DNA from: a virus
IMG/VR virus record: IMGVR_UViG_3300047667_001188
Span: 1-31,136 of that record
Strand: one strand, 5' to 3'
DNA length: 31,136 nucleotides
How positions within the stretch are numbered: the stretch's first letter is position 1; each line of letters starts with the position of its first letter. The notes under the pieces were generated by a model, which was given only the letters and a program-made list of their open reading frames with translations, searched no databases and was not told the origin of the DNA. The position numbers were made by a program, and so were the translations under genes. Shown here piece after piece: positions 1 through 31,136 of this stretch.

Positions 1-1418
1 TACCAAGTGACCTTTTTGGTGTTGACCAATTCCATGAACGCGCGTGAGAGAGCGTCAACTTGGTCTTTGAATTTGCCGCTTGGGAACAGTTCGAGTTCAT
101 CCAGAAATTCCTTGTTCCATTCGCCTTTGACAATCTTGATATTGCCCGCCTCAGCCTGCGCTGACACTGGCTCGGCCCGTGTTTCTTTGTCACCGCTTTC
201 TGGCGATGCCCGATAGTTGTAACCAGCGACGGCCGCAACCAGCTGTTGTGCCCATACCTTACCACCGGCGCCCGGATCCTGCGGAAGAGAACCCCTTACT
301 TCGTGGCAATCCTGATCATCCTGAGAGGCTGTGTTCTTGATCAAAGTTGTGACACCCGCAGCGCCAAGCTGGCCCCTTGTAACGTGTTCGACGTAGTAGG
401 TGCCGATCCCGTCGTATCCAAGCCTCACACCCGCTGTGAACGCCGCCTCTTTGGTTTTAGACGCGGCCAAGTCCCACCCGCGAACGCTCGTAAGACCCGC
501 TGGGGCCGCGCTAACGACCTCAAACCATTCCCGCTTGAACGTACCACCACCACGAGGCGCTGGACGCTGCTGAAGCTGGCCTGCTGCGGCGTATGTCCCC
601 TCTGGCGCGATCTCGTCCAGCGATTGCTTGGTGAACCGCTTAGGGTTCAATAATTCTCCGGCTGTTTTGCGCGGATCCACAAACCCGATACTGGACCGGA
701 TTGGATGCGGGTGCTTTGGATCGTATCTCGCTGGCAGGCATAGATGATCCCAGCCCGTTTCGTGGGCCAGTATGTGGCCTGTCAGATCACCTTCGTGCAA
801 TCTCTGCATGATGACGACAAAGGCACCATTTATTGCGTCGTTCAATCGGCTCTTGATCGTTTCGTCCCACCAATCAATGACGATCTTTCGCTTGACTGGA
901 TATCTCGCGTCGTCCGCAGAGATCGGATCATCGATCACAATAATGTCGCCGCCCTCACCTGTTGAGGATGCGCCGCCAACGGAGGTCACCAGACGTTCGC
1001 CACCGCCAAAAATGCCCCATCGCTTCGTTGTGTTATTGTTTGGATCGATCCGCGGCTCGAACCGGTCCTGATACCACTTTGACGAAAGCAGCCTGTTGGC
1101 CTTTTTGTTGTCCCGCTCAGAAAGCGATGATCTGTAAGTGGCGAACAAATACTGCCGCCACGGGTTCTCGATCCAGTCCCAGCTTTGCCAGAATACGTTG
1201 CATGTGAGCGACTTTGTGTGCCGCGGCGGGATATTGATGATCAACCTGCGGATATCGCCCCGACTGACCGCCTGAAGGTGATCGGAAATCGCGTCCATAT
1301 GCCAGTTGCGGACTTGCGGACGGGATTCAACCTGCCCCCAAGCCATAGACGAAAACTCGCCCAAGCTGCGGGTGCCGATCTCCCGTTCGATATTGAGCAG
1401 GTCTGTTTCATTCAGCAT
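1..1418 (-). CDS. Terminase large subunit (partial, C-terminus beyond window)
   Basis: This is the motor ATPase/nuclease that packages phage DNA into the prohead. Reading leftward from the ATG at 1418 gives about 472 uninterrupted residues that run off the window edge. A Walker A-like motif NIPPRHTKS lies at residues 62-70 and a Walker B motif DIIVIDDP at 158-165. A later RGWDLAAS stretch (about residue 320) has the look of the first acidic nuclease motif, and VDALSRAF near the edge fits the last one. The start overlaps the end of the small-subunit gene by 11 nt, as in many terminase pairs. The plus-strand open frames here are shadows. The identification is strong; only the C-terminal end is missing. 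Confidence 0.93.
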   Translation of the reverse strand, partial: MLNETDLLNIEREIGTRSLGEFSSMAWGQVESRPQVRNWHMDAISDHLQAVSRGDIRRLIINIPPRHTKSLTCNVFWQSWDWIENPWRQYLFATYRSSLSERDNKKANRLLSSKWYQDRFEPRIDPNNNTTKRWGIFGGGERLVTSVGGASSTGEGGDIIVIDDPISADDARYPVKRKIVIDWWDETIKSRLNDAINGAFVVIMQRLHEGDLTGHILAHETGWDHLCLPARYDPKHPHPIRSSIGFVDPRKTAGELLNPKRFTKQSLDEIAPEGTYAAAGQLQQRPAPRGGGTFKREWFEVVSAAPAGLTSVRGWDLAASKTKEAAFTAGVRLGYDGIGTYYVEHVTRGQLGAAGVTTLIKNTASQDDQDCHEVRGSLPQDPGAGGKVWAQQLVAAVAGYNYRASPESGDKETRAEPVSAQAEAGNIKIVKGEWNKEFLDELELFPSGKFKDQVDALSRAFMELVNTKKVTW

Positions 1419-1824
1419 CAGCCACGGCGTCCGGCTCCACCATCGCGGCGCGGAGCTTGAGAAGGGTTTCGGTATCGAGCTTTGATGGATCAAAACTGGA
1501 CGTCATGATTGGTATCGGACCGCCCTTTGGACCGGAGAGGTGATGGCCCTCGATATAGCCGCGCTCTTTCCCTTGGGTCTTGAGGAAAAATATAGTGAAG
1601 GTGACGTTGCCCTTCTTGATACCGAGCAGGAGTTTGGACTCTGCCAGATCCAGCATGTCCTCCCTGATATCAACTTGAGCCTGTTTGATCTCAGGGTTTC
1701 GGTTGATGTAATTCCGGACGCACATGGGTGTGCACTTGAGCATCCGCGCGGCGCCCGAGACGATACCGGCTGCAGAATTCAGCGCCTTGATGATCTCTTC
1801 GTTGGTATATTCTGGTTTACGCAT
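1408..1824 (-). CDS. Terminase small subunit-like DNA-binding protein
   Basis: The predicted protein has 138 residues. It begins MRKPEYTNEE and carries an N-terminal helix-turn-helix (about residues 8-45, with AARMLKCTPMCVRNYINRN) followed by a helical region with KTQGKERGY. Small terminase subunits recognise the packaging site and feed DNA to the large subunit, whose gene starts inside this one. I chose the ATG at 1824 because GAAGGCGG precedes it at a usable distance. An upstream in-frame ATG at 1875 has no comparable ribosome site and would put the coding region against the operator at 1879-1893. The function is inferred from position and the HTH. Confidence 0.8.
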   Translation of the reverse strand: MRKPEYTNEEIIKALNSAAGIVSGAARMLKCTPMCVRNYINRNPEIKQAQVDIREDMLDLAESKLLLGIKKGNVTFTIFFLKTQGKERGYIEGHHLSGPKGGPIPIMTSSFDPSKLDTETLLKLRAAMVEPDAVADAE

Positions 1825-1869
1825 CGTCTTACCGCCTTCGGTTTTCTTTACATATCTGCAATTTGAGAG

Positions 1870-1949
1870 TTGCACTTATAGCGTTAACCGCTATCTATAT
1901 TTCATATCGAAAGACAAACCCCTGACCTTATTGAACAAGGATCTAAGCA
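1870..1949. promoter_or_regulatory. Divergent promoter region with a TAGC-N7-GCTA operator
   Basis: The operator TAGC-GTTAACC-GCTA lies at 1879-1893. Rightward, TTGCAC (1870-1875), 16 bp and TATCTA (1892-1897) form a promoter for the gene at 1950. Leftward, the operator runs into TATAAG (1880-1875 on the minus strand), a good -10 for the terminase genes, although its -35 is weak. The rightward leader has a small CCTT/AAGG hairpin around an ATTGAAC loop (about 1927-1941), which loosely resembles the GGGC/GCCC leader hairpins found elsewhere. This site belongs to the shared operator family described in the findings. Confidence 0.6.
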
Positions 1950-2150
1950 ATGAAAAACCCACACGAGACTTTCTGCCTTGATAATGCCTCATCGTTCACC
2001 GCTGTTCGCGGCTTGGGTCGCAATCGCATCCGCACCGATCACCCCACAAAAGACGCCGCTATGACCGAAGCCAAGAAGTATGGCGACGGCCGCACCATGA
2101 TTTATGCGATCACCGACCTCGGCAACAGCGCCCATATCTGCAACGCTTAG
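1950..2150 (+). CDS. Small hypothetical protein, rightward gene inside leftward cluster
   Basis: The predicted protein has 66 residues. AAGGATCTAAGC precedes the ATG. It is hydrophilic and ends with a stretch containing GDGRTMIYAI and SAHICNA. I do not recognise a family. The gene is transcribed against its neighbours, diverging from the terminase genes and converging on the PLP gene with a 3-nt overlap of stop codons. Having its own promoter and operator, it looks like an independently expressed early or lysogenic cargo gene rather than part of either operon. Confidence 0.6.
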   Translation: MKNPHETFCLDNASSFTAVRGLGRNRIRTDHPTKDAAMTEAKKYGDGRTMIYAITDLGNSAHICNA

Positions 2151-2851
2151 GGAACCGCTGGCCCCGTTACATTCCAAAATACAACGAGCCCGTCGCCGTG
2201 GCGGGCTTTACATATCTTCCAAGCCTTTGCGTCGTAGTGCGGGCAGCTTGGAAACGGCGGCTTATCCTTGAGCGCCTTTGAGAAATCAATCCCAGCTTTG
2301 TGTATCGTAGCGCCAGCAACGTCCGCAGAGGATAGCGTGCGGCCTACCTCGACAACATGCCTTCGTGCGTTTGGCCATGCCTTTGCGAGACCTCGCGCCA
2401 ACACGCCGGAACCGCTGGCGCACCAAACCTCATCAGGATCCAAACCTGTCATCAGCGCGGCCTCAGAAATCTTATCGATTGCGGCAGGCAGGTTCACGCC
2501 GAAAGGTGCAAGAGTTGCGCCCGTCCTGTTGCAATACTCGCGTGCCCTTGCCTGAACAACTGTCAGATACCCATGCTTAACCTGCATGACCTTGGCCCCG
2601 ACGCGCTTTGCCTCAAGTGACCTATCGTGCGCCTTCGCCCGCTTTGCCACGAATATCGTAGCCCGCTTGCCTAGTGCCGACGCTGTATGCGCAAGGGCCG
2701 TTTGTGCGCCGCCCTCGCAAGGGCTGGCATATACAACCTCATCGGCGTTCTCGAACAGAACAGGCAAGAAACGCGCCTTTGTGCCGCCCTTGAACAGATC
2801 ATCACGGACAACGCTGATCCCGTTATGAACTTTGACGATCGGCGGTATCAC
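2147..2851 (-). CDS. PLP-dependent enzyme, ACC deaminase/D-cysteine desulfhydrase-like
   Basis: The 234-residue protein has the tryptophan synthase beta (fold type II) layout. VRDDLFKGGTK at 15-25 matches the family's lysine motif, making Lys25 the likely Schiff-base residue. CEGGAQTALAHTA stands where substrate-binding GG-Q-S-N-H occurs in relatives, and ASGSGVLARGL is the glycine-rich phosphate-binding loop. It is shorter than free-living homologues (about 300-340 residues). Its ATG overlaps the stop of the upstream ParB/methyltransferase gene (ATGA), so the two are translationally coupled. The substrate is unknown; the coupling suggests a role in DNA base modification or in making the donor group. 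The fold is well supported and the role is inferred. Confidence 0.75.
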   Translation of the reverse strand: MIPPIVKVHNGISVVRDDLFKGGTKARFLPVLFENADEVVYASPCEGGAQTALAHTASALGKRATIFVAKRAKAHDRSLEAKRVGAKVMQVKHGYLTVVQARAREYCNRTGATLAPFGVNLPAAIDKISEAALMTGLDPDEVWCASGSGVLARGLAKAWPNARRHVVEVGRTLSSADVAGATIHKAGIDFSKALKDKPPFPSCPHYDAKAWKICKARHGDGLVVFWNVTGPAVP

Positions 2852-4224
2852 AATTCCTCGCCGAGATCAGAGTGCTCAGTTTCCGGCTCTGGGATATGCA
2901 CCTCGACTTCGCCACAGGCTTGCGTTGCTTTCTTGCCATCGCCCTTGACGAAAACAAGAACGTTCTGGTGCGTCTTGCCGAGCTTGCGACCTGTTGCGAA
3001 TTGACGGCCTACCCTGATCGGCAATGATCCGACCGAAGTTACAAGGATCGCCTCGTTGTAGAAATGCAGGCCAGCAGCTTTGAACGCCTCGACCGTATCC
3101 CCAACAAAATTGTAATAGTTGCCCTTCTTGTCCCGCACATCACCAACCACGAAACAGGCGAACCGGTTATCCTTCAGCAAGCTGCACGCCTTGGCGATGA
3201 TCTCGAAATAGGCGGGCTTGAAGTCCTCATATTTCAGAGTTGAGAGGTCATCAGGATCGTCGCTGTATACCTCAAGGTCTGCATACGGCGGGCAACTGAA
3301 AACAAAGTCGGCTTCCACGCCCGCGCAGATCCGGTCAATGTTGCGGCTGTCGCCAGTATGCCAGACGGGTGGCAGGTCAGCGCAAAGCGCATCACCTTGC
3401 AACCTGTTGGCATCAACCTGTTCTTCGCGCAACTCGACGCCGACATATTGACGGCCAAGGCGCGAGGCCACTACGCCGCGCACCGATCCACCTGCGAACG
3501 GGTCAAGAACCAATCCAGCCTTCGGGCTGAACCAGCTATAAGCCAACTCGCACAAAGTCGGGTCGAAAATTGACCCCCCCTCGTTGTTTCCTTTTCCTGC
3601 AAGATAATGACCTTCCGGCAGGTTTGCTGGCACGCTTGTCGGCTTTATGTCCCTGCCATTTTCGCTTTCAATACCTAAGCCAACCCACGCCCGCTTGCGG
3701 TTCTGCCACCAGCCCTCGCGGGCATTTAGCACAGAGAACGGCGCGATCCCGAACTTATCCGCAAGGCTTGCAGTCGATCCTTGGTTATCGCCTTCATTCG
3801 GCAGTGGTTCGTCCATCATCAAAGCGGACAACTCATCAGCGTCAAAGCCGATGAGCGACAGGTCAAAATCAAACTCGCCCAACTCGCCCAACTCGCCCTT
3901 GAGGATTTCGTCATCCCATCCCGCGTTCAACGTCAGCTTGTTGTCCGCGATTACATAGGCTTTCTTCTGCGCATCGGTCCAACCCTCGGCAACCATGCAA
4001 GGGACGTCTTCAATCCCAAGCTTCTGCGCCGCAAAAATTCTCCCGTGGCCAGCTATCAATCCACCATCGGGATCGATCAGGACCGGAACCGTCCAGCCCC
4101 ACTCCTTGATGCTCGCTGCGATCTGCCCGACCTGCTCGTCGCTGTGCGTCCGGCTGTTGCGGGCATATGGAATGAGGTCAGCTACCTTGCGGCGCTCGAC
4201 TTTATCGGCTGGCCACTGGTTCAT
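2848..4224 (-). CDS. ParB-like domain fused to DNA methyltransferase
   Basis: The 458-residue protein has an N-terminal ParB/sulfiredoxin-type domain (about 10-110) with the GHGR motif at 59-62. A linker with a GELGELGE repeat follows, then a Rossmann methyltransferase domain. Motif I, DPFAGGSVRG, is at 241-250, and a catalytic SCPPY motif is at 310-314, as in exocyclic amino-methyltransferases (N4-cytosine or N6-adenine). Phage fusions of this kind are common and probably modify phage DNA against host restriction. AAAAGGA precedes the ATG. It is the first gene of a leftward unit coupled to the PLP enzyme. The target base and sequence cannot be read from the protein. Confidence 0.85.
   Translation of the reverse strand: MNQWPADKVERRKVADLIPYARNSRTHSDEQVGQIAASIKEWGWTVPVLIDPDGGLIAGHGRIFAAQKLGIEDVPCMVAEGWTDAQKKAYVIADNKLTLNAGWDDEILKGELGELGEFDFDLSLIGFDADELSALMMDEPLPNEGDNQGSTASLADKFGIAPFSVLNAREGWWQNRKRAWVGLGIESENGRDIKPTSVPANLPEGHYLAGKGNNEGGSIFDPTLCELAYSWFSPKAGLVLDPFAGGSVRGVVASRLGRQYVGVELREEQVDANRLQGDALCADLPPVWHTGDSRNIDRICAGVEADFVFSCPPYADLEVYSDDPDDLSTLKYEDFKPAYFEIIAKACSLLKDNRFACFVVGDVRDKKGNYYNFVGDTVEAFKAAGLHFYNEAILVTSVGSLPIRVGRQFATGRKLGKTHQNVLVFVKGDGKKATQACGEVEVHIPEPETEHSDLGEEL
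3872..3898. repeat. Three perfect 9-bp tandem repeats inside the ParB/methyltransferase gene
   Basis: The unit AACTCGCCC occurs three times in a row on the plus strand. In the leftward gene it encodes the GELGELGE stretch between the ParB-like and methyltransferase domains. The length is a multiple of three, so copy-number change would only lengthen or shorten the linker. Confidence 0.9.
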
Positions 4225-4290
4225 GAGGCTGGTTTCCTTTTAGTGAGCAACGACCGAAACAACGGAAATGCTCAGATCGTCGGGGTTTGA

Positions 4291-4397
4291 TATCATTTGA
4301 CGCTATAAAGTAGCATTATTCGCTTTACAGCTGCGCCTGCAATCGCTATCTGTGGTTTGTAAGGCAATGAAGCCTATCCGAACAAAGGAACAAACCA
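4291..4397 (+). promoter_or_regulatory. Promoter with two operators and 5' leader hairpin
   Basis: TTTACA (4324-4329), 17 bp and TATCTG (4347-4352) form the rightward promoter. Two operator-like sites lie upstream: TATC-ATTTGAC-GCTA at 4291-4305, which runs into TATAAAG, and TAGC-ATTATTC-GCTT at 4311-4325, which overlaps the -35. The predicted start is near 4359. A hairpin with AGGC/GCCT arms and AATGAA loop (4362-4375) begins about 4 nt later, and AAAGGAAC gives the ribosome site for the ATG at 4398. The leftward ParB/methyltransferase gene must also start from this region, but I could not fix its -35. Confidence 0.7.
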
Positions 4398-4613
4398 ATG
4401 AAAACCGAAATCACCATCCGCTTTAACGACGCAGCGACAGCGAACCGCTTTACCGATACGATCCTGATCGAAGCAGAACGCCAAACCATCAGCTGGCTGT
4501 GCGGCGGGTTTTACTTTACCACCGAGCGCGACGCTTTCGCCTTCATGGCCGATATCGCATCCGAAGGGTTTTGCCTCAACGACTTCGACAGCATCGAATT
4601 TAAAAACGCCTAA
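4398..4613 (+). CDS. Small hypothetical protein
   Basis: The predicted protein has 71 residues (MKTEITIRFNDAATANRF...). It is acidic, with alternating strand-like segments, and no family is recognised. An AAAGGA ribosome site precedes the ATG. It is the first gene behind the promoter and hairpin leader at 4324-4375. Confidence 0.7.
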   Translation: MKTEITIRFNDAATANRFTDTILIEAERQTISWLCGGFYFTTERDAFAFMADIASEGFCLNDFDSIEFKNA

Positions 4614-4637
4614 ACCCAAATCAGAAGGATCAAGACC

Positions 4638-4859
4638 ATGCACATCGCAACAGTCACAGCATATGAAGCCAAAGACGGCACATTCAGCATCGCAATGCGT
4701 AACGAAGTGAGCGGCGAGATTGTGCGTGCCTATGGTTACGCTGATCTTTCTTCATCCACCTACGCCGCAAAGATGCTGGCATGGGATGCGCTTGGCCTTG
4801 TCAAATATGCAAAACTAAACCGCAAAGGCGAATATCTCGCCAATGTCTGGAAGCAGTAA
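4638..4859 (+). CDS. Small hypothetical protein
   Basis: The predicted protein has 73 residues (MHIATVTAYEAKDGTFS...). A clear AGAAGGA ribosome site lies before the ATG, 24 nt after the previous gene, so the two are probably co-transcribed. The N-terminal half looks like a short beta sheet and the C-terminal half is helical. No family is recognised. Confidence 0.7.
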   Translation: MHIATVTAYEAKDGTFSIAMRNEVSGEIVRAYGYADLSSSTYAAKMLAWDALGLVKYAKLNRKGEYLANVWKQ

Positions 4860-4953
4860 GTGCTGATGTGTTTGGATTTGTTCGGGACACATAGTGTCTT
4901 CGGCACCATGTCAACAGCAATGGGTTGTGTCAATACAAACGTGAAAGCCATAG

Positions 4954-4979
4954 ATGTAGCGAATAACTGCATTTTTTTT
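4954..4979 (+). terminator. Probable intrinsic terminator
   Basis: ATGTAG (4954-4959) pairs with CTGCAT (4967-4972) across a 7-nt loop, with one G-U pair, and is followed directly by eight T residues. The stem is AT-rich, so efficiency is uncertain. It would end the 4398-4859 transcript just before the next promoter (-35 at 4989). The rest of the gap from 4860 shows only a short GACAC/GTGTC palindrome at about 4888 and no gene. Confidence 0.6.
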
Positions 4980-4988
4980 CGATTTAGG

Positions 4989-5060
4989 TTGCAATAGGTA
5001 TCTAAACTCGCTACCTATGACATATCGGGCAATGAAGCCTAGCTGATCTGGGAGATCAAA
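4989..5060 (+). promoter_or_regulatory. Promoter with operator and 5' hairpin leader
   Basis: TTGCAA (4989-4994), 17 bp and TACCTA (5012-5017) form the promoter. The operator TATC-TAAACTC-GCTA (4999-5013) sits in the standard position, and a wider perfect palindrome ATAGGTA/TACCTAT (4994-5000 and 5012-5018) surrounds it. The predicted start is about 5024. The hairpin GGGC-AATGAA-GCCT (5027-5040) follows, then GGGAGATCAAA before the ATG at 5061. Confidence 0.75.
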
Positions 5061-5204
5061 ATGTCCTACGAAATAAAAGTCAAAACAATGCGCGGATTTA
5101 AGGTCAAGCACACAGTCGACACTGTGGGGGAAGCCGCAAAGATTGTGCGCGACTATTCAAACGATGGCATCCGCGCTATTGCTGCCCCCACCAACGGGCA
5201 ATGA
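5061..5204 (+). CDS. Small hypothetical protein, 47 residues
   Basis: The protein starts MSYEIKVKTMRGF and ends AAPTNGQ. It is basic at the N-terminus, with a helix in the middle, and no family is recognised. The ribosome site GGGAGAT is strong and the gene follows a well-formed promoter and leader hairpin. Its TGA stop falls inside the loop of the next copy of the hairpin (5196-5209), so translation of this gene and formation of that hairpin are mutually exclusive. Confidence 0.75.
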   Translation: MSYEIKVKTMRGFKVKHTVDTVGEAAKIVRDYSNDGIRAIAAPTNGQ

Positions 5205-5229
5205 AGCCCACCGAACTTGGAGATATTAA
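5196..5229 (+). promoter_or_regulatory. Intergenic GGGC-AATGAA-GCCC hairpin and ribosome site without a promoter
   Basis: A perfect copy of the leader hairpin (arms 5196-5199 and 5206-5209, loop AATGAA) is followed by CACCGAACTTGGAGATATTAA before the ATG at 5230. Unlike the other copies it lacks an upstream -35/-10 and operator: the preceding sequence is coding. The stop codon of the 47-residue gene is in the loop. This suggests that the hairpin has a function of its own, such as an RNA-binding site, a processing site or translation control. Confidence 0.7.
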
Positions 5230-5679
5230 ATGGCAAACTCATATGAAACCGAAACATGCACCCGCTGCTCAGGTGGTGGTCACTATTCCTACAACCAGAT
5301 GACCGGATCCATCTGCTTCAAGTGCGGCGGCAATGGCCTTCAATTCACCAAGCGCGGCAAGGCGACGCTAATGTTTGCCGAGTCCATCATGGCGGTCCTT
5401 GGATCTGACATCAAAGTTGGCGACGTTATTCGGATCGGAAACAAAGGCCAGATCACAGTCCAGTCACTTGAGTTGGTTGACGGGATGCGGTTCAGATCAG
5501 GGCCGGACGCCGAATGGAAAACCCTCTTGAGAGTGGTTGCCACTGGGCCGAACTTCTCGCGCGAATTTGACGCAGGAGCGACCTACAAGCGCCTACTGAC
5601 TGCGGAGGAAGCCCAGCAGGTCAGTGATTATCAAGACAATCTGACAAAGGCGGGCAAGCCGCGCAAGACACCGGCCTGA
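5230..5679 (+). CDS. DnaJ-type zinc-finger small protein
   Basis: The predicted protein has 149 residues. Two CxxCxGxG motifs, CTRCSGGG (about 9-16) and CFKCGGNG (about 30-37), form a single DnaJ-like zinc-binding unit at the N-terminus. The rest has a beta-rich section (DVIRIGNKGQITVQSLE) and a basic tail. There is no J domain, so it is not a DnaJ homologue. Such fingers bind protein or nucleic acid. The ribosome site TTGGAGAT follows the hairpin at 5196-5209. The function is unknown. Confidence 0.75.
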   Translation: MANSYETETCTRCSGGGHYSYNQMTGSICFKCGGNGLQFTKRGKATLMFAESIMAVLGSDIKVGDVIRIGNKGQITVQSLELVDGMRFRSGPDAEWKTLLRVVATGPNFSREFDAGATYKRLLTAEEAQQVSDYQDNLTKAGKPRKTPA

Positions 5680-5693
5680 ACCCACCCCATCAA

Positions 5694-5716
5694 CCAAGGG
5701 GGCTGCGGCCCCCCCA
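5694..5716. other. GC-rich hairpin between genes
   Basis: A GGGGGC run pairs with GCCCCC across a very short loop between the genes ending at 5679 and starting at 5735. There is no T-run, so it is not a typical intrinsic terminator. It may stabilise mRNA or limit readthrough. Confidence 0.5.
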
Positions 5717-5734
5717 CAACCGGAGACCACCACA

Positions 5735-5941
5735 ATGACCGCACTTGAAATTATCCGCGACCTCAAGAAAAATCGCAAAAACGTTTTGTGGATCAACGAG
5801 GATCGCCGCGAGGCTGCCCACCTTACCTTTGCAGGCGGTCGGTCAATCACTGTCAGCTTTGGTGCGGCAATGATTGCCAAGAGTGACCCCGCAATCAATG
5901 TTCACGGAATTCAAGACGGCACGATTTACGCCGCAATTTAA
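5735..5941 (+). CDS. Small hypothetical protein
   Basis: The predicted protein has 68 residues (MTALEIIRDLKKNRKNVLW...). An N-terminal amphipathic helix rich in lysine is followed by beta-like sequence. A CGGAGA ribosome site lies upstream. No family is recognised. It is probably in one transcript with the zinc-finger gene before it. Confidence 0.65.
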   Translation: MTALEIIRDLKKNRKNVLWINEDRREAAHLTFAGGRSITVSFGAAMIAKSDPAINVHGIQDGTIYAAI

Positions 5942-5995
5942 GCAACAGGCGGCGGCGTAAAGCCCTGCCCACCAACGCAAACACAGGAGACCATC

Positions 5996-6133
5996 ATGAC
6001 CCGAAAATAGTTGCCGCTTAAAAAAACGGCCGCGCAAATGGGTTACACAATATCAGGGAAAGCCACCGGAGTAAGGCTTGACGGCAGGGAGAGCACCGCA
6101 CCACGCAACACATCAGAAAGGCCAAAACCATGA
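5996..6133 (+). pseudogene. Small ORF interrupted by an amber codon after four residues
   Basis: CAGGAGACCATC provides a good ribosome site for ATG-ACC-CGA-AAA, but TAG follows at 6008-6010. The frame then stays open for 40 codons (LPLKKTAAQMGYTISG...) and ends in TGA, overlapping the ATG of the next gene at 6130. The intact overlap and good ribosome site suggest a recently broken gene. Alternatives are restart at the TTG at 6011, a functional minimal ORF, or a sequence error. Confidence 0.45.
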
Positions 6134-6306
6134 ACGTAGCAGTCTTAGTTATCATCCTTCACGGGCAAGTCACATGCGCCCCACAGATCAGAGACGTCGA
6201 CCTGATTCCAGAAACCGCAGACGCTTACTGCATTATGCCAGATCGGGCACCTTTGACCTCACCCCGCCCAGTGGCTCGGCCGGAAATTGGAAGTGAAACC
6301 CCATAA
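6130..6306 (+). CDS. Small hypothetical protein with hydrophobic N-terminus
   Basis: The predicted protein has 58 residues. It opens with MNVAVLVIILHG, a short hydrophobic stretch that could be a weak signal or anchor, followed by polar and proline-rich sequence. AGAAAGG precedes the ATG. It overlaps the previous frame by ATGA and the next by one base (TAATG). This overlap pattern supports this frame over the longer alternative frame beginning at 6078. No family is recognised. Confidence 0.55.
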   Translation: MNVAVLVIILHGQVTCAPQIRDVDLIPETADAYCIMPDRAPLTSPRPVARPEIGSETP

Positions 6307-6620
6307 TGCTTACCATACATCACCACGCGTTCCACGAAGGCCACAAAGCCGCATCTAATGGGTGCGGGATCGAGGCCAACCCTTACTGGACCGCTGACGG
6401 TAAAGTGTCAGCTGGCCAACGTGAGCAAGCAGATCAATGGAAAGCAGGTTGGCAGGATTATCGCGCTACTGGCAACCCGACAAACAAAGACGCGATGAAG
6501 GCGCTTCAGACGCTTCATCTGTACTACTCGAAACCCGCAATGACTGTCCCCGCCGCGATGCACGCCATCCTTGGCAAGAGCTTCGCAGACGCAATCGCAA
6601 CCGACCCATTTAAGGATTGA
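6306..6620 (+). CDS. Small protein with RMF-like module
   Basis: The predicted protein has 104 residues. Positions 9-57 read FHEGHKAASNG...NPYW...ADQWKAGWQDY, which follows the pattern of ribosome modulation factor (GY-A--G------CPY------WL-GW). A similar module ends the RecT-like protein at 19532-20518. In free-standing RMF this fold binds 30S ribosomes and drives dimerisation into inactive 100S particles. Whether the phage module does so is unknown. The C-terminal half is unassigned. Confidence 0.65.
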   Translation: MLTIHHHAFHEGHKAASNGCGIEANPYWTADGKVSAGQREQADQWKAGWQDYRATGNPTNKDAMKALQTLHLYYSKPAMTVPAAMHAILGKSFADAIATDPFKD

Positions 6621-6623
6621 GCC

Positions 6624-6977
6624 ATGCCAAATGATCTCCCAAAATATGACAGCCTTCCGCCACTCAGCCCAGCGCACAAGCCAAGCGCAAACCTTGTAGA
6701 TCGCCAAGACGCAGCATGGGCCAAGATGCTCAAGCCAATTGATACAAAGCGCGTAAGTTGCTGCGAGTACCTTGGCCTTACTGCTGATAAAATAGACGCC
6801 TTGTCGCCTCACAAGCCAACGCCGACAATCTCGCAAATGTCAGACCTGCACGAGCGCCAAGTATTCGCAGACAGCGCCGAACGCTTGATCAACAAAGCCT
6901 TGGCTTTTTTCCTGACCGTCTTGGCCGTCCTGTTTGTCGGCGGGATGATCTACCGCAGATTTGTGTGGGGGCATTGA
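6624..6977 (+). CDS. Hypothetical protein with C-terminal membrane segment
   Basis: The predicted protein has 117 residues. The N-terminal 85 are soluble and proline-rich. One strongly hydrophobic segment (ALAFFLTVLAVLFVGGMIY, about 92-110) lies near the end, followed by a short basic tail, as in tail-anchored proteins. The gene lies 3 nt after the RMF-like gene, so it is in the same operon. The function is unknown. Confidence 0.7.
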   Translation: MPNDLPKYDSLPPLSPAHKPSANLVDRQDAAWAKMLKPIDTKRVSCCEYLGLTADKIDALSPHKPTPTISQMSDLHERQVFADSAERLINKALAFFLTVLAVLFVGGMIYRRFVWGH

Positions 6978-6978
6978 T

Positions 6979-7377
6979 ATGACCGACGCACCAGAAACAA
7001 TATGGGCCGGACCCTCAGAAGACGATAAGGGCGTCTTTTGGGACGTAGGGCATTGGGATGCAGATTTTGACAAAGACTGCATTGAATACACCCGCACCGA
7101 CAAAGCCCAAGCGCAGGTTGAAGGCTTCCAAGAACGCATTTCAGAGCTTGTAGCCTTATTGGATCAACAGCTTGGCACGCCTTGCGAAGCGATACGCCAC
7201 GCGCAGGAAATAGAGGAATCCCAAGCGCGGATTGCTGAATTTAAGGTAACGCTGGAATGGTACGCTGCGCACGTTGCAGACTGCCGCAAGCTAGGTCGCG
7301 ATGGTGACGTAGCACGCGGGAAGCTGGACCGCGACGGCGGCACTAAAGCCCGCGAAGCCCTGAAGGTGACATCATGA
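6979..7377 (+). CDS. Hypothetical protein, partly coiled coil
   Basis: The predicted protein has 132 residues. The N-terminus (APETIWAGPSEDDKG...) resembles a short domain often seen in small phage proteins, and residues 45-90 are helical with a coiled-coil look. I chose the ATG at 6979, one base after the previous stop, over an upstream TTG. It overlaps the next gene by ATGA. Confidence 0.65.
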   Translation: MTDAPETIWAGPSEDDKGVFWDVGHWDADFDKDCIEYTRTDKAQAQVEGFQERISELVALLDQQLGTPCEAIRHAQEIEESQARIAEFKVTLEWYAAHVADCRKLGRDGDVARGKLDRDGGTKAREALKVTS

Positions 7378-7706
7378 GTATGCGTGACAAGATTGCCAAG
7401 ATTATTTGGGACTATGGCATTCATGAGAACTACCACCAAGCAGCAGCCGCCGCTATCCTAGCCGCCCTGCCTGACATGATTGCGCCGCTGGTTTGGGTGA
7501 CGTCTAAAAATGGCAACGCCCTCAAAACAAAGATGAGTCTTGGTATCCAATACAGGATGCAAGTGGCCCTGTCGGGTCGCGTGATGTGGAGCGTGAATAC
7601 TGTTAAGGGGTGGCACAATGCAGCGGACAAGTTTGAAGCAGCGGACCACATCGACGCCCACCACCGCAACGCTATCATGGCAGAACTAACGGGGGTGGCA
7701 TCATGA
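7374..7706 (+). CDS. Hypothetical protein
   Basis: The predicted protein has 110 residues (MSMRDKIAKIIWDYG...). A helical N-terminus with an alanine run is followed by a beta-like part. It overlaps both neighbours by ATGA, which indicates translational coupling through three genes. No family is recognised. Confidence 0.65.
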   Translation: MSMRDKIAKIIWDYGIHENYHQAAAAAILAALPDMIAPLVWVTSKNGNALKTKMSLGIQYRMQVALSGRVMWSVNTVKGWHNAADKFEAADHIDAHHRNAIMAELTGVAS

Positions 7707-7993
7707 CCGAGAACCCTTGGAACGTTGCATCCCAGCGAGATACCACCGACCTGACAGATGCCAAACTGGCCGCCCGTCGCTGCATCGACACATACTTCAG
7801 GCGTCGCGGCCAGATTATCGGCAGCACCGCTCAGTCCCTATTTGTAGCCGGTGGCCCAGAGCTTTTCGACTGGATCTCCAAGCAAACGCCTAAAGGATCG
7901 ACTATCTCAGAGACCCTTGCCGCGATTGCTCTGGATGAAATGCGGAAGGAAAGCGACAAGGCCGATGCAACAAAAACTCAATCTGACCGTTGA
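7703..7993 (+). CDS. Hypothetical protein
   Basis: The predicted protein has 96 residues, mostly helical, with a charged C-terminus. It is the last gene of the coupled series and stops just before the promoter at 8000. No family is recognised. Confidence 0.65.
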   Translation: MTENPWNVASQRDTTDLTDAKLAARRCIDTYFRRRGQIIGSTAQSLFVAGGPELFDWISKQTPKGSTISETLAAIALDEMRKESDKADATKTQSDR

Positions 7994-7999
7994 TTATAT

Positions 8000-8070
8000 T
8001 TGCCATAAATAGCGATATTTGATATAGATTGATTATCGGGCAACGCAGCCCATCAAATTGGAGACATCTA
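8000..8070 (+). promoter_or_regulatory. Promoter with operator and 5' hairpin leader
   Basis: TTGCCA (8000-8005), 17 bp and TATAGA (8023-8028) form the promoter. The operator TAGC-GATATTT-GATA (8010-8024) ends in the -10 as in the other copies. The predicted start is near 8035, and the hairpin GGGC-AACGCA-GCCC is at 8038-8051. The loop differs from AATGAA but the stem is unchanged. TTGGAGAC precedes the ATG at 8071. Confidence 0.78.
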
Positions 8071-9534
8071 ATGAACGCACAAACCAAAATTGACCCGAAA
8101 ACGCAGGTTGCCACCCGCCTTCAAATCTCGGAGCTTTGCAAGTTCCGCGGCGAGGCTTTGGAGAAAATGCGCGAGAGTGCCGTTGCTCTGGACGCGGCAT
8201 ATGCGATCGGTGAAGAGGCATCAGCCAAGGCGAGGCGGGCCACAATGGGTCGCGGGATCGGCGGGGCCCTGTACGCCTCAGAGCACGACACAGCCTATGG
8301 TGCGCTTTTCAAGAGCAGCAAGTTTGACGTCGAGGCCAGCATGGAGAGTTACCGCAAAAATCTGGACCGTGGCGTCTGGACCCAGCTGCTCGAAACCACC
8401 GGCATCCAGACGATGATGGACGCAACGGCGCTGAAGGAATTGCGGGCGTCCATCAGTGACGATGTTCCAGAGGCTTCAGAGGCAAACGTCAGGGCGACAA
8501 TCGAGACGCTTTTTGCCGACGCCGATATGATCTTCAGTCGCGGTCTTGTGAATTGCTTTGCCAAACTGGACCGGCGCTTCAAGAGCCACGACGGCTTCAA
8601 GATCGGCGGCCGCATCATTATCGACCGCGCCTTCAGTGAAATGTTCGGCAGCACCAACTACGGATCCACTTGGGACACGATTGCAGATGTCGAGCGGGTG
8701 CTTGCCGTGCTGGACGATAAAAACCCTGAAGGCAGCTCAGTGCTGCGGGCCAAGGTCGACGCTGACCGGACAAAGAATTACGGCCCCATGCAGTCGAAAA
8801 CTGAGACGGACTATTTCAGAATCGACGGCTTCAAAAACGGCAACGCGCACCTTTGGTTCACTCGTGACGATCTTGTCAAAAAGGCCAACCAAATCCTCGG
8901 CGATCACTATGGCGAAGTGCTGCCAGACGCCTATCAGGGCGGCGATGACAGCGACCTGTTCAATAAGTCCAACGTGCCGGCCAAGGATCTGCAGTTCTAC
9001 CCGACACCATCGCCCGCGGTTAATGTCTTGCTGGACCGGCTCCACCTGTCGGAAGGCGCGAAAGTTCTGGAACCTTCAGCCGGTCAGGGGGCTATTGTCT
9101 TAGAAGCCGCACGCCTCGGCGCCAAAGTGACCGCAATCGAGATCAACCCCGATCACTGCGCGGTGCTCAAGAGCAGGGCGTCACAGATGGCGGGCAACGG
9201 GTCCATACGCTTGAAACAAGCCAATTTCCTTGCTGTCACGCCATCCCCCACATTCGACTTTGTTCTGATGAACCCGCCCTTCTATGGCACGCACTACATG
9301 GACCACGTAAAGCACGCATTCGAGTTCCTGAGCGATGGCGGCATGCTGAGGGCGATCCTGCCAGCATCGGCAGAGGTCAACGAGAGCCGCAAGCACAGCG
9401 CCTTCCGCAAGTGGGCGATGGAGCATAATGATCTGGGCTGGGCTGGGCCATTCCGCGACCTTCCTGCCGAAAGCTTCAAGGATAGCGGCACGATGATCCA
9501 GACGGTTGTGCTGCACCTTCGTAAGCGTCGTTAA
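8071..9534 (+). CDS. DUF4942 / N6-adenine DNA methyltransferase
   Basis: The predicted protein has 487 residues. The long N-terminal part (1-300) matches the DUF4942 type. It is followed by a class I methyltransferase domain with motif I VLEPSAGQGAI (about 332-342) and the catalytic NPPF motif (401-404) of N6-adenine enzymes. It is probably a second phage methyltransferase for protection from host restriction. The ATG at 8071 is chosen for the TTGGAGA site directly after the leader hairpin; the longer frame from 8029 would put the hairpin inside the coding region. Confidence 0.85.
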   Translation: MNAQTKIDPKTQVATRLQISELCKFRGEALEKMRESAVALDAAYAIGEEASAKARRATMGRGIGGALYASEHDTAYGALFKSSKFDVEASMESYRKNLDRGVWTQLLETTGIQTMMDATALKELRASISDDVPEASEANVRATIETLFADADMIFSRGLVNCFAKLDRRFKSHDGFKIGGRIIIDRAFSEMFGSTNYGSTWDTIADVERVLAVLDDKNPEGSSVLRAKVDADRTKNYGPMQSKTETDYFRIDGFKNGNAHLWFTRDDLVKKANQILGDHYGEVLPDAYQGGDDSDLFNKSNVPAKDLQFYPTPSPAVNVLLDRLHLSEGAKVLEPSAGQGAIVLEAARLGAKVTAIEINPDHCAVLKSRASQMAGNGSIRLKQANFLAVTPSPTFDFVLMNPPFYGTHYMDHVKHAFEFLSDGGMLRAILPASAEVNESRKHSAFRKWAMEHNDLGWAGPFRDLPAESFKDSGTMIQTVVLHLRKRR

Positions 9535-9541
9535 AAAAAAT

Positions 9542-9566
9542 GCAGTGCAATGTCGATTTGCACTGT
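9542..9566 (-). terminator. Hairpin with T-run on the minus strand
   Basis: CAGTGCAA (9543-9550) pairs with TTGCACTG (9558-9565). Read on the minus strand the stem is followed by CATTTTTTTT, the form of an intrinsic terminator. No leftward gene ends here, so it would stop antisense transcripts entering the methyltransferase gene. The right arm also overlaps the -35 of the rightward promoter. Confidence 0.5.
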
Positions 9567-9636
9567 ACGCCAGATATCATTTAACGCTATGAATAGTTAT
9601 CGGGCAATGAAGCCCACCAACATTGGAGACTACAAA
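9564..9636 (+). promoter_or_regulatory. Promoter with operator and 5' hairpin leader
   Basis: TGTACG (9564-9569), 18 bp and TATGAA (9588-9593) form the promoter. The operator is TATC-ATTTAAC-GCTA (9575-9589). The predicted start is near 9600, with the perfect hairpin GGGC-AATGAA-GCCC at 9602-9615 and TTGGAGAC before the ATG at 9637. The spacer is one base longer than usual. Confidence 0.72.
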
Positions 9637-9882
9637 ATGTCAGTTTACACCCACAAAACCCGCGACACACACGAGCCTTGCACCTTCGTCAAAATGATTG
9701 TGACCGATGCGCCGCTCGAAGATCTGAACCTGTCGGATGACTGGTTCGAAATTGATCCACAAGAGGTTGCCGACATCGAGGCGCTGACCGGCATGGATTA
9801 CGCGGATGCCGATGGCTACGCGCATGTGATGACAGAATTTACAAACGGCGGCGATAAAGTCCGCAAATATGGGAGGCTCTAA
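9637..9882 (+). CDS. Small acidic hypothetical protein
   Basis: The predicted protein has 81 residues (MSVYTHKTRDTHEP...). It is rich in aspartate and glutamate in its second half. The ATG at 9637 follows the hairpin leader and a GGAGA site; upstream in-frame starts would include the leader. It overlaps the next gene by one base (TAATG). No family is recognised. Confidence 0.7.
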   Translation: MSVYTHKTRDTHEPCTFVKMIVTDAPLEDLNLSDDWFEIDPQEVADIEALTGMDYADADGYAHVMTEFTNGGDKVRKYGRL

Positions 9883-10490
9883 TGAGCATTACATTCGAAC
9901 AGTTTCTACTCAGCAAGCACATCGGCAAAGCCAACATTTACTACTGCGGCGGGGCCTTGGTGATATTCAAGCCAGCCGCCAACGAGGGTGATTTTCAGTA
10001 CGCGCTTGAGTCAGATGGCATCATGGTCATGATCGACCAGCTGCACGTCTTGGAGCGACGCCTATATGACGACCTTGGGTTTGAATATGATCCGTCTACT
10101 TTCGGCGTCTTTGATCCAGAGCAGCAATATGCAGGTCGAGGCACCCACGCTGGCATGATTGCTCTGCTCGGTGATTATTGCAATTTCTACGGCATCACCG
10201 CGCGATCAGCAAACGAGCTGGCTGACGAACCGGCGCTGCACGAATGGCACCATGTCTGGTTCCAAAACTTCGTGACGGTCTGGCATAACATTCCAGCGGT
10301 TGAGATCGTGGCAAAGCCATACAAATGGGTCTGCGGCAGGTGTGGCAAACAGTCGATATACTGGGAGGCCTCAGCCTACTGGGACACCGAAACGCAGAAG
10401 CTCAAAATGAGTGATGGATTTAATGAATGGCACCAGAATTTCTGCGGCGACTGCGGCGCTGGTGGTGAAGCCAAGAAAGTGGAGATTTAG
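9882..10490 (+). CDS. Hypothetical protein with C-terminal zinc ribbon
   Basis: The predicted protein has 202 residues. The first 145 have no recognised domain. The C-terminus has CGRCGK (about 152-157) and FCGDCG (about 189-194), a four-cysteine zinc ribbon. A short GGGAGGCT site precedes the ATG. The function is unknown; a nucleic-acid or protein contact is possible. Confidence 0.7.
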   Translation: MSITFEQFLLSKHIGKANIYYCGGALVIFKPAANEGDFQYALESDGIMVMIDQLHVLERRLYDDLGFEYDPSTFGVFDPEQQYAGRGTHAGMIALLGDYCNFYGITARSANELADEPALHEWHHVWFQNFVTVWHNIPAVEIVAKPYKWVCGRCGKQSIYWEASAYWDTETQKLKMSDGFNEWHQNFCGDCGAGGEAKKVEI

Positions 10491-10492
10491 AA

Positions 10493-10738
10493 ATGCCAAA
10501 ATTTGAAGTGCAAGTGGGTCGCGATGCTCGTGTTTATTACACGGCGACGATTGAAGCCGAGAGCTTGGAAGCAGCAAAAGCCTTGAACGGACGTCACGGG
10601 TTTGACGCGCCAAAAGGCACCGTATGGAACAAAGATGGATTGGATGAATTCGACAACGTGGAGACTGTCAACATTTACGATCCAGACACAGCTGAAATGT
10701 TCGCGACGTACACCAGTGGCGATGGTTGGGAGGAATAA
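10493..10738 (+). CDS. Small acidic hypothetical protein
   Basis: The predicted protein has 81 residues. The N-terminal pattern (MPKFEVQVGRDARVYYTATIEA followed by SLEAAK) is a beta-beta-alpha arrangement seen in many small phage proteins of unknown role. GTGGAGAT precedes the ATG, and the spacing to both neighbours is tight. Confidence 0.7.
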   Translation: MPKFEVQVGRDARVYYTATIEAESLEAAKALNGRHGFDAPKGTVWNKDGLDEFDNVETVNIYDPDTAEMFATYTSGDGWEE

Positions 10739-10739
10739 A

Positions 10740-10922
10740 ATGACCAATGAAACCGAGCAGAGATTGAAGCAGCTAAAATTGGAGCGTGAAAGCTACCATT
10801 GGCGCTGGAAGCAACTGAACCCCAGATCAAGACGCGCCATTGCATTGAGCACGCTTGTGCGGGACCGGACGGCTCAAATCTTAAAGCTTGGAAGTCCTAA
10901 CCTAGCGTTGCCAAAATCATGA
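10740..10922 (+). CDS. Small basic hypothetical protein
   Basis: The predicted protein has 60 residues (MTNETEQRLKQLKLERES...). It is helical and strongly basic, starting one base after the previous stop with GGGAGGAATAAA as ribosome site. It overlaps the next gene by ATGA. No family is recognised. Confidence 0.6.
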   Translation: MTNETEQRLKQLKLERESYHWRWKQLNPRSRRAIALSTLVRDRTAQILKLGSPNLALPKS

Positions 10923-11347
10923 CTGAGTTTGCCCCACATGGCGGGTCTTACGACAGCGGCCACCCTTGGTATTACAAGCTGGGTGGCCGAATCCTAACGC
11001 CGGAAGAGATCATCGATCAGGCTCGGAACGATCTGGCCAAGCGTCACTTCGTCCAGCAGTACGCCAAGTTTGACCGGATGGACGAGCCGAGGCGGTCCAT
11101 TGAAATTGCAGAAACGATCAAGTCGATTGAATACGTCATGCAGGCTTATATCGCTCGATATCTGGAATGCGTGGCCGAGATCAAAACGCTGCGAACTGTC
11201 TTCGGCCCGTGGCCATTCGATCAGGTCAAAGAGACCTACAACGAGCCCAACACAGCGATTAGCTTGAGGCACAACCACATCAGCTACGCGGCCGCGCAGA
11301 TCAAGGCTCTCAGGTCATTTCAGACGCAGGGCGATCTTTTTGGATGA
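10919..11347 (+). CDS. Hypothetical protein
   Basis: The predicted protein has 142 residues. The aromatic N-terminus (MTEFAPHGGSYDSGHPWYYK) is followed by mostly helical sequence. It is the last gene before the next promoter (-35 at 11363). No family is recognised. Confidence 0.65.
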   Translation: MTEFAPHGGSYDSGHPWYYKLGGRILTPEEIIDQARNDLAKRHFVQQYAKFDRMDEPRRSIEIAETIKSIEYVMQAYIARYLECVAEIKTLRTVFGPWPFDQVKETYNEPNTAISLRHNHISYAAAQIKALRSFQTQGDLFG

Positions 11348-11362
11348 AGTGTCGATTTTCAC

Positions 11363-11433
11363 TTTACAGCGATAGCCATAAACGCTACAAATAGTTTAAG
11401 GGCAATGAAGCCCAACCGATCAGGAGATTAAAA
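11363..11433 (+). promoter_or_regulatory. Promoter with operator and 5' hairpin leader
   Basis: TTTACA (11363-11368), 17 bp and TACAAA (11386-11391) form the promoter. The operator is TAGC-CATAAAC-GCTA (11373-11387). The predicted start is near 11398, the hairpin GGGC-AATGAA-GCCC is at 11400-11413, and CAGGAGAT precedes the ATG at 11434. An AAGTG/CACTT inverted repeat lies across the -35. From CATAAACGCTAC to the ribosome site this copy is nearly identical to the one at 12115. Confidence 0.8.
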
Positions 11434-11868
11434 ATGAAACCGACAATCGTAAGCGTAGAATACTCCGAAGCTGGCGGCGCCCTTACATCGGGAGCCGTCA
11501 TGGACTTCACAGCATTCGAGGCCGAGGCCCTGAAGGCCGCTCTGGGCCACAAAGGCGGGGGCTACCTCAAGACGGGAGTGTCTGTCCACTTTGATACCGG
11601 CGACACCTACGCATGCCGGTTGGATCTCGGTGACGAAGAATCGGGCTTTGCTGACGGCATGCGCAACCGGATCAAATTCCACGAAAGCGTTGTTGGCCAG
11701 CAGAAGTTATTTGAGGCTCCGAAACTGATACGCGAAGGCCAAGAAGAGCTGTACGCCCTATGGATCCAGATGGACTTTTCACCGGACATGGCGTGGTGCA
11801 CTTGGGAGATCCAAGGCCTTCGCCAGCCGGTCGACACCATCTTTTGCACCGCAACAACCCGCCACTAG
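11434..11868 (+). CDS. Hypothetical protein, possibly LPD25-like
   Basis: The predicted protein has 144 residues. The first 90 (VSVEYSEAGGAL...DTGDTYACRLDLG) resemble the LPD25 type of small phage/plasmid domain, which is found alone or in large polyvalent proteins and has no established activity. The resemblance is from memory of the pattern and should be treated as tentative. The remainder is unassigned. It is the first gene behind the promoter at 11363. Confidence 0.6.
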   Translation: MKPTIVSVEYSEAGGALTSGAVMDFTAFEAEALKAALGHKGGGYLKTGVSVHFDTGDTYACRLDLGDEESGFADGMRNRIKFHESVVGQQKLFEAPKLIREGQEELYALWIQMDFSPDMAWCTWEIQGLRQPVDTIFCTATTRH

Positions 11869-11878
11869 GAGAGAGCCA

Positions 11879-12088
11879 ATGCCAAAATTCAACCGCACCG
11901 CCACTGTCGAATTCGCGATCTTAGGATCTGAGCAGAACGTCACCGTCAGCAACCTGCCCTACGTCTGGGATAGCGACGAGGGCCCGCACATCGATCAGCA
12001 GGCAGTCTTCGATGCTATCGCCTACCTGCGCGATCTGGGCGTCGAGGGAGGGCTTGGCACGGTCTCAGTTTTGACCAGCAGTCGTTAA
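11879..12088 (+). CDS. Small hypothetical protein
   Basis: The predicted protein has 69 residues (MPKFNRTATVEFAILG...). It is acidic, beta-rich at the N-terminus and helical after. A TAGGAGAG site precedes the ATG. It is probably co-transcribed with the gene before it and ends just ahead of the next promoter. Confidence 0.65.
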   Translation: MPKFNRTATVEFAILGSEQNVTVSNLPYVWDSDEGPHIDQQAVFDAIAYLRDLGVEGGLGTVSVLTSSR

Positions 12089-12114
12089 AAATTGTCTCGC
12101 ATGTCGTTTTTCTC

Positions 12115-12185
12115 TGTACAACAATATCCATAAACGCTACAAATAGTTTAAGGGCAACGAAGCCCCAACTGATCAGGAGATCAAA
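12115..12185 (+). promoter_or_regulatory. Promoter with operator and 5' hairpin leader
   Basis: TGTACA (12115-12120), 17 bp and TACAAA (12138-12143) form the promoter. The operator is TATC-CATAAAC-GCTA (12125-12139). The predicted start is near 12150, the hairpin GGGC-AACGAA-GCCC is at 12152-12165, and CAGGAGAT lies before the ATG at 12186. The loop has C where most copies have T. Confidence 0.8.
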
Positions 12186-12623
12186 ATGACAAACGTAGCA
12201 AAATTCAAACTCGGCGCACTGCTTCACAGCTTCCCAGCTTGGGACATCTACGAAGCCAAGCCGCGCCTACACGTTTACCTTCTTGTTTCGCGACCAATAT
12301 TCATGGCTGGCGATGTCGTTGGCATCCCTTACGAGACAGCGCGACACGGCACCCTGCACCACTGGTTTAGTTTCAACTCGGTCGTCAGCTATGCCTTGGA
12401 GTATCGCGAGGATCCGATCGCTGCGTACAGCAAAGCCTTGGAGCGCGGCCACCCAACCCACTGGGTCAACACCATACCGACAGTTTTGACCAGCGACACG
12501 CAGGACAAAGAAAACCGCGTTTCGGTTAACTGGGGTGATGAAGTGATCTTTGAAGGCAAGCTCTTCAAAATCGCCAAAGCCCCGAACGATAACGCCACCC
12601 TAATTGGAGCAATCTATGACTGA
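12186..12623 (+). CDS. Hypothetical protein
   Basis: The predicted protein has 145 residues (MTNVAKFKLGALLHSF...). The C-terminal third (RVSVNWGDEVIFEGKLFKIA) is beta-like. No family is recognised. It overlaps the next gene by 8 nt. Confidence 0.65.
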   Translation: MTNVAKFKLGALLHSFPAWDIYEAKPRLHVYLLVSRPIFMAGDVVGIPYETARHGTLHHWFSFNSVVSYALEYREDPIAAYSKALERGHPTHWVNTIPTVLTSDTQDKENRVSVNWGDEVIFEGKLFKIAKAPNDNATLIGAIYD

Positions 12624-12972
12624 CAGACGCACAATCATGAACGAAATCACGGCCGATCCGGTCGCCGCCTTTATCGAGCACGGCGGCGGCGATGACGACA
12701 CGGCGCTGCAGGAATTGCCAAACCATATGAGAGGGGGAATCGTGAGGTATGTCTTGCTTGGCATCCCGACCGGATCTTTTCTGAAGGCCGTTTTTAGCTT
12801 CGACGATGAATTTGCGGCGCACAAGGCCGGTTCCAGAAACCTACCGCACCTTGATGCCTTCTTTGAATTTGTGGAAAACGAATGCCCCGCGGACTGCCAA
12901 GGATCTGCCGATGTGGTCGGCAAGTGGAGCAATCAAAACGGGCTTCTGCAGTTGGAGCAAAGCGATGACTGA
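12616..12972 (+). CDS. Acidic hypothetical protein
   Basis: The predicted protein has 118 residues (MTDRRTIMNEITADPV...). It is acidic with two cysteines near the C-terminus. The ATG at 12616 has TTGGAGC upstream and overlaps the previous gene. No family is recognised. Confidence 0.6.
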   Translation: MTDRRTIMNEITADPVAAFIEHGGGDDDTALQELPNHMRGGIVRYVLLGIPTGSFLKAVFSFDDEFAAHKAGSRNLPHLDAFFEFVENECPADCQGSADVVGKWSNQNGLLQLEQSDD

Positions 12973-13093
12973 TCAGCGCAAAAATATCGGGGACAAAGTT
13001 AAGCCGACAACTCCGCCCCCCCCCACAACACCCAACCACCCACAAAACAGCTTAAACGCAACACAAGCCCCGATTTGGCGGCGCAGGAGTTAA
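12965..13093 (+). CDS. Short proline-rich ORF with C9 tract
   Basis: The predicted protein has 42 residues (MTDQRKNIGDKVKPTT, then a proline/threonine stretch). It overlaps the end of the previous gene by 8 nt and ends 3 nt before the next start. A run of nine C residues at about 13016-13024 encodes the prolines and is prone to slippage. It may be a real small protein or only a leader to the HTH gene. Confidence 0.4.
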   Translation: MTDQRKNIGDKVKPTTPPPPTTPNHPQNSLNATQAPIWRRRS

Positions 13094-13096
13094 AAT

Positions 13097-13495
13097 ATGA
13101 CCAACGACACATCAACGCCGGAAGGCTTTCGACAGGCGCGGGAGGATTTGGGTCTTTCAGTCGCCCAAGTCGCCCGCTTACTTCAAACCAACGAACGCAC
13201 AGTGAAGCGATGGGAGTCATCTGATGACCGGATGGTGCACCCGACTGCCGCGATGGTGATGGACTGGTTTGCAGGCGGCTTCCGCCCACCAGAATGGCCG
13301 GAGAAAATGACTGGAAACGAAATGCTTGATATCCGCTGCGGCATGATGATGTCAGTCAGCCAGATGGGCGAACTTCTGGACGTCGAAGATGACACGATCC
13401 TGAAATGGGAAAGCGATAACCGAGGCCCACCCGCTATAGTTCAGCAGGCCTTGACTTGGCTGCAATCCGGTGACGTTCCAGCGGGCTTATACTAG
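13097..13495 (+). CDS. Tandem helix-turn-helix regulator
   Basis: The 132-residue protein has two XRE-like HTH units: residues about 8-38 (GLSVAQVARLLQTNERTVKRWES) and 75-105 (MSVSQMGELLDVEDDTILKWES). Both end in the same W-E-S signature, suggesting an internal duplication. A single chain with two HTH units could bind an inverted repeat without dimerising, so it is a second candidate for the shared operator. The GCAGGAGTTAAAAT site is clear. Confidence 0.75.
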   Translation: MTNDTSTPEGFRQAREDLGLSVAQVARLLQTNERTVKRWESSDDRMVHPTAAMVMDWFAGGFRPPEWPEKMTGNEMLDIRCGMMMSVSQMGELLDVEDDTILKWESDNRGPPAIVQQALTWLQSGDVPAGLY

Positions 13496-13544
13496 CCAAG
13501 GGCGAGGATCTGGAAGCAGACTTGGATTGAAAAATGATCTTCGC

Positions 13545-13646
13545 TTGATTAGGGAAGCATTTGGCGCTATCCCTAAATAAATGGGGTCGGAGCGTTGACG
13601 CGCTACCGACCCCGATTGAAACCTTGATGCGACCAAGAGGACAACC
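13545..13646 (+). promoter_or_regulatory. Promoter with operator and large 5' hairpin before the replication genes
   Basis: TTGATT (13545-13550), 17 bp and TATCCC (13568-13573) form the promoter. The operator-like AAGC-ATTTGGC-GCTA (13555-13569) is in the standard position. The predicted start is near 13580. Instead of GGGC/GCCC, the leader has GGGGTCGG (13583-13590) pairing with CCGACCCC (13606-13613), extended by AGCG/CGCT inside with one bulged A. AGAGGA gives the ribosome site for the ATG at 13647. There is no T-run after the hairpin, so it is unlikely to be a terminator. Confidence 0.7.
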
Positions 13647-13706
13647 ATGAACTCAGTTCTTAAACAAATAATCTCTCTGCATCAAGCGTGGCATGCTCAG
13701 TTATGA
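13647..13706 (+). CDS. 19-residue leader peptide
   Basis: The peptide reads MNSVLKQIISLHQAWHAQL, with AGAGGACAACC before the ATG. Its TGA overlaps the ATG of the next gene (ATGA at 13703-13706). The good ribosome site and the overlap suggest that its translation feeds ribosomes to the DUF1376-HNH gene, which has no good site of its own. It could also be an attenuator peptide working with the hairpin above. Confidence 0.55.
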   Translation: MNSVLKQIISLHQAWHAQL

Positions 13707-14221
13707 GTATTGTCCACATCGCCTTTTATCCATCTGATTGGCTTGCTGGAACTCGTGGCCTGTCTGATGTTGAAACCGGCGTCTATATCACCCTGATCTG
13801 CAAGATGTACGAAATGGCCGGACCCATCGAACGTGATGACGATCGATTGTGGCGGGTCTGCGGATGCAAGAGCAAAGCCGCCTACCTAAAGTCGTTTGAT
13901 TACCTTGTTTCTCAAGGCATGGTTGTCCAAGTCGGGAGATTACTATCCTCAGATCGTTTGCGTAAGAGATGGCTTTCTTTTGACAGAGCGCAGATCCAGC
14001 GTCCAAGTTTGCCAGAAAGCGTTCGAGCATATGTAATTAATCGTGACGAAAAGTGTTGTCGATACTGTGGCAGTAATACTGGGCCTTTTGAGATCGATCA
14101 CGTCTTCCCTTGGTCTCGGGGTGGATCAGATACTCCGGAAAATCTTGTTGTGGCTTGCCAGACTTGCAACCGAAGTAAGGGTTCGAAGCTCCTGTCGGAA
14201 TGGTTGGAGGTGATGAATTGA
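13703..14221 (+). CDS. DUF1376-type replication domain fused to HNH nuclease
   Basis: The predicted protein has 172 residues. Residues 1-95 (IAFYPSDWLAGTRGLSDVE...) match the DUF1376 type found in phage replication proteins. Residues 107-170 form an HNH domain: CRYC (about 118-121), IDH with the catalytic histidine (about 131-133), CQTCNRSKG (about 152-160). The fusion is unusual: the HNH part may be a captured homing-type nuclease or a nicking function for replication. The start is the ATG coupled to the leader peptide; a GTG at 13688 is possible. The second replication protein follows with overlap. Confidence 0.8.
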   Translation: MSIVHIAFYPSDWLAGTRGLSDVETGVYITLICKMYEMAGPIERDDDRLWRVCGCKSKAAYLKSFDYLVSQGMVVQVGRLLSSDRLRKRWLSFDRAQIQRPSLPESVRAYVINRDEKCCRYCGSNTGPFEIDHVFPWSRGGSDTPENLVVACQTCNRSKGSKLLSEWLEVMN

Positions 14222-15036
14222 AACGCGTTTGGTACAAGCACTTCCCATCTGATTGGCGGTCAGACGTTCTGCTAAGGCAAGTGTCACGCGCTGCCCGATC
14301 GTTCTGGCTGGATTGCATCGGCCTGATGTACGAAGGCAATTCTCACAGGCTGGAAATTGGCGGCGAGCCGATGTCAGTTCAGCAAATATCTGCAGCTCTC
14401 GGAGACAACCCAAGAACGGTAAGAAAGCTCTTGGCTGAGTTGACTGACATGGGGGTATGCACCGTCGATGATGATGGTTTCGTCACTTCTAGACGCATAT
14501 CTCGCGAGTTTGAAAAGGCTGAAAAAGACCAAACAAATGGTCGAAAGGGTGGCAATCCAGCTTTAATAATAAAGGAAAATGACAAAAGCAGGGTTAACCC
14601 CCCCCTTAAAGCCCAGAACCAAGAACCAGAACCAGAAGAAGAGAAGAAAGCTTATGCACCGTTGGCTGAAGCCAAAGGTGCCGACGAAGCTCCTGCCGAT
14701 ATCCCTTCAAAGCCGAAGAAAACCCCAAGCCGTGGAACCCGTCTAAGCGCAGAATGGTATTTGCCAAAAGCGTGGGGTGACTGGGCTTTGGATGCTGGGG
14801 CATCAATGGAAATGGTCAGGCTCGAATCTGATGTTTTCAAAGATCACTGGCTTGCGAAATCTGGAAAAGATGGAACGAAAGCCGACTGGCTTGCGACTTG
14901 GCGGAATTGGATCCGCCGAGCAATCGAACGAAATGGAGGAACCACAAATGGATCGAATTCCCGTAACTCAACTGAGCGCTCTGAGCGAATACTCGGAGCA
15001 GCAGCGGCAGGCACAACTGCCAAAGAATGGGGGTGA
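14218..15036 (+). CDS. Replication initiator-like protein, DUF1376/O-like
   Basis: The predicted protein has 272 residues. It opens with a segment like that of the gene before it (FPSDWRSD...SFWLDCIGLMYE), followed by a winged-helix-like region (VQQISAALGDNPRTVRKLLAEL), a charged linker rich in P/E/K, and a C-terminal helical domain (LPKAWGDWALDAGAS...WLATWRNWIRRAIE) like those in phage O/DnaT proteins that contact helicase or loader. A TTG start at 14218 is proposed because GGAGGTGA lies directly upstream; the ATG at 14200 would bury this site. Confidence 0.75.
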   Translation: MKRVWYKHFPSDWRSDVLLRQVSRAARSFWLDCIGLMYEGNSHRLEIGGEPMSVQQISAALGDNPRTVRKLLAELTDMGVCTVDDDGFVTSRRISREFEKAEKDQTNGRKGGNPALIIKENDKSRVNPPLKAQNQEPEPEEEKKAYAPLAEAKGADEAPADIPSKPKKTPSRGTRLSAEWYLPKAWGDWALDAGASMEMVRLESDVFKDHWLAKSGKDGTKADWLATWRNWIRRAIERNGGTTNGSNSRNSTERSERILGAAAAGTTAKEWG

Positions 15037-15039
15037 TCT

Positions 15040-15537
15040 ATGACAAGCCTCATCCCAACTTCAGGCTTTGGCGCATTGTCCGAACAGCAGCAGGCGGATC
15101 ATCGTCTGAAGGTCGGCATTCGGGTCAGGGCGATACTCTCAGGGTTCTGGGTGGATCACGACACCATTGACGCTCAACAGGCGATGGAAGTCGAAGGCTG
15201 GGTCGATGTCCTTGAGCAATGCTCTCACTCGGAGATCCGGTATGCGTGGCGGGATTACCAGACAGACCGCAAGAACCGCACTGAGCGCGGTCGACTTGCC
15301 AAGCCAGATGCCGGCGCCCTGTTCCGCATAATTCTGTCCAAGCGGACGCAAGCCCCAAGTCAGAAGGCCGTCGAAAAGCGCGAGACGATTGCTGAGGATC
15401 GAGTGGATCGAGCGCGGGCCCAGCAGATATTGGACGAGAAAGGATTTAACAGTTTCAGCGGTTTCGGCACGGTCCCTGTAAAGGGCTTTCCGAGATCGCC
15501 AATCACACCGAAGTCACACCTGAAGGGGGAAGAATAG
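15040..15537 (+). CDS. Hypothetical protein of the replication block
   Basis: The predicted protein has 165 residues. Residues 20-100 are helical with many tryptophan and arginine residues, and the C-terminal third is low in structure. It follows the replication protein by 3 nt and is probably co-expressed, so a helper role in replication is possible. No family is recognised. Confidence 0.65.
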   Translation: MTSLIPTSGFGALSEQQQADHRLKVGIRVRAILSGFWVDHDTIDAQQAMEVEGWVDVLEQCSHSEIRYAWRDYQTDRKNRTERGRLAKPDAGALFRIILSKRTQAPSQKAVEKRETIAEDRVDRARAQQILDEKGFNSFSGFGTVPVKGFPRSPITPKSHLKGEE

Positions 15538-15705
15538 ATGATTACGAAAGAAGGCGCTTCAAGAGCCGGTTTGACACTGCGCGAGGCGTGCGCCGTTGCT
15601 TGGTGTGCGAAGGCAATGGGTGATCTTATAGATCATCCCAAGGCGGTTGCGATGGGTGCGGATGAGCTTGCAAAATGGCTAACAGCACCAACGGAGGGCG
15701 AATAA
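15538..15705 (+). CDS. Small hypothetical protein, 55 residues
   Basis: MITKEGASRAGLTLREACAV begins a helical protein with two cysteines. The ATG follows the previous TAG directly (GGGGGAAGAATAGATG), and its own end has the related junction GAGGGCGAATAAATG. No family is recognised. Confidence 0.6.
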   Translation: MITKEGASRAGLTLREACAVAWCAKAMGDLIDHPKAVAMGADELAKWLTAPTEGE

Positions 15706-16089
15706 ATGCACGCATCCATGTTTCCAAAAACAATCGCCAAGCCGTTTGACATGCCATTCCGCGCCTCGCTGATCGAGGATTTGGTTGGCAAAGCAATCCG
15801 AAAATCCGTGCGCAATGAGGCTTCGAAAAATGCCGACGGCATGCAGCACCGAAGATACATCAGTGCGGAAGCCCTTCAAGCACGTCGCGCAAATGTCCTC
15901 AGCGTTTTGCGTGATTTAGGCCGATCGTTCCCGAAAGATGTCTCTGATCAAATCCCAAAGGAAAAGCTGGAAGTTGTGTATAACGATATCCTCCTGCACT
16001 TCAAAAAGGGTATCGTGAATCGGGAGAAGATGTCGCGCTCAGATGGAGGCATTGCGTATATTTACTGGGCCATTGATGAACGGGAATGA
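15706..16089 (+). CDS. Hypothetical basic protein
   Basis: The predicted protein has 127 residues. It is basic and helical (RASLIEDLVGKAIRKSVRNEAS...). The start is adjacent to the previous stop with GGAGGGCG as ribosome site. It overlaps the next gene by 14 nt. No family is recognised. Confidence 0.6.
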   Translation: MHASMFPKTIAKPFDMPFRASLIEDLVGKAIRKSVRNEASKNADGMQHRRYISAEALQARRANVLSVLRDLGRSFPKDVSDQIPKEKLEVVYNDILLHFKKGIVNREKMSRSDGGIAYIYWAIDERE

Positions 16090-16351
16090 TCTTTTCATCT
16101 GCGAAGCTTGCGGCGGGGTCGAGCCTGACACATGCCCCAAGTGCCCGCAGGTGGAAAAGCCTACCGGCGTGACGGTAGCGGCGATCAAAAAACACCTTGA
16201 GGCCGCTACCAATCGAACAGCCATTGAGACAACGCGAACGCATTACGCCCGCCACGTCGCCACACTGCGCAAGAAGGGCGGCGAGGCAAAGACAATGGCC
16301 ATCCAGATCGATGGGCTGGTTTTATATCTCAGGAATGGAGTTTTGAAATGA
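16076..16351 (+). CDS. Zinc-ribbon small protein
   Basis: The predicted protein has 91 residues. CEAC (about 9-12) and CPKC (about 19-22) at the N-terminus form a short four-cysteine zinc knuckle. The rest is helical and basic (VAAIKKHLEAATNRT...ARHVATLRKKGG), suggesting nucleic-acid binding. The ATG at 16076 is the closest start before the cysteines. It overlaps the next gene by ATGA. Confidence 0.65.
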   Translation: MNGNDLFICEACGGVEPDTCPKCPQVEKPTGVTVAAIKKHLEAATNRTAIETTRTHYARHVATLRKKGGEAKTMAIQIDGLVLYLRNGVLK

Positions 16352-16578
16352 AGTGGAACGGTGAAACTGAAAGTCAGTGGTTGGACCGATACAGTAAGGG
16401 GTTGCAGTGCTGGGCGTACTTTCCAAGGCAAATGAACTGCGGAACATGGGTATGGTGGGAGTATTACTGGTCTGGCCTACACAGTGGCGTGAACAACAAA
16501 AAATGGTGGGTCAGCGCGTTAAGACGTGAAGACTGTTTGCAAAAAGGCCCAACCACACCACCGCCGCCGAAGCGTTAA
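16348..16578 (+). CDS. Tryptophan-rich small protein
   Basis: The predicted protein has 76 residues with ten tryptophans, most in the first 52 (WAYFPRQMNCGTWVWWEYYW). The tail is proline-rich. It is translationally coupled to the gene before it by ATGA. No family is recognised. Confidence 0.6.
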   Translation: MKWNGETESQWLDRYSKGLQCWAYFPRQMNCGTWVWWEYYWSGLHSGVNNKKWWVSALRREDCLQKGPTTPPPPKR

Positions 16579-16598
16579 ACGAGAATGGAGCCAAGAGA

Positions 16599-17288
16599 AT
16601 GACCAATAGCAAGCGCAAGATGTCGATCCGCATGGCTCTGGAATGGGCGTTTATGACTGAGTATGTCCAGCTCGACCTTGGCGACGGCACGCCGCGGCCC
16701 GCTGTTGGTGTAGACACGCTTTACAAGCTGATCAAGCGCAATGAGCTGGGGTTTGTCAGGATCGAAGGGGGCGGCAAGAGTGAGGCCCACGATGACGCTG
16801 ATCTAATATCGGTATCACTGACAAAGCTGGCCTTGACCCACCAAAGCCGAAATCTGGCGCTTATGGTTGCAGATTGCGCCCGCTTTGGTCGTGCGGTTGA
16901 TTGGATGGAAGGCGCAGCGCCGAAAATAGAACCAGCCGAGTGGAAGGTGCGGCGCGGATACTCGAAACAGGATATGGCCAAAGAAGCCGTTTTGCGCCGG
17001 TACGTTGTCGAGAAGAAAATCCCGCATCCAAGAAACCCTGAAAAGTCATTTACGAGCCGGTCAAGAATTGAGGAATCGTGGTGCCCGTGTATCTGGACCA
17101 CAACGCTGCAAGAGATTGAAACAGCTCGGGCTGATTATGTGAAATGGATTGCCGCGCTGAAGTGGTTGCGTGATGACCTGATCAACGGCGGCGAGCTTGA
17201 AACGATTGAGCTGACAAAGCGCCTTCCGGATCCACGCCCTTGGCGGGTATCAACTCGACGTTTATCTCCGGACTTCGCGTCCAAGTAA
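16599..17288 (+). CDS. Hypothetical protein
   Basis: The predicted protein has 229 residues. The N-terminus (SIRMALEWAFMTEYVQ...GVDTLYKLIKRNELGF) has the look of a DNA-binding or adaptor region. Two cysteines occur as WCPCIW. Its position at the end of the replication block, where lambdoid phages place an antiterminator or late regulator, is suggestive but no motif confirms this. Its 3' end overlaps the convergent RuvC-like gene by 27 nt. Confidence 0.6.
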   Translation: MTNSKRKMSIRMALEWAFMTEYVQLDLGDGTPRPAVGVDTLYKLIKRNELGFVRIEGGGKSEAHDDADLISVSLTKLALTHQSRNLALMVADCARFGRAVDWMEGAAPKIEPAEWKVRRGYSKQDMAKEAVLRRYVVEKKIPHPRNPEKSFTSRSRIEESWCPCIWTTTLQEIETARADYVKWIAALKWLRDDLINGGELETIELTKRLPDPRPWRVSTRRLSPDFASK

Positions 17289-17777
17289 ATCGTCGGGCCC
17301 CGCGATGCCGTACAGTCTGAATCTGGCCAAATGCCATACGGCGGCAGCATCGCTCTGCTCAAAGTCCGCAACAGTCCAGCCGTAAGATTGGCATCGATCA
17401 AACACAGCAGGCTTGGCCAGCGCTGATTTCATCGTGCCGTTCCCGATCATATGCTTCCGGATCTCCTGCACCGTGTATTCGACAATTTTGACTTTGCGCA
17501 TATGGGCAACCCCAAAGATGCAGCCACGATATCCGAACGCCTGCTCGACCCTTGCGGCCTTGCCAACCACGCCAGCCGCAATGGGCTGCTCGATCACAAT
17601 CGCATCCGGCTCGTGGTCCGTGATCAGCTTATTGATGACGCGGAGTAGCTGGCAGAATTTAGACGATTGCTGCCCGCCGACATCGCCAAGAATCTCGGTG
17701 TGACAAGAGGGCGCCCCCTGAGCATGGCCAATAGCCACACCCATAAGGCGCCCCATATCTAAAGCGATAATTTTCAC
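17262..17777 (-). CDS. RuvC-like Holliday junction resolvase
   Basis: The predicted protein has 171 residues, the usual length for the family. ALDMG puts the first acidic residue at Asp7, VIEQP the second at Glu63, and ADFEQSDAAAVWHLA the last pair at Asp138/Asp143, the four-acid set of RuvC. The enzyme cuts branched DNA and would resolve recombination or replication intermediates before packaging. It lies 2 nt after the gene at 17780, in a leftward unit starting with the HTH gene. Confidence 0.85.
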   Translation of the reverse strand: MKIIALDMGRLMGVAIGHAQGAPSCHTEILGDVGGQQSSKFCQLLRVINKLITDHEPDAIVIEQPIAAGVVGKAARVEQAFGYRGCIFGVAHMRKVKIVEYTVQEIRKHMIGNGTMKSALAKPAVFDRCQSYGWTVADFEQSDAAAVWHLARFRLYGIAGPDDLLGREVRR

Positions 17778-17779
17778 GC

Positions 17780-18139
17780 TTATTTCGTTTCGTCGGCGTT
17801 GAAGTCGATCTCGGACTGCTCATCGATCCAAATCTTGCTGTCCATCACTTCCAAAAGCGGGTTCAGCGAACGCAAGACGTCTTGCCGCTGAGTGATGTTC
17901 ATTGCGTGAAGCTGCCGGATAATCGCCACCGATTTCGGGTGAAGTCCGCTGTTGTCGAGGTAGTTTTTCAAGCGCGAACGCAGCGTTCCGTTTGCCGATG
18001 CCGTCGCCTTTGCTTTGTCGGTCATATCAGTCAGGAACTCCATCAGATCATCGAAGTTGACCTCTACTGTGGAGTTGCTGCCCGTGACTGCGGCTTTGAC
18101 TGGGAATTTTTCTGCTTCAGTTTTTGGTGCTTTGGCCAT
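17780..18139 (-). CDS. Hypothetical helical protein
   Basis: The predicted protein has 119 residues. The centre (DLMEFLTDMTDKAKATASANGTLRSRLKNYL...) is helical and basic, and the ends are acidic. It slightly resembles small nucleoid-type proteins such as GapR in layout, but without the motif I would require. It sits between the HTH gene and the resolvase and is probably co-transcribed with both. Confidence 0.6.
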   Translation of the reverse strand: MAKAPKTEAEKFPVKAAVTGSNSTVEVNFDDLMEFLTDMTDKAKATASANGTLRSRLKNYLDNSGLHPKSVAIIRQLHAMNITQRQDVLRSLNPLLEVMDSKIWIDEQSEIDFNADETK

Positions 18140-18153
18140 TGGTTTGATCCTTG

Positions 18154-18375
18154 TTAATCGGCTTCAGGAAAGAAGTGGTCGGGAGTTAGGGACATGCCGT
18201 TAAGACGGGCATGCGCGACAAGGGACATGGCGTGCTTCATCGGGATAACGCCGTCAGATCCACCGCGCTCCTTTGGCCAAGTCCACTTGTTAATCTGGGA
18301 GATATGAACCCCCGCAATCTCAGAGACAGCACGGGTGCCGCCCATTGCTTCGATAATGTCTATTGCTGGCTGCAT
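18154..18375 (-). CDS. Cro/YdaS-like HTH regulator
   Basis: The predicted protein has 73 residues. AVSEIAGVHISQINKWTWP (about 15-33) is a helix-turn-helix of the Cro/YdaS type seen in small phage regulators, and the C-terminus ends in DHFFPEAD. The gene diverges from the RecE-like gene across a region holding two full operator sites. Its small size and placement match a phage switch protein, so it is my first candidate for the repressor that binds the dispersed TAKC-N7-GMTA sites. Confidence 0.75.
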   Translation of the reverse strand: MQPAIDIIEAMGGTRAVSEIAGVHISQINKWTWPKERGGSDGVIPMKHAMSLVAHARLNGMSLTPDHFFPEAD

Positions 18376-18560
18376 GGTTTCGCCTTTTGGTTTGGTTGAG
18401 ATACGAAACCGCTATCAGAAAGCGATACTATCGCACAAGTCATATTTCGCTATCCGGCCAGCCGCGCCCACAAGATGTAGCAAATAACGCTGTTCTTTTT
18501 TCTTGATACGCGTAGCGAAACTTGATAGAACAGATGGAGAAACCAGAAAGGCAAACCGCC
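18376..18560. promoter_or_regulatory. Divergent switch region with two operators
   Basis: Rightward, TTGATA (18503-18508), 17 bp and TAGAAC (18526-18531) form a promoter with operator TAGC-GAAACTT-GATA (18513-18527). Near the HTH gene a second operator, TATC-AGAAAGC-GATA (18413-18427), overlaps the perfect palindrome GCGATA-C-TATCGC (18422-18434). The rightward leader lacks the GGGC/GCCC hairpin and has only a GGC/GCC mini-stem near the ATG. The leftward -10 could not be fixed. Confidence 0.65.
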
Positions 18561-19535
18561 ATGAAGCAAGACTTTGAAATCAGAACGCTGGCCAAGGGTG
18601 AGAAGATCACCGAGGCTGGGTTCTACAACATTCCGATGCACGTCCACCACAACCAGCCGTGTGAATCGTACTCAGTTACCAGCTCAGTGCTGCGTATGTG
18701 CGAAAAGGGAACGCCAGCCGATGTCTGGGCACACCATCCTGACAATCCAGACCGCGAAGAAGGCGGCGACAGCACGGCGATGAAGATGGGCCGCGTTATG
18801 GCCGCGTTTATCGAAGACGGGCTGGCTGGCCTGAATGCTCAATGCTTCATCTTACCAACACCCAAGCCCAATAAGCCAACAGATGCGCAGATGGCAAAGT
18901 ACATGATTGGTGAGGGCACAGACGCCGGAATCAAGTCCGTGGAATACTGGGCCAAGATGGACGCCGACCCACGCGATCAAATCACGCAAGAGCAATTCGA
19001 TCTAATCGTAAAGATGGGCAAGGTTCTGGCCAAGGATCCGGCAGCCTGCGCGGCGCTGGGCGGCATGCCAGAAATCACAATGGCTTGGCAGGACGAACGC
19101 ACCGGAATTTGGTGCCTTGCGCGTCCCGACCAGATCTCATTCAGCGGCATGGTCTCAGACTACAAAAAGATTGCCACACGAGGCGGATATCTGAACGGCT
19201 GGGTGATCGACCGCCGTATCGAAGAGTATGGCTATGACATGCAGATGGCCTTTGCATGTGAGGGCTTTGAACAGCTGACAGGCAACTTCCCAGATCAGGT
19301 TGGCTTAATATTTCAGTGGGAGAAAGCCCCGCACCACGTAATCCTGCGCGAGATCGATGAGGAAGAACTGGCGATTGCCAAGTTTATGAATGACCGATCA
19401 TTGACCAGAATTGCAGAGTGCACGGTGTCCGGACATTGGGACGGGCCGTGCGAAACTGTTGGCCGGTTCATTAGGAACGAAAAGAGTCGAGAACGCTTGT
19501 TAAATGAAATGCAAATAGCCGGAGTGGCACCATGA
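18561..19535 (+). CDS. RecE/exonuclease VIII-like PD-(D/E)xK nuclease (DUF3799 type)
   Basis: The predicted protein has 324 residues. The start of the family pattern (VTSSVLRMCEKG...TAMKMGRVMAAFIEDG) is present. The catalytic centre reads ARPDQISFSGMVSDYKK, with the aspartates and lysine of PD-(D/E)xK. These enzymes degrade one strand from DNA ends and load their partner annealing protein, which here is the RecT-like product encoded next with an ATGA overlap. AGAAAGG precedes the ATG at 18561. Confidence 0.8.
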   Translation: MKQDFEIRTLAKGEKITEAGFYNIPMHVHHNQPCESYSVTSSVLRMCEKGTPADVWAHHPDNPDREEGGDSTAMKMGRVMAAFIEDGLAGLNAQCFILPTPKPNKPTDAQMAKYMIGEGTDAGIKSVEYWAKMDADPRDQITQEQFDLIVKMGKVLAKDPAACAALGGMPEITMAWQDERTGIWCLARPDQISFSGMVSDYKKIATRGGYLNGWVIDRRIEEYGYDMQMAFACEGFEQLTGNFPDQVGLIFQWEKAPHHVILREIDEEELAIAKFMNDRSLTRIAECTVSGHWDGPCETVGRFIRNEKSRERLLNEMQIAGVAP

Positions 19536-20518
19536 CCAATACAGACAACACACAGCTTGCGATGACAGATCAAGACAACATTCAACCCCGCGAAGTTGGC
19601 GACCCCGTGCCGGATCTGAACACGCTTGATACCAATTCCACGTACAGCTTTGACGACCTGCCCGCCGCAGTGGAATTCGCGAAGGTTATGGCTCAGGCCG
19701 GTCCGATGATACCGGTCCATTGTCAGCGTCAGGCGGGCGTATGTCTGGCTATCTTGTACCGCGCAAAGCACTGGGGTCTGGATCCGTTTGCGCTGGCTCA
19801 GGAGAGCTATCAGGTAAAGACCGGTGCGCCAGTGGCGTATATGTCGTCAGTGTTTTCGGCCCTGCTCATAAAGAACGGGATTGCCCTAAAATACGACTAC
19901 ACCGGCGAGACCCATTTTACCGCCGCGGCAGCCCAGAGCGCTAAGGGCAACAAGGTTGCTGACCAGACCGCTGCAGGCACGCGGCAATGCACGGTGACGG
20001 GTCAGGTGAACGACGAGGATCGATCCTACACCACGCCGATGCTCAAGGACATCAAGGTCAAGAACAGCCCGCTATGGCACAATGATCCAGACCAGCAGCT
20101 TGGATACTATGCAGCCCGATCATGGGCCCGTCGATATCGCCCCGATCTGATGATGGGCGTTTTGACCGTTGAGGACGTCCAAGACAATCCACGCATGCGC
20201 AACGTCACGCCACGCGATGAAGCGAAGGGCGGGTTTTCAAAGATGATCGCCAAAGCCCGCGAGGACCGCAGTGCGCCGGATCAATCCGAAACGCTGGGCG
20301 ATAATCAGGAATCGGATCAGGCGACCAGTGAGGAAGCCGATAAGGATCCGGAGATCAATCCAGATCACCCCGCGTTCAAGCTGGGCTTTGACGCGGCTGC
20401 AGCCGACCTTGGCGCCGGTGAGTGTCCGTTCCGAGAGAATCCCGACAGCGCTCGGCACTGGCTGGCGGGCTGGGAGTCTCACCCCGTACCAGATCAAGAA
20501 GAAAGTGAGGTAAGTTGA
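19532..20518 (+). CDS. RecT-like single-strand annealing protein with RMF-like tail
   Basis: The predicted protein has 328 residues. Residues 38-215 match the RecT core (AAVEFAKVMAQAG...LGLDPF-like HWGLDPFALAQESYQVK...VAYMSSVFSALL...YYAARSWARRYRPDLMMG). After a low-complexity acidic linker, residues about 285-320 (FKLGFDAAAADLG...CPF...HWLAGWES) follow the ribosome modulation factor pattern. RecT anneals complementary strands in phage recombination. The added RMF-like module is unexpected. Confidence 0.8.
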   Translation: MTNTDNTQLAMTDQDNIQPREVGDPVPDLNTLDTNSTYSFDDLPAAVEFAKVMAQAGPMIPVHCQRQAGVCLAILYRAKHWGLDPFALAQESYQVKTGAPVAYMSSVFSALLIKNGIALKYDYTGETHFTAAAAQSAKGNKVADQTAAGTRQCTVTGQVNDEDRSYTTPMLKDIKVKNSPLWHNDPDQQLGYYAARSWARRYRPDLMMGVLTVEDVQDNPRMRNVTPRDEAKGGFSKMIAKAREDRSAPDQSETLGDNQESDQATSEEADKDPEINPDHPAFKLGFDAAAADLGAGECPFRENPDSARHWLAGWESHPVPDQEESEVS

Positions 20519-20841
20519 TGAGAAGCCTTTTTGACGCAATCAAACATCCTAAAAATATGAAGATGACGCCAGCAAGAAAGGCGGCGTTGCAGCAGGGTTT
20601 TTCTGATGGCGGGGAGCTGATAATTGGCGGGTCAGACCAGACAGTGCCAAGGCCGCGCCAAGACGTCATTGACGCGCTTTTGGCGATGGGATTTCTGAGA
20701 CCCCCTGTTGGATCGTCCTATGATTGTTACAAGTTTACCGAAAAGGCATTTGCTTACTCCAGAGAGCCAAGACAGAGCGCGATGCTGATGACTTACAACC
20801 CATTAAAGAAGAGGGCGAATAGATGGCAAAGCTACAGATAG
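20518..20841 (+). CDS. Hypothetical protein with probable 3' frameshift
   Basis: The predicted protein has 107 residues. GAGGTAAG precedes the ATG, which overlaps the RecT stop by one base. At its 3' end the recurring junction GAGGGCGAATAGATG is read out of frame: in another frame it would end PIKEEGE and stop exactly before the next ATG at 20823, as neighbouring genes do. In the actual frame it continues to 20841 inside the next gene. A one-base indel or sequence error is likely. Confidence 0.55.
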   Translation: MRSLFDAIKHPKNMKMTPARKAALQQGFSDGGELIIGGSDQTVPRPRQDVIDALLAMGFLRPPVGSSYDCYKFTEKAFAYSREPRQSAMLMTYNPLKKRANRWQSYR

Positions 20842-21062
20842 ACGGGAAAGACATTGCCGACATCGATGAAGAATATGCGATCGAAGTGGTGAAGTTCTTT
20901 GCTGAGGTCAAAGCTCAAGTTGTTAATTTGGAAATACAGCTAAACGCTCCACCCCAGCCAATGCCCCAACTGCACGCCCCCTACCCTTGGCAGCAACCCT
21001 ATGAAGTAGGCGCGGCGATTCTCGGCATTCAATGGCAAAGAGAAAGAAGCGAGGGCGAGTAG
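20823..21062 (+). CDS. Small hypothetical protein
   Basis: The predicted protein has 79 residues. The N-terminus (MAKLQIDGKDIADIDEEYAI) is acidic and helical, followed by a proline/glutamine-rich section (APPQPMPQLHAPYPWQQP) and a charged tail ending EGE. The stop forms the junction GAGGGCGAGTAGATG with the next gene. No family is recognised. Confidence 0.6.
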   Translation: MAKLQIDGKDIADIDEEYAIEVVKFFAEVKAQVVNLEIQLNAPPQPMPQLHAPYPWQQPYEVGAAILGIQWQRERSEGE

Positions 21063-21233
21063 ATGAAGTGGGATAACCCAGAACTGTATGCCCGCGCAAA
21101 GATTTGTGGCCAGAACGGGCATAGTCAGGGGGTAATCGATCAGTTCAATAAGATGACCAAGAAGGACGCTGATCAGTTTGCAGAGATTTTAACCTTAGCA
21201 AGAGAGCTTCGGGCCAAAAAAGAAGGCAAATAG
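21063..21233 (+). CDS. Small basic hypothetical protein, 56 residues
   Basis: MKWDNPELYARAKICGQNG begins a helical protein ending ELRAKKEGK. It starts in the shared TAGATG junction and ends with another junction of the same type before 21235. No family is recognised. Confidence 0.6.
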   Translation: MKWDNPELYARAKICGQNGHSQGVIDQFNKMTKKDADQFAEILTLARELRAKKEGK

Positions 21234-21234
21234 C

Positions 21235-21666
21235 ATGAGCCGCCCGACATACGAAACCGAAAAGGATCGCGAGAAAGAGCAGGAGGTCGTTAAGGCAATA
21301 TGGAAGGCGCGAGGCTGGAAGGCGTACAGCACACCAACGCTGTCATGCGTCGATCTTGTAATCACCCTGCCAGATGGCTCCGTCAGATGCTTCGGAGAAG
21401 TGCGAACACGCAACATTGAGTACGGTAAATATGAAGACGTGATGTTCTCAGCCAAGAAAATGAAAACCATCATCGAACTCAGCAAGCTGACGCATCTACC
21501 AACATACCTGATCCTAAACCTGATCGACGGCATCTTTATCATGAATTGCCCCGACAGCATGAACGCAATCAACGTAAAGCGCAGCGGATCAACAAGGCGC
21601 AATGATCCAATGGATATAGAGGAAAACTGCCACCTGCCTTGGGGTCAATTCAAGAAGCTTCAATGA
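21235..21666 (+). CDS. Possible PD-(D/E)xK-fold protein
   Basis: The predicted protein has 143 residues. CVDLVITLPDGSVRCFGEVRTRN (about 38-60) has the D-(X)n-E-x-(R/K) layout of the restriction-endonuclease fold, with arginine in the lysine position. It lies downstream of the RecE/RecT pair. It could be a nuclease, a Holliday-junction-type enzyme or an inactive relative. Confidence 0.5.
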   Translation: MSRPTYETEKDREKEQEVVKAIWKARGWKAYSTPTLSCVDLVITLPDGSVRCFGEVRTRNIEYGKYEDVMFSAKKMKTIIELSKLTHLPTYLILNLIDGIFIMNCPDSMNAINVKRSGSTRRNDPMDIEENCHLPWGQFKKLQ

Positions 21667-21678
21667 AAGGCGAATAAA

Positions 21679-21864
21679 ATGACAATTACACCTGACGAAT
21701 TTGCGAAAGCAGTGAAAGACCTTGCTGAAAAACATGAAATGGGGCTGGAAACACTACAATTCCAGACGTTCAGTCATGAAGCAGTTGGAACCCATACCTA
21801 TCATCTAAGTTGCTTTGGGTCTTTAGACCGCCCGTGGAAAATGGCTTTTGTTGGAAGTAGTTAA
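21679..21864 (+). CDS. Small hypothetical protein
   Basis: The predicted protein has 61 residues (MTITPDEFAKAVKDLAEKH...). The N-terminus is helical. AAAGGCGAATAAA, a relic of the shared junction, precedes the ATG. No family is recognised. Confidence 0.6.
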   Translation: MTITPDEFAKAVKDLAEKHEMGLETLQFQTFSHEAVGTHTYHLSCFGSLDRPWKMAFVGSS

Positions 21865-22035
21865 ATGACCGAAATAAGAGACTTGGACGGCGACGGGTTT
21901 ATCTTCACAACTGAGGCGCACGTTTCAGATCACCCTGAATTCTCAAAGTTGCTTGGGCCTAATGGTAAAGCCTTGCGATACAAACAACCGGACCCGATTG
22001 GGTTTCGATTGAAGTCAAAAAGGGAGGGCAAGTAG
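21865..22035 (+). CDS. Small hypothetical protein, 56 residues
   Basis: MTEIRDLDGDGFIFTTEAHV begins the protein, which ends SKREGK. The ATG overlaps the previous stop by one base (TTAAATGACC context). The stop lies in the GAGGGCAAGTAGATG junction. No family is recognised. Confidence 0.6.
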   Translation: MTEIRDLDGDGFIFTTEAHVSDHPEFSKLLGPNGKALRYKQPDPIGFRLKSKREGK

Positions 22036-22215
22036 ATGAACGAGATCAAGGTCAAGGCTTGGCTTGCGCAGGCAAAATCGGAGCGCGAGAGCAATCTAAT
22101 TCTTGCCGTCATGCAGGACGCTTTTAAGGAAGGTCGTCGTGACAGGCAGAAAGAAATCTCTGGTGCATTTGATGTGCTGGGTGTCAAAATGTTTGAAAAA
22201 GCAGAGTTTTATTAA
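22036..22215 (+). CDS. Small helical hypothetical protein, 59 residues
   Basis: MNEIKVKAWLAQAKSERES opens a charged helical protein that ends FEKAEFY. The ATG follows TAG directly, with GGGAGGGCAAG as ribosome site. No family is recognised. Confidence 0.6.
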   Translation: MNEIKVKAWLAQAKSERESNLILAVMQDAFKEGRRDRQKEISGAFDVLGVKMFEKAEFY

Positions 22216-22228
22216 AAGGGGCTTTAAA

Positions 22229-22660
22229 GTGAAAAAATCACAAGAGATATTTAAACGACATGGCTATGAACCGCTCGCCCTAAAGGCGCACGATTCCCGT
22301 TTATTGATCGGCGGGTACACACCTAAAGTTGCCTGCCGTGTGGTGGCTGAAGAGCTTTTTCAAGCACTGATCGATGAGGTGGATATTGAAAGGGACGGCG
22401 ATGATTATGCCTTGTATGAGCCGCTTTCGTTCAAACCTTTAGGGGAGCGCATTGTTGAACGCATCCAAGGAACTGTCTCTCACCCAGATCACGTTAGGAT
22501 GGTCACACTCAACCCTGATTATATAGGCCGAACCCTTCGAGTGAAGGATGATGATGGGACCACTTGGTATGGCGTGGTCGACACTGAAGGGCTTGCGCTA
22601 ATGACCCGTAGCGATCTGCTACCAACCAAAAAAGGAGGGGAAGTAGATGCCCCGTTATAG
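22229..22660 (+). CDS. Hypothetical protein (GTG start)
   Basis: The predicted protein has 143 residues. A GTG at 22229 with AAAAGGGG upstream is chosen; longer in-frame starts would overlap the previous gene without a ribosome site. The second half (YIGRTLRVKDDDGTTWYGVVD) is beta-like. Near its end the junction GGAGGGGAAGTAGATG is again read out of frame: another frame would end KEGK. A late indel is possible, as in the gene at 20518. Confidence 0.55.
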   Translation: MKKSQEIFKRHGYEPLALKAHDSRLLIGGYTPKVACRVVAEELFQALIDEVDIERDGDDYALYEPLSFKPLGERIVERIQGTVSHPDHVRMVTLNPDYIGRTLRVKDDDGTTWYGVVDTEGLALMTRSDLLPTKKGGEVDAPL

Positions 22661-22880
22661 TTCTGAAAACCCTGCTCACATTGGCACACTTGTTTTCCTT
22701 AACGCGAAGCCGCACGAGGACGTCACAGAGTGCGACACCGATCAAGGTTGGCTTATCCAAGCCAAGCGGGACGGCTCGGGTAATCTTGTAGTTGTGAATG
22801 GTTTTGTGCAGGAAGAAAAACTGTTTGGACTGGTATCAGTTTGCCTGCCCAACGAAAAAGATGCGGGGTCGAGCAGATGA
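22647..22880 (+). CDS. Small hypothetical protein
   Basis: The predicted protein has 77 residues (MPRYSSENPAHIGTLVF...). It starts inside the shared junction with GGAGGGGAAG as ribosome site and overlaps the next gene by ATGA. It is beta-rich. No family is recognised. Confidence 0.6.
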   Translation: MPRYSSENPAHIGTLVFLNAKPHEDVTECDTDQGWLIQAKRDGSGNLVVVNGFVQEEKLFGLVSVCLPNEKDAGSSR

Positions 22881-23200
22881 ACCGGCAACACAAAGACCTT
22901 TTGACCTTTATCCGTGACTTTATCGGTCAGCATGAGTTCTCCCCCACTTACCGCGAAATGGCAGACGGCGTGGGGCTGAAAAGCCTGAGCGCGATCAAGA
23001 AAAAGCTGATCGTGCTTCAAACTGAAGGGCACCTAAAGTTGTTCGGAAAAGAGCGGGGAATTGTGCTGTTTGAAGCCGACCACGCAAGAGTGCTGGATGA
23101 TGTCGAGGGCTTTGTAATCAGTCATGCCATCGGAAACCTGACTGCATCCGAAACTGTCGCTGAAATCCGCAAGCGACTTGAGAGAGCGAGCCGGTTATGA
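22877..23200 (+). CDS. LexA-type DNA-binding protein without peptidase domain
   Basis: The predicted protein has 107 residues. Residues 5-65 (LLTFIRDFIGQHEFSPTYREMADGVGLKSLSAIKKKL...) match the LexA winged-helix DNA-binding domain. The S24 self-cleavage domain is absent, so it cannot be inactivated as LexA is. It may compete for SOS-type operators or act as a phage regulator. It overlaps the DUF1364 gene by ATGA. Confidence 0.75.
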   Translation: MNRQHKDLLTFIRDFIGQHEFSPTYREMADGVGLKSLSAIKKKLIVLQTEGHLKLFGKERGIVLFEADHARVLDDVEGFVISHAIGNLTASETVAEIRKRLERASRL

Positions 23201-23586
23201 GTTACCGGCCCCACATGGCAACAAAGGTCCGCAGCACAAAGTTGATGGCTGCTCATGCCAACTATCCCTGCACCATGCGGATCTCAGGACTGATAGAAGG
23301 CCACCGCTGTTCGTCTCAAGCCACCGTCGTAGGTGTTCACCCCGAAAGGCTTGGAACGGGCGGGGTGATCGGCAAGGGCACCAGCACAAAGGCCAGCGAT
23401 CTGTACTGCATGGCTGGGTGCTTCAACTGCCACAATCTTGTTTCCGGCGTTGATCCGCGGATCGATCTGATCCTCAAAAAACACCCGATGATATTCATGC
23501 AGCGAATGGTAAGTGCGCTGCATGAAACTCTGGCCCTACACATAGACGCCAAGGTGCTAATCGTGCCGGACGCAACTTTCCTTTGA
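23197..23586 (+). CDS. DUF1364-like putative nuclease
   Basis: The predicted protein has 129 residues. It has the DUF1364 layout: an early cysteine (YPCTMR), a middle cysteine and histidine (CSSQATVVGVHPER), and a final YCMAGCFNCHNLVSG segment, an HNH-like metal site. Related proteins lie in the recombination region of lambdoid phages. It ends at the operator upstream of the next promoter. Confidence 0.7.
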   Translation: MSYRPHMATKVRSTKLMAAHANYPCTMRISGLIEGHRCSSQATVVGVHPERLGTGGVIGKGTSTKASDLYCMAGCFNCHNLVSGVDPRIDLILKKHPMIFMQRMVSALHETLALHIDAKVLIVPDATFL

Positions 23587-23667
23587 TAGCATTTTCTGCT
23601 TTACCTATGTAGCAATAAGCGCTACAAAGTAGGAACAACGCAAACATCAAAAAGGGGCAATGTAGCC
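23587..23667 (+). promoter_or_regulatory. Promoter with two operators
   Basis: TTTACC (23600-23605), 17 bp and TACAAA (23623-23628) form the promoter. The operator TAGC-AATAAGC-GCTA (23610-23624) overlaps the -10, and TAGC-ATTTTCT-GCTT (23587-23601) overlaps the -35, the same pair as at 4291-4325. The predicted start is near 23635. The leader is longer and the hairpin reduced to GGC-AATGTA-GCC (23656-23667), touching the ATG at 23668. Confidence 0.75.
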
Positions 23668-23880
23668 ATGACAAACGGACAGACGACCAAAGCATTTTTT
23701 GCAGCAACCACCCGCCAAACAGTGAACCTGATCCTTGACAACATTGCCAAGCACTATGGGATCTTGCGGGCTCAGGCATTCGATGAAGTGACCGACGCCG
23801 ACGCCGAGCACCTGCTCGACTATGTGACCGGCCCAGAACGCGCCGCTGCGCACGTAATCATGCAGCGCCAAGGATTTTAA
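23668..23880 (+). CDS. Small hypothetical protein
   Basis: The predicted protein has 70 residues, helical (TRQTVNLILDNIAKHYG...). It is the first gene behind the double-operator promoter. AAAAAGGGG lies upstream, partly inside the mini-hairpin. No family is recognised. Confidence 0.65.
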   Translation: MTNGQTTKAFFAATTRQTVNLILDNIAKHYGILRAQAFDEVTDADAEHLLDYVTGPERAAAHVIMQRQGF

Positions 23881-23902
23881 CCAACCGAAAGGGACCAATG
23901 AT

Positions 23903-24097
23903 ATGAGCATACTTGATCCAGACAGCGACATTTCCGTAATTACACGGCGCGACAAAAACGCGACGGCGGCGCTGCCAGAAATTATTCGATCCTGTGTTTA
24001 TGATACTTGCGAACAAGGCGAAATGCGCCACGAAATGTTTGCCCGAAAGGCATACGCCACAGCTGACGCAATGGAGCGTCACCGCACCAAATTTTAA
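23903..24097 (+). CDS. Small hypothetical protein
   Basis: The predicted protein has 64 residues (MSILDPDSDISVITRRD...), with two cysteines in SCVYDTCEQ. A GAAAGGGACC site precedes the ATG. No family is recognised. Confidence 0.6.
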   Translation: MSILDPDSDISVITRRDKNATAALPEIIRSCVYDTCEQGEMRHEMFARKAYATADAMERHRTKF

Positions 24098-24120
24098 CCA
24101 AACCAACCGAAAGAAAACCA

Positions 24121-25419
24121 ATGACCAAAGCAACACCCCCCACCGAAGACAAAGCACCGTCCACAGCACTTGCCCTGCCCGAAAAGAAAGATCTACAGAT
24201 CGCATTCGAAGACGGCACAATCGACCTGCTGATCACCCGCATTGAAAAGGAATGCGATGCCTTCGTTCCCGACCTTTCAACTGCTAAGTCGCGCGGCGAG
24301 ATCACTTCAATGGCAGCCAAAGTTGCCAGATCCAAAAGTCCGCTGGATGAGGCTCGTAAATCGCTGACTGAGGACTGGCGCAATAAAACGTCAAAGGTCA
24401 ATACTTACTGGAAGGCCGCTGAAGTGCGTCTCGACGCAGCACGCGACAAGATCAAAAAGGTTTTGATCGAATGGGAGGCCAAAGACACCAAGCGCAAAGA
24501 GGCGCACCGCGCAAAACTGGCCGTTTTCAGCCCCGACCGGACAGATCACACGATGTCTGTTAAAGAGATCGACGCAATCGTTGGTGAAATCGATAACGTT
24601 GAAATCGATAAGAGCTGGCAGGAATTCGAGACAATGGCAGGAGTCGCACGCGATAAATTCTTGGCCGCTGCCGAAAAGAACCGCATGTTTGCAGACATTA
24701 GGGAAAAACAGGCTGCTCAGATCGCCCAGCTTGAAAAGGACAAAGCCGAGCGCGAAGAGGCTGACCGCATTGCCGGTGAGGCCGCTGCCCTAAAGGCTGA
24801 AGAGGAAGCTGTTGCTCTATTCAAGGCAGCTGACGCCAAGGCCAAGGCCGATCGCGAGGCACTGGCGGCGAAGGAGGCTTCCGAGCAAGCCGAGCAAGAC
24901 CGGATCCGAAACGACAAAGCCGCCATCAGCCTTATGGATTACATCAGCGCATGCGGTAAAGGCATGATCGGCCCTGACGTTCACCCCGTTGGGATGATCA
25001 TTTACGAACTCGAAAACAAGATCCCGCCAGAAATTGCAAAGCTGGCCGAAGCCGACCGCCCGCGTGCCGAGCAACACCGCAAAAACATTCTTGAAATGTT
25101 TGTCCACAAGCAAAAGGTCGAGAACGATCGCATCAAAGCCGAAGAGGCAGAGGCCACACTTGTGGCCGAAAAAGAGGCTGCCGAACGTACCAAAGCAGCC
25201 GAACAGGCCGCTATCGACCGAACCAAAGCTGAGTTGGCCGATAAGATCGCCACAGAGGCGGCAAATAAGGCCGCTGAGGACGCTCGCCTGCTTTCTGATG
25301 ATAAGCACCGCAAAAGTATTCTGGCGGCTGTCACGAAGGACCTGAAGGCCTTTGACGTCAAGGATATGGCTCAGGCCATTCTCGACGGCAAAATCCGCCA
25401 CGTCACGATGCAGCTTTAA
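24121..25419 (+). CDS. Long coiled-coil protein
   Basis: The predicted protein has 432 residues. Residues about 75-260 and 330-405 are dense in A/E/K/R with heptad-like spacing, giving two long coiled coils separated by a globular part (AAISLMDYISACGKG...). The N-terminal part resembles DUF1351-type phage proteins, which often lie near recombination genes. It may be a scaffold or recombination accessory. AAAGAAAACCA precedes the ATG. Confidence 0.65.
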   Translation: MTKATPPTEDKAPSTALALPEKKDLQIAFEDGTIDLLITRIEKECDAFVPDLSTAKSRGEITSMAAKVARSKSPLDEARKSLTEDWRNKTSKVNTYWKAAEVRLDAARDKIKKVLIEWEAKDTKRKEAHRAKLAVFSPDRTDHTMSVKEIDAIVGEIDNVEIDKSWQEFETMAGVARDKFLAAAEKNRMFADIREKQAAQIAQLEKDKAEREEADRIAGEAAALKAEEEAVALFKAADAKAKADREALAAKEASEQAEQDRIRNDKAAISLMDYISACGKGMIGPDVHPVGMIIYELENKIPPEIAKLAEADRPRAEQHRKNILEMFVHKQKVENDRIKAEEAEATLVAEKEAAERTKAAEQAAIDRTKAELADKIATEAANKAAEDARLLSDDKHRKSILAAVTKDLKAFDVKDMAQAILDGKIRHVTMQL

Positions 25420-25478
25420 CCCGAACAACCCACGACCCTACTTTAACCGAAAATCAAACCAAACCACGGAGAACCAAA

Positions 25479-25826
25479 ATGTCTGTTTTTAAAACCATCA
25501 CCGCCTTCACCGCAGTCGCCACCATGTCAGCTTGCGCAGATGCGCCTGAAGCCGTCGCGCCGGCATACGTCAGCCCGAGCACATACGCGCAATACAGCTG
25601 CTCAGCCCTCAACGCGGAGGCGCAGATCGTCAACAGCCGCCTAAGCTCAGCCACCGGACGTCAACAAGCCGCTTCCGATAGTGACGCGACCATGACTGCC
25701 GTTTCTCTGATCCTGTTCTGGCCCGCCGTTTTCTTCATTGGGAATAACGACAATGCGGCCGAGCTTGCGCAGGTCAAGGGTGACGCTCAAGCAATCCGCG
25801 ACGCCGCTGTTCGGAAGGGCTGCTGA
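25479..25826 (+). CDS. Predicted lipoprotein with membrane segment
   Basis: The predicted protein has 115 residues. The signal peptide MSVFKTITAFTAVATMSAC has a lipobox-like MSAC with Cys19, suggesting lipid anchoring. A second hydrophobic segment (AVSLILFWPAVFFIG, about 74-88) follows. An envelope lipoprotein in an early region can act in superinfection exclusion, but this is a guess. The CGGAGAACC site is clear. Confidence 0.65.
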   Translation: MSVFKTITAFTAVATMSACADAPEAVAPAYVSPSTYAQYSCSALNAEAQIVNSRLSSATGRQQAASDSDATMTAVSLILFWPAVFFIGNNDNAAELAQVKGDAQAIRDAAVRKGC

Positions 25827-25827
25827 A

Positions 25828-25986
25828 ATGAATGACGGCAGGTACGACATGGCCAATGCACGTCGCACTGAATTGAAAAACCGCAAAGACTTTAAGCTGC
25901 GTTTGCTTAGAGAAGTTGCTGAATGTGAAACGATTGAAGATGTGAAGGGCTTGCTCGTTCAAGTCATCAACTTTTTAGTCAGATAG
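25828..25986 (+). CDS. Small basic hypothetical protein, 52 residues
   Basis: MNDGRYDMANARRTELKNRK starts a basic helical protein ending QVINFLVR. The ATG lies one base after the previous stop, with GGAAGG upstream. No family is recognised. Confidence 0.55.
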   Translation: MNDGRYDMANARRTELKNRKDFKLRLLREVAECETIEDVKGLLVQVINFLVR

Positions 25987-25996
25987 GGGAAAAACC

Positions 25997-26188
25997 ATGA
26001 GCTACGCCGCCGAGTATGCACAGCGCCTTGAGGATGCCCGAAAAGATGAGGCCAGCAAAAAGGCGGCGTATGACGAACACTTCCCAGACTTTGACGAGCA
26101 CGCCGAGGCAATGTTTGATGACCGGCGCACGAGACGCGTTTGGAGCGACGGCGTTGTGCGTATCCCCGCAGAAACAAAGGATCGATAA
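25997..26188 (+). CDS. Small charged hypothetical protein
   Basis: The predicted protein has 63 residues (MSYAAEYAQRLEDARKD...). It is charged and helical. A TAGGGGAAAAACC site precedes the ATG. No family is recognised. Confidence 0.6.
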   Translation: MSYAAEYAQRLEDARKDEASKKAAYDEHFPDFDEHAEAMFDDRRTRRVWSDGVVRIPAETKDR

Positions 26189-26189
26189 T

Positions 26190-26381
26190 ATGAATATTAA
26201 CGAATTTCAGGCTTGGCTACAGGGCTTTGGTGAAGCTTTCGATGAGGCCCCGACACAACCACAGTGGGCCCGTATCCAGCAAAAATTGCGGGACGAAATA
26301 GCCGATAACGAAAAGCGAACGACGGTTAATCTCGCATCGCTCTATGGAACCGCATCTACCGTAACCAATGGGGGTCGATAA
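26190..26381 (+). CDS. Small hypothetical protein
   Basis: The predicted protein has 63 residues (MNINEFQAWLQGFGEAFDEA...). The N-terminus (FQAWLQGFGEAF...PTQPQWARIQQKL) is a pattern common among small phage proteins. The ATG is one base after the previous stop. AAAGGATCGATAAT is the ribosome site. Confidence 0.65.
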   Translation: MNINEFQAWLQGFGEAFDEAPTQPQWARIQQKLRDEIADNEKRTTVNLASLYGTASTVTNGGR

Positions 26382-26382
26382 T

Positions 26383-26553
26383 ATGAGCGTAGATAAAAAA
26401 AAAGATCAAGCTGTTGAACTGGTGGGCCGAGTTAGGGAACGGTTGCTGAATTCGGCCTATCCTGAACTGGCAATTAAAGCGCAGGAAATGGTTTTTGGGT
26501 TTCTTCTGTGTGTAGAGGAATTGGAGAGAATAAACGCCAGAGATCGCAAGTAG
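26383..26553 (+). CDS. Small hypothetical protein, 56 residues
   Basis: MSVDKKKDQAVELVGRVRER begins a helical protein with one hydrophobic stretch (MVFGFLLCVEEL). GGGGTCGATAAT precedes the ATG. It ends in the TAGATG junction. No family is recognised. Confidence 0.6.
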   Translation: MSVDKKKDQAVELVGRVRERLLNSAYPELAIKAQEMVFGFLLCVEELERINARDRK

Positions 26554-26820
26554 ATGTCTGAAATTGAATGGCGTTTTATGCTTGAAACTGGCCGGTCTAA
26601 ACACGCGGCTCGGCGGTTCAGCCGTCGATTGAATTCAATTTCGATGACGACAAGGCATTCAAATAAAGTGCTATTTTCAGTGTGGAGAGTGTGGCGCCAA
26701 GGGCTTTACAGGCATACTTCATTGCGGGCCATTTTGTTCGCAGCTGATAGGGGCATCTTTTCGCCAGTTTGTTTTGCCCAGAACTTATCTGGTGCCTTAA
26801 ATGTGGTTGCCTTACGATGA
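26554..26820 (+). pseudogene. Frameshifted zinc-ribbon gene
   Basis: The open frame (88 residues) begins plausibly with MSEIEWRFMLETGRSK and then becomes arginine- and serine-rich and unlike its neighbours. Other frames hold coding-like pieces in order: AVQPSIEFNFDDDKAFK (about 26617-26667), then KCYFQCGECGAKGFTG with HCGPFC (about 26665-26733), then CPELIWCLKCGCL (about 26775-26813), which runs in frame into the next gene. Together they look like one zinc-ribbon protein broken by several indels. Programmed frameshifting or sequence error are alternatives. Confidence 0.5.
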
Positions 26821-27092
26821 GCTACCGCAACTCCCGAGACTGCGCGATCAAATGCAGCCAGCCGCTATTTCGGGCGTTCTTGCGGGATGAAATCTTGCAC
26901 AAAGACGCGCCGTTGATGATGGGCGACGAGGCTTGGATGGGTATCGAAACCAAAGAAGACGCCGCCGAAGCTGTCCGGTTCATCATGAGGATCGTCAGCC
27001 GCAGTGAGCTGGACAGCAACCCGATCAAGGGCAAGGCTTGGGGGTTCATGGCCGGAAGGTTTGAATGCTGGAAATATGATCTGCCCATCTAA
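26817..27092 (+). CDS. Hypothetical protein, N-terminus uncertain
   Basis: The predicted protein from the ATG is 91 residues (MSYRNSRDCAIKCSQPLF...). No good ribosome site precedes this ATG, and the frame stays open upstream through the CLKCG segment to a TTG at 26769. The protein may therefore be the C-terminal part of the broken gene before it, or a coupled gene (ATGA). The C-terminus (AWGFMAGRFECWKYD) is conserved-looking. Confidence 0.55.
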   Translation: MSYRNSRDCAIKCSQPLFRAFLRDEILHKDAPLMMGDEAWMGIETKEDAAEAVRFIMRIVSRSELDSNPIKGKAWGFMAGRFECWKYDLPI

Positions 27093-27129
27093 TCGCAACA
27101 CGTAAACCAAACACAGAAAGGCCAATGAC

Positions 27130-27534
27130 ATGGCAATGATTAAAATCACGATAAATGGCGATGTTATAAATGCGGACAAGACGAAAGCCATCAAACAGCT
27201 TGAGTTAGACAAGCTGAAGTTGATCGAAGAATTGAAGGCTGAAGCGTATAAAAACCCACGCTACATAGCGGCTTTCGACTTAGCCGGTCACTCAGAATAT
27301 AACGGATCCAAAAATAGACCAGCGCTGAATTGGAACGGGAGGGCCTTCACTGCCAGCGTGGTAATGGACGAAGTTGCGGCGGAAAGGCCATACGTTCAGC
27401 CGGTCCATATTGACCCACGAACCATGAATGCGCTGCTTGGCGGCAAGCTGCTGTCGGACATCGAAAAGCGGAGGTTGCTGGCATCTGTTCTTCTCGCAGG
27501 CGTTCTCGAAAAGCCATTGAAAGAAGAGGAATAA
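27130..27534 (+). CDS. Hypothetical protein
   Basis: The predicted protein has 134 residues. A beta-like start (MIKITINGDVINAD) leads to a helical basic part, then a section ending KPLKEEE. An AGAAAGGCCAATGAC site precedes the ATG. No family is recognised. Confidence 0.65.
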   Translation: MAMIKITINGDVINADKTKAIKQLELDKLKLIEELKAEAYKNPRYIAAFDLAGHSEYNGSKNRPALNWNGRAFTASVVMDEVAAERPYVQPVHIDPRTMNALLGGKLLSDIEKRRLLASVLLAGVLEKPLKEEE

Positions 27535-27538
27535 TCCG

Positions 27539-27913
27539 ATGGCACAGATGATGGCAAAACTGACAGACGACGAAATCATGAAACGCGCCGAGGAAATCCA
27601 AGCCAGCGGAAAGCCTTCAAAAGATGGTGACGCTTGGGGTGATATTGAGTGGGTCTCAGCCGAAGACCCAACGCCACGTCCAGATCACTATGACGGTAGG
27701 AAAGACGTTTTTGGATTTACATACGAAAACTATCGCGACGCATTAAAACAGCTCGAACAGGAAAACCGCCACGGCGTCAAATATAAATGGCCAGCCGATC
27801 ATGACTTTGGCAAGCTTGAACGAGCGATCGATGATCTAATGTTTGAGTTAGAGCAGTTGCCACCCCTGACTTGGATGCACAAGCTTGCGGATTGGATTAG
27901 CCGGAAGCCGTAA
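27539..27913 (+). CDS. Hypothetical protein
   Basis: The predicted protein has 124 residues, acidic and rich in aromatic residues (FGFTYENYRDALKQLEQ...). AGAGGAATAATCCG precedes the ATG. It is the last rightward gene before the terminator. No family is recognised. Confidence 0.65.
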   Translation: MAQMMAKLTDDEIMKRAEEIQASGKPSKDGDAWGDIEWVSAEDPTPRPDHYDGRKDVFGFTYENYRDALKQLEQENRHGVKYKWPADHDFGKLERAIDDLMFELEQLPPLTWMHKLADWISRKP

Positions 27914-27916
27914 CGC

Positions 27917-27957
27917 AAAAAAAAGCTGCGCCAACCCTCATCAGGTCAGCGCAGCTT
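27917..27957 (-). terminator. Intrinsic terminator between convergent blocks
   Basis: AAGCTGCGC (27923-27931) pairs perfectly with GCGCAGCTT (27949-27957). On the minus strand the stem is followed by eight T residues, so it ends the leftward lysis/tail transcript. For rightward transcripts the T-run is poor, so it may slow but not fully stop them. The stretch 27958-28025 holds nothing else I can name. Confidence 0.85.
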
Positions 27958-28025
27958 AATTGGGGCAACGTCCCCGACAGCATCATTGCTGCCATATGCC
28001 GTAGATAATCCATCTTTGTTTGGCG

Positions 28026-28283
28026 TCAAGGTTCAGGATTCACCTCGGCCGCAAGTATCGTAGCAATCGCGATCACCTTTCCACGATTGCAATCATCACT
28101 TTGAACAGCTTCGACATAGGCCACCGCCAGATTGCGCGGCGTGCTAATGTCGCGGGGTTGTCGCTCACATGGCGTCAAAGTTGCCTGTGGAATGTCTGGC
28201 GAGACGTAAATGTATTCAGTCAGTGGTTCGTCGCAGGCGATTAAGAATATCGGCAATAGCAGGATCAAGCGGCGCATCGGCAC
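28026..28283 (-). CDS. Outer-membrane spanin (Rz1-like lipoprotein)
   Basis: The predicted protein has 85 residues. MRRLILLLPIFLIAC is a signal peptide with the lipobox LIAC, followed by a proline-containing periplasmic part. The gene overlaps the end of the Rz-like gene by 68 nt in another frame, the classical Rz/Rz1 arrangement. With its partner it would fuse inner and outer membranes in the last step of lysis. The start may be the ATG at 28283 or 28277. Confidence 0.75.
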   Translation of the reverse strand: MPMRRLILLLPIFLIACDEPLTEYIYVSPDIPQATLTPCERQPRDISTPRNLAVAYVEAVQSDDCNRGKVIAIATILAAEVNPEP

Positions 28284-28545
28284 ACTCCCCTAATTCGGCA
28301 GTGAGTATCGCCTCGACAGACGCCGTGGCTTCCCTTGCCTGTTTCGTTTCAAGCACCGCGCGAGCCGCGTCCACTTCCCTCGCAACGGCTGATTGCGCGT
28401 TCTGGGTTGTCAGTGCCGCGTTGGATCGCGCCAGAGAGGCAATTTCAGCCCCCTGAGCGGCAACCGTGGCCCGTAGGCTCATAACGTACCAAACGCCCCC
28501 GCCGACCAACGTAGCGGCCAGCAGATAGGGCAATAGACGGATCAT
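28216..28545 (-). CDS. Inner-membrane spanin (Rz-like)
   Basis: The predicted protein has 109 residues. One N-terminal membrane segment (LLPYLLAATLVGGGVWYVM) is followed by a long periplasmic coiled coil rich in alanine and glutamate and a short basic tail. This is the i-spanin layout. The ATG overlaps the stop of the 30-residue membrane peptide gene. Confidence 0.78.
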   Translation of the reverse strand: MIRLLPYLLAATLVGGGVWYVMSLRATVAAQGAEIASLARSNAALTTQNAQSAVAREVDAARAVLETKQAREATASVEAILTAELGECADAPLDPAIADILNRLRRTTD

Positions 28546-28634
28546 GAGAACAGCGCCCCGATACCAAAGCCCATCAAGACCATAAGGGCCACCACGATCA
28601 CAACGAACACGAGCAGCCCGCCCCCGCCCTTCAT
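28542..28634 (-). CDS. 30-residue membrane peptide, possible holin-related
   Basis: The product starts MKGGGGLLVFVVIVVALMVL and is almost entirely one membrane helix. It overlaps the lysozyme gene's stop and the i-spanin's start by ATGA-type overlaps, so it is well fixed in the lysis operon. Its position between endolysin and spanin suggests a pinholin, holin helper or lysis-timing role. It is too short for standard gene callers. Confidence 0.6.
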   Translation of the reverse strand: MKGGGGLLVFVVIVVALMVLMGFGIGALFS

Positions 28635-29491
28635 GCTACACCTTGGAGGCAAATTTCATTCGTGTAGGCGCGACGGTTAACCAAACCCCGAATGACACGA
28701 CCCCCTGATCGGTTGTAAAACGTAAGGCGCCGGCAAGCGTCCGCGAAATCGCCACGGTTCAATGACACCATAGCTGAAGCTTTGAGCATCAAAGACGGGC
28801 CAATGTTCCAAGTCAATTCCGCAAAACTGGCGTCCACTTGAGCTGGCATATTGTCGATCGTCACGCCCGTCCGGTACTTCACCCAATAGTTGTCACGCGC
28901 CAGACGGTACAAGCCCTCAACGCATCGCTCGATAGTTCGCGTATCGCCGCGCCGAACTAGCGTTCCTGTGTGGCTTGTTTCGCCATAGCAGATCGTCCAA
29001 AGGTCAGGGTCAGCAATAGTGTCGAGGTACGAACGAACGCAGGTGCCGCTTGCGCTTTCAGTGCAGGAAAACGTCGGCCCTGTCCCCTCCCATCGCTGCA
29101 AGATTGGAATGGCATAGACAGCCGTTTGCTCCCACGTTGGAAGTTCTGTCGCGAGGGGTGCCGGCCCAACGGATTCCGGCACTGTTTGAGCTGTATCCAT
29201 CGCATATGACGGCAGAGCCAAAAGCAGTACGACAGCCGCCGATATCGCAAGACTAATCAAGGCCAGCAATCCGGTTCGCAGATGGTCACGATTAGACTGG
29301 TCAAAAAACCAGCCAACGATTCCAAACACACCCATGAACAAGGCAAGTCGACCAACCGCGTAGGGGCTGGCAAGTTCAGTTTCAAAGTAGGCAAAATAGA
29401 ATTCCGGCGTCAGAAATAACGCCAGCGAGAGCATCATTGCCCAGATCGAGTAGGCCCGCATCTTGCGTCGTAGGTTTGGGATAAGTTTCAT
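28631..29491 (-). CDS. Holin-like membrane domain fused to GH24 lysozyme
   Basis: The predicted protein has 286 residues. Three hydrophobic segments occupy about 13-34, 46-63 and 72-93. After residue 120 comes a lysozyme domain with RWEG (Glu135), YLDTIA (Asp157) and WTICYG (Thr166), the GH24 triad with an insertion carrying Cys143 and Cys151 between the first two. It would cut peptidoglycan from the periplasmic face of the membrane. The N-terminal part resembles stand-alone holins, so the fusion may combine both roles; alternatively it is just a multi-pass anchor. AGGAGCCATAAA precedes the ATG. Confidence 0.78.
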   Translation of the reverse strand: MKLIPNLRRKMRAYSIWAMMLSLALFLTPEFYFAYFETELASPYAVGRLALFMGVFGIVGWFFDQSNRDHLRTGLLALISLAISAAVVLLLALPSYAMDTAQTVPESVGPAPLATELPTWEQTAVYAIPILQRWEGTGPTFSCTESASGTCVRSYLDTIADPDLWTICYGETSHTGTLVRRGDTRTIERCVEGLYRLARDNYWVKYRTGVTIDNMPAQVDASFAELTWNIGPSLMLKASAMVSLNRGDFADACRRLTFYNRSGGRVIRGLVNRRAYTNEICLQGVA

Positions 29492-29501
29492 TTTATGGCT
29501 C

Positions 29502-29825
29502 CTATTGCTGTGGTTGAATTAACTGCCGCAAAAGCGAGTTTGTTTCGCGCTGCGCGGATTTTACTTCTTCAAGGCCAGACGCCAGATTGCTAAACTGCAC
29601 CGCTATACCAGCCGCGTTCGTTTCCAGACTGCGCACACGATACTCGATCTGTGAACGATCAGCACTTCCCTCGCTGATTTTAGCACCTTGCGCTTCTACA
29701 GACGTGGTGAGGCTGGCGATTGTAAACCCAACGTACAGCCCCGCACCGATCAACCCCGTACCAATAGTCCACGCTAGGGACTTATTGAGTGTCACCCCTC
29801 GGTCAGAGTTTTCAATTCTTGTCAT
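29502..29825 (-). CDS. Membrane-anchored coiled-coil protein
   Basis: The predicted protein has 107 residues. One membrane segment (LAWTIGTGLIGAGLYVGFTIA, about 17-37) is followed by a coiled-coil C-terminus (IEYRVRSLETNAAGIAVQF...). This layout fits phage XhlA-like or antiholin-type proteins. It is located between the papain-fold hydrolase and the lysozyme genes. The ATG at 29825 is chosen over a TTG at 29828. Confidence 0.65.
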   Translation of the reverse strand: MTRIENSDRGVTLNKSLAWTIGTGLIGAGLYVGFTIASLTTSVEAQGAKISEGSADRSQIEYRVRSLETNAAGIAVQFSNLASGLEEVKSAQRETNSLLRQLIQPQQ

Positions 29826-30267
29826 CAATAAGGCCCTTTTCTGGAATTAGATTGTAAAGTTCTTGAGGTGTAAGCATGTGTGGGTTTGGCAATCCAGCAA
29901 TCAATCCGCATAACCAACTGCAATGAAGACCCTTACCCACCACCCAAGGCCACGGTGTTACAGATAAGACCGCTTGCGGTGTGTTGTACGGCTGACCCAT
30001 AAGAGACCCCACCAGCATCACCGCCGCCATATAATCACCTTGGACCGTCACGAAGTCCCAATGGTTTGGCCGAATATGAATTGAAGTTTTGCGCACTTGA
30101 TGCCTGTCACGCTTTGACGAGCTCACGCAGAACATCATATCTTTGCCGTTGTGTTCATATTCCCGCAGGACAAACTCGACGTGGCTGTACTGCGAACGGG
30201 TGGCGAACCGGATCACACGGTCACGCCACGGCGGGTCGGGGGCGCGATAGAACGCGAATGTCAGCAC
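29812..30267 (-). CDS. Permuted papain-fold (YiiX/NlpC-like) hydrolase
   Basis: The predicted protein has 151 residues. YSHVEFVL (His at about 29) comes first and LHCSWLCGLIAG (Cys at about 116-120) later, the order seen in circularly permuted NlpC/P60-type enzymes such as YiiX. It may cleave peptidoglycan peptides or a tail-associated amide bond. It overlaps the next gene by 14 nt. Confidence 0.6.
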   Translation of the reverse strand: MLTFAFYRAPDPPWRDRVIRFATRSQYSHVEFVLREYEHNGKDMMFCVSSSKRDRHQVRKTSIHIRPNHWDFVTVQGDYMAAVMLVGSLMGQPYNTPQAVLSVTPWPWVVGKGLHCSWLCGLIAGLPNPHMLTPQELYNLIPEKGLIDDKN

Positions 30268-30271
30268 GGCG

Positions 30272-30856
30272 CTAGACAGTCAGGCCGTGAGCCGCAGCAC
30301 TTGCAGATGCTTCGACCAATGCGGCGTCCACAATAGCGGCAAATTGCTCAGGCGTGGTTGCGGCGTCCAGTGCCGTGCCTGTCTTTTGACGAAGGCCGCT
30401 AGTGAGTGAAATGATTGCCGCAAATTGATCGGCTTTCGTCACGATCAACGCCGCCTGATCCGCAAGGGTCGCACTAACCATATCGGCTTCAGACTGCACG
30501 AGCAGCGTTTGGTCTGTCCGCGCTGTGCCAGCGACCACCGCCCGTGCAGCTTCGCCTTTGGTGGACCAACTGTCAATCTCGTGCCTTGGGTATTGGCCTG
30601 TAATTTGGCTGAGCAGTCTGTCGATCCATCCATTGACTGCGGTTTTGGCCTCGGCTGCTCTGTAATACGCTGGGGGTGCAACAGGAAGGCTGTCAACAAC
30701 AGCCCAACCATTACCTGCCCAAGCCGCATATTGCCTGCTCGAAAGCGGAGGCACAGGATAACGTGTCCAGCCGCGCTTAATGCCTGCGTTTTCTGCGACT
30801 TCTTTAGTGGCCCCCGTCCAGTAGCCATCATCGCCTATTTGATATGTATTCATCAT
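30272..30856 (-). CDS. Tail-fibre region protein
   Basis: The predicted protein has 194 residues. The N-terminus (YWTGATKEVAENAG...GWTRYPVPPL) resembles small proteins encoded next to tail fibres, and the C-terminus is alanine-rich and helical with several short repeats. It may be a fibre-assembly chaperone or a distal tail protein. GCGGAGTAACGGTT precedes the first ATG. Confidence 0.55.
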   Translation of the reverse strand: MMNTYQIGDDGYWTGATKEVAENAGIKRGWTRYPVPPLSSRQYAAWAGNGWAVVDSLPVAPPAYYRAAEAKTAVNGWIDRLLSQITGQYPRHEIDSWSTKGEAARAVVAGTARTDQTLLVQSEADMVSATLADQAALIVTKADQFAAIISLTSGLRQKTGTALDAATTPEQFAAIVDAALVEASASAAAHGLTV

Positions 30857-30861
30857 AACCG

Positions 30862-31136
30862 TTACTCCGCTTTAATGTATGTATCTATTCCAGTTATCGT
30901 CAGGTCTGGAATTACAAACTCTGTATCCGCGTCGATGCCACTAATTCCATCGTAGACCATAATATAAGGGCTGTTTCCTGCCGCTATGGCTAAGTACCGC
31001 CCATCAGGAGACCATTCACCACCTCGCGCCCCGCCTGCTGGCAACGTGGAGGGGTTAGATATTTTAACGGGTGCTCCTGTATCCCAATTATAGATTGTAA
31101 CGAAAGGTGTAATAAAGCTGCCAACCGACATATGCC
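30862..31136 (-). CDS. WD40-like tail protein (partial, N-terminus beyond window)
   Basis: Ninety residues or more are visible. WSPDGRYLAIAAGNSPYIMVYD is a beta-propeller (WD40-type) blade. The frame continues without a stop to the window edge, so the ATG at 31131 is probably internal to a longer protein with several blades. Propellers in phage tail regions are likely to serve host-surface binding. Confidence 0.65.
   Translation of the reverse strand, partial: HMSVGSFITPFVTIYNWDTGAPVKISNPSTLPAGGARGGEWSPDGRYLAIAAGNSPYIMVYDGISGIDADTEFVIPDLTITGIDTYIKAE

Follow-up and report, generated by a model that had tools for sequence, protein, structure and literature searches.

A repeated leader hairpin with a conserved loop start, possibly a T7 gene-10-like element, upstream of genes in many phages

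A 14-nt hairpin of the pattern [AG]GGC-AAYGMA-GCC[CT] was found in seven perfect copies in the window, the whole 31,136-nucleotide stretch of an IMG/VR phage record (IMGVR_UViG_3300047667_001188) that was analysed. All copies lie on the + strand, and the - strand of the window holds none. At a probability of about one half, the hairpin is a leader stem-loop of the T7 gene-10 kind, with a conserved loop start, that raises the expression of phage genes. It seems to be no accident but an intrinsic, so far undescribed booster of phage messages. Chance or base composition was ruled out as the origin of the window copies, as only 0.005 occurrences of the exact pattern are expected from order-1 resamples of the window.

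Six copies had been listed in a sequence-only reading of this DNA (4362, 5027, 8038, 9602, 11400 and 12152), and all six were confirmed; the copy at 5196 was absent from that list. The compensating stem change proposed there is real (AGGC/GCCT at 4362), and the stem at 5027 is GGGC/GCCT with one G-U pair. The proposals that structure is kept while sequence varies, and that a hairpin and ribosome site are copied as a cassette ahead of unrelated genes, were borne out. A GGAGA site, claimed to follow each hairpin, follows six of the seven, whereas copy 4362 has AAAGGAA. The features, with distances counted from the 3' end of the hairpin to the start codon, are as follows:

4324..4352, + strand: predicted promoter TTTACA-17-TATCTG, 9 nt before hairpin 4362 (sequence and simple score, not significant alone)
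4362..4375, + strand: leader hairpin AGGC-AATGAA-GCCT, AGGCAATGAAGCCT, 22 nt 5' of ATG 4398; outer pair compensated; SD-like AAAGGAA
4989..5017, + strand: possible promoter TTGCAA-17-TACCTA, 9 nt before hairpin 5027 (by eye; simple score ranked other hexamers first)
5027..5040, + strand: leader hairpin GGGC-AATGAA-GCCT, GGGCAATGAAGCCT, 20 nt 5' of ATG 5061; one G-U pair
5051..5055, + strand: GGAGA ribosome site
5196..5209, + strand: intercistronic hairpin GGGC-AATGAA-GCCC, 20 nt 5' of ATG 5230; loop holds the TGA stop of ORF 5061-5204
5219..5223, + strand: GGAGA ribosome site
5698..5713, + strand: different hairpin GGGGGC-TGCG-GCCCCC at the equivalent position, 21 nt 5' of ATG 5735, without the RAY loop
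8000..8028, + strand: predicted promoter TTGCCA-17-TATAGA, 9 nt before hairpin 8038 (sequence and simple score)
8038..8051, + strand: leader hairpin GGGC-AACGCA-GCCC, GGGCAACGCAGCCC, 19 nt 5' of ATG 8071 (DUF4942/methyltransferase gene)
8060..8064, + strand: GGAGA ribosome site
9588..9593, + strand: possible -10 TATGAA, 8 nt before hairpin 9602 (by eye; poor -35; not top-ranked by simple score)
9602..9615, + strand: leader hairpin GGGC-AATGAA-GCCC, GGGCAATGAAGCCC, 21 nt 5' of ATG 9637
9625..9629, + strand: GGAGA ribosome site
11363..11391, + strand: predicted promoter TTTACA-17-TACAAA, 8 nt before hairpin 11400 (sequence and simple score)
11400..11413, + strand: leader hairpin GGGC-AATGAA-GCCC, GGGCAATGAAGCCC, 20 nt 5' of ATG 11434
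11423..11427, + strand: GGAGA ribosome site
12115..12143, + strand: predicted promoter TGTACA-17-TACAAA, 8 nt before hairpin 12152 (sequence and simple score)
12152..12165, + strand: leader hairpin GGGC-AACGAA-GCCC, GGGCAACGAAGCCC, 20 nt 5' of ATG 12186
12176..12180, + strand: GGAGA ribosome site
23655..23668, + strand: degenerate copy GGGC-AATGTA-GCCA, GGGCAATGTAGCCA, running into the start codon; a probable relic or chance occurrence

In the six copies with a candidate promoter, -10-like hexamers recognised by eye and with a simple score end 8-9 nt 5' of the hairpin, and in the larger phage set such hexamers peak 7-10 nt before it. A position just after the transcription start is therefore predicted, and plausible, for these six. 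A strict sigma-70 consensus scan of the window listed none of the six promoters and gave a total not above that of shuffles. The claim that each hairpin stands at the extreme 5' end of a transcript probably holds, as a predicted 5'-proximal position, for most copies; it fails for the intercistronic copy at 5196, which lacks promoter-like sequence in front, and for intercistronic copies in other phages (L009, L011, L027, L028, L112 and L140). These intercistronic copies share the start-codon spacing of the promoter copies.

An IMG/VR scan for GGGC-AAYGMA-GCCC plus GGAGA returned at least 120 matches, and the motif is present in prophages as well as in a named phage, Paracoccus phage Pkon1. Many unrelated phages carry the hairpin about 20 bases before a gene start, usually at the predicted front of the transcript, with the window phage the densest; most have only one to three copies. 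Of the 120 phage sites listed, 81 have 19-21 nt between the 3' end of the hairpin and the start codon, and copies stand at predicted transcription-unit starts in different phages with different operators. The terminases of 11 motif-bearing phage records fall into different clusters, and a megablast search of window bases 6000-20000 against 50,697 phage records found no nucleotide relatives. No Rfam family (release 15, E up to 5) matched the window at the hairpins, and the two commonest motif forms were not found in print in the literature searched. The hairpin is a concrete, searchable RNA element common to many uncultivated phages and usable as a marker of phage promoters and gene starts, and the isolated phage Pkon1 and the prophage-bearing hosts provide systems in which it can be tested.

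The loop start is constrained well beyond the window. In an unbiased viral scan, AAT was the commonest loop start in viral leaders (22 of 121 hairpins), as against three loops ending in ATT, the strand control, and 7 of 150 AAT loops in Rhodobacteraceae chromosome leaders (p 3e-4). With the bait stem excluded, complementary flanks were found at 9 of 48 AAT sites versus about 2.7% (p 6e-6), 8-fold more than for other loops. Stems are swapped between copies of the same phage in L245, L274, L300, L348 and L354, and loops follow within-phage dialects (AATCCT in L348, AATCAA in L245, AATCTT in L354, RATGNA in L024). AAYGMA is the loop of the window phage and of most motif-bearing phages found, and the final three loop positions are free to differ between phages. 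The core of the element is C-[A/G]AY-NNN-G on a covarying 4-bp stem.

The gene at 8071 has an orthologue in a Sulfitobacter prophage (68% identical), and the hairpin is kept by both, with loops AACGCA and AATGAA; promoter and spacer have diverged around it. Further homologues of the 8071 protein (34-52% identity) lack a leader hairpin of this kind; therefore, the hairpin follows the leader context and not the gene.

On host chromosomes, the AAYGAA form was detected in just 2 of the 200 genomes scanned from the family of Jiella; with this and the 7 of 150 AAT loops in Rhodobacteraceae leaders, a host-chromosome element of general use was rejected. A hairpin in the rplN leader of one genome was set aside as an incidental variant, since other genomes vary freely in both stem and loop. 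The Rhodobacteraceae rpoA-rplQ spacer contains GGGC-[A/G]AT-NNN-GCCC followed by CAAGGAGAG, which resembles the phage element in its stem and RAT-NNN loop. However, no start codon directly follows; rplQ starts roughly 60-100 nt on, with a second hairpin-like stretch between.

Among known systems, the T7 gene-10 leader shares with the window a phage stem-loop upstream of the SD. Inserted upstream of the SD in C. necator, the T7 stem-loop raised reporter expression 1.5-3 fold and also mRNA level (PMC6146998). Leaving sequence relation aside, the window element differs: it is a hairpin of 14 nt, the start of its hexaloop is conserved, and it is repeated within the genome and across unrelated phages and is also intercistronic. 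SAS/ESAS of cluster K mycobacteriophages are short asymmetric repeats that share one orientation and lie immediately 5' of many non-structural genes. Their outer part is complementary (GGG...CCC), the repeat can include the stop codon of the upstream gene, and their function is unknown (PMC3203893). The seven window copies, all on the + strand, likewise share an orientation and precede unrelated non-structural genes. In contrast to the SAS consensus, which is the 13-bp GGGATAGGAGCCC, placed 3-7 bp ahead of the start codon with the SD inside it (PMC3203893), the window consensus is the 14-nt RGGCAAYGMAGCCY, lies 19-22 nt from the start codon apart from the SD, and has a covarying stem.

Acting like the T7 gene-10 stem-loop, the hairpin would prevent sequence farther 5' from pairing to the ribosome site. 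At its distance of some 20 nt from the start codon, it would lie near the upstream edge of the initiating 30S subunit, and it would give the message a base-paired 5' boundary, slowing 5'-dependent decay. A role as a translation standby element, suggested earlier, would fit the fixed spacing to the start codon. The loop constraint is unaccounted for by generic stabilisation and counts against the T7-like reading; the conserved loop start implies either that the hairpin's fold is itself important or that some factor found in many hosts recognises the hairpin.

Such a loop-reading factor is possible. That the C-RAY-NNN-G loop is recognised by a specific RNA-binding protein of host or phage, which thereby regulates phage genes at translation or transcription, is tentative, about half as probable as the T7-like reading. 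It would explain a loop start conserved beyond structural needs, the dialects shared by copies of one phage and the recurrence of a similar RAT-NNN hairpin in the host rpoA-rplQ spacer, but intragenome copying could also give a shared dialect, and the loop's final three bases show no constraint across phages. Nor did ORF clustering of the 11 records yield a common candidate other than generic XRE-type HTH proteins, the sole cluster present in 10 of them, and a phage-encoded partner shared by these records was set aside. Somewhat more speculative is a widespread undescribed phage RNA element with a loop recognised by a conserved factor of the host, which may also act on the rpoA-rplQ mRNA; through this one shared mark, unrelated phages would give their own transcripts an advantage. 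If a factor does read the loop, the hairpin would be a common mark for handling phage messages; if none does, it is still a compact natural expression leader for alphaproteobacteria.

Pure 5'-end protection of the ompA kind, with a terminal stem blocking RppH and 5'-dependent RNase E, is improbable. Both enzymes prefer single-stranded 5' ends (PMC3997798), and, judged from -10 positions, the predicted gap between transcription start and hairpin is 0-3 nt for most copies. A 5'-proximal stem would be expected to hinder them, as in ompA and papA. But some phage copies, including 5196, are not 5'-terminal and keep the same spacing, so that this blocking alone is insufficient, although processing could expose them as new 5' ends. 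Protection of this sort requires neither a fixed start-codon distance nor a conserved loop, and the AAY loop start is far more constrained than it needs; stabilising stem-loops of the ompA/papA type are not known to be loop-specific repeats. There is very little to be said for a DNA-level element, either a piece of a repressor operator or a recombination linker joining phage modules: near-identical sequence is reused next to operator-like palindromes, yet the motif stays constant while operators differ between phages, keeps a single orientation relative to the gene and shows compensated stem changes, a covariation that disfavours it. Equally far-fetched is a boxB- or put-like signal for processive antitermination or pausing at transcript starts; a small 5'-proximal hairpin on phage transcripts would suit it, but the hexaloop AAYGMA is unlike the GNRA-like pentaloop of the hairpin that lies beside boxA in lambda-type boxB/nut sites, and neither the fixed start-codon distance nor short transcription units call for such a signal.

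In predicted folds of the window leaders, the ribosome site is not clearly open (mean SD unpaired 0.18-0.63), and other folds compete with the hairpin at 5027 and 8038. The protein encoded from 5230 gave a weak match to anti-TRAP (E 1e-4, below the curated cut-off).

The pattern [AG]GGCAA[CT]G[AC]AGCC[CT] has seven exact matches in the window, a virus record of 31,136 bases from IMG/VR, all on the plus strand, against an expected count of 0.005 in order-1 resamples of the window. The six copies listed by the sequence-only reading (4362, 5027, 8038, 9602, 11400 and 12152) are all present, but its total was one too low. A GGAGA ribosome site (SD), which it had placed after each hairpin, follows six of the seven, whereas 4362 has AAAGGAA instead. 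From the 3' end of the hairpin to the ATG, the distance is 19-22 nt for every copy. Further features of the window are as follows, the remaining genes behind its hairpins being unknowns.

5196, plus strand: seventh exact copy, between ORF 5061-5204, whose TGA stop falls inside the loop, and ORF 5230
23655: eighth, degenerate copy, reaching into the start codon
5698-5713: another hairpin, GGGGGC-TGCG-GCCCCC, in the same place ahead of gene 5735
5230: gene after a hairpin, weak anti-TRAP match
8071: gene after a hairpin, DUF4942/methyltransferase
11434: gene after a hairpin, LPD25-domain protein

Predicted folding gave a hairpin probability of 0.94-1.00 in five window leaders and lower values at 5027 (0.62) and 8038 (0.48), with the SD just partly open (0.18-0.63). 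A -10-like hexamer ends 8-9 nt upstream of the hairpin in the six promoter copies; in a simple search it had the top score, alone or tied, at 4362, 8038, 11400 and 12152, and it was read by eye at 5027 and 9602. A strict consensus promoter scan of the window reported none of the hairpin promoters, which are thus predictions. CGCTA/TAGCG half-sites recur in the promoter regions of the window (1879-1893, 4301, 4344, 4957, 5009, 8010, 9585, 11383, 12135, 18410-18513 and 23620) and are possibly operators of a phage repressor; the candidate regulators are an XRE protein (13097) and, on the minus strand at 18154-18375, a weak YdaS-like protein.

The gene at 8071 has a 68% identical orthologue in a prophage record (G421), which is also found in a Sulfitobacter genome (G011). 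The hairpin is kept in both (ATC-GGGCAACGCAGCCC-ATCAAATT-GGAGA in the window and ACA-GGGCAATGAAGCCC-CGCCTTTTT-GGAGA in G421), while promoter and spacer differ and the loop differs at its Y and M positions only. Ahead of more distant homologues of this gene, the hairpin is absent.

At least 120 viral-contig matches to GGGC-AAYGMA-GCCC with GGAGA 3-14 nt further on were found, part of them inside coding sequence and due to chance. Most matches begin with a promoter-like stretch, in many cases with a palindrome that resembles an operator (AGGGCCA-n-TGGCCCT, CGCTA types and others); the hairpin comes next, and a short spacer separates it from GGAGA. A stricter pattern gave 28 matches in 84,980 species genomes, with prophage-like sites in Sulfitobacter, Roseovarius, Paracoccus, Kiloniella and Jiella and the others mostly chance-like. 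Paracoccus phage vB_PkoS_Pkon1 carries one copy (44575, minus strand); gene p72 starts 35 nt further on, and an XRE regulator gene comes after p72. In another locus (L017), the true copy at 1647 is closely preceded by an incomplete one in inverted orientation (GGGCTTCATT), as if duplicated by inversion. In a second phage group (L277, L284, L324 and L345), the SD is preceded by GGGCAATCYTGCCC, which a long hairpin directly abuts; gammaproteobacterial phage DSL-LC05, a DNA relative of L277, gave no match to the motif.

Since a fixed stem had been used to retrieve the loci, the pairing test was repeated with this stem left out. Three complementary flanking pairs surround AAT cores in 9/48 sites versus 2.7% elsewhere (p 6e-6, which is optimistic because AAT was chosen after inspection), and for all RAY cores complementary flanks occur in 16/236 versus 81/3140 (p 9e-4). 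An alignment of 30 hairpins has both-side changes at all four stem pairs, but these sequences were picked as hairpins, so that the retest is the fair test of pairing. Stems are swapped within single phages in L245, L274, L300, L348 and L354, and also in L024, behind near-identical TATAAT promoters. On the minus strand of L024, such promoters (TATAATGTAGCTAATG) stand at several genes, each passing straight into a GGGG-GATGNA-CCCC-like hairpin and then the SD.

The loop was addressed by an unbiased scan for any GGGC-N6-GCCC ahead of GGAGA and ATG. Among 121 distinct viral sites, 22 loops start with AAT and eight with GAT; just three end in ATT. The AAY class also takes in AATCCC, AATCCT, AATTCC, AATCTT and others, and AAYGMA is thus one version of a broader core, C-RAY-NNN-G. 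When Rhodobacteraceae chromosomes were scanned in the same way, AAT loops made up 7/150 among the matches listed (a hand count), at least two of the seven being prophage-like.

The hairpin is best read as a leader stem-loop that would raise expression in the manner of T7g10, whose stem-loop does so in C. necator (PMC6146998). Blocking of the 5' end alone (PMC3997798) is probably not the whole story, because the distance to the start codon is fixed and intercistronic copies exist. The hairpin end lies 19-21 nt from the start codon in 81/120 phage sites and 8-9 nt from GGAG in 72/120, and -10-like hexamers most often end 7-10 nt ahead of it. Sorting of 122 sites by crude rules gave 93 promoter-like and 13 intercistronic-like ones; in the latter group, the modal spacing to the start codon is 20 nt, as at the other sites. 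Six of the 13 are convincing (L009, L011, L027, L028, L112 and L140), most of them behind a GGGGCTTCGGCCCC hairpin, and the others are by appearance chance or misclassified. In L009, L027, L028, L112 and L140, this hairpin lies closely upstream of the copy together with an ACCCA stretch rich in C; there is no T-run, and the two may serve in processing or in stabilising a 3' end. The nearest described repeat, the Start-Associated Sequences of cluster K mycobacteriophages (PMC3203893), differs from the hairpin in sequence, distance and SD overlap.

What the leader stem-loop reading leaves unexplained is the conservation of the loop. A phage-encoded partner common to all motif-bearing records is unlikely, since in single-linkage ORF clustering of the window and ten other such records, which would miss short or diverged proteins, the one cluster spanning ten records is a generic XRE HTH set and the terminase-like proteins split among different clusters. 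A host parallel was found in about 50/395 Rhodobacteraceae genomes with GGGC-AAY-NNN-GCCC-CAAGGAGA, located in the rpoA-rplQ spacer in 9/9 examined loci. Sites with this tail often have AAT or GAT loops with the last three bases free. No start codon follows directly, so this is not the same leader as that of the phages; the common loop start may point to a property or factor that both share. The nine loci (L409, L410, L413, L418, L422, L425, L428, L433 and L434) have the form GGGC-AAT-NNN-GCCC-CAAGGAGA. No Rfam family matched here in the scanned loci, and an r-protein leader is possible. Behind the spacer hairpin comes a second stretch, which often reads CACGCATC and whose flanks vary, and the two are conserved over much of Rhodobacteraceae.
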